Shown here piece after piece: positions 1 through 58,787 of a stretch of 58,787 nt of DNA. Position numbers and translations under genes: made by a program. The notes beneath the pieces were generated by a model. The model ran no database searches, was not told where the DNA came from, and worked only from the letters and a program-made list of their open reading frames with translations. Location of the stretch: NCBI GenBank assembly GCA_019163175.1, contig JAFLKN010000040.1, forward strand, positions 1 to 58,787, read 5' to 3'. Each line of letters opens with the position of its first letter. Position 1 is the first letter of the stretch. Origin of the DNA: Prolixibacteraceae bacterium. GTDB taxonomy: Bacteria > Bacteroidota > Bacteroidia > Bacteroidales > Prolixibacteraceae.

Positions 1-458
1 CACTTTTTGCTAAAAAACAAAACAGTTATACCGTGCTTGGAGCCACAATATTGTCGCTAGCCATATCACTTGGTTTTAAATTTTTATTTCCTGCAATTAC
101 CGGGAATTCGCTGTCAAGAGCTACTGAGATGGTGGTGGGAGTGCTTGTTCCGGTATCAATTATTGTCCTTTTCGAGATTTGGTTACGCCTGAAAAATAGT
201 CCTGCCACTGAGTATGAAAATTACCAGCACTACTTATCTGTAAAGGCCTCACACGAACTGGACACACCTGATACAACCGGATCATCGGCAGATGAAAATA
301 AATTTGGGAAACGCATGATTGCCATCGGAATTTTAGCCACCGGATTAATTATTTGCGTTTTAGGAATATTGGCAGCCAACGGAAAAGTCTACGTTTTAGG
401 CATGTCTTTTCTTTTGCTACTGATTGGATTACGAATACTATTCAAAACACTCAAATAG
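1..458 (+). CDS. C-terminal end of a membrane protein, possibly a sodium:solute symporter (5' end outside window)
   Basis: The reading frame is open from base 3 to the stop at 456-458, so the gene begins upstream of the window; the GTG at 33 is unlikely to be the real start. The visible part has four hydrophobic segments, at about 44-102, 129-186, 315-378 and 384-456. A charged polar loop with several acidic residues lies between the second and third. A run of C-terminal helices with a polar loop before the last two fits the end of an SSS-family (sodium:solute symporter) transporter, which often sits beside Bacteroidota sugar loci. That assignment is inference; no diagnostic motif is left in this fragment. 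The next gene starts 16 bases later. Confidence 0.45.
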   Translation, partial: LFAKKQNSYTVLGATILSLAISLGFKFLFPAITGNSLSRATEMVVGVLVPVSIIVLFEIWLRLKNSPATEYENYQHYLSVKASHELDTPDTTGSSADENKFGKRMIAIGILATGLIICVLGILAANGKVYVLGMSFLLLLIGLRILFKTLK

Positions 459-474
459 AATAACTTATATATTT

Positions 475-2754
475 ATGAGACAAGAAATTTCATCCTCTGA
501 AAAACGGGGAAATACGTTAGTTATGCTCCAATCCGATCTGGTTGTGGTTGGTGGAGGAATGGCCGGAACCTGCGCTGCAATTACCGCTGCGCGCAACGGA
601 ATTAAAGTGATTCTGGTTCAGGACAGACCGGTGCTGGGTGGAAATGGATCGAGTGAAGTACGGCTTTGGATTTTGGGAGCTACTTCGCATCTGGGCAACA
701 ACAATCGCTGGAGTCGCGAAGGTGGGGTAATCGATGAAATTCTGGTCGAAAACCTATACCGTAACAAAGAGGGTAACGTCCTAATTTTCGACACTATCTT
801 GCTCGAAAAGGTAAAGGAAGAACAGAATATCACGCTGTTGCTGAATACAATTGTTTTTGATCTGGAGAAAAAGGATGAGGTGAATATCTCATCAGTTAAA
901 GCTTTTTGCAGCCAGAATTCAACCGAATACATTTTGAGTGCCCCTTTATTTTGTGATGCTTCGGGAGACGGAATTGTTGGATTTAAAGCAGGTGCTTCAT
1001 TCCGAATGGGCGCTGAAATAAAATCAGAATTTGGCGAAGGATTCACTCCAACTGCTGAATACGGAGAACTTTTGGGACACACCATGTATTTCTACAGCAA
1101 GGATGCCGGCAAACCGATAAAATATGTTGCGCCTTCGTTTGCGTTAAAGGATATTACTAAAATACCGAAATTCAAAAGTATTAAAACCGGCCAGATGGGT
1201 TGTAATTTCTGGTGGTTCGAGTTTGGAGGAAGAGGAGATACCATTCACGATACCGAAGAAATTAAATGGGAACTCTGGAGTGTGATTTACGGAGTTTGGG
1301 ATTACATTAAAAACTCCGGAAAATTTCCTGAATCAGAAAATCTGACACTCGAATGGGTGGGTACTATTCCGGGCAAGCGCGAAAGCCGCCGATTTGAAGG
1401 ACCTTATATGCTGAAGCAGCAGGATATCGTAGAACAAACTCATTTTTACGATGCTGTTTCATTTGGTGGTTGGGCCATCGATTTGCATCCGGCTGACGGA
1501 GTTTTCTCCGAACTTCCCAGCTGCAACCAATACCATTCAAAAGGAATTTACGAAATTCCATACCGTTGTTTCATCAGTAAAGACATTCAGAATCTTTTCA
1601 TCGCCGGACGCCTGATCAGCACTTCGCATGTAGCTTTTGGTTCAACCCGGGTGATGGCTACATCTGGTCATGGTGGGCAGGTTGTTGGAATGGCCGCGGC
1701 ATTGTGCAGTCAATCAGGACTAAATCCTGCTGATTTTATTGACCCAGACAACATCAGTGTTCTTCAAAACAAATTGAATGTTTCCGGCCAAAGTATCCCG
1801 GGACTGCCGATTGATCAAGGTAAGAATCTGGCCGCTTCCGCAAATATTGAAGTTTCAAGCGAGTTGATATTCGATCAACTTCCGTTCGATGGCGAATGGT
1901 TTGATCTGAAAACCGCTGCAGGTCAGTTGTTGCCACTGAAAAAGGATATTCAGTACAGCTTTGAAGTTAAGGTTGATGCCGGTTCTGCCTCTTTCCTGGA
2001 AGCCGAATTGCAGGTCAGTTCTAAAGTATTCAATTACACGCCTGATGTTTTGCTTGAAAAACTGAGCATTGAACTGATACCGGGAGTTCAAACGGTAAGG
2101 ATTCCTTTTACAGCCACGCTTGCAGAAGATCAGTATGCCTTTTTGATTTTCAGGCAGAATCCGGATGTAAAGATCCGTTGCAGCGAAAAACGCATCTCCG
2201 GAATTGTTTCAGTTTTCAATAAAACCAATCCTGCAGTAAACAACTATGGCAAACAAACTCCTCCTGAACATAGTGGTTTCGATTCGTTTGAGTTCTGGTG
2301 TCCCGATCGCCGCCCGAAGGGTCAGAACCTTGCTATGACGATTTCGCCCGCATTGACTTGCTATTCCGCAGAAAATGTAACAAACGGTTTTACCCGTCCA
2401 TACCTGAGTACAAATGCCTGGGTAGCCGATTGGCAAGACCAAAATCCTTCCTTAACTTTAAAATGGGACGAGCCGAAAAACATTCATTCGGTAGCTCTCT
2501 TCCTCGATACCGATTTTGATCATCCGATGGAATCCTCACAAATGGGCCATCCGGAAGATGTGATTCCATTCTGTATTCAGAACTACAGAATACTGGATGA
2601 AAAAGGAAATCTCCTTTTTGAAAAAACAGATAATCATCAGACTATCAACCGTTGGATACCCGAAAATGGCATCCTGACGAAACTCTTGAAATTCGAATTC
2701 GAACATGCGAATTCGAATGTACCTGCGTCAATTTTTGAAATATATATTGATTAA
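475..2754 (+). CDS. FAD-dependent oxidoreductase (FAD_oxidored family), full-length copy
   Basis: Predicted cytoplasmic flavoprotein of 759 residues. A Rossmann dinucleotide-binding strand with the glycine pattern VVGGGMAG lies at residues 24-31, followed by a GG-x-GS-E-x-R segment typical of the PF12831 FAD_oxidored family. A second FAD-contact region (FIAGRLIS near residue 380) and a C-terminal beta-rich, discoidin-like part follow. There is no signal peptide. ATG 475 is preferred over the upstream in-frame ATG 424, which overlaps the preceding gene; ATG 523 is also possible. The stop is 27 bases before susC, so it is probably in the same operon. Members of this family occur in Bacteroidota sugar loci, but their substrate is mostly unknown. 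A truncated second copy lies at 27742-29577. Confidence 0.85.
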   Translation: MRQEISSSEKRGNTLVMLQSDLVVVGGGMAGTCAAITAARNGIKVILVQDRPVLGGNGSSEVRLWILGATSHLGNNNRWSREGGVIDEILVENLYRNKEGNVLIFDTILLEKVKEEQNITLLLNTIVFDLEKKDEVNISSVKAFCSQNSTEYILSAPLFCDASGDGIVGFKAGASFRMGAEIKSEFGEGFTPTAEYGELLGHTMYFYSKDAGKPIKYVAPSFALKDITKIPKFKSIKTGQMGCNFWWFEFGGRGDTIHDTEEIKWELWSVIYGVWDYIKNSGKFPESENLTLEWVGTIPGKRESRRFEGPYMLKQQDIVEQTHFYDAVSFGGWAIDLHPADGVFSELPSCNQYHSKGIYEIPYRCFISKDIQNLFIAGRLISTSHVAFGSTRVMATSGHGGQVVGMAAALCSQSGLNPADFIDPDNISVLQNKLNVSGQSIPGLPIDQGKNLAASANIEVSSELIFDQLPFDGEWFDLKTAAGQLLPLKKDIQYSFEVKVDAGSASFLEAELQVSSKVFNYTPDVLLEKLSIELIPGVQTVRIPFTATLAEDQYAFLIFRQNPDVKIRCSEKRISGIVSVFNKTNPAVNNYGKQTPPEHSGFDSFEFWCPDRRPKGQNLAMTISPALTCYSAENVTNGFTRPYLSTNAWVADWQDQNPSLTLKWDEPKNIHSVALFLDTDFDHPMESSQMGHPEDVIPFCIQNYRILDEKGNLLFEKTDNHQTINRWIPENGILTKLLKFEFEHANSNVPASIFEIYID

Positions 2755-2781
2755 TCTTCCTAAATTTAACTTTTAAAAACT

Positions 2782-5700
2782 ATGAAAAAAGTCTTTTCGC
2801 TACTCATTTTGTTGCTCTCTTTTGCGGTGCTGTTTGCACAGGAAAAGAGTGTTGCCGGACGTGTGACCGACGAAAACTCGGAGGCAATTCCTGGTGTGAC
2901 TGTGGTTGTTAAAGGTACCACTAAGGGTACTATTACTGATTTTAACGGAAATTTTAAAATCTCTGTTCCCGTTGGGAAAACCGTAGTTCAATTTTCTTTT
3001 GTCGGTTTCGAGAGTCAGGAGCTGGATGTAAGTAATACAAGTACAGTAAACCTTAAACTGAAACAATCGACCATTGGATTGGATGAGGTTGTTGCAGTAG
3101 GTTATGGAACACAAAAAAAGGTAACCATGTCAGGATCAGTAACTACTGTAACTTCAAAAGAGTTATTGAAAGCACCTGTAGCTAACATGGCAGTAGCTTT
3201 AATTGGCCGGACACCAGGATTAACCACTTATCAGAAAAGCGGTCAGCCGGGTGCAGATGGGGTTACGCTTCGTATCCGGGGAATGGGAACAACGAACAAT
3301 ACTGACCCCTTAATTCTGGTGGATGGTGTTGAAAGGGATTTTACCCAACTTGATGCAAACGAAATTGAAAGTTTTTCTATTTTAAAAGATGCTTCCTCTA
3401 CTGCTGTTTATGGTGTTCGCGGTGCAAACGGTGTAATCATTGTTATTACGAAAAAGGGGGTACAGGGTCCTGCTAAAATAAGCATTACTTCCAATTTATC
3501 GATTCAGCAGCCGACCCGTCTGCCTTCGAAATATTCTTCGGTTGATTTTGCCCGCCTTTATAACGAGGCCCAGTTGAATGATAACCCGCTTGCGACACCT
3601 ACTTTTTCCGCGTCGGATTTGGAAAAATACGCGAGTGGAGTTGATCCTATTGAATACCCAAATACCGATTGGAAAAAGGTAGCCATTAAACCTCTGGCAC
3701 TTCAGCAACAGCATAATATAACGATTAGCGGAGGTACGAAAAAGACCAGGTATTTTACCTCAATCGGATATTTTACCCAGAACGGGTTAATGAAAGATAT
3801 GGCAAAAGAAGTTGAAGGACGCGCCTTAAATACAAATTATAATTATGACCGGTTTAACCTCAGGTCAAATGTTGATGTGGATGTTACCAACACAACCAAA
3901 ATCGGCGTTATGGTTAGTGGTGTGATTCAGAATACCGCCACGCCTAATTTTGATTGGGGGTCAGTACTTGGATCTTCACCTGTCTCTTATCCTATCATTT
4001 ATGATCATAAGTTAGTCGTTGGAACCAGATATGTGGCAAAAGGAAGTGTGATGGCAGTTAATTTTGGTTCTCAGGAGAATAATTCCAACAAAATTGCCCT
4101 TACAATGACTTTTAACCAGAAACTGGATTTTATTACCAAAGGTCTTTTAGCCAGGGGATTGGTGTCATACGACAGTTATTACCTGCAAGGTGTAAACCGT
4201 GGTCAGAGTGCTGGGCAATACAGTGTTGTATATCAGCCCGATGCAAGTGGCAATATCGTGCAGCAACTAGTCCATGATGACAGATCATTGCTAGTTACTG
4301 TTGGCGCGCCAACCTACAGCAGGAATCGGAGTACTCACTCAGAAGCGGCTATTGAATACAAAAACTCATTTGGCAGTCACCATGTCGGTGGGTTGGCGTT
4401 AGTAACATTAGACAAAAAGTGGTACACCGCCTCAACATATATTTCTATACCACAAACTTACAGTGGCGTTGTAGGTCGTTTAACTTATGACTATAATTTG
4501 AAATACATTGCCGAAATAAATCTTGGGTATAATGGTTCTGAAAATTTCCCTGCCAACCATCGTTTTGCCTTGTTCCCCGCTGTTTCTATAGGTTGGAATG
4601 TATCAGAAGAGGCATTTATAAAAAATATAATCAGTCCGGATATCTTAAATAAACTAAAGATCAGGGGCTCGTATGGGATTGTAGGAAATGATGCTACCGG
4701 AGGTCGTCGTTTTATGTATTTAGACGCTGAATATACTTCGGGTGGTGGTGCTATGTTTGGAAACTCTACTTCGACTGCTTATTCAGGATATATTGAGGGT
4801 AAATTAGGGAATCCATTGGTAACATGGGAAACGGCTACCAAACAAAATCTTGGTTTTGAATTGGCTATGTTTAAAAACAGGTTCACGCTAAATGCGGATA
4901 TATTTAAAGAAGATAGAAAGGATATACTATCTACGCGCAACTCCTTGCCAATCCATATTGCAACAGTAACACAAGATGTGTTCAACCTCGGACGGGTCAA
5001 AAATCACGGATTCGAGCTCGAAGCAAAATGGCAACAGGATATTGGTAAATTCAATTATTTTATTGGTGGAAATTATTCTTTTGCAAGAAACCAGATTATT
5101 AATATCGATGAAGTAATGGATCCAAATAATCCAAATACCTGGAGGACTGGTCGTCGGATCGGAGAAAACTTCGGATTAATTGCAGATGGATTCTTTAACA
5201 ACAAGGATGAAGTGACGCGCGGGCCGGTTATGGGTGTCCCAACTCCTGGAGAAGCTCGTTATATCGACGTAAACGGAGACGGAATAGTAACAGTGAAGGA
5301 TGTAACACCGATCGGGAATCCTGAATTTCCGGAAATAAACTATGGATTCAGTTTCGGTGGTGGATACAAAGGTTTTGATATATCATTCCTGTTTCAGGGA
5401 ACTGAAAACACTTCCAAAATATTGTCCGGCAGGTTTCAGCAACCATTCGCCGGACAGGAGGGTATTATGTTGGCAGAGGTGCAACAGGAGCGATGGGCCC
5501 CTGATAATATGATGAATGCATCCAGACCCAAACTGACCCTAAACTATGCAAACCCAACAAGTTATTTAGCCTCTACGATGTGGATGAGGGATGGTTCCTA
5601 TTTGCGTCTCCGAAACGTTGAAATTTCATATCGTTTTGAAGGTAAACAAATCAAAAAAGTATTAAGAATTGAAGGTTTACGATTATATGTAAATGGTCAG

Positions 5701-5814
5701 AACCTGATCACCTGGGATAAATTAAAATATATTGACCCTGAAGGAGACACGAATAACAACTGGACTTATCCGCAGTTGAAGATCTTTAATTTAGGATTGA
5801 AAGTTGATTTTTAA
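2782..5814 (+). CDS. SusC-family TonB-dependent outer-membrane transporter (first pair)
   Basis: The 1010-residue protein has a signal peptide ending near FAQ (residues 1-20), then a carboxypeptidase-D-regulatory-like domain (about 22-95; GRVTDENSEAIPGVTVVVKG). A TonB-box-like stretch LDEVVAVGYG follows at about residue 100, then a plug domain with LVDGVERDF and VYGVRGANGVI, and a C-terminal 22-strand barrel with the final aromatic-rich strand ending in DF. This is the full SusC layout and length. The protein should pass oligosaccharides across the outer membrane using TonB energy, capped by the SusD partner encoded 18 bases downstream. Which glycan it binds cannot be read from the sequence. 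Confidence 0.97.
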   Translation: MKKVFSLLILLLSFAVLFAQEKSVAGRVTDENSEAIPGVTVVVKGTTKGTITDFNGNFKISVPVGKTVVQFSFVGFESQELDVSNTSTVNLKLKQSTIGLDEVVAVGYGTQKKVTMSGSVTTVTSKELLKAPVANMAVALIGRTPGLTTYQKSGQPGADGVTLRIRGMGTTNNTDPLILVDGVERDFTQLDANEIESFSILKDASSTAVYGVRGANGVIIVITKKGVQGPAKISITSNLSIQQPTRLPSKYSSVDFARLYNEAQLNDNPLATPTFSASDLEKYASGVDPIEYPNTDWKKVAIKPLALQQQHNITISGGTKKTRYFTSIGYFTQNGLMKDMAKEVEGRALNTNYNYDRFNLRSNVDVDVTNTTKIGVMVSGVIQNTATPNFDWGSVLGSSPVSYPIIYDHKLVVGTRYVAKGSVMAVNFGSQENNSNKIALTMTFNQKLDFITKGLLARGLVSYDSYYLQGVNRGQSAGQYSVVYQPDASGNIVQQLVHDDRSLLVTVGAPTYSRNRSTHSEAAIEYKNSFGSHHVGGLALVTLDKKWYTASTYISIPQTYSGVVGRLTYDYNLKYIAEINLGYNGSENFPANHRFALFPAVSIGWNVSEEAFIKNIISPDILNKLKIRGSYGIVGNDATGGRRFMYLDAEYTSGGGAMFGNSTSTAYSGYIEGKLGNPLVTWETATKQNLGFELAMFKNRFTLNADIFKEDRKDILSTRNSLPIHIATVTQDVFNLGRVKNHGFELEAKWQQDIGKFNYFIGGNYSFARNQIINIDEVMDPNNPNTWRTGRRIGENFGLIADGFFNNKDEVTRGPVMGVPTPGEARYIDVNGDGIVTVKDVTPIGNPEFPEINYGFSFGGGYKGFDISFLFQGTENTSKILSGRFQQPFAGQEGIMLAEVQQERWAPDNMMNASRPKLTLNYANPTSYLASTMWMRDGSYLRLRNVEISYRFEGKQIKKVLRIEGLRLYVNGQNLITWDKLKYIDPEGDTNNNWTYPQLKIFNLGLKVDF

Positions 5815-5832
5815 CTTATATATCATAATAGT

Positions 5833-7776
5833 ATGAAAAATTTTAGTATATTAATCGCAACTTTATTAATGCTGTCGATCACTTCGTGCAGCGACAAAAT
5901 GGAGTTTCCACAAGCTGCAACTTTTAATTTGGAATCTGTATTCTCTAAATACTCCAATGCTGAAAAGATGCTTTTTGATATGTATAACTATCCAATTCCA
6001 ATGAATTTTGATACGCGTGATTTTGGATCGGCTGGTACCCGTATGGCAGGAGGAACATTTGCAAGCGCGTTGACCGATGAAGGCCAACCACTTGACATTC
6101 AACAGGGATACCAGGTGCAACGTTATTATAACGGAAATGTAGAGCCGAGTACCTGTGCTTCCTGGTCCAGTGCTTACAAGGGAGAAGATGACTATTCGCT
6201 TAAATGGAAGACAATCCGAAAGGCTTATGTGTTGATTGACAATATAGACAAAGTCCCGAATTCAACTTTTCCAACGAATGACGGTATATCACCGGAAGAT
6301 AAAAAAGAGCGTATTAAAGCAGAATCCAAGCTGATGATTGCCCTGGTATATTTCGAAATGCTGAAACGTTATGGAGGAGTACCTATAATAAAAGGGGCTT
6401 ATTCAGCCGTTGCCGATTATGAATCTATGAAAGTAAAAAGATCTACTTTCCAGGAGACCTATGATTTTACCATTAATTTACTGGACGAGGTGATGACCAA
6501 ATATGCAGATAAATTGCCTGCCAATTTAGCATTTTCTACAAATGGAAACGTTGAATATGGTCGGTTTCCGATGAGTTTTGCTTATGCGTTGAAGGCCAGA
6601 GTTCAGTTATACGCTGCCAGTCCTCTGTTTAACACAGACCGTCCCTATTCTACAGCGTTGGGCTCCAATTCCAATCTGATTTGTTTTATGAATTACGACA
6701 AAGAGCGTTGGAAGAAAGCGGCAGATGCTGCCACGGCAGCTATCAATTATTGCCTTGCAAACGGATATAAGGTCGTAGACGATCCAACCATGCGGGCTAA
6801 TGCCATGAATTACACGGTGGCCAATATTGAATACCCAGTAAAAGGTAACACAGAGGTGATTTGGGGTATTTCGCAGGCACCAGGCATCAATTGGGGTTAC
6901 TATAATTCTGTACGAGGGTCCACTATATATGGATATGGAGCTAATTTGGTCCCTCTAAATCAAGTGGAACGTTACGAATTAAAAGCTGCAACATCAGGAC
7001 AATATAAATCATGGGATACTCCTCAATCATTTAATATAGATGCGGTTCCAGCAGGTTCTACAGCCATTCAGGGTGATAAAATTGTTGCCATTGCTGCACG
7101 CAAACCTTATGAAGGCCTTGATCCGCGAATGGAAGCCTCAATCGTTTTTAACGGTCTAATTGATTACTCTACCCTTTTCGTAATCGATTTTGCAGATGCC
7201 TATACCGATAATGGAGTGGCTTTTGCCACCCGAAACGGGGCATATTCAAAAGCGAAACAGGGCACAACAATTGTTCAATATGTTCGAAAGTTTGAGCGCG
7301 GATACGAGACACAGTTGAATTCGTGCCGCCCTTTGAATATCTACATGCGAATGGCTGAATTGTATCTGATTCGTGCAGAAGCCCTGAATGAATACAATGG
7401 ACCCCAACAGCAGATTTATGATGACTTAAATTTTATCAGAACCCGTTCTGGTATGCCCAATGTGAAAACTGGTGTAATGCAGGACGAGATGCGTGACATC
7501 ATCGCACACGAACGTTGCGTTGAGATGTTTTGTGAAGATCAACGCTGGTTCGACTTGCGAAGAACCCTGAAATCGGAACAAAAAATTCCCGTAAACATCT
7601 ACAGACCACTGATACGAAAATGGTACCATACAACCACCGACAACTGGCCTTATAAAATTACATACGATAAGCAGCTCTACAGTACACGTGTATGGTTCAA
7701 CAAGTGGTATATGAATCCGTTTCCCTCGCAGGAGGTTGATAAAGGCTACGGACTGATTCAAAATCCGGGTTGGTGA
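5833..7776 (+). CDS. SusD-family glycan-binding lipoprotein (first pair)
   Basis: A 647-residue surface lipoprotein. The lipobox is SITSC at about residues 15-19, so the mature protein is anchored by a lipidated cysteine. The SusD/RagB signatures are present: KRYGGVPII in the N-terminal TPR-rich part, ALKARVQLYAASPLF in the middle, and RMAELYLIRAEALNEY, HERCVEMFCEDQRWFDLRR and a terminal LIQNPGW. It should bind glycan as the lid of the upstream SusC. The gene starts 18 bases after susC. The downstream susC start at 7806 lies 29 bases after its stop. Confidence 0.97.
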   Translation: MKNFSILIATLLMLSITSCSDKMEFPQAATFNLESVFSKYSNAEKMLFDMYNYPIPMNFDTRDFGSAGTRMAGGTFASALTDEGQPLDIQQGYQVQRYYNGNVEPSTCASWSSAYKGEDDYSLKWKTIRKAYVLIDNIDKVPNSTFPTNDGISPEDKKERIKAESKLMIALVYFEMLKRYGGVPIIKGAYSAVADYESMKVKRSTFQETYDFTINLLDEVMTKYADKLPANLAFSTNGNVEYGRFPMSFAYALKARVQLYAASPLFNTDRPYSTALGSNSNLICFMNYDKERWKKAADAATAAINYCLANGYKVVDDPTMRANAMNYTVANIEYPVKGNTEVIWGISQAPGINWGYYNSVRGSTIYGYGANLVPLNQVERYELKAATSGQYKSWDTPQSFNIDAVPAGSTAIQGDKIVAIAARKPYEGLDPRMEASIVFNGLIDYSTLFVIDFADAYTDNGVAFATRNGAYSKAKQGTTIVQYVRKFERGYETQLNSCRPLNIYMRMAELYLIRAEALNEYNGPQQQIYDDLNFIRTRSGMPNVKTGVMQDEMRDIIAHERCVEMFCEDQRWFDLRRTLKSEQKIPVNIYRPLIRKWYHTTTDNWPYKITYDKQLYSTRVWFNKWYMNPFPSQEVDKGYGLIQNPGW

Positions 7777-7805
7777 TAACTATCATAACTAAAAACATAA
7801 TTATA

Positions 7806-10781
7806 ATGAAAATGACAGTTCTAAAATATAAAAAGGGCAATTTTCTCAGAAATGTGCGGATAATCATCTGTGGGACTTTCCTGACAGTAGGAAGTGCCTA
7901 TGCCCAGAATGTTAATGTCAAGGGAGTTGTAGAAGATGAAACAGGAAAAATAATAAGCAGTGTGTTGATAAACACCGGAAATAAAACCGACACAACTGAT
8001 ATTATGGGACAGTTCGAGTTAGATGCAAGTGTAGGTCAGTTGATAACCATCAGTAAATCCGGATTTCTTCCTCGTAAGGTAAAGGCAGCTTTGAGATTGA
8101 CCGTAACACTTTCTCCTGACTCCAGGAGTAAAAATGTGGAAATGTTGTATGAAAATCGGCCAGCACAGGAGATTACTTCATCTGTATCAACTTTGGGAAG
8201 TAAAGCTATAGCTCAGAATTCGGTATTGGCCTTTGGTAATGCGCTATACGGACGAATCCCAGGATTGAATGTGTTGCAGGCTGACGGTGAACCTGGAGAT
8301 GACTATCCCACTTTCTTCATCAGGGGCGCACATTCGTTTACAGGATCAAACGCTCCAATAGTATTGGTTGACGGATTTGAGCGTGACTTTAACACCTTAA
8401 CTGTAAATGAAGTTGAGAGCGTTTCTGTATTGAAAGATGCAGCAGCTACTGCGCTTTATGGAATGGATGGGGCAAACGGAATCATTCTTGTAACTACTAA
8501 ACGAGGATTTTCGAATAACGAAAAGGCGTCAGTGGAATTTAAACTTGAATACGGAGTGAAGACACCAACCCGGTTACCAAAGCTTTACGGCTCATATGAT
8601 TATGCCCGTTTTTACAATATGGCACAGAAGAATGACGGTGTAACAAACCTGCTTTATAGTGATACCCAATTGGAAGGATATCGATTGAAAACAGATTCAA
8701 TGCTTTATCCCGATGTAAATTGGTTTGATCAGACTATTCGGGAATTTTCTCCTACAAAGACTTATACAGTAGATTTTCGTGGAGGAAACCAGGTTGCCAA
8801 ATACTATGTGACCGTTGGAATGGAAAACGATGAAGGTATTTTCAAGAATGCAAATCAAGATTTATATAACGCAAACAGAAAACTCGATCGGATCAATTTT
8901 CGTTCAAATTTGGATATAAATGTTACCAAACGACTCTCAATTCGCATGGACCTTGCCGGACGTCTTGAAAACGTAAACTATCCGACAAACAGTTCCGCTG
9001 CTATTTTTAATAACCTATTTACTTATCACCCCAATACTGCTCCAATTTTTGTAGCGCCGGGTGTTTATGGTGGTACGAATACTTACCGGAATAATCCTGT
9101 TGCCTACTTGAAAGAAGCAGGTTATGGTGTGACGCACCGACGCCTTTTTCAATCAAATATCATTGGCAAATATGATTTTTCGGATTTGGTCAAAGGTTTG
9201 GCATTGGGTATCAGAACAACATTTGACAATTTCTACACAGTATCGGATGGTTATACGAAAACATACGCGGTAACCGAAGTTTTAGGCCGGAATACTGATG
9301 GAACTCTTAATCTAAGTGCTCCTTATGGGATCAATAGTAACCTGGTTTCGACTGGTCCTACTGATAACGCGCAAAAACGTTCAAATAACCTGGAGTTTTT
9401 TGGTGAATTCAAACGTACATTTGGTAAACACAATTTGGAAGCCATAACCATGTATCATCAGGATAATTATGTGGTTTCATCAGACTTCCCTGCCAGGCGT
9501 ATGGGCGTTTCAGGAAAAATATCATATGGATATAATCAGAAATATTTTGTTGATCTGGCAGCACAGTACGGGGCTTCAGAAGCCTTCAAACGCGGAAGCA
9601 GATTTGGACTTTTCCCGGCTATTTCGGGTGCATGGGTGGTTTCATCAGAAAATTTCATGAAAAACTTCACTCCTGTTTCTTATCTGAAACTGAGAGCTTC
9701 AACAGGTTTGGTAGGCAATCAGAGGGTTGGTGGTACACGTTTTGGCTACAGAACGCTTTACAATACAAATGGCACGGAGATGCCTATCGGTAATACCAAT
9801 CTCACCTGGGAAAAATCATTCAAAACTGACATCGGACTCGATGCAACACTTTTCAAAGAGGTGCAATTGATGTTCAATTATTTCAGCGAATTTCGCGATG
9901 ATATCCTGAACTCGGGAGATGCATTGATGCCGAGTTATTTCGGAAACTCATTCGGATATACCAATTATGGACAGACGAGTTCAAAAGGATTCGAAGCGGG
10001 TATTTCCAAAAGTCATCAGTCAGCTGATTGGGGATATAGTATAGGTTTCAATGCAGCACTGATCCGGAATAAGGTAGAGAGAATGAGTGAGGTCACTCAG
10101 GAATACGCTTATCTTTACAAACAGGGATTGCCTATTGGACAACGTTTTGGATTGGTAGACTTGGGGTTATTCCAGTCACAGGATGAAATAGATCATGCGC
10201 CTTATCAATCATTTGGTAAAGTGATTCCCGGTAGCATTCGCTACCAGGATACCAACAACGATAAAGTCATTGATAGTAAAGATTATGTTGCTATCGGCCA
10301 GGATCAGTCTATTCCGGAGTGGGAAATGAGCCTTAATCTTGGTTTTAATTTCAAAGGCTTCTACCTGGATGCAAATTTTCAGGGACAGGTTGGTCGTGAT
10401 GTAAATCTGCGTGGTGCAACTTATAGTACGGCTCCGCTCTATGCGGGAAAGAATGTAACCACTTTTGTTAAGAACCCATGGACTCCGGAAACGGCGGCAA
10501 CAGCAGACTACCCCAGTCTTACATTAGAAAATGCCGTAAACAATTTCCAGAATTCGACTTACTGGTTTCGTAACGGCGATTTTATTCGTCTGCGAACGCT
10601 GGAGGTAGGTTACAATATACCTAAAAGTCTGATTAGTAAACTTAAAATGAGCGCTGCGAATATCTATTTGAGAGGGATGAATGTCTTTACACTCGATCAC
10701 CTCGGTTACTTCGACCCGGAAGTTTTAGAGGGTTATCCGGTCATGAAATCTTACAACCTTGGTGTCAACTTTAAATTTTAA
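7806..10781 (+). CDS. SusC-family TonB-dependent outer-membrane transporter (second pair)
   Basis: I choose ATG 7806 (991 residues) because the earlier in-frame start at 7770 overlaps the susD stop and delays the signal sequence. A basic N-terminus and hydrophobic stretch end at SAYAQ, followed by a carboxypeptidase-regulatory-like domain (VVEDETGKIISSVLI). The plug contains IVLVDGFERDF and LYGMDGANGIILVTTKRG, and the barrel ends NLGVNFKF. Where the first SusC has VAVGYG, this one has a diverged stretch around VEMLYENRPAQEI, so its TonB box is atypical. It belongs to the subgroup that often sits as a second pair with a DUF1735-type lipoprotein. It is followed after 12 bases by its susD. Confidence 0.95.
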   Translation: MKMTVLKYKKGNFLRNVRIIICGTFLTVGSAYAQNVNVKGVVEDETGKIISSVLINTGNKTDTTDIMGQFELDASVGQLITISKSGFLPRKVKAALRLTVTLSPDSRSKNVEMLYENRPAQEITSSVSTLGSKAIAQNSVLAFGNALYGRIPGLNVLQADGEPGDDYPTFFIRGAHSFTGSNAPIVLVDGFERDFNTLTVNEVESVSVLKDAAATALYGMDGANGIILVTTKRGFSNNEKASVEFKLEYGVKTPTRLPKLYGSYDYARFYNMAQKNDGVTNLLYSDTQLEGYRLKTDSMLYPDVNWFDQTIREFSPTKTYTVDFRGGNQVAKYYVTVGMENDEGIFKNANQDLYNANRKLDRINFRSNLDINVTKRLSIRMDLAGRLENVNYPTNSSAAIFNNLFTYHPNTAPIFVAPGVYGGTNTYRNNPVAYLKEAGYGVTHRRLFQSNIIGKYDFSDLVKGLALGIRTTFDNFYTVSDGYTKTYAVTEVLGRNTDGTLNLSAPYGINSNLVSTGPTDNAQKRSNNLEFFGEFKRTFGKHNLEAITMYHQDNYVVSSDFPARRMGVSGKISYGYNQKYFVDLAAQYGASEAFKRGSRFGLFPAISGAWVVSSENFMKNFTPVSYLKLRASTGLVGNQRVGGTRFGYRTLYNTNGTEMPIGNTNLTWEKSFKTDIGLDATLFKEVQLMFNYFSEFRDDILNSGDALMPSYFGNSFGYTNYGQTSSKGFEAGISKSHQSADWGYSIGFNAALIRNKVERMSEVTQEYAYLYKQGLPIGQRFGLVDLGLFQSQDEIDHAPYQSFGKVIPGSIRYQDTNNDKVIDSKDYVAIGQDQSIPEWEMSLNLGFNFKGFYLDANFQGQVGRDVNLRGATYSTAPLYAGKNVTTFVKNPWTPETAATADYPSLTLENAVNNFQNSTYWFRNGDFIRLRTLEVGYNIPKSLISKLKMSAANIYLRGMNVFTLDHLGYFDPEVLEGYPVMKSYNLGVNFKF

Positions 10782-10793
10782 TACAAACTGATT

Positions 10794-12572
10794 ATGAAAC
10801 TGATAAATAAATTAGGTGTCTTACTGTTTGCAACCGTTGCCTTTTCATCCTGCCAGAAATATCTGGATCCCTGGGAATACACGTTGCTTACAGAAAAGCA
10901 GGCATTCACTGTAGCCAGCTATATGGATGCTATGCCAAATTCGGCTTATGGTATCCTTTCAGAAAATTTTACCGGGATATATATGCCGAATGCTACCGAT
11001 GAGGCAGAAAATGTAAATGAATTGGATGCTACTCAGGCATTCAACAGCGGCTCATGGAATAAATTCAATAACCCCGATGATTACTGGGCGAACGCCTTTA
11101 AGGGGATTCGGGTTATAGACGATTTTTTGAATGGTACCGATACAACTTCCTGGAGTGAGTTTCAGTATTCTAATCCTACTTTGTATAATACCCGGCTTAA
11201 ATCCCTGTGCCGCGACCGTGGTGAGATGCGTTTTCTGCGTGCCTTTTTCTATTTTGAGTTAATGAAACGTTACGGTGATGTCCCTTTAATTAAAGATAAG
11301 GTCGATTTGACAACTGTCGATATTTCGAAGTACCCACGTATGCCTGTAGATTCGATTATTGAATTTATCGCCAAAGAAATAGATATTTGCACGAGTCGCG
11401 GAGCATATGCGCTTACCCAGACTCAAAAAGATGAATTGATGAAAAACAATAAAAAGGCGCTTCCTTCTCCTTACCGGGATACAATAGCCGTTTACTATGC
11501 AAGCACTGGCACTGATGCAGCACGTCAGGGACGGGCCACATTAGGTTCAGCACTGGCATTGAAGGCAAAAGCGTTGGTATATGCAGCCAGTCCGCAATTC
11601 AATCCTACAGGCAATGTGGAAAAGTGGAAAAGAGCGGCTCTGGCATGTAATGATGTAATGAAACTTCCCGCTAAATATTATAGCCTTCAATCAACCTATG
11701 CTGCTTTATTCCAGATGAAAACAGTCTGGAGCAATGAATTCTTGTTTGCCCGCAAATTCGGTGTTTTCAATTCCTTCGAAGTAGCCAATTTCCCGGTTTC
11801 TATTCCTGGTGGAAAGACGGGCACTTGTCCTACTGCAGATTTAGTGGATGATCATGAGATGTTGGACGGAACTCCTTTTAGCTGGTCAAATCCGCTTCAT
11901 GCGGCAAATCCTTATAATAACCGCGACCCTCGGCTTAAACTAAACATTTTGACCAACTTGGATAAGTTTAATGCGGTTACTCCGATAGAGTGCTGGACAG
12001 GTGGTAGTGCTGGTCCCAATGTGTTTCTGGGTACTAAAACTGGATATTACCTTAAAAAGTATGTAAATCAAGCGCTTGACCTGACAAAAGGCCAAACCGG
12101 TGCAAAAATCCTGTCAGTTATGCGTTTAGGCGAATTCTACCTTTTCTATGCGGAAGCTATGAATGAAGCATACGGTCCTGATGCCGACCCGATGGGATAC
12201 GGAATGACGGCACTGGCTGCCATTAATAAGATCCGCAACGGACGTACTGATGTTAAAATGCCATCATTGTTGCCAGGTTTATCGAAAGAGGCATTTCGCC
12301 AAAAATTAATGCACGAGCGGAGGATTGAACTGGCTTTCGAAAATGCTCGCTACTGGGATTTACGCCGGTGGAAAATAGCCGAAAACTATCTCAACGGGGA
12401 TATCCATGGAGTTGAAATCACGAAGGTAAGTGATGTGCCATTGACGTTTAATTACCAAACTAAAGTAGTGGAAAAAAGGGTATTCGATGGGACTAAAATG
12501 TATTTGTATCCAATTCCTCAAACAGAAATCGAAAAGGCTTCAGGGGTGCTTACTCAAAATCCAAACTGGTAA
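10794..12572 (+). CDS. SusD-family glycan-binding lipoprotein (second pair)
   Basis: A 592-residue lipoprotein with lipobox FSSC near residue 20. SusD/RagB landmarks include RFLRAFFYFELMKRYGDVP, ALALKAKALVYAASPQF, RLGEFYLFYAEAMNEAYGP, HERRIELAFENARYWDLRRW and a C-terminal YPIPQTEIEKASGV followed by QNPNW. It is the partner of the second SusC, with a 12-base gap. It is followed after 20 bases by the small lipoprotein at 12593, giving a five-gene binding and uptake unit when the first pair is included. Confidence 0.96.
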   Translation: MKLINKLGVLLFATVAFSSCQKYLDPWEYTLLTEKQAFTVASYMDAMPNSAYGILSENFTGIYMPNATDEAENVNELDATQAFNSGSWNKFNNPDDYWANAFKGIRVIDDFLNGTDTTSWSEFQYSNPTLYNTRLKSLCRDRGEMRFLRAFFYFELMKRYGDVPLIKDKVDLTTVDISKYPRMPVDSIIEFIAKEIDICTSRGAYALTQTQKDELMKNNKKALPSPYRDTIAVYYASTGTDAARQGRATLGSALALKAKALVYAASPQFNPTGNVEKWKRAALACNDVMKLPAKYYSLQSTYAALFQMKTVWSNEFLFARKFGVFNSFEVANFPVSIPGGKTGTCPTADLVDDHEMLDGTPFSWSNPLHAANPYNNRDPRLKLNILTNLDKFNAVTPIECWTGGSAGPNVFLGTKTGYYLKKYVNQALDLTKGQTGAKILSVMRLGEFYLFYAEAMNEAYGPDADPMGYGMTALAAINKIRNGRTDVKMPSLLPGLSKEAFRQKLMHERRIELAFENARYWDLRRWKIAENYLNGDIHGVEITKVSDVPLTFNYQTKVVEKRVFDGTKMYLYPIPQTEIEKASGVLTQNPNW

Positions 12573-12592
12573 ATCGTATAAAATTTTTAATT

Positions 12593-13219
12593 ATGAAACT
12601 ATCATATTTCAGAACAACAACGTTGTTCGTCCTTTCTTTTTTTCTCTTCGTTTCGTGTGAAAAAAAGCTTCAAACAGAATTTGGCAATTCAAATATCTAC
12701 TTTTCCAACATCAGTCCTGTTATGTCTTTTAAGGGCACTGAAACGCTCAGTAACATTTCATCCCAGGCAGATACCACTGTTTTGTTGGTCGGTGTCTATC
12801 GAAGCGGAATTGTGGAGAATCTTCAGGAGATTACTGTTACACTGGCAATAGACAGTGCCTACCTTCAGTCTATTATTGTTGCTGCACAAACGGTTTTACC
12901 GTCAGCTATGACTGACATGATGACCAAATACAAGAGTTCCAAAGCATTTGGCAGTAGTATGTTTAGTATCCCTGCTACGGTGGTTATTCCTCAGGGAGAA
13001 CGAAAGGTGACAGTTCCGGTAACGATTCGGAAATCTCGCATAAAGCTTTATGATAATACTTATTTTAATTACTCCCCGGCTGATTTTGCAAATGCAAATA
13101 TCATTAAAAATCGTATGATGCTATTGCCTATTAAAATAACGGCAACTTCGGAGCTTCCTATTCTTGAAGCCCAGCAACGTTGTACTCTTCAAATTACAAA
13201 ATCGCTTGTAATTTTGTAA
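12593..13219 (+). CDS. DUF1735-like surface lipoprotein
   Basis: A 208-residue protein with an N-terminal hydrophobic stretch and lipobox FVSC (cysteine near residue 22). The rest is beta-rich and fits the DUF1735 pattern: VYRSG with alternating hydrophobic residues, VTLAIDSAYL, a central LPSAM turn and VVIPQGERKVTVPVTI. Such proteins lie just after susCD pairs and are thought to be surface glycan-binding accessories. The ending LQITKSLVIL matches the edge strand of such domains. No catalytic motif is visible. It is the last gene before the strong hairpin at 13260-13305, so it probably ends the susCD transcript. Confidence 0.7.
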   Translation: MKLSYFRTTTLFVLSFFLFVSCEKKLQTEFGNSNIYFSNISPVMSFKGTETLSNISSQADTTVLLVGVYRSGIVENLQEITVTLAIDSAYLQSIIVAAQTVLPSAMTDMMTKYKSSKAFGSSMFSIPATVVIPQGERKVTVPVTIRKSRIKLYDNTYFNYSPADFANANIIKNRMMLLPIKITATSELPILEAQQRCTLQITKSLVIL

Positions 13220-13259
13220 GGCAAAACTCAGAATCGGGAATAAACGATTAATTGTAAAT

Positions 13260-13305
13260 GTAAATCATTATTTAACCGACCCAGGTTGGTTAAATGATGA
13301 TTTAC
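13260..13305 (+). terminator. Long perfect-fold hairpin after the susCD operon
   Basis: Bases 13260-13281 can pair with 13284-13305 along 22 positions with only two G-T wobbles. The turn is very short (CA, or four bases if the top pair opens). It sits 40 bases after the lipoprotein stop and about 77 bases before the GH16 start, in the only long gap of this region. There is no strong T-run directly after, so it may be a pausing, processing or mRNA-protecting structure rather than a textbook terminator. The remainder of the gap up to 13381 is AT-rich; I see no convincing TAnnTTTG-type promoter there. Confidence 0.65.
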
Positions 13306-13381
13306 TTGTCTGATAAAAAGAGACTAATTCAATTTAATATTGAAATTTGTATACATATTATTTAGTTAAAACTGGTGTATT

Positions 13382-15214
13382 ATGAGAACAGCATTCTTTT
13401 TAGGTTTAACAATAATGACACTTACATTTGTTGTTCAAGCGGTAAAATCGCAACCTCCATCAAAGGAGTATCAACTCTTATATGAAGATAATTTTGCAGC
13501 AACTAAAATCAATGAATCGGACTGGAATTATCGTTTAGGTCCACGAACGGGTGTTGGTATTGACGGATTAAATTTAAAGGAAAATGTTTATCTGGCTGAC
13601 AGCGCACTACATATTGCTATAAAACAGGAAATGATCAAAGGGAAACTGGAAAATACTGGTGGAGGGATTATTAGCAAACATCAGTTTGGCTATGGGTATT
13701 ATGAAACTTTATCCAAACCATTTATGGCGGGTCGCGGGATCCATTCGGCTTTTTGGCAGGCAGGTGGTAGTGTACCGAATAACAGGATTTTTGAAATTGA
13801 TTCGTATGAAATTGATAGCAAATCACCAATGGGATGTAACAACCTTTATGTGCATAATGCGCCATTGCCATTTAAAGAAGTACCATGGCCTTGCCGTGCA
13901 AATGTGCCGTTTTCATTCAGAGAAGATGGCTGGTTTCTTGATGCTTATGAATATACTCCTGAGGGAGTTGTTTTTTATGATAATGGTAAAGTAGTTGCTA
14001 AAGCTGAATGGAATGAACTTACGGCTGCCCAGGTGGTTTGGTTAACTGCTTTGAATGGTGTTGGTAAAGTTGATGCAGATAAGTTACCCGGTGAAACAGT
14101 GTTTAAATATTTCAGGTATTATGCCAAACCTTATCCCGGGATTAACTTATTGCCCAATGGTAATTTTGAATACAACTATGACAATGTAAGTGCCAATCAG
14201 CCCATTGCATGGCAGATAAAAGAAACGGAACCCTCCGTTTTAATTAAAAATACGGATGCTAAAAAGGATAGATATTTCCTTCGAATATCAAATAATTCGA
14301 AAAAATTTGAAACTACACTATACCAGAACCTCGAATATATTCTAAATGACACCTATGATTTATCTGCCTGGATTCGTTGTTCAGCAGGACAAAAAATAGC
14401 AGAAATAGTTGTTTCTGATATTGGAGGAAAAAACGAAATTTTAAGTCTGCCTGTATCAACGCAATGGACAAAATTTTCTTTGACCGGAATTAAGGTTGAA
14501 AATCACCAGGCAACGATATCTGTTTATCTCAAAGCTGACAAAGACCAATGGCTTGAAGTTGATGATTTGCAGTTTTACAAACCAACGGCTTCCGGGAAAC
14601 GGAAATCAGAACTAAAGCCGACTGTCTTTACTGGTGAACCAATGTGGCAGATCGCACAAAAAGAGCCGATTGAATTCACCGGCGATGATAAGTTTTATTT
14701 CTTCAGCCGAAATGTCGGATTTGGCGATGCGATGACTTTAGATTTAACTATAAAGCCAACCATCATGGCCAATATGAGCCCTATTGCCAGGATGCCGCTC
14801 GATGGAAAATCGGGATGGGCTATTCAACTTCTTGAAAATGGCGATATCGCTTTTAGTATAGGTAGTATCAGTGATCATCAGAATGTTGTTGCTTCTAAAG
14901 TTTATCAGGCAGGTAAAGAAGTGAAAGTTACCTGCACATTTAATCGTGGTGAGGCTTGCATTTATGTCAATAACCAATTGGTTATCAAAAAGTCTGACAT
15001 AAAATATGACACAAAGGATGGCACCGCAGCTGGAAGAATGGGCACCGTTGGAGCAGGATATCAGGCAGTGGGAGAAGTAACTGTTAAATCGGAAGAAGTC
15101 AACGGTACTGAAAAGTCTCTTGCGGGGAAAACGAAAAACTATAGGGGATCAATAAGTAATCTAAAAGTCTTTAACAGCGTTGTTAAAATGAATGAGTTGC
15201 CACAACGAAAATAA
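13382..15214 (+). CDS. Secreted multidomain GH16 enzyme (GH16 - CBM-like - LamG-like)
   Basis: A 610-residue protein with an N-terminal signal segment (about 1-24). The GH16 domain spans about 29-250. Its catalytic signature E-x-D-x-x-E is at residues 138-143 (Glu138 nucleophile, Asp140, Glu143 acid/base), flanked by the usual AFWQAGG strand. A carbohydrate-binding-like beta-sandwich follows (about 255-400, opening with NLLPNGNFEY, a CBM4/9-style start). A concanavalin/LamG-like sandwich fills about 425-600. GH16 enzymes are endo-acting on beta-1,3, beta-1,4 or mixed glucans and galactans; which of these applies cannot be fixed. It is the first enzyme after the susCD hairpin and likely makes the oligosaccharides that SusCD imports. 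Confidence 0.82.
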   Translation: MRTAFFLGLTIMTLTFVVQAVKSQPPSKEYQLLYEDNFAATKINESDWNYRLGPRTGVGIDGLNLKENVYLADSALHIAIKQEMIKGKLENTGGGIISKHQFGYGYYETLSKPFMAGRGIHSAFWQAGGSVPNNRIFEIDSYEIDSKSPMGCNNLYVHNAPLPFKEVPWPCRANVPFSFREDGWFLDAYEYTPEGVVFYDNGKVVAKAEWNELTAAQVVWLTALNGVGKVDADKLPGETVFKYFRYYAKPYPGINLLPNGNFEYNYDNVSANQPIAWQIKETEPSVLIKNTDAKKDRYFLRISNNSKKFETTLYQNLEYILNDTYDLSAWIRCSAGQKIAEIVVSDIGGKNEILSLPVSTQWTKFSLTGIKVENHQATISVYLKADKDQWLEVDDLQFYKPTASGKRKSELKPTVFTGEPMWQIAQKEPIEFTGDDKFYFFSRNVGFGDAMTLDLTIKPTIMANMSPIARMPLDGKSGWAIQLLENGDIAFSIGSISDHQNVVASKVYQAGKEVKVTCTFNRGEACIYVNNQLVIKKSDIKYDTKDGTAAGRMGTVGAGYQAVGEVTVKSEEVNGTEKSLAGKTKNYRGSISNLKVFNSVVKMNELPQRK

Positions 15215-15226
15215 CTTCTCTTTAAC

Positions 15227-15454
15227 GTGAAGTCAACATATTTATCAATTTTTAGAAACTTGATTATTTTTAATCATTATTTACTGGTTTTTATATTTTC
15301 CCTGCTTTCATGTACAAGAGAAAATACATCAATCGAAGAACAGCCCAGGTCTCCCGAATGGCAATTGATATGGAACGATAATTTTGAATATCCCGATGCC
15401 CAGCTGGATAACTAATGGATTTCACAAAATGGTTCCAATTCTCATATACTCTAA
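15227..15454 (+). pseudogene. Decayed N-terminal remnant of a GH16/discoidin gene
   Basis: Frame 15227 has a hydrophobic leader with a lipobox-like LLSC, then WQLIWNDNFEYPDAQLDN, a TAA stop at 15413, and continues in the same frame as WISQNGSNSHIL to a second stop at 15452. This matches the start of the GH16 proteins at 48620 and 50167 (WNDEFDQPDSQLDQKWESQNGPSGHIL is the second one's version, read in pieces), with the stop replacing a residue next to the Asp-Gln/Asn pair. Nothing of the catalytic part remains; the next gene starts 49 bases on. There is no normal ATG, only GTG at 15227. I read it as a dead fragment, not a small gene. Confidence 0.75.
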
Positions 15455-15503
15455 AAAAACAAGACGTTCTGATTCAAACAGATAATATTATAAAATTTAA
15501 AAA

Positions 15504-17867
15504 ATGAATAAACCTTTATTATTAATATTTTGGTGTATCCTGCTGATTTGTAATTTATTTGCACAAAATAATCCTCCTGTTCTTCCGGGTGAACTCAACC
15601 TTCAACCCATGCTTCAGCCCATCCCAATGACCGCAAAATTCATCAACGACACTTCCTACATCTGGTGTGGAACATTGGTCAAGTCGCACATCGACCAGAA
15701 ATACCATCTTTTTTATTCGCGTTGGCCCCGTCAATATGGAATGGCTGCCTGGGTAACCAAATCAGAAGTGGCCCACGCTGTTTCCGATTCGCCCTTTGGT
15801 CCTTTTGCGTTCAGAGATATCGCTTTGCCGGTTCGCGGAGCCAACTATTGGGATGGAATGGTGACCCACAATCCCACCGTCCATTTTTATAATGGAAAAT
15901 ATTACCTCTATTACACCGGAAATTATGGAGACGGCAAAATTACCGGCTCCCAGCTCAACTTTACCCATCGCAACCATCAACGCATTGGCGTTGCCGTGGC
16001 TGACAATCCCAACGGTCCATGGAAACGGTTTGACAAACCGATTATCGATGTGTCGAAAGATACTACTGCTGCGGATGCCCAAATGATGGCCAATCCATCG
16101 GTAACCCAAATGCCGGATGGCAGATATCTGATGGTCTACAAAGCCGTAGCCAGGAAACGGCCACAACCTTTCGGTGGTCCGGTGGTCCACTTGACAGCCA
16201 TTGCAGACAAGCCGGAAGGTCCGTTTGTCAAACAATACAAACCTATCTTCACAGCCGAAAATGTGGATTTTCCCGCCGAGGATCCTTTTGTCTGGTTCCA
16301 GGATAACTGCTATTACGCGATCGTCAAGGACATGAAAGGCTCTTTTACCAATGTAGGTCGAAGCCTGGTTCTGTTTTATTCGTTGGATGGATTGGATTGG
16401 AAATTGGCCAAACATCCGCTGGTATCTGATTTAAATATCAAGTGGGCCGATGGTACCACTAAAAAACTGGAAGCGCTTGAACGTCCGCAGCTCTTTTTCG
16501 AGGATGGGAAACTGGTGGCCTTGCTTTGTGCTGTCAATGAAACACAGGGCCATTCTTACAATGTGCAGATTCCTTTAAAGTTGAAACAGGAAATCGCAGC
16601 CACTGCTGCTGATTTACAGGCCCAAGCCTTAAAACAGGATCAGCAAAAAGCAGGATACAGTAACAGTCATCCCCAGACCCAATGGTTTCCTGAAGCCGGA
16701 CTTGGATTGTTTATTCACTGGGGAATGGCTTCAGTCAGTGCATCGGGTGATTTATCCTGGTGCATGCTGGCCAACAAACCCTGGAAAGATGCCACCATCA
16801 CTCCAAATGAATATTATGCTCAGGTCAAACGATGGAATCCGGATAAAGTGGACTACAACGCAATGTTGAAAAATGCTAAAGCTGCGGGTGTAACCTATGC
16901 GGTGATGGTGACCAAACACCATGACGCATTTACCTTATGGCCGTCGGCATATGGTGATATGGGGACAAAGCAATATTTTGGCGGCCGCGATTTTGTGAAA
17001 GAATTTGTCACCGCCTGTAGGAAAAACAATATCAGGGTCGGGCTTTACTACTCACCCCCTGACTGGTGGTTCGAACGCAATTATAAAAGTTTTTCATACA
17101 AGGGTCCTGCACTTGATATGGATCATAAACCTGTTGTATTACCTGATAAACCTGCCGATTATGAGCAGAAACGAAAAGAGCATGTACAGAAACAGGTTCG
17201 CGAACTCTTAACCAACTATGGAAAAATTGACCTTATTTGGTTTGATGGTGGGAAAGGGGAAATTTCTAACGAGGAAGTGCGCCGGCTTCAGCCGGGGATT
17301 GTGGTTAACCGGCGGAATGGTGGTGCCGGCGATTATGGCGACTCTGAAGGAAAATTACCTGAAAGCCGGTTTCCAGGATGGTTCGAGACCTGCGAAACCT
17401 GCTGGCCTTCGAATAAATGGTCATATACTGAAGATTTCGGTTGGGATACCGCTCCACAGGTGATTGCCGAACTTGTAAAACTTCGTGCCTGGGGCGGTAA
17501 CCTGTTGGCCAATGTTGGTCCGAAAGCCGATGGTTCAGTTCCTGAACAAGCGCTAACTGCGTGGAAAGAAATGGCTGCCTGGATGAAGTACAATAGGGAA
17601 TCTGTGATTGGAACCACCGGAGGTCCCTGGCCTGAGAAGGTCAACGTGCCTGTAACTATGAAAAAGGGGGTTGCTTACCTTCATTTTCTTCCCGGAATGA
17701 ACGAAGAACTGGTATGGAAAGATGCTCCCGAACCTGCAAAGGTTTTCCTGCTGAGAAACAATAAGCCGGTTACTTTCAGCTATCAGAACGGTACACTAAA
17801 AATAAAGCTGACGATAGACCAACGGTCAAATAATGATGATGTGATCAAGTTGATTATCAAAAACTGA
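15504..17867 (+). CDS. Fusion: five-bladed-propeller glycosidase domain plus GH29 alpha-L-fucosidase
   Basis: A 787-residue secreted protein (signal peptide ending FAQ near residue 21). Residues about 25-357 form a GH43/GH117-like five-bladed propeller with repeated blade motifs (THNPTVHFYNGKYYLYYTG, AEDPFVWFQDNCYYAI, ERPQLFFEDGKLVALL). A polar Ala/Gln/Lys-rich linker fills about 358-390. Residues 392-787 are a GH29 alpha-L-fucosidase: LGLFIHWG, TKHHDAF, then IDLIWFDGG with the presumed nucleophile Asp581, and NLLANVGP. The propeller half is very similar to the stand-alone protein at 31829, whose end (VQIPLKQP) falls where the linker starts here. The GH29 half has no signal peptide of its own, consistent with gene fusion. 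The propeller's substrate is unknown. Confidence 0.85.
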   Translation: MNKPLLLIFWCILLICNLFAQNNPPVLPGELNLQPMLQPIPMTAKFINDTSYIWCGTLVKSHIDQKYHLFYSRWPRQYGMAAWVTKSEVAHAVSDSPFGPFAFRDIALPVRGANYWDGMVTHNPTVHFYNGKYYLYYTGNYGDGKITGSQLNFTHRNHQRIGVAVADNPNGPWKRFDKPIIDVSKDTTAADAQMMANPSVTQMPDGRYLMVYKAVARKRPQPFGGPVVHLTAIADKPEGPFVKQYKPIFTAENVDFPAEDPFVWFQDNCYYAIVKDMKGSFTNVGRSLVLFYSLDGLDWKLAKHPLVSDLNIKWADGTTKKLEALERPQLFFEDGKLVALLCAVNETQGHSYNVQIPLKLKQEIAATAADLQAQALKQDQQKAGYSNSHPQTQWFPEAGLGLFIHWGMASVSASGDLSWCMLANKPWKDATITPNEYYAQVKRWNPDKVDYNAMLKNAKAAGVTYAVMVTKHHDAFTLWPSAYGDMGTKQYFGGRDFVKEFVTACRKNNIRVGLYYSPPDWWFERNYKSFSYKGPALDMDHKPVVLPDKPADYEQKRKEHVQKQVRELLTNYGKIDLIWFDGGKGEISNEEVRRLQPGIVVNRRNGGAGDYGDSEGKLPESRFPGWFETCETCWPSNKWSYTEDFGWDTAPQVIAELVKLRAWGGNLLANVGPKADGSVPEQALTAWKEMAAWMKYNRESVIGTTGGPWPEKVNVPVTMKKGVAYLHFLPGMNEELVWKDAPEPAKVFLLRNNKPVTFSYQNGTLKIKLTIDQRSNNDDVIKLIIKN

Positions 17868-17918
17868 CCAGGCATTTTCTCAAGATGAAACGAGCCATGC
17901 GCAAAATTTTCTCACACA

Positions 17919-17958
17919 AGAGCATGACTACTCTCGGGAGAGCATGACTACTCTCGGG
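17919..17958. repeat. Perfect 20-bp tandem duplication
   Basis: The 20-base unit AGAGCATGACTACTCTCGGG occurs twice head to tail, at 17919-17938 and 17939-17958, in the 130-base gap before the GH106-like gene. The second copy contains an ATG (17944) that opens in frame with the downstream gene, but the signal peptide begins only at 17998. The gap holds no other recognisable feature. Confidence 0.9.
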
Positions 17959-17997
17959 CGAGTTCCATATGGCCTTAAAAAACAAATTATAGAGTAT

Positions 17998-20900
17998 ATG
18001 AAACACAAATTTGGACTCTTCCTGATCATATCAACAATGTTCTTGTCTTTAAATGCACAAAACACGCCGAAACTTCCTCCGGGCTTTCCCGATCATTCTC
18101 CTGACCTTGATGTCTTGCCTGGATTCAAAACTCCCCCAAAAGGGTATGGCGAAGTTTCTTTTTTCTGGTGGGTTGGCGATACCCTGACTCACGATCGGTT
18201 GATTTGGGAGATGGACCAGCTAAAAGGAAGGGGGATTACAGGCCTTCAGGTTAATTATTGCCATACAGACAAAGGAGGCGCACTTACCTATTCGAGTCAG
18301 CCGGCTTTGTTCAGTCCAAAATGGTGGAAACTGTTCGGATGGTTTCTGAAAGAAGCCAAAAAACGGGATATGTCGGTCAGCCTGAGCGACTACACATTGG
18401 GAAAAGCTGGTCAGGGTTGGTTTGTGGATGAAATGTTGAAAGAAAACCAAAATTATGGATCAAAACTGGAAATCAGGCAATTCGATGTAAAAGATAATGC
18501 AAATTTTAAAACCCCGATGTCTGAGGAGGTGTTAACAGCAATCGCTTATCCAAATGTTAACGGCACATTGTCTTCATCCGTATCGATTGATCTGAAATCA
18601 AACATTAAAAATGAGGAACTGGCCTGGAAAGCCCCTTCCGGAGATTGGAAAATAATAGTCATTTATCGTAAGACAGTAAAAACATCTTTCGATCCGATGA
18701 ACCCGTTGAGTGGTCGTAAAGTGATTGAAAAGTTTTACCAGCGGTTCGAAGATCATTGCCCTGGCGAATCGGGCAAGGGCCTAAATTTCTTTTTTTCAGA
18801 TGAACTTCAGTTCGGAATCAAGGGATTTCTGTGGAATGACCAATTTGCTAGCGAGTTCAATAAACGAAAAGGATATGATATTTTGCCTGAATTACCAAAT
18901 CTGTTTGCGGATATAGGTCCACGGTCATATAAAATCAGGCTGGATTACAACGATGTGATGGTGAGTCTTTCAGAAGAAGGTTTTTTTAAGCCCATATACG
19001 AATGGCACACCAAACGCGGCATGTTATTCGGCTGCGATCATGGTGGAAGGGGTCGCGATGTAACCGAGTTTGGTGATTATTTCCGCACACAGCGTTGGAT
19101 GTCTGGCCCAGGTTGCGATCAGCCCAGATTGCTCCGCGACGTCGTGAAAAACAAGGTGGCAAGTTCGATCGCTCATCTTTACGAACGACCACGCACCTGG
19201 CTTGAAGGATTTCACAGCAGCGAGTGGGGGACAAGCAGCGAAGAAGTCGCTGATGCAACTTTTGCCAATTTTGCCATGGGACATAATTTGCTGAGTCTTC
19301 ACGGATTATATTATACCACACATGGAAGTTGGTGGGAATGGGCTGCTCCTGATAATCATTTTCGCCAACCCTACTGGGCTAATATGGGCGATTTCCTGAA
19401 ATGCTCTGAAAGGCTAAGTTATTTGCTTTCACAGGGATATCACCGATGCGATGTAGCTATGGTTTATCCAGTTGCTCCGGTTGAGGCAAACCTGAAAGGA
19501 ACAGTATCGGTAAATACTGCTTTTGATATTGCCCGTGATATTTATCCAGCCGGAATTGATTTTGATTTTATGGATTTTGAGTCATTGGATCGCTGCCAAA
19601 TACGGGACAAAGAACTGAATGTGAGTGGCGAAAAATATAAAGTTCTGGTATTACCGGCAATGTCAGCCGTCCGTTATTCCACTATCGAAAAGGCCCTCGA
19701 TTTCTATCGTTCAGGTGGAATTGTAATTGCAGTTGGTGCTCTTCCTGAGGCCAGCGATCGGATTGGAGGAAATGATCAAAAAATTCAGGCAATGATCAGT
19801 GAAATGTTCGGAATAACCAGTGCCGATGAGCAGGATACAACAAAAACCTATTCGCGTAAGAGCGCTTCAGGTGGCACCGGTATCTTCATTCATAATCCGC
19901 TGGAAGTGAAAAAAATAGTTGCCAGTTTGATTCAACCCGATTTTAAAGTTTTATCCGGAAACCAAACTTCAAATATTTTGCATCGCAAAGTGGGTGATCG
20001 TGATCTGTACTTCGTCTATGGCCTTCCAAAAGGAACAAAATGCTTTTTTAGGTGTTCCGGCAAGGTTGAAATTTGGAATTCGTGGACAGGTGAAGTTAAG
20101 TCTTTAAAGGTTTCCGCAGTTTCCGAAACAGGAACAACAATCACACTTCCGCTCGAAAAGAATGAACCGCAATTGATTGTTTTTAGTCCAGGGAAACCAG
20201 AAATCGAAACCGCTACTTCCATGAATGAAAAAACTGAAGAGCTGGTTATTGACAATAAATGGGAATTTGAACTGAAGCCAACGCTTGATAATAAATTTGG
20301 CGATTACCGCCTGCCTGCTTTCGATGGTAAATTGGGCGTTGAGGTGTGGAAGATGAAATTTGCACCCGAAACCGGAGCCAATTTCGACTGGCAAAAATCG
20401 GAATTTGATGATAGTAAATGGGCTGATGCTTCGGTTTCCTTCGGACAGCAATTCTGGAAGCTTGGGCCATTCTCTGCTGATGTTGATTTGTCGGGATTAG
20501 AAGATAACCTGCAAACTATAAAGTTGGTTGATGCAAGTCAACCGGTTGAACTGAATGGTAAAAAATACTTTTGGCAGCCTTATGAATTTTCATGGCACTG
20601 GGGGTTGAAAGATGATGCAGGTCACCAGGGTTATCATGGATTGAAAGGTGAGATAAACAATGAGTTATTCTCTTTCGGCATAATTAATAGACCAAGCAAA
20701 CTCATGCCTGTTTATCCACTGGTTGCTGAACCTGAAGGTACGGTGTATTACCTGTGGTCAGCGGTTGTTTCGCCATTACAACAGCAGGTTGAAATAAAAA
20801 AAGGCGGATTGCTTCCGGTTTCTGTTTGGGTTAATCAAAAAGGAGTCGAATTAAAAAAACAGGAAGTCGGATTACAGACAGGTACAAATCCTGTTCTCCT

Positions 20901-21687
20901 TAAATATAAAGGTGTTGGCAGGACTTATTTTATTTTGGAACAGAAAGCTTCGGATAAGAAACTTGTAAAAAAGGTTCCTCTGGCAACCGATTGGTACCTG
21001 AATCCTAACGTGCTTTCATTTAATTGCAATCCACAGCAAAAGGGTCAATTTGGCTGGTATCGTTTTGAAGCGCCTCCAGGTGCACAGGTGATGTATATTC
21101 CCGCTGTTTCGAAACCAGAAGTTTGGGTAGCAGGAGAAAAAGTGAGATGCCAGGCCGGAAAATTACAGACAGTCAGATTGGCCGACCCAAGTCTGCCGAT
21201 ATGGAAAATCGACTTTCCAAAGGGGGAAAAGGAGTCGGCAGTAGTTGCTGTGAGGCTGGAACAAACTGCCGGTTTATTTGGCGGAGCAGCCATTCCCGAG
21301 CCTATTGTTTTTGAATGTGGAAAAGGAACGATTCAGTTGGAAGATCTCCGTGATAACAAATCACTGCAAACCTATTCCGGTGGAATGTGGTATCGCAAAA
21401 CAATCACGATTACCACTGAGCAAATAAAATCTAAGCATATCTTGCTAGATCTGGGAAAAGTGGTGGCTTCGGCAGAAGTATCTGTAAATGGTAAATCTGT
21501 TGGGGCACGAATTGCTTCACCATGGAGATTTGATCTTTCAGATAAAGTAAAAGCCGGAGAAAATCGTATTGAGGTTCTGGTTTATAATACCCTTGGTAAT
21601 CATTACCTGAATACACCGTCCCAATACGTCGGTCGGATAAATTCAGGTTTGATCGGGCCGGTTACGCTTGAGTTCCATTCAAAATAA
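17998..21687 (+). CDS. Large GH106-like secreted glycoside hydrolase (putative alpha-L-rhamnosidase)
   Basis: I place the start at ATG 17998 (1229 residues) because MKHKFGLFLIISTMFLSLNA is a clean signal peptide; the earlier ATG 17944 lies in a tandem repeat. The mature protein opens with the GH106-type pattern: a residue group around FFWWVGDTLT, then WEMDQLKGRGITGLQVNY, a WKLFGWFLKEAKKRDM helix and VSLSDYT. A central region holds LEGFHSSEWG and GHNLLSLHGLYYT, and the C-terminal part is beta-sandwich with VSVNGKSVGARIASPWRFDL and GRINSGLIGPVTLEF. GH106 enzymes of this length cleave alpha-L-rhamnosides in pectins. The match is by pattern memory; a related uncharacterised family is the main alternative. 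GH78 rhamnosidases follow directly. Confidence 0.65.
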   Translation: MKHKFGLFLIISTMFLSLNAQNTPKLPPGFPDHSPDLDVLPGFKTPPKGYGEVSFFWWVGDTLTHDRLIWEMDQLKGRGITGLQVNYCHTDKGGALTYSSQPALFSPKWWKLFGWFLKEAKKRDMSVSLSDYTLGKAGQGWFVDEMLKENQNYGSKLEIRQFDVKDNANFKTPMSEEVLTAIAYPNVNGTLSSSVSIDLKSNIKNEELAWKAPSGDWKIIVIYRKTVKTSFDPMNPLSGRKVIEKFYQRFEDHCPGESGKGLNFFFSDELQFGIKGFLWNDQFASEFNKRKGYDILPELPNLFADIGPRSYKIRLDYNDVMVSLSEEGFFKPIYEWHTKRGMLFGCDHGGRGRDVTEFGDYFRTQRWMSGPGCDQPRLLRDVVKNKVASSIAHLYERPRTWLEGFHSSEWGTSSEEVADATFANFAMGHNLLSLHGLYYTTHGSWWEWAAPDNHFRQPYWANMGDFLKCSERLSYLLSQGYHRCDVAMVYPVAPVEANLKGTVSVNTAFDIARDIYPAGIDFDFMDFESLDRCQIRDKELNVSGEKYKVLVLPAMSAVRYSTIEKALDFYRSGGIVIAVGALPEASDRIGGNDQKIQAMISEMFGITSADEQDTTKTYSRKSASGGTGIFIHNPLEVKKIVASLIQPDFKVLSGNQTSNILHRKVGDRDLYFVYGLPKGTKCFFRCSGKVEIWNSWTGEVKSLKVSAVSETGTTITLPLEKNEPQLIVFSPGKPEIETATSMNEKTEELVIDNKWEFELKPTLDNKFGDYRLPAFDGKLGVEVWKMKFAPETGANFDWQKSEFDDSKWADASVSFGQQFWKLGPFSADVDLSGLEDNLQTIKLVDASQPVELNGKKYFWQPYEFSWHWGLKDDAGHQGYHGLKGEINNELFSFGIINRPSKLMPVYPLVAEPEGTVYYLWSAVVSPLQQQVEIKKGGLLPVSVWVNQKGVELKKQEVGLQTGTNPVLLKYKGVGRTYFILEQKASDKKLVKKVPLATDWYLNPNVLSFNCNPQQKGQFGWYRFEAPPGAQVMYIPAVSKPEVWVAGEKVRCQAGKLQTVRLADPSLPIWKIDFPKGEKESAVVAVRLEQTAGLFGGAAIPEPIVFECGKGTIQLEDLRDNKSLQTYSGGMWYRKTITITTEQIKSKHILLDLGKVVASAEVSVNGKSVGARIASPWRFDLSDKVKAGENRIEVLVYNTLGNHYLNTPSQYVGRINSGLIGPVTLEFHSK

Positions 21688-21709
21688 TAATAAATTGATT
21701 CTAAGCGAT

Positions 21710-24679
21710 ATGAAATGCATTAACAAACTAACATTCCTAACATTTGCCGTTCTGCTGCTAACGTCGCTGGCCGCGCTTCAAGCCGCCGGTCCGGCGAACC
21801 TGCGCTGCGAGTTTCGCGTGAATCCTCTTGGCATTGACGCATCGCGACCCCGGCTTAGTTGGGTAATCGAATCGAAAGATAAAGGGTTGCTCCAGACGGC
21901 CTATCAGGTTGTAGTAGATGGAGTCTGGGATACAGGAAAAGTACTATCGGATCAATCGCAGAACGTTGAGTATGGTGGCAAGTCGCTCGTTTCCGGCACG
22001 CGCTACAATTGGAAAGTCCGGGTGTGGGACAATTCCGGAAAAGTTTCCGGTTGGAGTAAACCTGCAATGTGGACTATGGGGCTGATGAAGCCAGAAGACT
22101 GGACGGCGCGATGGATCAGCACGGAGATGGAGGAACAGGTGGCTCCCCCGAAAGCTGGTGGAAATTTGAAAATTCTCAAGGCGACCTATATCGTTCGCGA
22201 TGGGTCGGGATCGTCCGATGTGACAGGGAAGATTTCCTCTTTGGTAAAAGATGGCGTTTTGAACTTTAGAGTTTCATCCATTATACTCAGCGGGGATTCG
22301 GCAATGAAATATCTGAAGAATCTTGTGGTCGAGTATGAACTAGATGGCAATCGAGGCACCACCAGTGCATTAGAATCTGAACGGATGGTCATTCCCACGC
22401 CCCCCGCGTCACAACCAAAACCCTTAGACGAGCCTTTTGTCAGGAGGGAATTTGATCTTGCAGCAGTCCCTACAACCGCCCTGGCGACAGTCAATGTGAT
22501 GGGATTCTATGAGCTGTATGTGAATGGGAAAAAGGTGGGTCCGAATGTGATGGGACCGGCACTTTCGGACTACCAAAAGCGTTCGCTGTACGAAACCTAC
22601 GACCTCACGCCCTACCTGCAGAAAGGCCGCAACTGCATAGGGCTGTGGCTCAGTCGGGGCTGGTATTTGAAAACAAAGATCGACCGCAATCCCAACCCCT
22701 CTGTACAGCATAATACAGCGATTGCCCGGATGCAGCTCGATTTGATCGTGGACGGCCTCCCACAGCGGATTGCCACAGACGGCAAATGGCGCTGCAAATC
22801 AAGCGGACGTAGCCTGATTGGCCCATGGAGTTGGAATAAAATGGGCGGGGAGCTGGTGGATGCGCGCCAGGACGACCCTCGCTGGTCCGATCCAGAAGTA
22901 ACTAACGGTGATTGGTATCCGGTCAAAGAGGTTACTGCCCGTGCGATTCCAGCCGATGCCCAGAAATGTCCGCCCATGCGCGTACTGAAAACCATACCGG
23001 CGATTTCCTGCACCAAACTTGCTGACGGAAAATATCGGCTGGATTTCGGAACCGAACTTACTGGTTGGTTCAAGCTGCGCATGCGTGGACAGGCTGCCGG
23101 TGACACCATCACCATCCAATACGCCGACAAGCTCGAGCGGCTGCAAACCTACAATCAGATGGACCGTTTTATTTGCGCGGGCAAGCATATGGATGAATTT
23201 TGTTCTAAGTTCAACTACCACGGGTTTCATTGGGCAATCATCGAAGGACTTTCAGAGGCACCGGAACTTGCGGATGCCGAGGCGCAGTCAATCGGTACCG
23301 ACTTTGAAACGAGGGGTGGCTTTGAATGTTCCAGCGAACAACTCAACCGCATGCACGCAGTGAACCTGTGGACCATTCAGTGCCTTAGCCAAAGTGGATA
23401 CTTGTCGGACTGTCCACATCGTGAACGGCTGGGATACGGTGACGGTCAGGTTTCCATAGAGAGCTGTATGATGAATTTCATGATGCATCCATTTTATGAT
23501 AAATGGTCCACCGATTGGTGTGACTTAGCAAATCCTACTACTGGCTATATACCTCACACCGCTCCGCAAGGAATTGGCGGTGGTGGTCCTGGTTGGGGCG
23601 GCGCTGCGCAAGCCCTTACCTGGCGGAACTATCTCTATTATCAGGATACGCTGATTCTGAGGCGTAACCTCGAAGCCTGTCAACGTCATATTGCGGCAAT
23701 TGAAGCCCATGCAAAGGATGGCATAGTCCGAAACTTAGGTGGGACGGGAGCAGGTTTCGTCGGCGACTGGGTTGCGCCCGGGCGTGGAATGGATACCATA
23801 AACCGACCTCCAGCAGATGCGGCAGCGTTGTTTAATAATTGTTACCTGATCTATCTGCGCGAGCAATGGGCGCAAATGGCCGATGTACTCGGGTGGCATG
23901 ATGAAGCGAAAGCCTGCCGTGCAGAAACTGAGTGCCTTCGGCCTCTGATCCACGCAGCTTTCTATAACAAAGACAAACAACTCTACGCTCTTGACGAACA
24001 ATCCTATTACCTGATGCCGCTCATGACCGGCGTCGTGCCGGAAGAACTGCGTGCAACTATTCAGAACAAACTGGAGGAATGCATCCAGGTCACGCGCAAG
24101 GGGCACCTTGATACGGGAATGCTTGGAACCTATTTCCTGATGAATTATCTCATGGAAATTGGGCGCAACGATCTTTTGTGGTTAATGGTTACCCAGAAGG
24201 ACTACCCCGGCTGGGGATACATGCTTGAGCAGGGTGCCACCACCTGGTGGGAGCAGTGGAATGGCTATTGGTCTCAGATTCATTCGTGCTTCACATCTTT
24301 GGACGGTTGGTTTTATCAAGGTTTGGCCGGAATTCGTCCAGACAAATCGGACCCCGGATTCAAGAAGATCATCATAAAACCCGCTGTGGTTGGCGACCTG
24401 ACATGGGTGAAATGTTATCACGACTCCCCCTACGGTCGCATAGTCAGCAACTGGAAACTCGAGGGTCAGAAGTTGACAATGGAAGTAACAATTCCCGCCA
24501 ACACGACTGCCACTGTCTATGTCCCGGCCAACGATGCTACCGGAGTGACCGAGTCAGGCAAACTCGCCGCCAAGGCAGTTGACGTTAAATTCCTGCGTAT
24601 GGAAAACAACACTGCTGTCTATGCTGTCGGTTCAGGATCTTACCAGTTTCAATCCGATTTGCCAGAAGCCGTCAAATAA
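21710..24679 (+). CDS. GH78 alpha-L-rhamnosidase, copy 1, with extra N-terminal module
   Basis: Start ATG 21710 (989 residues) is chosen because the signal peptide (MKCINKLTFLTFAVLLLTSL) begins there; an upstream in-frame ATG at 21668 overlaps the preceding gene. Domain order: an Fn3-like Bac_rhamnosid_N region with DASRPRLSWVIES, jelly-roll domains (VNVMGFYELYVNGKKVGPN), an (alpha/alpha)6 catalytic barrel and a C-terminal beta domain. The catalytic acidic motif is SDCPHRERLGYGDGQ with Asp567 and Glu572. Compared with copy 2 it has about 85 extra residues, at roughly 145-230, containing KILKATYIVRDG and KNLVVEYELDGN. Base composition is clearly richer in G+C than the flanking genes. It should release terminal alpha-L-rhamnose in the periplasm or outside the cell. 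Confidence 0.92.
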   Translation: MKCINKLTFLTFAVLLLTSLAALQAAGPANLRCEFRVNPLGIDASRPRLSWVIESKDKGLLQTAYQVVVDGVWDTGKVLSDQSQNVEYGGKSLVSGTRYNWKVRVWDNSGKVSGWSKPAMWTMGLMKPEDWTARWISTEMEEQVAPPKAGGNLKILKATYIVRDGSGSSDVTGKISSLVKDGVLNFRVSSIILSGDSAMKYLKNLVVEYELDGNRGTTSALESERMVIPTPPASQPKPLDEPFVRREFDLAAVPTTALATVNVMGFYELYVNGKKVGPNVMGPALSDYQKRSLYETYDLTPYLQKGRNCIGLWLSRGWYLKTKIDRNPNPSVQHNTAIARMQLDLIVDGLPQRIATDGKWRCKSSGRSLIGPWSWNKMGGELVDARQDDPRWSDPEVTNGDWYPVKEVTARAIPADAQKCPPMRVLKTIPAISCTKLADGKYRLDFGTELTGWFKLRMRGQAAGDTITIQYADKLERLQTYNQMDRFICAGKHMDEFCSKFNYHGFHWAIIEGLSEAPELADAEAQSIGTDFETRGGFECSSEQLNRMHAVNLWTIQCLSQSGYLSDCPHRERLGYGDGQVSIESCMMNFMMHPFYDKWSTDWCDLANPTTGYIPHTAPQGIGGGGPGWGGAAQALTWRNYLYYQDTLILRRNLEACQRHIAAIEAHAKDGIVRNLGGTGAGFVGDWVAPGRGMDTINRPPADAAALFNNCYLIYLREQWAQMADVLGWHDEAKACRAETECLRPLIHAAFYNKDKQLYALDEQSYYLMPLMTGVVPEELRATIQNKLEECIQVTRKGHLDTGMLGTYFLMNYLMEIGRNDLLWLMVTQKDYPGWGYMLEQGATTWWEQWNGYWSQIHSCFTSLDGWFYQGLAGIRPDKSDPGFKKIIIKPAVVGDLTWVKCYHDSPYGRIVSNWKLEGQKLTMEVTIPANTTATVYVPANDATGVTESGKLAAKAVDVKFLRMENNTAVYAVGSGSYQFQSDLPEAVK
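23967..24459. repeat. 493-bp tract identical to 26704-27196 (GH78 copy 1 side)
   Basis: Read against copy 2, this stretch shows no difference over 493 bases, bounded by A/G at 23966 and C/T at 24460. The parts of the genes on either side differ at many silent and non-silent sites. It encodes the end of the catalytic barrel and the start of the C-terminal domain. Such a sharply bounded identical tract in otherwise diverged tandem genes is typical of gene conversion. Confidence 0.85.
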
Positions 24680-24698
24680 AGCACAAAAGAAAAGCGAT

Positions 24699-27431
24699 AT
24701 GCTACATATTAATAAACTAACATTCCTAACATTGGCCGTTCTGCTGCTAACGTCGTTGGCCGCGCTTCAAGCTGCCGGTCCGGCGAATCTACGCTGCGAG
24801 TTCCGTGTGAATCCGCTTGGCATTGACGCATCCCGACCCCGGCTTAGTTGGGTAATCGAATCGAAAGATAAAGGGGTGCTCCAGACGGCCTATCAGGTTG
24901 TAGTCGATGGAGTCTGGGATTCCGGGAAAGTCCCTTCCGATAAATCGCAGAATATTGAATATGGCGGCAAGCCGCTCGTTTCCGGCACGCGCTATGATTG
25001 GAAAGTTCGCCTGTGGGACAATTCGGGTAAAGTTTCGGGGTGGAGCAAACCAGCGTGGTGGATCATGGGAATGCTGAAACCGGAAGATTGGACGGCACAA
25101 TGGATCAGCACGGAGATGGAGGAACAAGCCGTTCCCACGCCCCCCGCGTCACAGCCGAAACCCCTCGATGAGCCTTATGTCAGGCGGGAATTCGATCTTG
25201 CAGCTATCCCCACATCTGCTCTGGCGACTGTCAATGTGATGGGATTCTATGAGCTGTATGTGAATGGAAAGAAAGTAGGGACCAATGTGATGGGACCCGC
25301 TCTTTCGAACTATGGTAAACGTTCACTCTACGAAACCTACGACCTCACGCCCTACCTGCAGAAAGGCCGTAACTGCATTGGGATGTGGCTCAGCCGGGGT
25401 TGGTATTGGAAAGTGCTCGACGGTCGGCCTAACCCCAACGTGCAACACGAAACCGCGATTGCCCGGATGCAGCTCGATTTGATCGTGGACGGCCACCTGC
25501 AGCGGATTGCCACGGACGGTGAATGGCGCTGCAAATCAAGCGGACGTAGCCTGCTTGGCCCATGGAGTTGGAACAAAATGGGCGGGGAGCTGGTGGATGC
25601 ACGCCAGGACGACCCCCATTGGGCAGATCCTGACGCAACTTACGGCGATTGGTATCCTGTCAAAGAGGCTGCTGCCCTTTCGATTCCGGCCGATGCCCAG
25701 AAATGTCCGCCTATGCGCATACTGAAAACCATACCGGCGATTTCCTGCACCAAACTCGCTGACGGAAAATATCAGCTGGATTTCGGAACCGAACTTACCG
25801 GTTGGCTCAAGCTACGTGTACGCGGGCAGGAGGCAGGCGACACCATCACCATCCAATACGCCGACAAGCTTGATCGTTTGCAGACATACAATCAAATGGA
25901 CCGTTTCATTTGCGGGGGCAAGTCAGGAGAAGAGTTTTGTTCTAAGTTCAACTACCATGGATTCCGTTGGGCAATCGTGGAAGGACTTATCACAGCACCG
26001 GAGCTTGCGGATGCCGGGGCGGAGTTGATAGGCACTGACTTTGAAACGCGCGGTGGTTTTGAATGTTCCAGCGAACAACTCAACCGCATGCACGCAGTGA
26101 ACCTGTGGACCATTCAGTGTCTGAGCCAAAGCGGATATTTATCGGACTGTCCGCATCGCGAACGCCTGGGTTACGGTGACGGTCAGGTGTCAATTGAAAG
26201 CTGCATGATGAATTTCATGATGCAGCCATTTTACGGCAAATGGTCCACCGACTGGTTTGATGGGGCTGACCCCGATACTGGCTACATGCCTCACACCGCA
26301 CCGCAATACAAGAGTGGCGGCGGTGGTCCGGCGTGGGGTGGGGCGGGCCAGGCCCTGACCTGGAGGAACTACCTCTATTATCAGGACTCGAGGATTGTGG
26401 AGCGGAATCTTGATGCCTGCCGCCGTCACATCGAGGCCATTGAAACCCACGCGAAAGACGGCGTCGTCCGTGCCTTTGGTGGGCAATGGGATTTCATCGG
26501 CGACTGGGTTCCACCAGGGCGCGGATTGGATACTAAAAACTGGCCGCCCCAATCCGCGGCGGAGTTGTTTAATAACTGTTATCGGCTATATCTGCGCGAG
26601 CAATGGGCGCAAATGGCCGATGTACTCGGGCGGCATGACGAAGCGAAAGCCTGCCGTGCAGAAACGGAGCGCCTTCGGCCTTTGATCCACGCAGCTTTCT
26701 ATGACAAAGACAAACAACTCTACGCTCTTGACGAACAATCCTATTACCTGATGCCGCTCATGACCGGCGTCGTGCCGGAAGAACTGCGTGCAACTATTCA
26801 GAACAAACTGGAGGAATGCATCCAGGTCACGCGCAAGGGGCACCTTGATACGGGAATGCTTGGAACCTATTTCCTGATGAATTATCTCATGGAAATTGGG
26901 CGCAACGATCTTTTGTGGTTAATGGTTACCCAGAAGGACTACCCCGGCTGGGGATACATGCTTGAGCAGGGTGCCACCACCTGGTGGGAGCAGTGGAATG
27001 GCTATTGGTCTCAGATTCATTCGTGCTTCACATCTTTGGACGGTTGGTTTTATCAAGGTTTGGCCGGAATTCGTCCAGACAAATCGGACCCCGGATTCAA
27101 GAAGATCATCATAAAACCCGCTGTGGTTGGCGACCTGACATGGGTGAAATGTTATCACGACTCCCCCTACGGTCGCATAGTCAGCAACTGGAAACTTGAG
27201 GGTCAGAAGTTGACAATGGAAGTCACCATTCCCGCCAATACGACTGCCACCGTCTATGTTCCTGCGGAGGAGCCAGCAGGGGTTACCGAATCCGGAAAGC
27301 CGGTCAATAAAGCGAAAGGTCTCAAATTGCTGCGTATGGAGAACGGCGCCGCCGTCTATGCCGTCGGTTCGGGAACCTATAGATTTGAGTCCCCATTGCG
27401 TTCAACTCAAGGTAATACTATACACCAATGA
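24699..27431 (+). CDS. GH78 alpha-L-rhamnosidase, copy 2
   Basis: Start ATG 24699 (910 residues) matches the signal peptide MLHINKLTFLTLAVLLLTSL; the open frame continues upstream into the copy-1 coding region and is not real there. Same domain order as copy 1 (RLSWVIES, VNVMGFYELYVNGKKVGTN, catalytic SDCPHRERLGYGDGQ with Asp483 and Glu488, barrel, C-terminal beta domain). The ~85-residue module between STEMEEQ and PTPPASQPKPLDEP is missing. The tail is different from copy 1 (ends RSTQGNTIHQ). Its TGA stop overlaps the ATG of the GH106 remnant at 27428 (ATGA), showing an operon junction in the source DNA. Like copy 1 it is G+C-rich relative to its neighbours. Confidence 0.92.
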   Translation: MLHINKLTFLTLAVLLLTSLAALQAAGPANLRCEFRVNPLGIDASRPRLSWVIESKDKGVLQTAYQVVVDGVWDSGKVPSDKSQNIEYGGKPLVSGTRYDWKVRLWDNSGKVSGWSKPAWWIMGMLKPEDWTAQWISTEMEEQAVPTPPASQPKPLDEPYVRREFDLAAIPTSALATVNVMGFYELYVNGKKVGTNVMGPALSNYGKRSLYETYDLTPYLQKGRNCIGMWLSRGWYWKVLDGRPNPNVQHETAIARMQLDLIVDGHLQRIATDGEWRCKSSGRSLLGPWSWNKMGGELVDARQDDPHWADPDATYGDWYPVKEAAALSIPADAQKCPPMRILKTIPAISCTKLADGKYQLDFGTELTGWLKLRVRGQEAGDTITIQYADKLDRLQTYNQMDRFICGGKSGEEFCSKFNYHGFRWAIVEGLITAPELADAGAELIGTDFETRGGFECSSEQLNRMHAVNLWTIQCLSQSGYLSDCPHRERLGYGDGQVSIESCMMNFMMQPFYGKWSTDWFDGADPDTGYMPHTAPQYKSGGGGPAWGGAGQALTWRNYLYYQDSRIVERNLDACRRHIEAIETHAKDGVVRAFGGQWDFIGDWVPPGRGLDTKNWPPQSAAELFNNCYRLYLREQWAQMADVLGRHDEAKACRAETERLRPLIHAAFYDKDKQLYALDEQSYYLMPLMTGVVPEELRATIQNKLEECIQVTRKGHLDTGMLGTYFLMNYLMEIGRNDLLWLMVTQKDYPGWGYMLEQGATTWWEQWNGYWSQIHSCFTSLDGWFYQGLAGIRPDKSDPGFKKIIIKPAVVGDLTWVKCYHDSPYGRIVSNWKLEGQKLTMEVTIPANTTATVYVPAEEPAGVTESGKPVNKAKGLKLLRMENGAAVYAVGSGTYRFESPLRSTQGNTIHQ
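26704..27196. repeat. 493-bp tract identical to 23967-24459 (GH78 copy 2 side)
   Basis: Partner of the identical tract in copy 1, at a spacing of 2737 bases. Identity stops at G26703/A and T27197/C. A direct repeat this long could also recombine and delete one GH78 gene. Confidence 0.85.
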
Positions 27432-27760
27432 AATTGTTTTCAAATGCTGTGATTCACACCAACGAATTGATGATCAATGGCATTTCACAAAATAAATACC
27501 ATATTTATAAGAGATATTTCTTCACAGTGATGGCAGGGTGCATGTGCTGGTTCTTCGCGGCAGCACAGAGCGGAGACCAACTCGTCGATGGCTTTCGGAA
27601 TCCGCCCAATTCTGCGAAGCCTTGGACCTACTGGTTTTGGATCAACGGGAACATTACCCGCGAAAGCATCAAGGCGGATCTGGAGGCGATGGCGCGGGTT
27701 GGCATACATGGCGTGTTGATCATGGAGGTGGCGAAACCGAATCAACCGAATACATTTTGA
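27428..27760 (+). pseudogene. 5' fragment of a GH106-type alpha-L-rhamnosidase gene, cut at the 27742 junction
   Basis: The frame starts at ATG 27428, overlapping the GH78 stop, and encodes a hydrophobic leader and then the GH106 N-terminal pattern: DGFRNPPNSAKPWTYWFWIN, GNITRESIKADLEAM and RVGIHGVLIMEV. At about 27741 the sequence switches to FAD-oxidoreductase DNA in another frame and the ORF stops at 27758-27760. Only ~105 of the usual ~1000 or more codons remain, so it cannot make an enzyme. The G+C-rich style matches the two GH78 genes before it, so the fragment arrived or evolved with them. Confidence 0.8.
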
Positions 27761-29577
27761 GTGCTCCTTTATTTTGCGATGCTTCGGGTGATGGAATTGT
27801 TGGATTTAAAGCTGGTGCTTCATTCCGTATGGGAGCTGAAAACAAATCTGAATTTGGCGAAGGATTTACTCCAACCGCTGAATATGGCGAACTTTTGGGC
27901 CACACCATGTATTTCTACAGCAAAGATGCCGGTAAACCGATAAAATACATTGCACCTTCGTTTGCAATAAAGGATATTACCAAAATTCCTAAATTCAGAA
28001 ATATTAAAACCGGTCAAATGGGCTGTAATTTCTGGTGGTTCGAGTTTGGAGGCAGAGGCGATACCATTCACGATACCGAAGAAATTAAATGGGAACTCTG
28101 GAGTGTGATTTACGGAGTTTGGGATTACATTAAAAACTCTGGTAATTTTCCTGAATCTGAAAATCTGACACTCGAATGGGTTGGCACCATACCAGGCAAG
28201 CGCGAAAGCCGCCGTTTCGAAGGCTCTTATATGCTGAAGCAGCAGGATGTCGTTGAACAAACTCATTTTTACGATGCGGTTTCGTATGGTGGTTGGGCTA
28301 TTGATCTACATCCGGCCGATGGTGTTTTTTCCGAACTTCCAAGCTGCAATCAGTATCATTCGAAAGGAATTTACGAAATTCCATACCGCTGTTTTATCAG
28401 CAAAGACATTAAAAACCTGTTCATTGCCGGACGGTTGATAAGCGCTTCGCATGTAGCTTTTGGTTCGACCCGGGTTATGGCTACAGCTGGTCACGGAGGC
28501 CAGGTAATTGGAATGGCTGCAGCTTTGTGTTGTAAATCAGAACTTAATCCTTCTGATTTTATAGATGTTGATAACATCAGAGTTCTTCAGGACAAACTGA
28601 ATGTTGCAGGCCAAAGTATTCCGGGACTGTCGATTGATCAACGTAAAAATCTGGCTGCTTGCGCAAATGTTGAAACTTCAAGCGAGCTGATCGTTGATCT
28701 GCTCCCGTTTGATGGCGACTGGTTTGATTTAGAAACAGCCGCGGGTCAGTTGTTACCACTAAAAAAGGATGTTCAATACAGTTTTGAGGTTTCAGTTGAT
28801 GCCTTTTCGGCAACGGTTTTGGAGGTGGAATTGCAGATTAGTTCCAAAGTATTTAATTACACTCCTGATGTTTTGCTTGAAAAGTTAAGCTTCAATTTGA
28901 TAACGGGAGTTCAAACGGTAAAGGTTCAATTTACAGCTGCATTAAAAGAAGATCAGTATGCCTTTTTGATTTTCAGGCAAAATCCTGATGTGAAGATATG
29001 TTGCAGCGAGAAACGTATTTCCGGTATTGTTTCGGTTTTTAATAAAACCAATCCTGCAGTAAATAACTACGGTAAACAAACCCCTCCTGAAAACAGCGGC
29101 TTCGATTCGTTTGAGTTCTGGTGTCCAGATCGCCGTCCGAAAGGTCAGAATCTGGCGATGATCATTTCTCCAGCTTTGACTTGTTATTCCGCAGAGAATA
29201 TAACAAACGGTTTTACCCGTCCTTACCTGAGTGCAAATGCCTGGGCAGCCGATTGGAGTGACCATAATCCAACATTAACTCTAAAATGGGACGAGCCGAA
29301 AAACATTCATTCGGTAACTCTTTTCCTTGATACTGATTTCGATCACCCAATGGAATCTTCTCAAATGGGGCATCCCGAAGATATCATTCCATTTTGTATT
29401 CAGAATTACAGGATCTGGGACGAGAACGGAATTCTTCTTTTCGAAAAGTCAGACAATCATCAGACGATTAATCGATGGGTTCCTGAAAATGTAGTTGAGA
29501 CCAAACTTTTAACCTTTGAATTTGAACATCCGAATTCGAATGTACCTGCATCAATTTTTGAAATATATATTGATTAA
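27742..29577 (+). pseudogene. Truncated second copy of the FAD-dependent oxidoreductase (lacks the FAD-binding N-terminus)
   Basis: Bases 27742-29577 align without a single gap to 919-2754 of the complete gene (both 1836 bases), at roughly 85-90% identity by eye. The first 148 codons, including the GGGMAG dinucleotide-binding loop, are missing and replaced by the GH106 fragment. The reading frame is still open for all 611 codons and even extends upstream to an ATG at 27538 through unrelated DNA read in a foreign frame. A chimeric protein is possible but would lack FAD binding. Absence of stops or frameshifts suggests that the truncation is recent, that the domain is still used, or that the contig is misjoined here. 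A terminator follows at 29615. Confidence 0.82.
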
Positions 29578-29614
29578 TCATCTTCATTTTAGATTTAGGT
29601 AATTGTTTGAGGTG

Positions 29615-29657
29615 ACCTGGGGGCTGGTTTTTCGGATCAGCCCCTGAGGTTTTTTTT
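29615..29657 (+). terminator. Rho-independent terminator after the truncated oxidoreductase
   Basis: A G+C-rich stem (GGGGGCTG against CAGCCCC, extended by CCT/AGG with a one-base offset) is followed by eight T residues at 29650-29657. It lies 38 bases after the stop at 29577 and is the clearest intrinsic terminator in the window. It separates the upstream genes from the GH97-led block. Confidence 0.85.
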
Positions 29658-29892
29658 GTAATAAAACTTAAATTTAAGCGAATGATAAAAACGAATTGGT
29701 ATTATTCCTGTTTACGACTAATTCTATAGGGTAGTATGCCTTAATTTTTTAGTCTGTTTTTGCATAGTCACCATCGGCAGCTTAGGTATTTGTTTTACGA
29801 AGATCATTTTGAGCAATATCGGTGAGATAATCAAGTATTTGAAATAGATTTGCGATTACAAAAAAACTGATAACCCTAAATCATTGATTACG
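29658..29892 (+). promoter_or_regulatory. Gap before GH97 with a possible Bacteroidota -7 box
   Basis: AT-rich 235-base gap downstream of the terminator. TAGATTTG at 29845-29852 matches the Bacteroidota -7 consensus TAnnTTTG and lies 41 bases before the chosen ATG. No TTG at the expected -33 spacing is present; the nearest, at 29809, is too far. The position after a terminator makes a promoter likely, but this box is weak evidence. I see nothing else in the gap. Confidence 0.4.
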
Positions 29893-31812
29893 ATGAAAAA
29901 TAACCTTCTAGCAACTCTACTAATTTTCTTGTTGATTTCATTTCAAAATCTAAATGCAGAGGAAATCAAGGCTCTGCGCTCGCCAAACGGAAATCTTGAA
30001 GTTGTAATTCAACTTTCGAAGGAAAGTGAACTGACTTATTCATTTAAAGCTGAAAAAAAAGTTCTTATTGATAATTCTCCGCTGGGATATGCGATTGAGA
30101 ACAAACGTATCTTACCTTCTGAAGGTTGGAAATTAGAGAATCTAAAGCAAAATTCAGTAAGTTCAGAATGGAAGCCTGTTTGGGGCAAGCGTGCGTTGGT
30201 GCCCGAAAAATACAATGAGTTCATTCTCGATTTGCAAGGTACCGATACTTCTGTCCTTCATTCATTGCGGCTCGAAGTCCGGGCTTATAATGATGGGGTT
30301 GCATTTCGCTACTCCATTCCTTCCGGCGAAAAGAATACCGCAATAGCATCTGCTGAGTTAACAAATTTCAATTTTGCCAACGATTATACGGCATGGTTTT
30401 ATAACGGTGAAAATGCAAATATTGGCCCAGAAAAGCTTTCGGAAACCAACGGAAAGAGGTTTCCTGTGATGACAATCATGGCCGATAAAGACAATTTCCT
30501 TGCCATTCACGAAGCCGATCTTACAACAGGCGATCCATTGGTTCTTGAGTCGAAATTAAATAGTACCATTTTTTCTGTGCTTTCGGTTCCGGGTAAGCTC
30601 GAAGCCGGATTTCACTCGGCATGGCGGGTAATCCTCTACGGAAAAACACCCGGCGCTTTGGTCGATTCACATTTAATCGAATTGTTAAATCCTCCGGCTG
30701 AAGACGATTATTCTTGGGTGAAGCCTGGCGTCGCAGTTTGGGATTGGCGGATAGACGGAGCACAGGTTGATGGGTTTACCTATAAAATGAATTACCCGTC
30801 GTGGGTTCGGATGGTTGACTTCGCTGCCGAAAATAACATTCGTTATCTCGTTCTCGATGCAAACTGGTATGGCCCTGAACACGAGTCAGAATCTGATCCG
30901 GTAAAAGGAGATAAAGCCAGTGATGTTCGGCGATTGCTTCAGTATGGAAAAGAAAAAGGTGTTGGAATTTGGCTCTACCTGAACGATGTGGGTGGTCGGA
31001 AATTCCCGATTGAGCAAACATTGAAACAATACGGTGACTGGGGAGCTGCAGGTATCAAATATGGATTTATGAAAGGTACTCCGGCTGAAAAAAATGCGTG
31101 GACACGAAAAATTACTGAACTTTGTGCTCAAAATCATCTGCTTTGCGATTTCCACGACGGCCCGGTACATCCTTACGGGCAAATGCGCACTTTCCCCAAT
31201 GCCGTAACCCGTGAGTTCTGTCATGCCCAGCTCGATGCGCACCGTGTTTTTGTTCCCTCCACTTTTGTCACCTCAGTTTTTGTAAATATGGTGGCCGGTC
31301 CAATAGATATGAACAACGGAATGTTCGACCTTCGCCAAGGAAAAACGACCCGGGTCGATGAAAATCAACCGGTTCCGTCAACACTGGTTTCGGAGGCAGC
31401 ACGCACACTGATTGTCTTTTCGGGCGCCACCATCATCCCCGACATTCCAGAATACTACAAAAAATACCCCGATTTACTCCGGTTTATTGCAGCCCAAAAA
31501 ATGCCTTGGCACGAAAGTAAAACGCTCGGTGGCGAAATTGGGAAATACATTATTATGGCACGTCAGGCATCCGATAATACCTGGCTTGTTGGCGCTGCTA
31601 CAAACGAAGATTCACGGGAACTTGATATTCCGTTGAGTTTCCTGAAATCCGGAAAATTTGAAGTGACAATTATTCAGGATGGCGAGATTGCCCATTACCT
31701 TACCAATAGGGAAGTGATGAAAGTTCAAAAACAGATTCTAAAATCGAAAGATAAAGTTCGTGTGAAACTTGCAGCAGGTGGAGGCGCTTGTTTAATAATT
31801 AAACCAATATAA
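29893..31812 (+). CDS. GH97-family glycoside hydrolase with non-standard catalytic residues
   Basis: ATG 29893 (639 residues) is preferred to the TTG at 29884; the signal peptide is MKNNLLATLLIFLLISFQNL. The layout is that of GH97: N-terminal super-sandwich (SPNGNLEVVIQLS, YNDGVAFRY), a catalytic (beta/alpha)8 barrel (WDWRIDGAQ, YLVLDANWYG), and a C-terminal sheet. GH97 enzymes are alpha-glucosidases or alpha-galactosidases needing calcium. In retaining members, as I recall, the nucleophile is an Asp in a K-x-D-F strand motif; here the equivalent strand reads GIKYGFM with Gly391. The following TREFCHAQLD has Leu447 where many members have Glu. It may use other residues or have a new activity. 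It is the first gene after the terminator. Confidence 0.85.
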   Translation: MKNNLLATLLIFLLISFQNLNAEEIKALRSPNGNLEVVIQLSKESELTYSFKAEKKVLIDNSPLGYAIENKRILPSEGWKLENLKQNSVSSEWKPVWGKRALVPEKYNEFILDLQGTDTSVLHSLRLEVRAYNDGVAFRYSIPSGEKNTAIASAELTNFNFANDYTAWFYNGENANIGPEKLSETNGKRFPVMTIMADKDNFLAIHEADLTTGDPLVLESKLNSTIFSVLSVPGKLEAGFHSAWRVILYGKTPGALVDSHLIELLNPPAEDDYSWVKPGVAVWDWRIDGAQVDGFTYKMNYPSWVRMVDFAAENNIRYLVLDANWYGPEHESESDPVKGDKASDVRRLLQYGKEKGVGIWLYLNDVGGRKFPIEQTLKQYGDWGAAGIKYGFMKGTPAEKNAWTRKITELCAQNHLLCDFHDGPVHPYGQMRTFPNAVTREFCHAQLDAHRVFVPSTFVTSVFVNMVAGPIDMNNGMFDLRQGKTTRVDENQPVPSTLVSEAARTLIVFSGATIIPDIPEYYKKYPDLLRFIAAQKMPWHESKTLGGEIGKYIIMARQASDNTWLVGAATNEDSRELDIPLSFLKSGKFEVTIIQDGEIAHYLTNREVMKVQKQILKSKDKVRVKLAAGGGACLIIKPI

Positions 31813-31828
31813 CGCAAAATTTTTACGA

Positions 31829-32911
31829 ATGAAAAATATACCCATTGTCATAGTTTTAGTTGTTTTCGGATTTATTTCCTGCGCACAGAAAAAGAATGTC
31901 GTTCCTGCCGGAGAATTGGATATTCAATCCATGATTCAGCCCATTCCGGCAACGGCAAAATTCATTAACGACACTTCTTATATCTGGTGCGGGACGCTGG
32001 TCAAGTCGCACATCGACCTGAAATACCACCTATTTTATTCCCGATGGCCAAGAAAATACGGAATGTCGGCCTGGGTAACCAGTTCAGAGGTGGCTCATGC
32101 CGTTTCCGATTCACCTTTCGGTCCGTTTCAGTTTAAAGATGTTACATTGCCACATCGTGGTGCTGAATACTGGGATGGAATGTACACCCACAATCCGACG
32201 GTTCATTTCTTCAATGGTAAATATTACCTGTACTATGCCGGAAATTTTGGCGATGGCAAAATAACCAGTCCGCAACTCAACTGGACACATCGCAACAACC
32301 AGCGCATCGGGGTTGCCATTGCCGACGATCCCAATGGTCCATGGAAACGGTTTGATCAGCCAATCATCGATATTTCTCAGGATACTTCGGCCCACGATGC
32401 ACAAATGGTGGCCAATCCTTCGGTTACCCAAATGCCCGATGGTCGTTTTCTGATGGTTTACAAGGCAGTTGCCCGTAAAAAACCACAGCCTTTTGGTGGT
32501 CCGGTGGTTCATCTTACGGCTATTGCTGACAAACCTGATGGCCCCTTCGTCAAACAAAACAAACCGATTTTTACTGCTGAAAATGTGGACTTTCCTGCAG
32601 AAGACCCGTTTGTGTGGTATCAGGACAATTGTTATTATGCGATAGTTAAAGACATGAAAGGCGCCTTTACCAGTGCCGGTCGCAGTCTGGTGCTTTTTTA
32701 TTCGCCCGATGGTCTGGATTGGAAACTGGCCAAACATCCGTTGGTTTCTACTTTGAATATAAAAATGGCCGATGGTTCAATTAAAAAGCTGGAAGCACTG
32801 GAAAGGCCGCAATTGTTCTTTGAAAATGGTAAACTGGTCGCCTTACTTTGTGCTGTCAACGAAACACAGGGGCATTCGTATAATGTGCAGATACCGCTGA
32901 AGCAACCCTGA
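31829..32911 (+). CDS. Stand-alone five-bladed-propeller glycosidase-like lipoprotein
   Basis: A 360-residue protein with lipobox GFISC (cysteine near residue 19), so probably membrane-anchored. It consists of one GH43/GH117-like five-bladed propeller: TAKFINDTSYIWCGTLVKSH, THNPTVHFFNGKYYLYYAG, AEDPFVWYQDNCYYAI, ERPQLFFENGKLVALL. It is about 85% identical by eye to the N-terminal half of the fusion protein at 15504, but stops at VQIPLKQP without a GH29 domain. The order AEDPF resembles the conserved acidic positions of the clan, but I cannot assign catalytic residues. Substrate unknown. The gene follows GH97 by 16 bases. Confidence 0.8.
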   Translation: MKNIPIVIVLVVFGFISCAQKKNVVPAGELDIQSMIQPIPATAKFINDTSYIWCGTLVKSHIDLKYHLFYSRWPRKYGMSAWVTSSEVAHAVSDSPFGPFQFKDVTLPHRGAEYWDGMYTHNPTVHFFNGKYYLYYAGNFGDGKITSPQLNWTHRNNQRIGVAIADDPNGPWKRFDQPIIDISQDTSAHDAQMVANPSVTQMPDGRFLMVYKAVARKKPQPFGGPVVHLTAIADKPDGPFVKQNKPIFTAENVDFPAEDPFVWYQDNCYYAIVKDMKGAFTSAGRSLVLFYSPDGLDWKLAKHPLVSTLNIKMADGSIKKLEALERPQLFFENGKLVALLCAVNETQGHSYNVQIPLKQP

Positions 32912-32974
32912 AAGGGTTGAATTTCTTCAGGATAGATTAAATAAGATTTAAACAGCTTTTAAAACCATTTTAAA

Positions 32975-35308
32975 ATGAATCTGTCAAACCTTTCCTTCAA
33001 AATCCTTTCCCTAATTTGGATATGGAACAGTGGAACCGTCTCCGGACAAATTCCTGACCTGAAATCATACAATGTAATCTGGACCACCCAAAGTCAAAAT
33101 TCATCCGGATCGATGCCCTGTGGTGGTGGAGATATTGGCCTGAATGTGTGGGTTGAAAATGGCGAAATCCTGTTTTACCTTTCACGGAGCGGCGCTTTCG
33201 ACGAAAATAATGTATTTCCAAAGTTTGGCAGGGTTCGGGTGAAGTTGACTCCCAATCCGTTTGAAGCCGGTGAATTTCGTCAGGAACTGAAACTGAAGGA
33301 AGGATATGTTGAAATTTCAGGCAAGAAAGAGGGCAGGAGTTCGTTGGTGAAAATTTGGGTCGATGTTTTTCGCCCGGTGGTGCATGTGGAGACGGAAAGC
33401 AGTCTGCCTGTAACTGTTGAAGCCATTTATGAAAGCTGGCGAACCAGCGATTTGGAATGGACAAATCCCCGTCAGACCAACGCCAGTTTGGGTTTTCGCG
33501 ATGCACCGATGAAGGCCGTTATCCGCGCAGATTCGATTGGATTCGACGAAAACAAGGTGCTTTTTTATCACCGTAACCGCGACGAATCGTTGTTCTACAT
33601 CACCTTAAAACAACAGGGATTAGAGTCTATTAAGGACCAGCTTTGGAATCCGCTCAAAAACCTGACCTTCGGTGGAATGATGGTTGGCGAAAATATGAAA
33701 CCTGCCGGAACAACTTCAGGAAAATATACCGATACCGAGTTTAAAGGATGGAAGCTTCAAACTGTAAAACCTGCAAAAAAGAACCACCTGAAAGTTTATT
33801 TGCATATTGAGAATTCGCCTTCAGTTGAAGCCTGGAAAAACGGATTAACTCAAATCGAAAAAGAAAGTACTACCGCTCAAAAAACTGCATTTTCCAAAAC
33901 CCTTAAATGGTGGAGTGATTTCTGGAACCGCAGTTACATCGCCATTAATCCGGACAAACCGGATGCAAATTCTCCCGAATGGCAGGTGGGACGCAACTAC
34001 CAGCTTTTCCGCTACCAGTTGGGGTGCAACGCCTACGGAAAATATCCCACCAAATTCAACGGCGGACTGTTTACTTTCGACCCTTCGTATGTCGATAAAA
34101 ACCTGCCATTTACACCCGACCACCGCAACTGGGGTGGAGGTACGCATACCGCGCAAAATCAGCGATTAGTTTATTTCCCGATGTTCAAAAGTGGCGATAT
34201 CGATCTGTTGCCATCGCAACTCAATTTTTATTTGCAGGCTTTGGGAAATGCAGAGAAACGTACCGAATTTTACTGGGGTCACAAAGGCGCATCGTTTACT
34301 GAACAGTTGGAACAATTTGGTTTACCGCTGGCTACTTCCTACGGTTGGAACCGTCCGGAGAATTTTCCAAAAGGCTTGGAATACAATTACTGGCTCGAAT
34401 ATTTGTGGGATACGCAAATGGAATTTTGCCTGATGATGCTCGATGTGGAAAGATTTACCGGACAGGACATTTCAAAATACATTCCTTTCATCGAAAGCTG
34501 CCTGACCTTTTTTGATGAGCATTACCAAAAGGAGGCGCTATTACGAAGCAAACAGGCTTTGGATGGCGATGGAAAGCTGATTTTGTATCCCGGAACCGGA
34601 GCCGAAACCTACAAAATGGCCTACAATTCAACATCGACCATTGCCGGTTTGCAAACCGTTTTAACCCGTTTGCTTGAACTTCCGGAGAAATATGTTTCAG
34701 CAGAAAAACGCCAGCGTTGGGAAGGTATGTTAAAACGCATTCCAGCCATTGCTTTCCGCGAAAAAGAGGGACACAAAACCATTTCGCCCGCATGGACCTG
34801 GGCACGAATCAATAATCAGGAAATTCCGCAATTGTACCCGGTTTTTCCTTATGGAATGTATGGAATTGGTAAGCCCGATTTGGATATTGCCATTAACACG
34901 TGGAAATACGGAACCGATGTGCCCATTCAGAAAAATCATATCAGCTGGCATCAGGATGCCATTTTTTGCGCCCGCCTTGGTTTGACTGACGAAGCAGCTG
35001 CCATTACCATTAAAAAACTTCAGGATTCGGAAAGGCGATTTCCAACTTTCTGGGGGCCGGGGCATGACTGGGTTCCCGACCACAACTGGGGTGGCAGCGG
35101 CATGATTGGCCTTCAGGAAATGCTGATGCAAACCGTTGATAAAAAGATTTACTTGTTTCCGGCATGGCCGAAAGAATGGGATGTTTCTTTTAAATTGCAT
35201 GCACCTTTCAATACAACAGTTGAAGGAGCTTTGCAAGGAGGAAAGATTGTTACGTTGAAAGTAACTCCCGAATCGCGTCGAAGTGATATAGAAATTATGC
35301 TGAAATAA
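32975..35308 (+). CDS. DUF5703-domain protein with (alpha/alpha)6 barrel, GH95-like relative
   Basis: A 777-residue secreted protein (signal segment to about residue 24). The N-terminal beta-sandwich carries the DUF5703 signature: YNVIWTTQSQNSSGSMPCGG, GDIGLNVWVENGEILFYLSR and SGAFDENN. An (alpha/alpha)6-barrel half follows with KFNGGLFTFDP, WGGGTHTAQNQRLVYFPMFK and HNWGGSGMIGLQEMLMQ, and a short C-terminal sheet. The fold and the pairing with the next gene suggest a relative of GH95 (alpha-L-fucosidase/galactosidase). No activity can be assigned from sequence. The stop is six bases before the GH95-like gene, so the two are surely co-transcribed. Confidence 0.75.
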   Translation: MNLSNLSFKILSLIWIWNSGTVSGQIPDLKSYNVIWTTQSQNSSGSMPCGGGDIGLNVWVENGEILFYLSRSGAFDENNVFPKFGRVRVKLTPNPFEAGEFRQELKLKEGYVEISGKKEGRSSLVKIWVDVFRPVVHVETESSLPVTVEAIYESWRTSDLEWTNPRQTNASLGFRDAPMKAVIRADSIGFDENKVLFYHRNRDESLFYITLKQQGLESIKDQLWNPLKNLTFGGMMVGENMKPAGTTSGKYTDTEFKGWKLQTVKPAKKNHLKVYLHIENSPSVEAWKNGLTQIEKESTTAQKTAFSKTLKWWSDFWNRSYIAINPDKPDANSPEWQVGRNYQLFRYQLGCNAYGKYPTKFNGGLFTFDPSYVDKNLPFTPDHRNWGGGTHTAQNQRLVYFPMFKSGDIDLLPSQLNFYLQALGNAEKRTEFYWGHKGASFTEQLEQFGLPLATSYGWNRPENFPKGLEYNYWLEYLWDTQMEFCLMMLDVERFTGQDISKYIPFIESCLTFFDEHYQKEALLRSKQALDGDGKLILYPGTGAETYKMAYNSTSTIAGLQTVLTRLLELPEKYVSAEKRQRWEGMLKRIPAIAFREKEGHKTISPAWTWARINNQEIPQLYPVFPYGMYGIGKPDLDIAINTWKYGTDVPIQKNHISWHQDAIFCARLGLTDEAAAITIKKLQDSERRFPTFWGPGHDWVPDHNWGGSGMIGLQEMLMQTVDKKIYLFPAWPKEWDVSFKLHAPFNTTVEGALQGGKIVTLKVTPESRRSDIEIMLK

Positions 35309-35314
35309 AAAGAA

Positions 35315-37855
35315 ATGAGATTAAAAAAATACTCAACATCCGCAGTTGTTTTGGTTCTCTTTTCAATTTTGACAACAGGTTTTGTGAATGGGCAGAATCC
35401 GCTTTTCAAAGTTGAATCCAATTACCTTTCGAGGCACGATATCGTTTATCAGACTCCCGCTTACGAGGGCTTTGAAGGATTTCCACTCGGGAACGGCGAT
35501 TTGGGCGGAATGGTCTGGAATACCGGCAATGGGATTGAAGTTCAGATGAATAAAAATGACTTGTTTGACCAGTCGCACGAAGAAAACCGTTCAACATTGC
35601 GGGGCGGGGTCCGATTGAATATCGATTTTGGCGCACCCGGGTTTGACTGGATGTATCTTGATGATTTCGACGGAAGGTTATCGTTGCAAAACGCAGAAGT
35701 AACGCTAAAAGCAAAAACTCCTTTTATGGAGAATAGCGTGATTTCATGGGTTGCCCCCGGAAAAAATGTGTGGTGTTTTCAAATAAAATCAAAAAGTTCC
35801 GACCTTCTGAAAGACGGCACTAAAATTCGCGTTTCACTCGAACGCTGGGGTAGCCGCGCGTTCCCGGGTTGGTACGGTTATTTTTCGAAAGATACCAAGA
35901 GTGGACTGGGGAACACCAAATCCCTTTTGAATGGCAACGACCTGATTTTGGAGGAATCGTTCGGTGGACTTCATTTTTCGGTAGCTTGTCGCATTTTGGG
36001 TGAAGAAACGGTTCCTGAAATTGTAAGTTCGAATCGTTTGGAACTGAATTCAACAGGCAAACGTTCCGACCGTGATATTACTGTAATTGTTTCGATGGTC
36101 ACTTCCAACGAATCTGAAAATCCCACCAAATCAGTCCTACAACTGCTCGATGAATTTGAAAAACAGTCGGTGAGCAAAGAAAAAGAAGTCCATCAGCTTT
36201 GGTGGAAAAATTTCTGGGAACAGTCATTTGTGCATCTGGAAGACGATTACATCGAAAACATTTATTACCTGCGCCGCTACCTGATGGCCAGTTCGTCGCG
36301 GGGTAAATTTCCTGTGGTTTTCAACGGTGGGTTGTGGACCTGGAACCACGATGTGCGCAACTGGGTAACTCCGCATCACTGGAACACGCAACAGCAATAC
36401 TGGGGACTTTGTGCCCAAAACGATTGCGAACTGATGCTTCCATACCTGAATACCTATTTCGGTTTAATGCCCAAAGCCGAAGAACACGCTAAAAAGAGGG
36501 GAGCCGAAAATGCCATTCTGTGGGCTGAACCGCATGACTTTTTTGGTAGTATGACTTTCTGGGAAAGGGGAGATATGCTCAATAATTTTACTCCGGCCAG
36601 CCAGATTGCTGGTTTGTTCTGGGAGTACTTTCAATACACTTCCGACACTGTTTTTCTTGCTGAAAAGGCCTATCCTTTTATGAAAAAAGCAGCGGAGTTT
36701 TACGTGCAGAAACTTCAATGGGACAGCCTGAAGAATGAATACTTCATTTTTCCGTCGCAGCCTTATGAAAATCCGCGTTCCAACAATCTTCGGAATCCGA
36801 TTACCGACAGAAACGTCATCCTCTCGAATTTTTCCTATTGTATAAATGCAGCCCGAATATTGAATGAAGATAAAGCAAAAATAAAAGAGTGGCAGCATAT
36901 TTTAGGCAGTCTCTGGCCAATTCCTTATCAAACTGTTCCTGATGAGGGTGAGGTAATTGCTCATGCGTGGTATCCTGATGGTGCAATTTTCCCCAAAATT
37001 GAAGAACGTGGAAAGTGGTTAAGCCACATGAGTGCAAGTACATCAGCTGTTTTTCCTGCCAACCTCGTCGGAATTGATTTAACCAATACCCGTGAGTACA
37101 AAGCAATGGTTAATATGATACGCCATCGTTCGCTTACGGTTAATGCCATTTCACCTGAACCTATTGTGGCAGCAAGGCTTGGCATGGGAAACGAAGTTTT
37201 AACGATGATGCAGAACGGAATCCGCCGTTTACAGCATTTTCCGCAGGGATTATTCTACAACATTGACCATTGGTACAACCTTTCGCGGTACATGGATTCA
37301 TTGAAAACTCCTGATATCAGCGCACAACGCGATTATATTTACGACGAAAGGTCGCATTACCCGAATAAATTGCCTGCCAAACCTTTTATTCAGTGTGGCC
37401 TCGAACCTCAAAGCATTTATGGTGCCGCGGTAAATGAAATGCTGCTGCAAAGTAACGAAGGGAAAATCAGGGTTTTTCCTGCTGTGCCCGACATCTGGGC
37501 AACTGCCTTTACATTGCTTGCAAGAGGTGCTTTTGTTGTTTCATCCGAAATTAGAAAAGATGGCACTATTCCGGGAGTTTATATAGAAAGTCGGAAAGGA
37601 AATGTTTGCCGCATGGTAAATCCCTGGCCTGGTTCCGAAGTTTCAGTGATGGATTTGACTGAACCGGGAAAGAAAATCAGGTATAAAACGGATGAAAAAA
37701 ATGGATTTGAATTTAAAACCTTGCCGGGGCATAATTATCTGATTGTTCCCAAAGGGAAAGAGAATATGTTGAAACAAACGGTTTTTGAAAGCAGTCCAAA
37801 TCAATCACCAAAAACATTTTATGAAGCGGTGTTGGGGAAAGGCAGAAATTTCTGA
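35315..37855 (+). CDS. GH95-like glycoside hydrolase
   Basis: An 846-residue secreted protein; the signal peptide ends near VNGQ (residue 27). The N-terminal sandwich has the GH95-type opening (GFEGFPLGNGDLGGMVWNTG, EVQMNKNDLFDQ). The (alpha/alpha)6 barrel contains FPVVFNGGLWTW, HHWNTQQQYWGLCAQNDCEL, HMSASTSAVFPANLVG and a substrate-side EPQSIYGAAVNEMLLQS, followed by a C-terminal sheet (GKIRVFPAVPDIW). Characterised GH95 enzymes remove alpha-1,2-L-fucose or alpha-L-galactose. The similarity to GH95 is at the distant level, and it may represent a neighbouring unnamed family. It is tightly coupled to the DUF5703 gene. Confidence 0.7.
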   Translation: MRLKKYSTSAVVLVLFSILTTGFVNGQNPLFKVESNYLSRHDIVYQTPAYEGFEGFPLGNGDLGGMVWNTGNGIEVQMNKNDLFDQSHEENRSTLRGGVRLNIDFGAPGFDWMYLDDFDGRLSLQNAEVTLKAKTPFMENSVISWVAPGKNVWCFQIKSKSSDLLKDGTKIRVSLERWGSRAFPGWYGYFSKDTKSGLGNTKSLLNGNDLILEESFGGLHFSVACRILGEETVPEIVSSNRLELNSTGKRSDRDITVIVSMVTSNESENPTKSVLQLLDEFEKQSVSKEKEVHQLWWKNFWEQSFVHLEDDYIENIYYLRRYLMASSSRGKFPVVFNGGLWTWNHDVRNWVTPHHWNTQQQYWGLCAQNDCELMLPYLNTYFGLMPKAEEHAKKRGAENAILWAEPHDFFGSMTFWERGDMLNNFTPASQIAGLFWEYFQYTSDTVFLAEKAYPFMKKAAEFYVQKLQWDSLKNEYFIFPSQPYENPRSNNLRNPITDRNVILSNFSYCINAARILNEDKAKIKEWQHILGSLWPIPYQTVPDEGEVIAHAWYPDGAIFPKIEERGKWLSHMSASTSAVFPANLVGIDLTNTREYKAMVNMIRHRSLTVNAISPEPIVAARLGMGNEVLTMMQNGIRRLQHFPQGLFYNIDHWYNLSRYMDSLKTPDISAQRDYIYDERSHYPNKLPAKPFIQCGLEPQSIYGAAVNEMLLQSNEGKIRVFPAVPDIWATAFTLLARGAFVVSSEIRKDGTIPGVYIESRKGNVCRMVNPWPGSEVSVMDLTEPGKKIRYKTDEKNGFEFKTLPGHNYLIVPKGKENMLKQTVFESSPNQSPKTFYEAVLGKGRNF

Positions 37856-37893
37856 TTTACGGTTTTAAAAAGTACCATATTCTCAATAACAGG

Positions 37894-37901
37894 TATCTTT
37901 G
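37894..37901 (+). promoter_or_regulatory. Possible -7 promoter box upstream of the beta-helix gene
   Basis: TATCTTTG fits the Bacteroidota -7 consensus TAnnTTTG and lies 20 bases before ATG 37922 in a 66-base gap. No clear -33 TTG is seen at the usual spacing, so this is only a candidate for an internal promoter. Confidence 0.35.
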
Positions 37902-37921
37902 AGTAAATAATAATTATTCGC

Positions 37922-40351
37922 ATGACAAAAAAGGTGTTGTTTTTTCTGATGTTGATGGTTGCCTTGAATTCCGGGGCACAAACCATTTATCTTTCTACTT
38001 TGGGGAATGATGCTAATCCGGGGACGAAAGAAAGACCCGTTTCAACGTTTGCAAAAGCTCAGCAGTTGGTCAGAAAACTGCCGGAAGGAGCTTCTGTAAA
38101 GGTGCTTTTTGCCCCGGGTGTTTATTATTTACCTGAAACCATCAGTTTTACTGAGAATGATAATAAAGCTTCTGTACTTTATCAGGCTGAAGAAGAAGGC
38201 TCGACAATCATTTCCGGTGGAACTCTGCTCAAGTTAAATTGGAAACAATCGGAGAAAGGTATTTTTGTTGCAATGGTTGAAGGAAATCCGTTTATCGACC
38301 AGTTGTATATCAACGGCAAACGTCAGCGGATGGCGCGTTTCCCAAATGCAATTGCAGGTAAAAATGTATTCGACACCTGGGATTTGAGTCATCAGGCCAA
38401 ACCTGATTCTGCGAATTCACCCTTGTCTCCGGAAAGGATTCGGCGCTGGAAAAATCCGGAAGGTGGCTACATTCATGCCATGCATTCGGCTTTGTGGGGC
38501 GACATGCACTGGATTATCAAAGGAAAAAAAGCTGATGGAACATTAAATTATGAAGGCGGATGGCAAAATAATCGTCCTTCGGAAATGCACCCGGTTTACC
38601 GCATGGTCGAAAATATTTTTGAAGAATTGGATGCCCCCGGTGAATGGTTTTTCGACCGGAAAGAACAGCAACTTTATTTTATGCCTGAACCGGATGTTGA
38701 TTTGAAAACAGCAACCGTTGAGATTGTTCGGCTCAGACATTTAATAGAGTTTAACGGCTCAAAGGAAAAACCGGTGAGAAATGTTCACCTGAAAGGATTT
38801 GTTTTTCGTCATGCTGCGCGCACATTTATGGAGAATAAGGAACCGCTTTTGCGCTCCGACTGGACGGTTTACCGCGGCGCTGTACTGGTTTATTCGGGTG
38901 CCGAAGATTGCAGCGTGGTCGATTGTGAATTCGACCAGGTTGGTGGCAATACGATTCTGGTCAATAATTACAACCGGAGAATCAGCATAAAAGGGTGTTA
39001 CATTCATCACAGCGGGGCAAACGGAATTGCCTTTGTGGGCGACCCGGAAGCAGTGCGCAGCCCGATTTTCAGGTATGGCCCGCAAAATTTTTCTGCTATG
39101 GACCGGACTCGGGGACCGAAAAACGACAATTATCCGGAGGATTGCCTTGTAGAAGATTGCCTGATTACCATGACCGGAAGGGATGAAAAGCAAACGGCAC
39201 CGGTTCACATCTCCATGTCACACAAAATCAGGGTAAATCATTGTTCCATTTACGATGTTCCCCGGGCAGGAATCAACATTAACGAAGGAACTTTTGGTGG
39301 CCACATCATCGAAAATTGCGATGTTTTCAATACTGTGCTTGAAACCGGCGACCACGGCAGTTTTAACTCCTGGGGGCGTGACCGTTTCTGGACTCCCGAC
39401 ATCAATCAAACGGTGCCCGAAGTAGCTCAAAATCCGAATTTGCCTTTCCTCGATATGCTCGAACCAAACATCATCAGAAACAGCCGCTGGCGATGCGACC
39501 ACGGTTGGGATATCGATTTGGACGACGGTTCTTCATGGTACCGTATCTACAATAACCTTTTACTCAACGGTGGATTGAAAATGCGCGAAGGATACAACAG
39601 GCAGGCGACCAATAACGTGATAGTCAACAACAGTCTGCACCCGCATGTGTGGTACCCCAACAGTGGCGATATTTTCAAAAGTAACATCGTTTTTACAGCT
39701 TATCGACCGGCTGTAATGAACCGTGGAATTGCAGCCGATGGAAAATGGGGAAAAGAGCTGGACAACAATTTCTTTGTGGCAACGGCTGTTGAAATGACAA
39801 AGTTTGCCCAAAATGGCTGCGATGCAAACTCTTCTTTTGGCGATCCTCTTTTTGTGAATTCTGTAATTGGTGATTTCAGGGTAAAAGAAGGTTCTCCAGC
39901 CCTTAATCTCGGATTCGTAAATTTTCCGATGAATGAATTTGGGGTGACCAAACCTTCGTTGAAAGTCCTTGCAAAAACACCGGTTATTCCGGCAATTTTG
40001 ATAAAATCAGAAGAGAAAGCGTCTTCCGCCAGCAATCGTTCAATATTATGGGCCGGTGCGAAATTACATGAGCCGGTTGGCGACGAATTATCTGCTTTTG
40101 GAGCGGCTTTTGCCGACGGTGGCGTTTCCATTTCGCAGTTGGATGAAAACTCAGTTCTGAAAAAATATGGTCTGAAAACCGGGGACCTGATTCAGAAAAT
40201 CAATGCTACAAAAATCAAAAATACTGCTGAACTAGAAGCTTATCTGGAGGCCAGTCAGAAGGTAACCAATCATACGTTTTTCATTCTTCGCAATCAACAA
40301 AAATTTGAAATAAAAGTCAACCAGGTCTTGCCGTTAATTAACATTGAATAA
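37922..40351 (+). CDS. Right-handed beta-helix enzyme (GH141-like) with C-terminal PDZ domain
   Basis: An 809-residue secreted protein with signal peptide ending SGAQ. It starts with the typical parallel beta-helix entry IYLSTLGNDANPGTKERPVS, followed by GWQNNRPSEMHPVYRMVENI and repeating coils (GCYIHHSGANGIAFVGDP, DVPRAGININEGTFGGHIIE, DHGSFNSWGRDRFW). These resemble GH141 proteins, which include an alpha-L-fucosidase of pectin (RG-II) degradation and a xylanase. From about residue 730 there is a PDZ module (SVLKKYGLKTGDLIQKINAT, then KIKNTAELEAYLE). PDZ domains bind peptide C-termini, so it may dock to a partner protein. The gene is 18 bases before the divergent GH29. Confidence 0.75.
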   Translation: MTKKVLFFLMLMVALNSGAQTIYLSTLGNDANPGTKERPVSTFAKAQQLVRKLPEGASVKVLFAPGVYYLPETISFTENDNKASVLYQAEEEGSTIISGGTLLKLNWKQSEKGIFVAMVEGNPFIDQLYINGKRQRMARFPNAIAGKNVFDTWDLSHQAKPDSANSPLSPERIRRWKNPEGGYIHAMHSALWGDMHWIIKGKKADGTLNYEGGWQNNRPSEMHPVYRMVENIFEELDAPGEWFFDRKEQQLYFMPEPDVDLKTATVEIVRLRHLIEFNGSKEKPVRNVHLKGFVFRHAARTFMENKEPLLRSDWTVYRGAVLVYSGAEDCSVVDCEFDQVGGNTILVNNYNRRISIKGCYIHHSGANGIAFVGDPEAVRSPIFRYGPQNFSAMDRTRGPKNDNYPEDCLVEDCLITMTGRDEKQTAPVHISMSHKIRVNHCSIYDVPRAGININEGTFGGHIIENCDVFNTVLETGDHGSFNSWGRDRFWTPDINQTVPEVAQNPNLPFLDMLEPNIIRNSRWRCDHGWDIDLDDGSSWYRIYNNLLLNGGLKMREGYNRQATNNVIVNNSLHPHVWYPNSGDIFKSNIVFTAYRPAVMNRGIAADGKWGKELDNNFFVATAVEMTKFAQNGCDANSSFGDPLFVNSVIGDFRVKEGSPALNLGFVNFPMNEFGVTKPSLKVLAKTPVIPAILIKSEEKASSASNRSILWAGAKLHEPVGDELSAFGAAFADGGVSISQLDENSVLKKYGLKTGDLIQKINATKIKNTAELEAYLEASQKVTNHTFFILRNQQKFEIKVNQVLPLINIE

Positions 40352-40369
40352 CCAACTAAAATCAAACCA

Positions 40370-41425
40370 ATGAAACTACAATCAATCATTACAATTTGCT
40401 TTGGAATCACCCTCCTGATGTGGTCCTGCAACAGCGAAAAAGTGGTAAAACATACTCCTGCCAATCAAAAAACCGAAGCAATTGCAGAATGGGAAAGCCT
40501 TCGTTTTGGCGCATTTGTTCATTTTAACGACAACACTTGTTTGGTTCGTGAATTTTCAAAAAACACCGACCCTGCTGTGTTTAATCCTGTCAATCTCGAT
40601 TTCGATTCAATGATGACTACTTTTCAGGAAGCGGGCGTAAAATATGCGGTGCTGACTACCCGCCACACTTCCGGATTTAGCCTGTGGGACAGCAAATTAA
40701 CGAAGTTTGATGTGGCCGAAAGTCCGTTCAAGAAAGATGTGGTCAGATTGTTTGTGGATGCCTGCCGTAAACACAACATCAAACCTTGTTTGTACTATTG
40801 CTTGTGGGGCAGCAAAGACTGGAACCCGGTCAGCTGGAACCCAACGATTAAAACTGAATTGGAGACTACCACGCCAAAGCAAATCATTCTTTCGCAATTG
40901 GCAGAGCTGGCTGAAAACTATGGCGACATTTATGCCTTTTGGCTCGACATGCAGTGCTGGGCTGATACTACGCTTTCGCCACAGGAATCATACGATTTAC
41001 TGAAAAGCAAAAATCCCAAAACTTTTGTCCATTTCAATCAGCATGTTCAGGATGGAAGCAAAGTCAGATATTTCCCAACCGATATCATCAACGGAGAAGA
41101 ACGCACTCCGCCGGTTGCAGGCCACAATCCCAACCGGGAAATCGACGGTCAAAATTATTACCTGCCTTTTGAATATGAAATTACCTCGCAGCGCTGCGAT
41201 TCACTTTCACTCGGCAATGGCCTGATGAAGGGCTCCTGCTGGTTTACGTTTCCCGTGAGCCAGTTTTATCCGGTGGACAGCCTCTATAAATACATCCAAC
41301 AAAATTTCGACCGTGGAGGTAGCAATATTCTGCTTTCGACTGCGCCCGATAAAACCGGAACATACAGTCAGGCAAACAGCGATAGCATTATTAAGTTGGG
41401 TAAATTGATTTGGGGTAAAGAATAA
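40370..41425 (+). CDS. Divergent GH29-type alpha-L-fucosidase lipoprotein
   Basis: A 351-residue lipoprotein (lipobox LMWSC, cysteine near residue 20). The GH29 barrel landmarks are all present though changed: RFGAFVHFN instead of the usual G-x-F-x-H-W-G, YAVLTTRHTSGFSLW, and YGDIYAFWLDMQCW with Asp193 at the nucleophile position. The end NILLSTAPDKTG matches the N-LL-N-x-x-P strand. It lacks the C-terminal beta-sandwich of larger GH29 proteins (usual length 430 or more). It is the last gene before the inverted repeat at 41435 and may end that transcript. Confidence 0.75.
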   Translation: MKLQSIITICFGITLLMWSCNSEKVVKHTPANQKTEAIAEWESLRFGAFVHFNDNTCLVREFSKNTDPAVFNPVNLDFDSMMTTFQEAGVKYAVLTTRHTSGFSLWDSKLTKFDVAESPFKKDVVRLFVDACRKHNIKPCLYYCLWGSKDWNPVSWNPTIKTELETTTPKQIILSQLAELAENYGDIYAFWLDMQCWADTTLSPQESYDLLKSKNPKTFVHFNQHVQDGSKVRYFPTDIINGEERTPPVAGHNPNREIDGQNYYLPFEYEITSQRCDSLSLGNGLMKGSCWFTFPVSQFYPVDSLYKYIQQNFDRGGSNILLSTAPDKTGTYSQANSDSIIKLGKLIWGKE

Positions 41426-41434
41426 CCTGATTTT

Positions 41435-41481
41435 TCGGAAACGATTTCGGAAAATAAAAACGTTTCCGAAAACGTTTCCGG
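41435..41481. promoter_or_regulatory. 19-bp inverted repeat with AAACGTTT cores, likely regulator site
   Basis: Left arm 41435-41453 pairs with right arm 41463-41481 at 17 of 19 positions, separated by nine bases. The right side carries two AACGTTTCC blocks; AAACGTTT-type palindromes are typical of LacI-family operators. The element sits 10 bases after the GH29 stop and about 74 bases before the GH2 start, with no T-run after it, so a regulator operator fits better than a terminator. No cognate regulator gene is in the window. Confidence 0.55.
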
Positions 41482-41554
41482 TAATTCATTGCCACTATAT
41501 TTTCATACTGAAATCTCATTTTCCTACTTTTAAGCAAACTAACTATTTGCTAAC

Positions 41555-44368
41555 ATGAACAAAATGAGATTTTTATTGGTACTCTCAATTGTTTCTTTTT
41601 TTGCCATCTCTACTCAGGCCGGTCGCACAACCTATGGCGAAACGCGAATTTCACTAAACGGTTTCTGGCAGTTTAAAACCGATCCCCTTCAAAAAGGACA
41701 ACAGCAGCAATGGTATTCATCCACATTTAATGATACCGGTTGGGATAAAATGGAAGTCCCCGGAAGCTGGGAACTGATGAATGAAACTGCCAACTATATC
41801 GGGATTGCGTGGTACAGAACTACTTTCAAAACTCCTGAAATCTCAGGCGAGAAACGCTTCTTCTTGGAGTTTGAAGCCGTGAGTATGAGCTACAAAGTTT
41901 ACCTGAACGGCAAATTGGTGGCCGGGCAACTGGTCGGCAATTACCACGAACGATACGATATAACTGATTTCCTGAATAAAAGCAGTATCAATACTCTGGC
42001 CGTTGAAGTGGATAACCGCCTGACCTGGGGCGCATATACCAATTGGGGAGGAATCCGCCGTCCGGTAACGCTTTGTGTGGTTGAACCTGTTTTTATTGAA
42101 CGTCAGGAAGTGGTTTCCGCTCCTGATTTGGCCAAAGGGACAGCCGAAGTGAATGTTCGCGTTTTTATCAGGAATACTTCAGGAAAAGATCAAACGGTAA
42201 ATTGCCTGGCAAGACTTGAATTAGAAGGAAAACCGGTGACCAAAAGTTTATCAACGGGTGTGAAAATTCCGGCTAATGGAACTGAATCCGCTTTGCTGAA
42301 ATTCAAATTGTCGAAAGCACAAACCAAACTCTGGCATTTCGAGCGACCCAATTTATATACATCGGAAATTACTTTGCTGGATGGCGAACGAAGGGTGGGT
42401 AGTTATTCCGACCGTTTTGGTATCCGGAAACTAGAACTCGATGGATACAATTTCAAACTCAATGGCGAGCCTGTTCGTCTGGCCGGTTACAATTGGGTGG
42501 CCGACGACCGGACAACCGGAAACACTTTGCCCGCATGGCGATACAAAGAAGACATTGACCGGATGAAATCGCTGGGAGCCAACATGGCCCGCCTGTCGCA
42601 TCGTCCGTTGCCTGAAGATGTGATGGATTACCTCGATGAAAAGGGAATTCTGGTGGTTTCTGAATTCAATAACTGGTCGCAGTTTATCAATCCTGATTCG
42701 CCCGAACCGCGTGAGTTTGCCACAAAACTGGTACATCAGCAATTCAATCATCCCTGCGTGGTGGGCTGGAGTGTGGGCAACGAAATGGGAGACCAAAAGA
42801 CCAACGTAAAAGTAAATGCTTACGTGGAGTCTATCATCCGTTACATCAAACAAAATCTGGACACAACGAGGTTTGTGTTGTATGTTTCCAATTCTGCCGA
42901 CTGGCAGGAAAACGATGCCGCGAAGTACTGCGATTTTATCATGATCAACAAGTACGATTTCGGGATGGGCTACGAAAAAGCAATTGACGCACTCAAAGCC
43001 AAATACCCCAATAAACCGGTGTTCATGTCGGAATACGGAAGCCACACAGCCAGCCTGATTTACGATACACCCAACAAAACCAAATATACTACGCTGATTG
43101 CGGATAAGTTTTCAGGAAAAGAAAACCTGTTTGGCTTTGCCGTGTGGACATACAATGATTACCGAAGCACGTATCAATCGCCAAATCCTGCAACGGCTAC
43201 ACCCATGCACCAAAACCGGCAGTGGGGCTGTGTGGACGATTACCGCAACAAAAAACGCGCTTTCTGGCAAATGAAAGATTTGTATGCGCCGGTTCGTTCG
43301 CTGGATGTAAAAACCACTGCCAATGGAAATCTGGTTTCGGTAAATATGGTAGTGCAACCGCGCAATTTGCTCGATATTCCTTCTTTTAAATTGAAAGATT
43401 ATCGCCTGATTTGGGAGGTGGTGGCAACAGATGGAAATACCAAAACAGGCGGATTCATTCAGCTTCCTGAAATAGTTCCCGGCGCGCCGACATTGAACTT
43501 TACTTCGAATTTTGGCCAATCGGCCGAATCCGCTTTGCTGAAAGTCACCCTGCTTTCATCCACCGGGTACAATGTGAAAGACACTACGATTTACTTGGCC
43601 AAACCTGAACCACCAAAAGTGGTGGCAGTTATTCCGGCATCGCGATCGGTAAGGGTGGTGTTCGATAAGAATGAATTTTCGACCGAATATGCTCTGAAAT
43701 ATACCATTAAAGGAGAAACTAAAACCACGGCTTCAACCATCGATCATTACATCGATTTAACCGGTCTGGCAGCCGATGTGCCTTGTGAGATTTCGGTAGT
43801 TTGCATCAACGGGGCAGGCGAGGGGCAGCCTTCCTGGCCTGTAACAATTGTTTCCAAATATGGAACCAAAAGTTTGCCTCCTGTAATTTGGCTGACAGAA
43901 GCCGGCAACAAGGAATGCACCTTTGGAATGGGGTATACTTATACCGATCAGTTTTACGAAGTTCGTTATACCACATCACCTGCCGATTCGGCTTCGTGGA
44001 AGGTGATTCCTTCGCGTGTTTTTGGCGCGTTCAGGGTCTCTGAATTGGAAAACGGACGAAAATATTATCTGCAAATGCGCTGCATCCCGCAGGGTGGTGG
44101 TACTCCCAGCGAGTGGAGCGAAATACTGACTGCCAATCCTGGAACAACGGCTCTGTCGGGAGAAGCAAAAATAAAGGGCGTTATTCAGCAGAACAGCGAA
44201 ACTATTCTTTCGGTTAGTCCGGCTAAAAACGCTTCAGGGTATATAATCAGCTACGAAACCGATGGAAAGCAAGTAGAAGAACTGATCAATCAATCTGAAA
44301 TTGAATACGTTTTGCTCCGGAAGGTGGGCAAAAGCGGAGTGAAAAATAGTTCCATCAAAGCATTTTAA
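41555..44368 (+). CDS. GH2-family beta-glycosidase with Fn3-like C-terminal domains
   Basis: A 937-residue secreted protein (signal peptide to about residue 22; ATG 41564 is an alternative start). Domain order: jelly-roll sugar-binding domain (SLNGFWQFK, VYLNGKLVAG, WGGIRRPV), immunoglobulin-like domain, (beta/alpha)8 barrel from about residue 305 (FGIRKLELDGYNFKLNGEPV), then two to three Fn3-like domains. The acid/base Glu410 lies in WSVGNEMGD and the nucleophile Glu493 in FMSEYG. GH2 covers beta-galactosidases, beta-glucuronidases and beta-mannosidases; the specificity is not readable. It heads the block after the inverted repeat and is followed by GH43 after 16 bases. Confidence 0.9.
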   Translation: MNKMRFLLVLSIVSFFAISTQAGRTTYGETRISLNGFWQFKTDPLQKGQQQQWYSSTFNDTGWDKMEVPGSWELMNETANYIGIAWYRTTFKTPEISGEKRFFLEFEAVSMSYKVYLNGKLVAGQLVGNYHERYDITDFLNKSSINTLAVEVDNRLTWGAYTNWGGIRRPVTLCVVEPVFIERQEVVSAPDLAKGTAEVNVRVFIRNTSGKDQTVNCLARLELEGKPVTKSLSTGVKIPANGTESALLKFKLSKAQTKLWHFERPNLYTSEITLLDGERRVGSYSDRFGIRKLELDGYNFKLNGEPVRLAGYNWVADDRTTGNTLPAWRYKEDIDRMKSLGANMARLSHRPLPEDVMDYLDEKGILVVSEFNNWSQFINPDSPEPREFATKLVHQQFNHPCVVGWSVGNEMGDQKTNVKVNAYVESIIRYIKQNLDTTRFVLYVSNSADWQENDAAKYCDFIMINKYDFGMGYEKAIDALKAKYPNKPVFMSEYGSHTASLIYDTPNKTKYTTLIADKFSGKENLFGFAVWTYNDYRSTYQSPNPATATPMHQNRQWGCVDDYRNKKRAFWQMKDLYAPVRSLDVKTTANGNLVSVNMVVQPRNLLDIPSFKLKDYRLIWEVVATDGNTKTGGFIQLPEIVPGAPTLNFTSNFGQSAESALLKVTLLSSTGYNVKDTTIYLAKPEPPKVVAVIPASRSVRVVFDKNEFSTEYALKYTIKGETKTTASTIDHYIDLTGLAADVPCEISVVCINGAGEGQPSWPVTIVSKYGTKSLPPVIWLTEAGNKECTFGMGYTYTDQFYEVRYTTSPADSASWKVIPSRVFGAFRVSELENGRKYYLQMRCIPQGGGTPSEWSEILTANPGTTALSGEAKIKGVIQQNSETILSVSPAKNASGYIISYETDGKQVEELINQSEIEYVLLRKVGKSGVKNSSIKAF

Positions 44369-44384
44369 AAATTCCCGATAAAAT

Positions 44385-46028
44385 ATGAAACACTTCATGT
44401 TATTTGCCTTTGGACTTATAATTTCAGTTGCGCTTCATGCACAATGCCCGGCGCCAAAAGCCTATACCAATCCGGTTATTGCCGGATTCTTCCCTGACCC
44501 TTCTGTGGTTCGGGTTGGCGACGATTATTATTGCGTGAATTCCACGTTTGAATATTTTCCGGCCATTGTTATTTCGCACTCCAAAGATTTGGTGAACTGG
44601 CAGCAGATTGGCCATGTATTTACGAAAAGTGAAGATTTGGATTTGAGCTATTTCTTCGATGGAATGGGAATTTGGGCACCCGATATTTCGTATTACAACG
44701 GCGAGTTTTATATTTTTTACTGTCTGGTTCAGTTGAGCAAAGATCGCAGTACCAACGTTCGCGGCAACTACATGATGAAATCGAAACATATTCTGGGACC
44801 CTGGAGCAAGCCGGTTCAAATCACCAATTTTGGGAGCGACCCTTCGCATTTTGTTGACGACGATGGCGAACATTTCATGCTGTTTGCTGCCGGAATACCA
44901 ACTGGCAACGGAACCAAAATTGTGAAACTGAACCGCGAATGCACCCGAATGGTTGAAGAGCCACGCTGGCTGGAGACCGAGGGTAAAAAGGCGGCTCCTG
45001 AAGGTCCGCACATGTTCAAAAAAGATGGTTGGTATTATTTTGTAATGGCTGCCTCCAGCGGACTATTTAACGGTCACCACATGCTGGTTGCCCGCTCGAA
45101 ATCGGTTTACGGTCCTTTCGAGAATTCACCCAATAATCCTTATCTCACGCAGCGTGACCCGAATGCCATCAATTTTCACCAGGGACACGGAAAAATTTTC
45201 AATACCCAAAATGGCGAATGGTTTACAATGGTCCTTTCGCAGCGCTGGATACCCGGCGAAATCCGGGGGCAGAAGCGCGGCATCAGTCAGTTGGGGCGCG
45301 AAACTTCGCTCGAACGAATTACATGGGACGAAAACGGCTGGCCAGTTGCCAACGGTGGCAAAGGTCCGCTCGATGCCAATATCCGTCCAAACCTGCCGTG
45401 GACAACCGTTTTCAATCCTTCGGGCGATGAGTTCACCGACAAGCAGTTGGGCATTCAGTGGGTATTCCGCCGTAACCCGGTGTACGAAAATTTCAGCCTG
45501 ACAGAGAAAAAAGGGCATTTGCGGATTTATTCCGGTGATTTCGACATCGATACCATTTTAGGCCGAAACCTGATTGTGCAACGCGAACGCTGGATGAATT
45601 TTACAGCAACAGCCAAACTCACCTTTAATCCGGAATCCAAAGAACAGGCCGGTATAACCGGTTATTACGATACCAAAACGTATGTCCGACTGGGATTGCA
45701 GCGTGCCGAAAACGGGAAACTGCAACTGATTTTGGAAGAACGCCGTTATGGCAAAAAATCGGTTCTGAAAGTGACTGACGATATCAAAAGCAACACGGTT
45801 TATCTGCGCATGAAAGTGGATAAGCTGCGCCGCGAATTCTTTTACAGTTACGACAGCAAAACCTGGCTCGATGCCGGTGTAATTTCCGATGCCGCGTTTT
45901 TGAGCGATCAGGGAACACCCAACTGGGGCTTTATGGGCATGATGACCGGCGTTTATTGCTTCAACCGCGGAACCGGCAAACGGATACCGGCTGATTTTGA
46001 TTTTTTCAGGATAGAAGAAGAAGAGTAA
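44385..46028 (+). CDS. GH43-family beta-xylosidase/alpha-L-arabinofuranosidase
   Basis: A 547-residue secreted protein (signal peptide ending LHAQ). The five-bladed propeller spans about residues 24-330 with the three expected acids: Asp38 (base, FFPDPSVV), Asp152 (pKa modulator, GSDPSHFVD) and Glu206 (acid, APEGPHMF). The C-terminal beta-sandwich (about 350-547) is the GH43-associated DUF1349-like accessory domain that caps the active site in two-domain GH43 xylosidases. It should remove beta-xylose or alpha-arabinose from side chains. It is followed by a structured gap of 134 bases. Confidence 0.92.
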   Translation: MKHFMLFAFGLIISVALHAQCPAPKAYTNPVIAGFFPDPSVVRVGDDYYCVNSTFEYFPAIVISHSKDLVNWQQIGHVFTKSEDLDLSYFFDGMGIWAPDISYYNGEFYIFYCLVQLSKDRSTNVRGNYMMKSKHILGPWSKPVQITNFGSDPSHFVDDDGEHFMLFAAGIPTGNGTKIVKLNRECTRMVEEPRWLETEGKKAAPEGPHMFKKDGWYYFVMAASSGLFNGHHMLVARSKSVYGPFENSPNNPYLTQRDPNAINFHQGHGKIFNTQNGEWFTMVLSQRWIPGEIRGQKRGISQLGRETSLERITWDENGWPVANGGKGPLDANIRPNLPWTTVFNPSGDEFTDKQLGIQWVFRRNPVYENFSLTEKKGHLRIYSGDFDIDTILGRNLIVQRERWMNFTATAKLTFNPESKEQAGITGYYDTKTYVRLGLQRAENGKLQLILEERRYGKKSVLKVTDDIKSNTVYLRMKVDKLRREFFYSYDSKTWLDAGVISDAAFLSDQGTPNWGFMGMMTGVYCFNRGTGKRIPADFDFFRIEEEE

Positions 46029-46034
46029 ACTTAG

Positions 46035-46119
46035 AATAGTCCGAAGGACTATAATTTGAATAACCACCGGTGAAACCGGTGGCAATAATGAGAATAAATT
46101 TGGAACCCCGAAGTGGGTT
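46035..46119. repeat. Three consecutive stem-loops, possible dispersed intergenic repeat
   Basis: Stem 1 is TAGTCC-GAA-GGACTA (46036-46050), stem 2 is CCACCGGT-GAA-ACCGGTGG (46063-46081) and stem 3 is GAACCC-CGAAGT-GGGTTC (46102-46119). All three stems are perfect and each loop contains GAA. They fill the gap between GH43 and the second beta-helix gene. The regular layout looks like a mobile or dispersed palindromic element rather than a terminator, since no T-run follows directly. Confidence 0.7.
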
Positions 46120-46162
46120 CAATATCATAACAACAATTTTTAAATAGAGGAAATTCCAGATT

Positions 46163-48619
46163 ATGAGAATCATTCAAATTAAACCAATCAGCTTGCTGAT
46201 CATATTTGTTCTGATGGTTGTAGGTTTATCAGCGCAAAACGCCGCTCAACCGTTTGCCGATTTCTTCGTTTCAACCGCTGGGAATGATGCCTGGAGCGGG
46301 AAACTGGCAGAACCAAATCCGACCAAAACCGATGGACCTTTTGCCACTGTCAACCGCGCAAAACAGGCCGTCCGGCTAATCAAAAAGGACTGCTACCGAA
46401 ACATTTATGTTTTAATCCGCGGTGGCGAATACCGGCTTTCTGAAACCGAAACATTCACTCCGGCTGACAGTCATTACGATGCTTATCAGATAGTTTACAT
46501 GGCTTATCCTGGCGAAAATCCGGTTTTTTCTTCGGATGTGGAAATTACAGGATGGCAACTGGCCAAATCGGTCAAAATTCTTCCGGCTGCTGCGAAAGGG
46601 AAGGTTTATGTTGCCCCGATGCCAATTCTACCCGAAGGAAAAGCAAGGTTTTATACCCTTTACGATAACGGTAAATTGCAACCCCGCGCCCATTCCAAAG
46701 GTTTTGAACCAACCAAAGTCATGACCGGTGGCGATGGCGGAGGAGTGGATTGGAAAGGAATGATGAAAGCCGACCGCAATTCGCTTTGGTTTCCGGAGGG
46801 AATCCTGAAAAACTGGAACAACCTGGAAGACATCGAAATCTTTGTACAACCCAATGTGGGTTATGTCACCAATTACCTGACCCTGGCTTCGGTGGATGAG
46901 AAGAATGGCGTGGCACAAACCGCGCTTTCGGCGACTTACCCGATGGGCAAAATCGACAAGCACCTGCATGCAATGGAAGGTGGCAGTTGTCGCGTGGAGA
47001 ATGTGATTGATTACCTCGACTCGCCAGGCGAATGGGTGGTGAATACACGCGAAAAATTGGTTTATTACTGGCCTGAAAGTGGCAAGCCCGGACAAGTGAC
47101 CTTTCCGGCGCTCACCGAATATTTTTTGACCGATGGTCACGAAGCCGGCGGAATAGTGCGCAATATTGCTTTCAAAGGATTGACCTTTACCCGCGGCGAG
47201 CGTGAAGTGATTACCAAAAGTGATATAGGGCTTCAGCACGAATGGGATATGTGGAACAAAGCCAACGCCATGCTGCGTTTCCGCGATGTGGAATACTGCG
47301 AGGTGAGCAACTGCCGCTTTACCAATTCGGGCGGCGCTGCCATTCGATTCGACCTTCACGCCCAAAGCAATCTTATCAAAAATAACCTGATTGACTATGT
47401 GGGTGGCACGGGTATTTTGCTTTGCGGATACGGTCCGGGAAAACTGAATGTGAACAAATCGAACCGGATTTTGAACAACCAGATTCACCATTGTGGCGAG
47501 TTTTATTATCAGTCGAATGGGATCATGATTTGGCAAAGCGGCGAAAATACCATTCAGAATAACAAACTGCATCATTTGCCTTATGATGCGGTAGTTTTGA
47601 GCGGAACCCGCCCCATGTTTTTTCAGTTGAAAGGCGAAAACCGCGAACAGGTTGGAACGCTCCGAACCGACGAAATTGCTCCTGAAGCGCTTTACCAGGA
47701 CGATACAACGAAGTACAACTTCAGTAACTTTATATTTTTTAGTCAGTGGCCGAAAGTGGCACCCTATTACCACACCAGAAACAATATCTTGGAGGACAAT
47801 GAGGTATTTCTGGTGATGCAAAAGTGCTTCGACGGAAACGCCATTTACCTCTCGGATGTGGGCGACGGCAACGAAATCAGGCGAAACTATATTCACCATT
47901 TAAATGGGGTGGGCATGCAGCAGGGAATCAGAACCGATGCTTTCCTGAAAAACACCATGATTGCCGAAAACATCATTTACAACTGCAATGGCGGCGGAAT
48001 CAATCTGAAGTACTACGAAAACAATGCATACAACAACATCATTGCCGATATCCATGACATTGTTTACGAGAACAGCGCCGGAAAAACCAACCGCATGTTT
48101 ATCGGCTATTTCAGTATAATGGATGTGTTTACGCGCGATAAAATGCCGCCATACACGGCTTGTAATATTCAGAATAACATACTTTATAAGGTTGCCTCGC
48201 ATAACACTTTTTATCGTCAGGGAACTGTAAATGGGAAATTGACCGAACTGAAAATTGAGGAATGTAACATCGATAAAAACCTGTATTTCGATGCCAACCT
48301 TAAAGATCACGGACAATCGGCGGTTGATTACTACCGAACGAGAGGTGCGGATAAAAACAGCCTTGTTGCCGACCCGATGTTTCGCGATATTAAAAATGGA
48401 GATTTCCGGCTGAAGGAAAACTCACCCGCTTACCAACTAGGATTCAGAGATATTGATGCAAAACGTATTGGTATTACTTCTGATTTTCCAGCCACTTTTA
48501 AAGAATTGGTGAAAAATCAGTTGGGCATGGATTACGACAAGTTCGATAAGCTGGAAGAAATTTGCAAACCTGCAAAAGACGCATCAGGAAAAGAGTTTAA
48601 AGAGGCGAATGGAATATAA
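46163..48619 (+). CDS. Right-handed beta-helix enzyme, GH141/GH120-like
   Basis: An 818-residue secreted protein (signal peptide ending GLSAQ). The mature start has the beta-helix entry signature (FFVSTAGNDAWSGKLAEPNP, DGPFATVNRAKQAVR), then a DSPGEWVVNTREKLVYYWPE inserted domain and repeated coils (GLTFTRGEREVI, GGAAIRFDLHAQSN, NGGGINLKYYENNAYNNI). The end has the frequent LVADPMFRDIKNGDFRLKEN motif. Compared with the protein at 37922 it has no PDZ domain. Members of this fold act on xylan or pectin side chains; the actual activity is unknown. The stop directly abuts the ATG of the next gene. Confidence 0.75.
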   Translation: MRIIQIKPISLLIIFVLMVVGLSAQNAAQPFADFFVSTAGNDAWSGKLAEPNPTKTDGPFATVNRAKQAVRLIKKDCYRNIYVLIRGGEYRLSETETFTPADSHYDAYQIVYMAYPGENPVFSSDVEITGWQLAKSVKILPAAAKGKVYVAPMPILPEGKARFYTLYDNGKLQPRAHSKGFEPTKVMTGGDGGGVDWKGMMKADRNSLWFPEGILKNWNNLEDIEIFVQPNVGYVTNYLTLASVDEKNGVAQTALSATYPMGKIDKHLHAMEGGSCRVENVIDYLDSPGEWVVNTREKLVYYWPESGKPGQVTFPALTEYFLTDGHEAGGIVRNIAFKGLTFTRGEREVITKSDIGLQHEWDMWNKANAMLRFRDVEYCEVSNCRFTNSGGAAIRFDLHAQSNLIKNNLIDYVGGTGILLCGYGPGKLNVNKSNRILNNQIHHCGEFYYQSNGIMIWQSGENTIQNNKLHHLPYDAVVLSGTRPMFFQLKGENREQVGTLRTDEIAPEALYQDDTTKYNFSNFIFFSQWPKVAPYYHTRNNILEDNEVFLVMQKCFDGNAIYLSDVGDGNEIRRNYIHHLNGVGMQQGIRTDAFLKNTMIAENIIYNCNGGGINLKYYENNAYNNIIADIHDIVYENSAGKTNRMFIGYFSIMDVFTRDKMPPYTACNIQNNILYKVASHNTFYRQGTVNGKLTELKIEECNIDKNLYFDANLKDHGQSAVDYYRTRGADKNSLVADPMFRDIKNGDFRLKENSPAYQLGFRDIDAKRIGITSDFPATFKELVKNQLGMDYDKFDKLEEICKPAKDASGKEFKEANGI

Positions 48620-50125
48620 ATGATGCGAAAATTAATCCGGATATATGTTGTTTTTTTATTGACCACGATATCAATAAACGCGGTGGGACAAACCACCGGC
48701 TCGCTATTGCCCGGTGGCGCCGGCAATTGGAAGCTTTCGTGGGCCGACGAGTTCGATTATCCCGATGCCCAGCTCGATGCCAACTGGTATTCAGTCAATG
48801 GCGCTCAATCCTGGATTTTATGCAGCCGCTGGCGCGAAAACGCGGTGGTGAGCGACGGAACGTTGAAACTGGTCAACAAGAAAGAATCGCGTGGCGGACA
48901 GGATTGGACTTCAGGAAGTATCTGGACCAAGACAAAGTTTCAGTATGGCTACTTCGAGTGCCGTTACAAGTATGCTGCGGCAACAGGAACTAATAATTCA
49001 TTTTGGATCATGACCACCGGAACCACGCCAACCGTTGGCAAAAAGTTTGAAATCGACATCAACGAAGGGCATTATCCGGCAGAAATGGCGACCAATTTGC
49101 ATAACTGGACTGATGTGACCACCGATCCGGCAACCGGCAAATCCACACATCCATCGTGGAGCAAATCGTTCAGCTTTTCAACGGCAAAGCCCGACATCAC
49201 CATTCAGTTCGAAACTCCGGTAACCACCAAGCGCATTCGCTTCTCATCCACGTATGGCGCTCATTTTCATATTCAGGAATTCAGGATTTATAATGTAAAT
49301 GCTGCCGGATATCCTTCAGCGCTCTCGCCAACCGCCGATACTGATGTGGCCGGACTCGTGAATTTTGTGCGCGATCCACTGACCAAAATCACTTCCAGCG
49401 GAGTATATGGGGTGGGTTACGAAACACAAAATGTTGCCGATGGCGGTCTGGTGAAACATTGGGTATCGCAGGTTAGTGGTGAGAAATGGCTTGAATTTGA
49501 GTTTGCTTCAGCCAAAACCATTGGCTACCTTCAGTTTGTTAATGGTTGGCTAAGCAGCGGAACCTGGAACGCGGTAATAACCAATTACAAAGTGCAGTAT
49601 CACAATGGAACCGACTGGGTGGAAATGGCTACCTACGATGCTTCGCTGACAGGAATGAATCTGGGCAAGGAATTCCATACTTACGGGCTGCAATGGAGCA
49701 AGGACTCACTGATTTATTATTTCGACGGAAAGCCATTGCGCAAAATGAAGAACGATTTCTGCCTCAGCCCGGCACCGGTTTACCTCAGCGAGGCTATTAT
49801 TCCGTGGGCTGGCGAAGTGACTGATGCCATCGACGGAACACAGTTGGAGGTTGACTCTGTGCGGATTTACGAACGGCTGGCAACTTCGGTGCAGGCTAAA
49901 AAGACGGTATCTGCCGATGTTCAGGTTCGGGGAAATAATCTGGTAATCACCTCTGAAATCAATTTGAAATTAGAGCTATTTACGCTGAATGGATCGTTGC
50001 TGACGGTTAAATCAATACCTTCAGGAAGTTATTCGATGACTGTTAGGCAGGGAATATACATGGTTCGCCTTAGCAGCAATACCGCTGTAACAACAAGAAA
50101 AATAGCAATCAATACTGATCAGTAA
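48620..50125 (+). CDS. GH16 enzyme with inserted discoidin-like domain and type IX secretion tail
   Basis: A 501-residue secreted protein. The first GH16 half is at about 38-180 with the catalytic ExDxxE at Glu144-Asp146-Glu149 (KFEIDINEG). Residues about 185-345 form an F5/8-type C (discoidin-like) sandwich (KRIRFSS, QEFRIYNVNAAGYP, NVADGGLVKHWVS). The GH16 fold then resumes (EFHTYGLQWSKDSLIYYFDG, SEAIIPWAGEVTD). Residues about 430-501 are a type A T9SS sorting domain (LKLELFTLNGSLL, GIYMVRL), so it is probably surface-attached or released by type IX secretion. The neighbour at 50167 has the same nested layout without this tail. It starts directly at the upstream stop. Confidence 0.85.
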   Translation: MMRKLIRIYVVFLLTTISINAVGQTTGSLLPGGAGNWKLSWADEFDYPDAQLDANWYSVNGAQSWILCSRWRENAVVSDGTLKLVNKKESRGGQDWTSGSIWTKTKFQYGYFECRYKYAAATGTNNSFWIMTTGTTPTVGKKFEIDINEGHYPAEMATNLHNWTDVTTDPATGKSTHPSWSKSFSFSTAKPDITIQFETPVTTKRIRFSSTYGAHFHIQEFRIYNVNAAGYPSALSPTADTDVAGLVNFVRDPLTKITSSGVYGVGYETQNVADGGLVKHWVSQVSGEKWLEFEFASAKTIGYLQFVNGWLSSGTWNAVITNYKVQYHNGTDWVEMATYDASLTGMNLGKEFHTYGLQWSKDSLIYYFDGKPLRKMKNDFCLSPAPVYLSEAIIPWAGEVTDAIDGTQLEVDSVRIYERLATSVQAKKTVSADVQVRGNNLVITSEINLKLELFTLNGSLLTVKSIPSGSYSMTVRQGIYMVRLSSNTAVTTRKIAINTDQ

Positions 50126-50166
50126 ATTTTACACGAAACAAAAATGCTAAACCAATAAAAACCTAT

Positions 50167-51438
50167 ATGAACACGAACTACATTATAAAACTTGCTGCAA
50201 TGGTTCTTTTGCTGAATTTCTTAAGTGTACAAGCAAATAGCCAGAACTCGGAGTCCAAATCCCTGTTGCCCGGAGGTGATAATAAATGGAATCTGGTATG
50301 GAACGATGAATTTGACCAACCTGATTCTCAACTGGATCAGAAATGGGAATCCCAAAACGGGCCAAGCGGACATATTTTGTGCAGCCGCTGGCGCGAAAAC
50401 GCTGAGGTAAGCAATGGCACCCTGAAACTCATCAACCGCAAGGAAAACCGCGGTGGACAGGAGTGGACTTCAGGAAACATCTGGACCAAAGAACAGTTTC
50501 AGTATGGGTATTACGAGTGTCGATACCGCTATGCGGCAGCTGAAGGAACCAACAATTCGTTCTGGCTGATGATGAAAGGGATTCAACCCAAAGAAGGTAA
50601 ATTTTTTGAACTGGATATCAACGAAGGGCATTACCCCAATTCGGTAAATACCAACATCCACAACTGGAGCGATGTTACGGAAGTCAATGGCAAAAAGACA
50701 CATCCATCCGATTCCAAAAGTTTCTATTACGGTGTGCGCCCCGATGTGCAGCTTCAGTTGGAAATTCCGGTCACCACGCGCCGTATCCGTTTTAGCTCAA
50801 CCAACGGAAATAACTTTCATATTCCTGAATTCCGTATTTACAATGTGAATCCTGCCGGGTATCCCAAGGCACTTTCAGAAACTGCCGATGCTGATGTTTC
50901 GGGCCTGATCAATTTTGCCAAAGAACCGACTACAAAAATTACCGCCAGCGGAAATTTAAACGATGGAGCAGATTATCAGGTTCAAAATTTGGCTGATGGA
51001 AAAATTACCTCACGTTGGGTGACACAAAAAGACGGAGAAAAATGGCTCGAATTTGAGTTCAGCAGTGCCCGACAGGTGGGTTGCATTCAATTCCTGAATG
51101 GCTATACGGACAAAGGCAACTGGAAAGGCCTGATCAGCAACTATAAAGTTCAGTACGAAAAAAATGGGCAATGGGTTGATATGGGGGTGTTCGACATCAA
51201 AAACGGCGACTTCAATTTTGCCCGCGATTTTCACACCTACGGATTGGATTGGAGTAAGGAGGAGTTGGTTTTCTATTTCGATGGCAAGGAAATCCGCAGA
51301 GAGAAAAACCAGTTTTGTTATTCACCGGCACCGGTTTGGTTAAGTCTGGCCATCATTCCCTGGGCCGGAAAAATTACTGATGCCATCGACAAAACACAGA
51401 TGGAAGTGGATTACGTGAGAATTTTTAAGAAGAAATAA
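50167..51438 (+). CDS. GH16 enzyme with inserted discoidin-like domain, no sorting tail
   Basis: A 423-residue secreted protein (signal segment to about residue 25), paralogue of the preceding gene. The GH16 first half has the ExDxxE signature at Glu148-Asp150-Glu153 (FELDINEG). The discoidin-like insert covers about 190-345 (RRIRFSSTNGNNFHI, NLADGKITSRWVT), and the GH16 sheet returns with FHTYGLDWSKEELVFYFDG and ends MEVDYVRIFKKK. It stops exactly at the last GH16 strand, so the T9SS tail of its neighbour is absent and it should stay periplasmic or be exported otherwise. The decayed fragment at 15227 is the closest match to this protein's start. Confidence 0.85.
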   Translation: MNTNYIIKLAAMVLLLNFLSVQANSQNSESKSLLPGGDNKWNLVWNDEFDQPDSQLDQKWESQNGPSGHILCSRWRENAEVSNGTLKLINRKENRGGQEWTSGNIWTKEQFQYGYYECRYRYAAAEGTNNSFWLMMKGIQPKEGKFFELDINEGHYPNSVNTNIHNWSDVTEVNGKKTHPSDSKSFYYGVRPDVQLQLEIPVTTRRIRFSSTNGNNFHIPEFRIYNVNPAGYPKALSETADADVSGLINFAKEPTTKITASGNLNDGADYQVQNLADGKITSRWVTQKDGEKWLEFEFSSARQVGCIQFLNGYTDKGNWKGLISNYKVQYEKNGQWVDMGVFDIKNGDFNFARDFHTYGLDWSKEELVFYFDGKEIRREKNQFCYSPAPVWLSLAIIPWAGKITDAIDKTQMEVDYVRIFKKK

Positions 51439-51443
51439 GATGA

Positions 51444-51506
51444 AATTGCCATCTCGCCTGAGGAGATACCAATCGATTTGAATTCAGTAGCTGACGGATG
51501 GCAATT
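51444..51506. repeat. Inverted repeat with inner hairpin between GH16 and GH51 genes
   Basis: AATTGCCATC at 51444-51453 is exactly repeated in inverse at 51497-51506, and inside it ATCTC (51451-51455) can pair with GAGAT (51463-51467). The element lies in the 101-base gap and has no T-run. It may be an mRNA structure or a dispersed intergenic repeat. Confidence 0.6.
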
Positions 51507-51539
51507 CCATGTGGCAGTTAAAAAACAAATTATGTACAC

Positions 51540-53600
51540 ATGAAACGAATTTCTTTGTTAGTTTTCTTTTTTTTGAATTCTGTTATTATCGTTTCGGCCC
51601 AAAACAAGTCAAGCAAAATTGAAATTGATTTTCAGCAAAAATGGGCAAGGGTTGAGCCGTCGATGTACGGAATTTTTTTCGAGGAAATCAACAATGCCGG
51701 CGATGGCGGTTTGTATTCGGAAATGATTCGCAATCGTTCGTTCGAGGACCATGTGGCTCCTGGAGGAACGGTTATCCGTGACAAAAAATATTTCTGTCCG
51801 GCAACGCCATCCTACTTTTCAGGCGAAGTAAAAGCACAATCGGCCAATTGGAATACCGACTCGTTGCAGCGCTGGACATTCCAGGTTTCGCCGGATGCAA
51901 AAGCCACAATTTCTGTAAAAACGGATGCACCGCTGAATTCAAATTCGCCACATTATGCGCAGATCGACATTCAGCAAGCATCGGGAAAAGCCGCTGTTTC
52001 GCTTGTAAATTCTGGCTATTGGGGCATTTCGGTGGTGAAAGGTGAAAATTACAACCTTCGCTTTTTTGCCAATACTTCTTCAGATTACAAAGGAACAATT
52101 ACTGCCCTTGTGCGCTCCGAAAGCGGAAAGGTAATTGCAAACAAAGTCATTTCGCTAGAAAATAAATCGTACTGGAATGAATATAAATGCCGGTTTACAG
52201 CCACTGAAACCAACCACAATGGAACTTTCGAATTGGAGTTGGATGCGACGGGTTCAATGATGCTTGATTTTATATCGCTTTCGCCTGCCAATACGTACAA
52301 AAACAGGGAAATTGGTTTTCGGGCTGATGTTGCACAGATGCTGACTGAACTGAAGCCTGCGTTTTTCCGTTGGCCGGGCGGTTGTGTGGTGGAAGGGGCA
52401 ACACTCAAAAACCGCATCAAATGGAAAGAAACGCTGGGAGATCCCGCGCAGCGCAAAGGTGAATATATGAAATGGGGTTATCGGAATACCTATGGTTTTG
52501 GCTATCATGAGTTTTTGCAATATTGCGAAGATATGAACATGCATGGAATGTTTGTGGCCAATGTGGGTTTGTCGTGTGAGTTCAGCAACGGCGATTATTG
52601 CGCGGAGGATTCTTTGGAATTTTTCATCCGGGATGCCCTGGATGCCATCGAATATGCCATCGGCGATGTGAACACCACCTGGGGCGCCAAGCGGGCTGCC
52701 GCCGGTCATCCCAAACCGTTTCCATTGAAATATGTGCAGATTGGCAACGAAAATCATGGGCCGATTTATGAAAAGCGTTACAATAAATTCTACACCAGAC
52801 TTAAATCTGCTTATCCACAAATCGAAATGATACTCAACGGAGTGGCAACCGGTGCCGGAAGTGTTGAGGTGTTGAATCCCAAATTCAATGTCGATAAAAT
52901 TGAAATTGCCGATTACCATTGGTACGACGGGCCCGACTGGTTTTATGATCATGCTTTTCTGTTCGATAAGATTCAGCCGCGTCACAATTTCAAAATTTAC
53001 GTGGGCGAATATGCCTGTCACCGCAAAGTTGGTGCCGGTAATATGTTCGGAGCATTGAGCGAAGCCGCCTTCATGATGGGCATGGAACGAAATTCCGACC
53101 TTGTGACGATGACTTCGTATGCTCCGCTGATTGAAAACTCGAACGGAAGAAAATGGCCGGTCAACATGATGATGCTGAACAACCACCAGGTGGTGGGGCG
53201 CTCATCGTATTACGTGCAAAAAATGTATGCCGGAAACCGGCCGTCATTCAACCTGTCAACACATCTGCTGAATAATCAGGGAATGGCTGTTGATACGCTT
53301 AACGGGATGCGCCAATACGCACAAGCCGGGTACAACGAGCAAACCAGAGAGATAATTGTAAAAGTTGTAAATGCAACTTCCGATGTTTTCTCGCCACAAT
53401 TATCCGTTCAAAATTCACCAAGACTGAAGCCGGTCGGTGAGATAATTACTTTATCGGCCAATAATCCAACTGACGAAAATTCGTTTGAAGCGCCACAAAA
53501 GTTATTTCCAAAATCGGTGCAGATCAAAAATGTTTCTGAACTGTTTCAGATTAATTTTGCTCCCTGGTCGTTTTCAATCCTCAAATTAAAATGTAAATAA
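51540..53600 (+). CDS. GH51 alpha-L-arabinofuranosidase, copy 1
   Basis: A 686-residue secreted protein (signal peptide ending VSAQ). The N-terminal part has the family opening MYGIFFEEINNAGDGGLY, followed by a CBM4-like sandwich insert (WTFQVSPDAKATISV, NSGYWGISVVKGENYNLRFF). The (beta/alpha)8 barrel begins at about residue 255 (LKPAFFRWPGGCVVEG). Acid/base Glu404 lies in QIGNENHG and nucleophile Glu490 in YVGEYAC. The C-terminal jelly roll ends APWSFSILKLK. It should release terminal alpha-L-arabinofuranose from arabinan, arabinoxylan or arabinogalactan. The stop is directly followed by the ATG of the second GH51. Confidence 0.95.
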   Translation: MKRISLLVFFFLNSVIIVSAQNKSSKIEIDFQQKWARVEPSMYGIFFEEINNAGDGGLYSEMIRNRSFEDHVAPGGTVIRDKKYFCPATPSYFSGEVKAQSANWNTDSLQRWTFQVSPDAKATISVKTDAPLNSNSPHYAQIDIQQASGKAAVSLVNSGYWGISVVKGENYNLRFFANTSSDYKGTITALVRSESGKVIANKVISLENKSYWNEYKCRFTATETNHNGTFELELDATGSMMLDFISLSPANTYKNREIGFRADVAQMLTELKPAFFRWPGGCVVEGATLKNRIKWKETLGDPAQRKGEYMKWGYRNTYGFGYHEFLQYCEDMNMHGMFVANVGLSCEFSNGDYCAEDSLEFFIRDALDAIEYAIGDVNTTWGAKRAAAGHPKPFPLKYVQIGNENHGPIYEKRYNKFYTRLKSAYPQIEMILNGVATGAGSVEVLNPKFNVDKIEIADYHWYDGPDWFYDHAFLFDKIQPRHNFKIYVGEYACHRKVGAGNMFGALSEAAFMMGMERNSDLVTMTSYAPLIENSNGRKWPVNMMMLNNHQVVGRSSYYVQKMYAGNRPSFNLSTHLLNNQGMAVDTLNGMRQYAQAGYNEQTREIIVKVVNATSDVFSPQLSVQNSPRLKPVGEIITLSANNPTDENSFEAPQKLFPKSVQIKNVSELFQINFAPWSFSILKLKCK

Positions 53601-55583
53601 ATGAACAAGCACATAATCTCCGCTATTTTACTGATCTGTTCAGCCTTTGGCATTTTCGCGCAAAGCACATTTACCATCGATGCCAGCCAGACCGGCATTG
53701 CCATTAGTCCACGTCTTTATGGAATATTTTTTGAAGAAATTAACCATGCCGGCGAAGGTGGTTTGTATGCCGAAATGGTTCAAAACCGCGATTTCGAGAT
53801 CACCTCGATTCCTGCAGGTTCCAACATGGGCGGAAACCTGGTGCGGACCAAAGACGGATGGCAGGAGCGCAAGGTTTTTGGCAACGAACTGCATGGCTGG
53901 TCGTTCCTTTCGGAAGGTGGCGCTGCGGGCGATATCCGTTTGCAACACGATCACCCGCTAAACGGGAAAAATCCAGCTTCCATGCGACTGATCGTTACCA
54001 AAGCGGGTAGCCGTTCAGGAGTGTATAATTCCGGTTTTTGGGGAATGAATTTCATGCAGGGAGAAACCTATAACCTCGCGTTTTACGCCCGCACTTCAGG
54101 AAATAAGAAACTGGATGTGACAGTTTCGCTCGAAAGCCCCAATGGCAATCGCATTTATGCTGAAAAAAAGATGGCCAAGGTGGGTGGCGACTGGCAGAAA
54201 TACGAATGCCAGCTGGTGCCGACTGCTTCGGATAACCTGGGGCGTTTGGCTTTAACCATCAGTCAGCCTGATACCTTGTGGTTGGATGTGGTTTCGCTTT
54301 TCCCGCAGAAAACTTACATGAATCGCCCCAATGGTTTACGCGCCGATATCGTGCAAATGCTGGCCGGTCTGAAACCTGCTTTTGTGCGTTTTCCCGGTGG
54401 CGCCATCGTGGGCGGTATGAACCTCGATAACCGGATTCAGTGGAAAAATTCCATCGGCGATATTTCGCAGCGCAAAGGAACTATGAACCTTTGGGGATAT
54501 TACACTACCAACGGATTGGGCTATCACGAATACCTGCAATTGTGCGAGGATTTGAAAGCCGATGCACTTTGGGTGTGTAACCCGGGATTCAGCGACAACT
54601 ACCGCAAAGCCCAATATTGCAAGCCGGAAGAGGTGCAATTGTACGTTCAGGAAGCGCTGGATGCACTCGAATATGCTCTGGGCCCGGTCGATTCGGAATG
54701 GGGAGCAAAACGCGCTGCCAACGGTCATCCGGTGCCATTCCCATTAAAATACATCGAGATCGGAAACGAAGCCAGTGGCGAGGTTTACCGCACCAATTAC
54801 AAACTTTTTTACGATGCTATCCGCCCCAAATATCCGCAGGTAAAAATCATCAGCAACTACAGATCCATCCCTGGTGGTGTGGTCGAAATCAGGGACGATC
54901 ACAAATACGGATCTCCCGAATCGTTTATCAAAGCTTTCAATCAATACGATAATGCCGACCGCAAAGGTCCAGAAATATATGTGGGCGAATATGGCTGCAC
55001 CGATGGTGTAGGCCAGGGAAACCTGAAAGGAGCGCTCGCCGAAGCGGTTTACCTGATGGGGCTGGAAAAGAACAGCAACATAGTAACCATGAGTTCCTAT
55101 GCACCACTCTTTTTCCACGTAAACGACAACGCCTGGCCGGTAAATATGATCGGGTTCGATAACCAATCGGTGTTTGGCCGCACTTCCTACTGGGTGAACC
55201 GGATGATGGCGGAGAACCGGCCTGATTTTCTAGTAAACACTCAATCCGCTGATTCCGTGAAAAACCTTTTCTGTATTTCAGGATACGACAAAACAACCGA
55301 CGAAATCATTCTTAAAGTGGTCAACACCGGCGCGCAGTCGCAAAAAGCTGCTTTTCATTTTAAAGGAATCCGCTTTGCCGGTCAAACGGCTACATCCATC
55401 ACACTAACTCATGCCGATTGTACAGCCGAAAACTCGCTTTTCAATCCCAATGTCGTAATCCCGCAGAAATCGCAGGTCAGCATCGGAAAAGCGAATATCG
55501 AAAGGGAATTTTCACCCTGGTCGTTCACCATTCTTAGAGTAAAAATAGTCAAATCAAAAACCGATAAACCAACTAATATATAA
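53601..55583 (+). CDS. GH51 alpha-L-arabinofuranosidase, copy 2
   Basis: A 660-residue secreted protein (signal peptide ending IFAQ), clearly paralogous to the preceding gene but well diverged. Landmarks: LYGIFFEEINHAGEGGLY, CBM4-like insert (NSGFWGMNFMQGETYNLAFY), LKPAFVRFPGGAIVGG, acid/base Glu390 in EIGNEASG, nucleophile Glu463 in YVGEYGC, and EFSPWSFTILRVK at the end. Having two GH51 with zero spacing suggests one for each of two arabinose linkages or side-chain types; this is inference. It is followed after four bases by GH29. Confidence 0.95.
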   Translation: MNKHIISAILLICSAFGIFAQSTFTIDASQTGIAISPRLYGIFFEEINHAGEGGLYAEMVQNRDFEITSIPAGSNMGGNLVRTKDGWQERKVFGNELHGWSFLSEGGAAGDIRLQHDHPLNGKNPASMRLIVTKAGSRSGVYNSGFWGMNFMQGETYNLAFYARTSGNKKLDVTVSLESPNGNRIYAEKKMAKVGGDWQKYECQLVPTASDNLGRLALTISQPDTLWLDVVSLFPQKTYMNRPNGLRADIVQMLAGLKPAFVRFPGGAIVGGMNLDNRIQWKNSIGDISQRKGTMNLWGYYTTNGLGYHEYLQLCEDLKADALWVCNPGFSDNYRKAQYCKPEEVQLYVQEALDALEYALGPVDSEWGAKRAANGHPVPFPLKYIEIGNEASGEVYRTNYKLFYDAIRPKYPQVKIISNYRSIPGGVVEIRDDHKYGSPESFIKAFNQYDNADRKGPEIYVGEYGCTDGVGQGNLKGALAEAVYLMGLEKNSNIVTMSSYAPLFFHVNDNAWPVNMIGFDNQSVFGRTSYWVNRMMAENRPDFLVNTQSADSVKNLFCISGYDKTTDEIILKVVNTGAQSQKAAFHFKGIRFAGQTATSITLTHADCTAENSLFNPNVVIPQKSQVSIGKANIEREFSPWSFTILRVKIVKSKTDKPTNI

Positions 55584-55587
55584 AAAG

Positions 55588-57114
55588 ATGGAACGAAAAA
55601 TCACACTACTTATTCTGGGATTACTTCTCTCTTTCAGGTTGTTGCAGGCACAGCCAAAGCCGGTACTTCCTTACTGGAACTGTCCGGAGGAAAAATCAAA
55701 AAAGGCTCAGAAAATGGACGCCGTAATGAATAAGGCGATAGAAAAAGGACCTTTTAAACCCTCATGGGAGTCGCTCAAGAATTACCAGGTGCCCGATTGG
55801 TACCGCGATGCCAAGTTTGGGATTTTTATGCACTGGGGACCCGAAACACTTAATTTTGGCGGTAAAGCCGATGGAAGCGATGGCGGAAGGACCGATTACA
55901 AAAGTCGCGCGAATGCTTTTAAAGGCGAAAAATTCGATGCCGCAAACTGGTCAAAACTCCTGCATAATGCCGGAACAAAATATATCCTTCAGGTGATTGA
56001 TCACCATGATGCTTACGCCCTGTACAATTCAAGTTTTACGCCGTGGTCGTCGGTACGTATGGCGCCGAAGCGCGATTTTGCAAAGGAAATGTCGGAGGCA
56101 GCGCGCCGGGAAGGACTGATTTACGGAGTATCGTCGCACACCGAAGAACATTGGTGGTTTTATGCAAATCCTCCTCAAAAAACACCACCCGCTCCGCAGC
56201 CTGGTCGCCCTGCTCCTCCACAGCCCGACAAGGAATTTCTGGAAACCTGGCAGCGACGTATCACCGAAATGGTTGAAAAATATAAGCCACAGCTATTTTA
56301 TTTCGACTGGTGTATTGAACAACCTGCTTATGAACCTTATATGCAGCGATTTGCTTCCTATTATTATAACCGGTCTGCTGAATGGAAACAGGAGGTTGTC
56401 CTGAATTATAAGTACAATGCATTGCCGGCAGGAACCGCTGTTAAAGCCATTTCAGTTTATTCCGGACAGCGTGCCGCCTGGGAAACACCGGGTGCCAGTC
56501 CGCTTCCCTGGCAGTTCGATGGCATGACCAGCAACGCTTGGTTCTGGAAACCCAATATCAGGCTTTATCCCACGGCGAATATAATCTGCGATATGGTGGA
56601 TGTAGTGAGTAAAAACGGTAACTACGTAATGAACATTACTCCCGATGTGGATGGCCTGCCGGGACCCGAACAGGAAAAGCTTTTGCACGAAATCGGACAA
56701 TGGATGTCGGTAAACGGGGAAGCCATTTACGGAACCCGCCCCTGGACTGTTTTTGGAGAAGGACCAAATCATGGAGTGAATCCGACTTTTAATGGCGTTG
56801 CTGCGCAGAATCCTTTATCGCCCAACAACCCCAATTACTCTGGGCAAAACATTTACACCGCTCAGGATATCCGGTTTGTTAAAAAAGGTGAAGTGCTGTA
56901 TAGTCTCGTTATGGCAATCCCAACTACCGATATCCGGATCAACAGCCTGGGTAAAGCATCCACGGTTTCAGGAAAAACGATTGCTAAAGTTTCGTTGCTG
57001 GGCAGCGATGAGCAGCTGAAATGGGAACAGGAACACGAAGCCCTGGTAATTGAAAAACCATCCAGGATGCCTTGCGAATATGTTCTGGCATTTAAGATTG
57101 AGTTTGCGAAATAA
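55588..57114 (+). CDS. GH29 alpha-L-fucosidase with proline-rich insert
   Basis: A 508-residue secreted protein (signal peptide ending LQAQ). GH29 landmarks: WYRDAKFGIFMHWGPETL, YILQVIDHHDAYALY, LFYFDWCIEQ with presumed nucleophile Asp240, and NYVMNITPDVDGLP. A C-terminal beta-sandwich follows (EVLYSLVMAIPTTDIRINSL). A proline-rich stretch (KTPPAPQPGRPAPPQPDKEF) at about residues 195-214 sits in a loop just before the nucleophile strand. It should release alpha-L-fucose. It is in the same tight run as the GH51 genes and six bases before the final GH43. Confidence 0.9.
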   Translation: MERKITLLILGLLLSFRLLQAQPKPVLPYWNCPEEKSKKAQKMDAVMNKAIEKGPFKPSWESLKNYQVPDWYRDAKFGIFMHWGPETLNFGGKADGSDGGRTDYKSRANAFKGEKFDAANWSKLLHNAGTKYILQVIDHHDAYALYNSSFTPWSSVRMAPKRDFAKEMSEAARREGLIYGVSSHTEEHWWFYANPPQKTPPAPQPGRPAPPQPDKEFLETWQRRITEMVEKYKPQLFYFDWCIEQPAYEPYMQRFASYYYNRSAEWKQEVVLNYKYNALPAGTAVKAISVYSGQRAAWETPGASPLPWQFDGMTSNAWFWKPNIRLYPTANIICDMVDVVSKNGNYVMNITPDVDGLPGPEQEKLLHEIGQWMSVNGEAIYGTRPWTVFGEGPNHGVNPTFNGVAAQNPLSPNNPNYSGQNIYTAQDIRFVKKGEVLYSLVMAIPTTDIRINSLGKASTVSGKTIAKVSLLGSDEQLKWEQEHEALVIEKPSRMPCEYVLAFKIEFAK

Positions 57115-57120
57115 TGTAAT

Positions 57121-58787
57121 ATGAATGATATGAGAAAGAACCTTTGTTTTGCTATCCTTATTGCTATTCTGTTATTCGGATTGCAGTCGGTGTTTGGCCA
57201 GCACAATCCCAAAAGTTGGGGTGATTTGGGTAATGGCAATTACCGGAATATGATTCTGCCAGCCGACTACTGCGATCCCGATGCCATTCGCATTGGCAAA
57301 GATTATTACATGATTTCGTCCACCATGCAGTTTTCGGGTGGTATCGTTATTTTACATTCCCGCGATATGGTCAACTGGAAAACAATCGGATACGTGATCG
57401 AAAATCTGCCCGTTCAGTTGAAGGACGAACGGTTCAATTACACCGTGATGGACCATTACAGCAAAGGCATTTATGCGCCCACGATTCGTTACCACGACAA
57501 AAAATTCTGGGTGTATTTTACTACTTACAACGGTGGTGGAATGTATGTGGCAACGGCCAAAAAAATTACAGGTCCGTGGAATGTGCAACTGATGAAGGAC
57601 AAAAACGGAGTGGAATTATTTGGCCTCAACTGGGATGACAATTGTCCGCTTTGGGACGACGATGGCAAGGCTTACATGATCGCCAGCAATCCGCAGAAAA
57701 ACTGGTTCCCGATCATGTTTCAGATGTCGCCCGACGGTACACAATTGTTGGATGCTGATATTAATAAATTGAAGATTAAAACCCTCGATCAGACCGATCG
57801 CGGCACCAACATTTTGCCTGATGCAACCTGGGGCGAAGGCAATAAACTGTTCAAAAAAGACGGTTATTATTACCTCTATCACAACGAATGTTTTGGAAAA
57901 GATTACGACCGTCAGGCGGTGATGATTCGCTCAAAAAATCTATACGGAACCAAACCCGACGGAACTCCGGGTAAACCTGGTGATCCGGGCTTGTACGATG
58001 TCTCTCCGCAGGGCACTCAAACTTACCTGATGGTTCATCCCGACAGCACCGGTGGACGGCTCGATCAGGGTGCTTTGCTGGATACTCCTGATGGAAAGAA
58101 ATGGTACTTTCTGACCCATCAGGGTGGAGGCTATGAAAACGGTCGACCAATAGCTTTGCTGCCGGTCACATGGGTGGATGGCTGGCCAATGGCGGGTATT
58201 GACCAAGACAACGATAAAATTGGCGAGCCGGTTTGGGAAGCTGAAAAACCTGTTCAGGGACAGAAAAAATCGTTTCCGCAGGGTAGCGATGAATTCAGTA
58301 GGAAAAAGCTGCACCCTCAGTGGATGTGGAATTACCAGCCCCGCGCCGATAAATGGTCTCTGACCGAACGACGTGGTTACCTCAGATTACATGCGTTTAG
58401 ACCTTTGGTTGAAAGTACTTTTTTCAAAGCCGGAAATACCATTTGCCAGCGTTATGTGAAAAGCTATGAGGTTCAGGTGGATGTGAAACTGGACATTTCA
58501 GGCATGACAGTGGGGCAGGAGGCTGGGTTGAGTCACTTTAACGGCGGAAAAGATTATTGCACCATTGGCGTTAAAATGACTGAAAATGGGAAAGTCATCA
58601 AATACAACGACAACGGAAAAGTTGAAGAGGGAGAAGCAATTACTTCAAATGTTATTTGGATTCGTTCTGTCATCGACAAGGATTGCGTCAATACGTATTT
58701 CTTCAGCACCGACGGAATTTCTTTCCGGCCTTTTGGCGGAAAATATACCTTGAAATGGGCCGGTTTCCGCGGCGATCACATTGGAAT
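57121..58787 (+). CDS. GH43-family enzyme, 3' end beyond window
   Basis: The frame from ATG 57121 (ATG 57130 is an alternative) is open to the last base, at least 555 codons. A signal peptide (about residues 1-24, ending VFGQ) is followed by ILPADYCDPDAIRIG, where the Asp of CDPDAI is the GH43 base position. Further blade motifs are HSRDMVNWKTIGYV, YAPTIRYHDKKFWVYFTTYN, WDDNCPLWDDDGKAYMIA and ATWGEGNKLFKKDGYYYLYH, with Glu in WGEGNKL as the probable acid. A C-terminal beta-sandwich (about residue 420 on, HPQWMWNYQPRADKW) is being entered when the window ends. It fits a two-domain beta-xylosidase or arabinofuranosidase. Confidence 0.9.
   Translation, partial: MNDMRKNLCFAILIAILLFGLQSVFGQHNPKSWGDLGNGNYRNMILPADYCDPDAIRIGKDYYMISSTMQFSGGIVILHSRDMVNWKTIGYVIENLPVQLKDERFNYTVMDHYSKGIYAPTIRYHDKKFWVYFTTYNGGGMYVATAKKITGPWNVQLMKDKNGVELFGLNWDDNCPLWDDDGKAYMIASNPQKNWFPIMFQMSPDGTQLLDADINKLKIKTLDQTDRGTNILPDATWGEGNKLFKKDGYYYLYHNECFGKDYDRQAVMIRSKNLYGTKPDGTPGKPGDPGLYDVSPQGTQTYLMVHPDSTGGRLDQGALLDTPDGKKWYFLTHQGGGYENGRPIALLPVTWVDGWPMAGIDQDNDKIGEPVWEAEKPVQGQKKSFPQGSDEFSRKKLHPQWMWNYQPRADKWSLTERRGYLRLHAFRPLVESTFFKAGNTICQRYVKSYEVQVDVKLDISGMTVGQEAGLSHFNGGKDYCTIGVKMTENGKVIKYNDNGKVEEGEAITSNVIWIRSVIDKDCVNTYFFSTDGISFRPFGGKYTLKWAGFRGDHIG

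Follow-up and report, generated by a model that had tools for sequence, protein, structure and literature searches.

An out-of-frame join of a GH106 head and a headless FAD oxidoreductase gene, probably a deletion scar, beside an imported-looking rhamnosidase pair in a Prolixibacteraceae genome

Results and discussion

A carbohydrate gene cluster with two truncated genes

The window, meaning the whole stretch of DNA analysed here (58,787 bases), makes up the entire contig C36 of a Prolixibacteraceae assembly of 5.92 Mb in 74 contigs (95.76% complete, 2.25% contamination). It carries a carbohydrate gene cluster composed of an FAD oxidoreductase, two SusC/SusD pairs and glycoside hydrolases, with Pfam matches to GH2, GH16, a GH29-type fucosidase, GH43, GH78, GH95, GH97 and GH106, with GH numbers assigned here to the fucosidase and 'Bac_rhamnosid' families. 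One SusC of this cluster is a mosaic. One study (PMC6907783) describes 47 SusC/SusD loci carried on mobile elements in gut bacteria.

All features described below lie on the forward strand. The complete FAD oxidoreductase gene (copy A, 424-2754) covers profile positions 1-416 of 416 in PF12831 and stands immediately 5' of SusC, an arrangement syntenic with that in the congener G011 and in two further genomes (G008 and G016), while the part of the preceding gene that falls inside the window (3-455) gave no Pfam match. Much further downstream, two GH78 rhamnosidase genes in tandem (21710-24679 and 24705-27431) are followed by the N-terminal fragment of a GH106 (alpha-L-rhamnosidase-like) gene (27428-27760), which runs into a second, headless FAD oxidoreductase copy (copy B, 27742-29577). 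The sequence-only reading had placed this transition at about 27742, and the profile and homology searches agree with it.

The GH106 head passes the PF17132 family cut-off (52.3 bits against a curated threshold of 29; E = 4.6e-14), with residues 58-102 of ORF 27428-27760 aligned to profile positions 2-46 of 743. The other 697 of the 743 positions (47-743) expected of a GH106 alpha-L-rhamnosidase are missing, as the ORF stops at 27760 and a genome-wide search matches only 27599-27736 here. Although the head had been called G+C-rich, this is true of bases 27539-27739 (GC 0.572) and not of the AT-rich first 111 bases (27428-27538, GC 0.324), which leave its origin uncertain; its third-position GC is 0.635. 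As a query it is too short to identify a donor: the best scores come from two of the five genomes behind L023-L027, namely 85 and 80 bits for those of L026 (titled Verrucomicrobia) and L027 (titled Akkermansiaceae), and the best other genome of its own order reaches 72 bits.

Copy B consists of the last 611 codons of the FAD gene plus the stop codon and has a GC of 0.412 (27740-29577). As first proposed, it aligns without a gap to 919-2754 of copy A (1836 bases each, 1568 identical, 85.4%) and holds no stop within its 611 codons; 189 of the 268 base differences fall at third codon positions. Its protein is 87%, 85% and 83% identical to the PF12831 orthologues of G011, G008 and G016, respectively, and the domain match is strong (211.1 bits against a cut-off of 27), covering profile positions 128-415 of 416. 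Unlike these proteins, which are encoded directly 5' of SusC, copy B misses residues 1-165 of copy A, including the dinucleotide-binding motif. The N-terminal dinucleotide-binding segment of PF12831 (GGGMAG region, copy A residues 38-76) is present in copy A and absent from copy B, bearing out the earlier statement that the FAD-binding loop is gone. Copy A resembles solved flavoproteins (15 sequences) over residues 37-76 at most, the best match covering residues 38-76.

The join is abrupt and out of frame

Comparison with GH106 homologues, FAD orthologues and copy A places the join within 27731-27741. Clear GH106 codons end near 27730, a soft limit, since the match of most homologues examined ends there, after the codons for IMEV, while a few align on weakly; the first FAD-homologous base is 27742, leaving about 11 bases in between. 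Identity between the two FAD copies begins abruptly with a 23-base identical run from 27742, and no base matches leftwards of it, consistent with the small overlap noted from the sequence. Where closer FAD orthologues read AFCSQNSTEY, copy B reads GGGETESTEY.

The reading frame changes across the join. The GH106 head follows the frame of 27428, which is closed by a TGA at 27758-27760 just beyond the join, while the FAD tail follows the frame of 27538. The 679-codon ORF that spans the join (GTG 27538 to 29577) is therefore a mechanical one, with GH106 head DNA read in the wrong frame as its first 67 codons, and the chimeric GH106-FAD protein that the sequence-only reading had envisaged does not hold up: as the join is out of frame, no such protein would be made and an in-frame fusion was rejected. 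ORF 27538-29577 should not be annotated as a fused enzyme. A TTG codon at 27757 overlaps the GH106 stop as TTGA, which may be a coincidence given that copy A has the same TTG inside the gene.

The earlier suggestion to look for the same junction elsewhere yielded no second instance. With one genome per species, a DNA search of the genus matched six of 23 genomes, our own included, and none of the 22 other members had a match spanning the join. Across 140 genomes of the family, the chimeric ORF matched 20 at E <= 1e-100, again including our own, where two places match; among the matches listed at this threshold in the 139 other members none kept the join, and residues 1-67 were covered in none of the 22 places listed in 19 other genomes, all of which start at residue 68 or later. 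Nineteen of these 22 places lie in open frames of at least 762 codons. No genome with complete GH106 and FAD genes at the join site was found among those searched, and a literature search returned background only, no title among those listed dealing with this junction.

An imported-looking left side and a genus-native right side

The tandem GH78 pair to the left of the join looks imported. Its second gene matches PF17389, PF08531, PF17390, PF05592 and PF25788, the GC of the two genes is 0.516 and 0.534, and their third-position GC (0.555 and 0.591) exceeds that of six other genes measured (0.389-0.474). The same tandem pair occurs in a Bacteroidales MAG (L023) whose isolate name, Erken, we take to denote a lake, and matches 21709-27264 as one collinear piece with 89.3% identity over 5564 aligned columns. 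A species-genome scan, which works by matching short peptide patterns and may overlook relatives, matched nine stretches, of which six encode a relative; beyond L023, these come from three MAGs titled Verrucomicrobia, one titled Akkermansiaceae (a family of Verrucomicrobia) and a Millionella at 41%. In 393 sampled genomes of the order, with few candidates scored per genome, a DNA match at E <= 1e-50 was found only in our own, and no GH78 gene occurred within the flanks examined of L056 and L067-L074. Judged from these sequence comparisons, the pair is probably a cross-phylum import, and a transfer out of Verrucomicrobia is the direction that they would suggest. Mobile-element ends were sought and rejected, as the 12 short inverted-repeat pairs found in 21600-27900 (at least 14 bases) all have both arms inside the block and none flanks it.

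The right side of the join, by comparison of its genes, is native to the genus. The GH43 and DUF5703 genes downstream share 90% protein identity with genes that follow FAD-SusC-SusD in the congener G011, which has a single FAD match at E <= 1e-100, an intact gene. The intergenic stretch at 29589-29656 is 91.2% identical over 68 bases to bases 23810-23876 of contig C8 in the same congener. It contains a terminator-like hairpin (29618-29646), although such patterns are no more frequent in 27000-30000 (three) than expected by chance (3.3). In G011 this stretch follows SusD, whereas here it directly follows copy B, which suggests that SusC and SusD have been lost; such an additional loss beside copy B is likely.

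Copy B long resembled a working gene

The substitution pattern of copy B looks like that of a sequence that worked as a gene for most of its history. The dN/dS between copies A and B is 0.073, close to the 0.088 between G011 and G008 and within the range of 0.036-0.106 across 21 pairs drawn from A, B and five orthologues, for many of which dS is saturated. Private codon changes, restricted to codons on which all three references agree, are divided into synonymous and nonsynonymous at 52:12 in B, 17:2 in A, 36:8 in G011 and 32:15 in G008, and the ratio in B does not differ significantly from that in G011, A or G008 (p = 1.0, 0.51 and 0.12, respectively). Copy B departs from copy A and 11 orthologues at 2 of 276 sites invariant among them. 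It has nonetheless changed more than copy A, with 64 private changed codons against 19 and a branch length of 0.167 against 0.073. In the FastTree tree, B groups with A and G011 (support 0.98), A pairs with G011 (0.67) and G008 falls outside; copy B may be a sister-lineage copy or an old duplicate. Since copy B has changed in the manner of a functional gene, its truncation looks recent. When the copy A tail was substituted at random (1000 runs), it stayed free of stops in 41.6, 15.9, 7.1 and 0.9% of cases after 20, 40, 60 and 100 changes, and the head loss would thus be recent relative to the split of A and B, with room for a few tens of unconstrained changes.

Origin of the join

The observations comprise the join with its frames, the GC and the relatives of the two GH78 genes, the relatedness of the genes downstream to those of the congener, and a purifying-selection pattern in copy B. 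We infer with fair confidence that a real deletion between codirectional GH106 and FAD genes left the junction as its scar, that both pieces are pseudogenes and that no fusion protein is produced. A GH106 gene would have stood behind the imported-looking GH78 pair, and a second FAD oxidoreductase gene would have stood at the front of a further segment of a SusC/SusD cluster of this type. A single event of illegitimate recombination, the mechanism that seems to fit best, could then have removed the back of the former and the front of the latter, both truncations being accounted for by one deletion between two codirectional genes. The out-of-frame join would have left two pseudogenes, both presumably without function. 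Gene-remnant junctions made by deletion are of a known kind, in which the head of an upstream gene meets the tail of a codirectional downstream gene in a different frame and with hardly any shared sequence, as is also the case here. Nothing distinctive was found relative to such junctions; both genes come from carbohydrate clusters, and their origins may differ. Most probably, the join is the ordinary scar of a deletion, next to DNA that looks imported; of little weight alone, it marks a rearrangement beside a tandem rhamnosidase pair with relatives recovered mostly from Verrucomicrobia MAGs. End-joining, one of two routes proposed for the join from the sequence, is disfavoured in its Ku-dependent form, as no Ku family match was found in the 95.76% complete assembly (a control search matched one of 14 genomes, Bacillus subtilis).

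The other proposed route, an artefact of assembly or binning that joined unrelated pieces of the sample at 27742, is the most serious competitor, albeit an unlikely one. The fragmentation into 74 contigs and the 2.25% contamination would accommodate it, as would the absence of the join from every other genome searched and the position of two other GH106 heads at or near contig ends, namely C51:2-109 and C32:63382-63774. The latter, a second case of a GH78 gene with a GH106 head behind it, ends 325 bases short of the end of its contig (64,099 bases) and is therefore uninformative as a parallel to the join. However, when a 191-base query over the join was searched against the assembled contigs, and so for repeats retained in the assembly, it returned itself, copy A from exactly base 919 and two chance-level matches, a 20-base one in C43 (E = 0.15) and a 26-base one in C9 (88%, E = 0.28); the C9 match covers query bases 99-122, which is the join itself, and to that extent favours an artefact. 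No second close FAD head exists in the assembly, the next best having 31-39% identity. A simple swap would also have left a GH106 body at a contig edge, and the fact that none of the 17 other GH106 places in the assembly is a body starting near profile position 47 at such an edge speaks against misassembly; the two bodies that lack a head match (C61 and C36:18490) each sit in a long frame (1210 and 1277 codons). Repeat-driven misassembly accordingly has little support from these searches and is kept here as a rival.

Since the source GH106 gene of the head was searched for and not found, a deletion is indistinguishable from an insertion that ends at this point. The imported block could have been inserted into copy B with its right end inside the GH106 gene, in which case the join would be the insertion boundary. 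The join does lie at the right edge of the block, and both the GH78 genes (GC 0.516 and 0.534) and the later bases of the GH106 head (0.572) are richer in G+C than copy B (0.412). Yet the FAD head that should then flank the block on its left was found neither there nor elsewhere in the assembly, and the block has no flanking inverted repeats; we regard this scenario as improbable. Least credible of all, with hardly any weight in our assessment, is that the FAD tail retains a function or has acquired one, being translated through the 679-codon ORF or from a restart at TTG 27757 into a flavin-free protein that plays a role in the cluster. Its open, gap-free 611 codons, the TTGA overlap and the agreement at all but 2 of the 276 invariant sites speak for it, but the same TTG inside copy A makes the overlap possibly fortuitous, and the segment resembling flavoproteins is missing from copy B. 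If it were true, the scar would mark the birth of a new gene where a rhamnosidase import from another phylum ends.

The congener G011 has, right after its DUF5703 gene, 86 residues that match the end of the fucosidase encoded in the window. Fragments of this sort are in keeping with a cluster that has been rearranged repeatedly. A GH106 head also occurs in a 55-codon frame in another genome (G161), where by eye it seems to continue in a different frame; with no FAD match at E <= 1e-20 within the 16 kb examined there, it seems to represent a different rearrangement.

Candidate fused and mosaic genes

A GH43-type part and an alpha-L-fucosidase part are joined in frame within a single open frame at 15504-17867, and the GH43-type part shares 79% DNA identity over about 970 bases with the GH43 gene at 31829-32911. 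This frame has a stronger claim to being a genuine fusion enzyme than does the junction between the GH106 head and the FAD oxidoreductase. On contig C53 of G161, another genome of the same order, a GH106 head (L059/L065) lies within a 55-codon frame, and the gene seems, by eye, to continue in a different frame.

At the start of the window, the region 312-3120 matches the DNA of two related genomes, G011 (a congener) and G008, at 86-89%. This match spans the whole FAD gene and ends about 340 bases inside the adjacent SusC gene (SusC1), whose protein is only 32-33% identical along its full length to the SusC proteins of the same genomes. SusC1 thus appears to be mosaic, its N-terminus having been exchanged.

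Related sequences in other genomes

The GC-richer tandem GH78 pair (21709-27264) is also present in a Bacteroidales MAG (locus L023, 6004-11560; 89% identity); four of the five other relatives found are in Verrucomicrobia MAGs. In G011, a segment directly after the DUF5703 gene (contig C8, 29797-30054) matches window positions 41165-41426. The match is confined to the end (residues 266-351) of the fucosidase encoded there, which has 351 residues in all, making the G011 segment another headless gene piece.

A stretch of 50-57 bases at 41429-41486, before the GH2 gene, recurs at 90-93% conservation before a 555-codon ORF and a SusC gene in G011 and before a 559-codon ORF in G016, a further related genome, and may represent a common promoter or regulator site. 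The GH16-type protein at 50167-51438 has a profile match split into two parts, the second of which is immediately preceded by a match to an F5/8-type domain.
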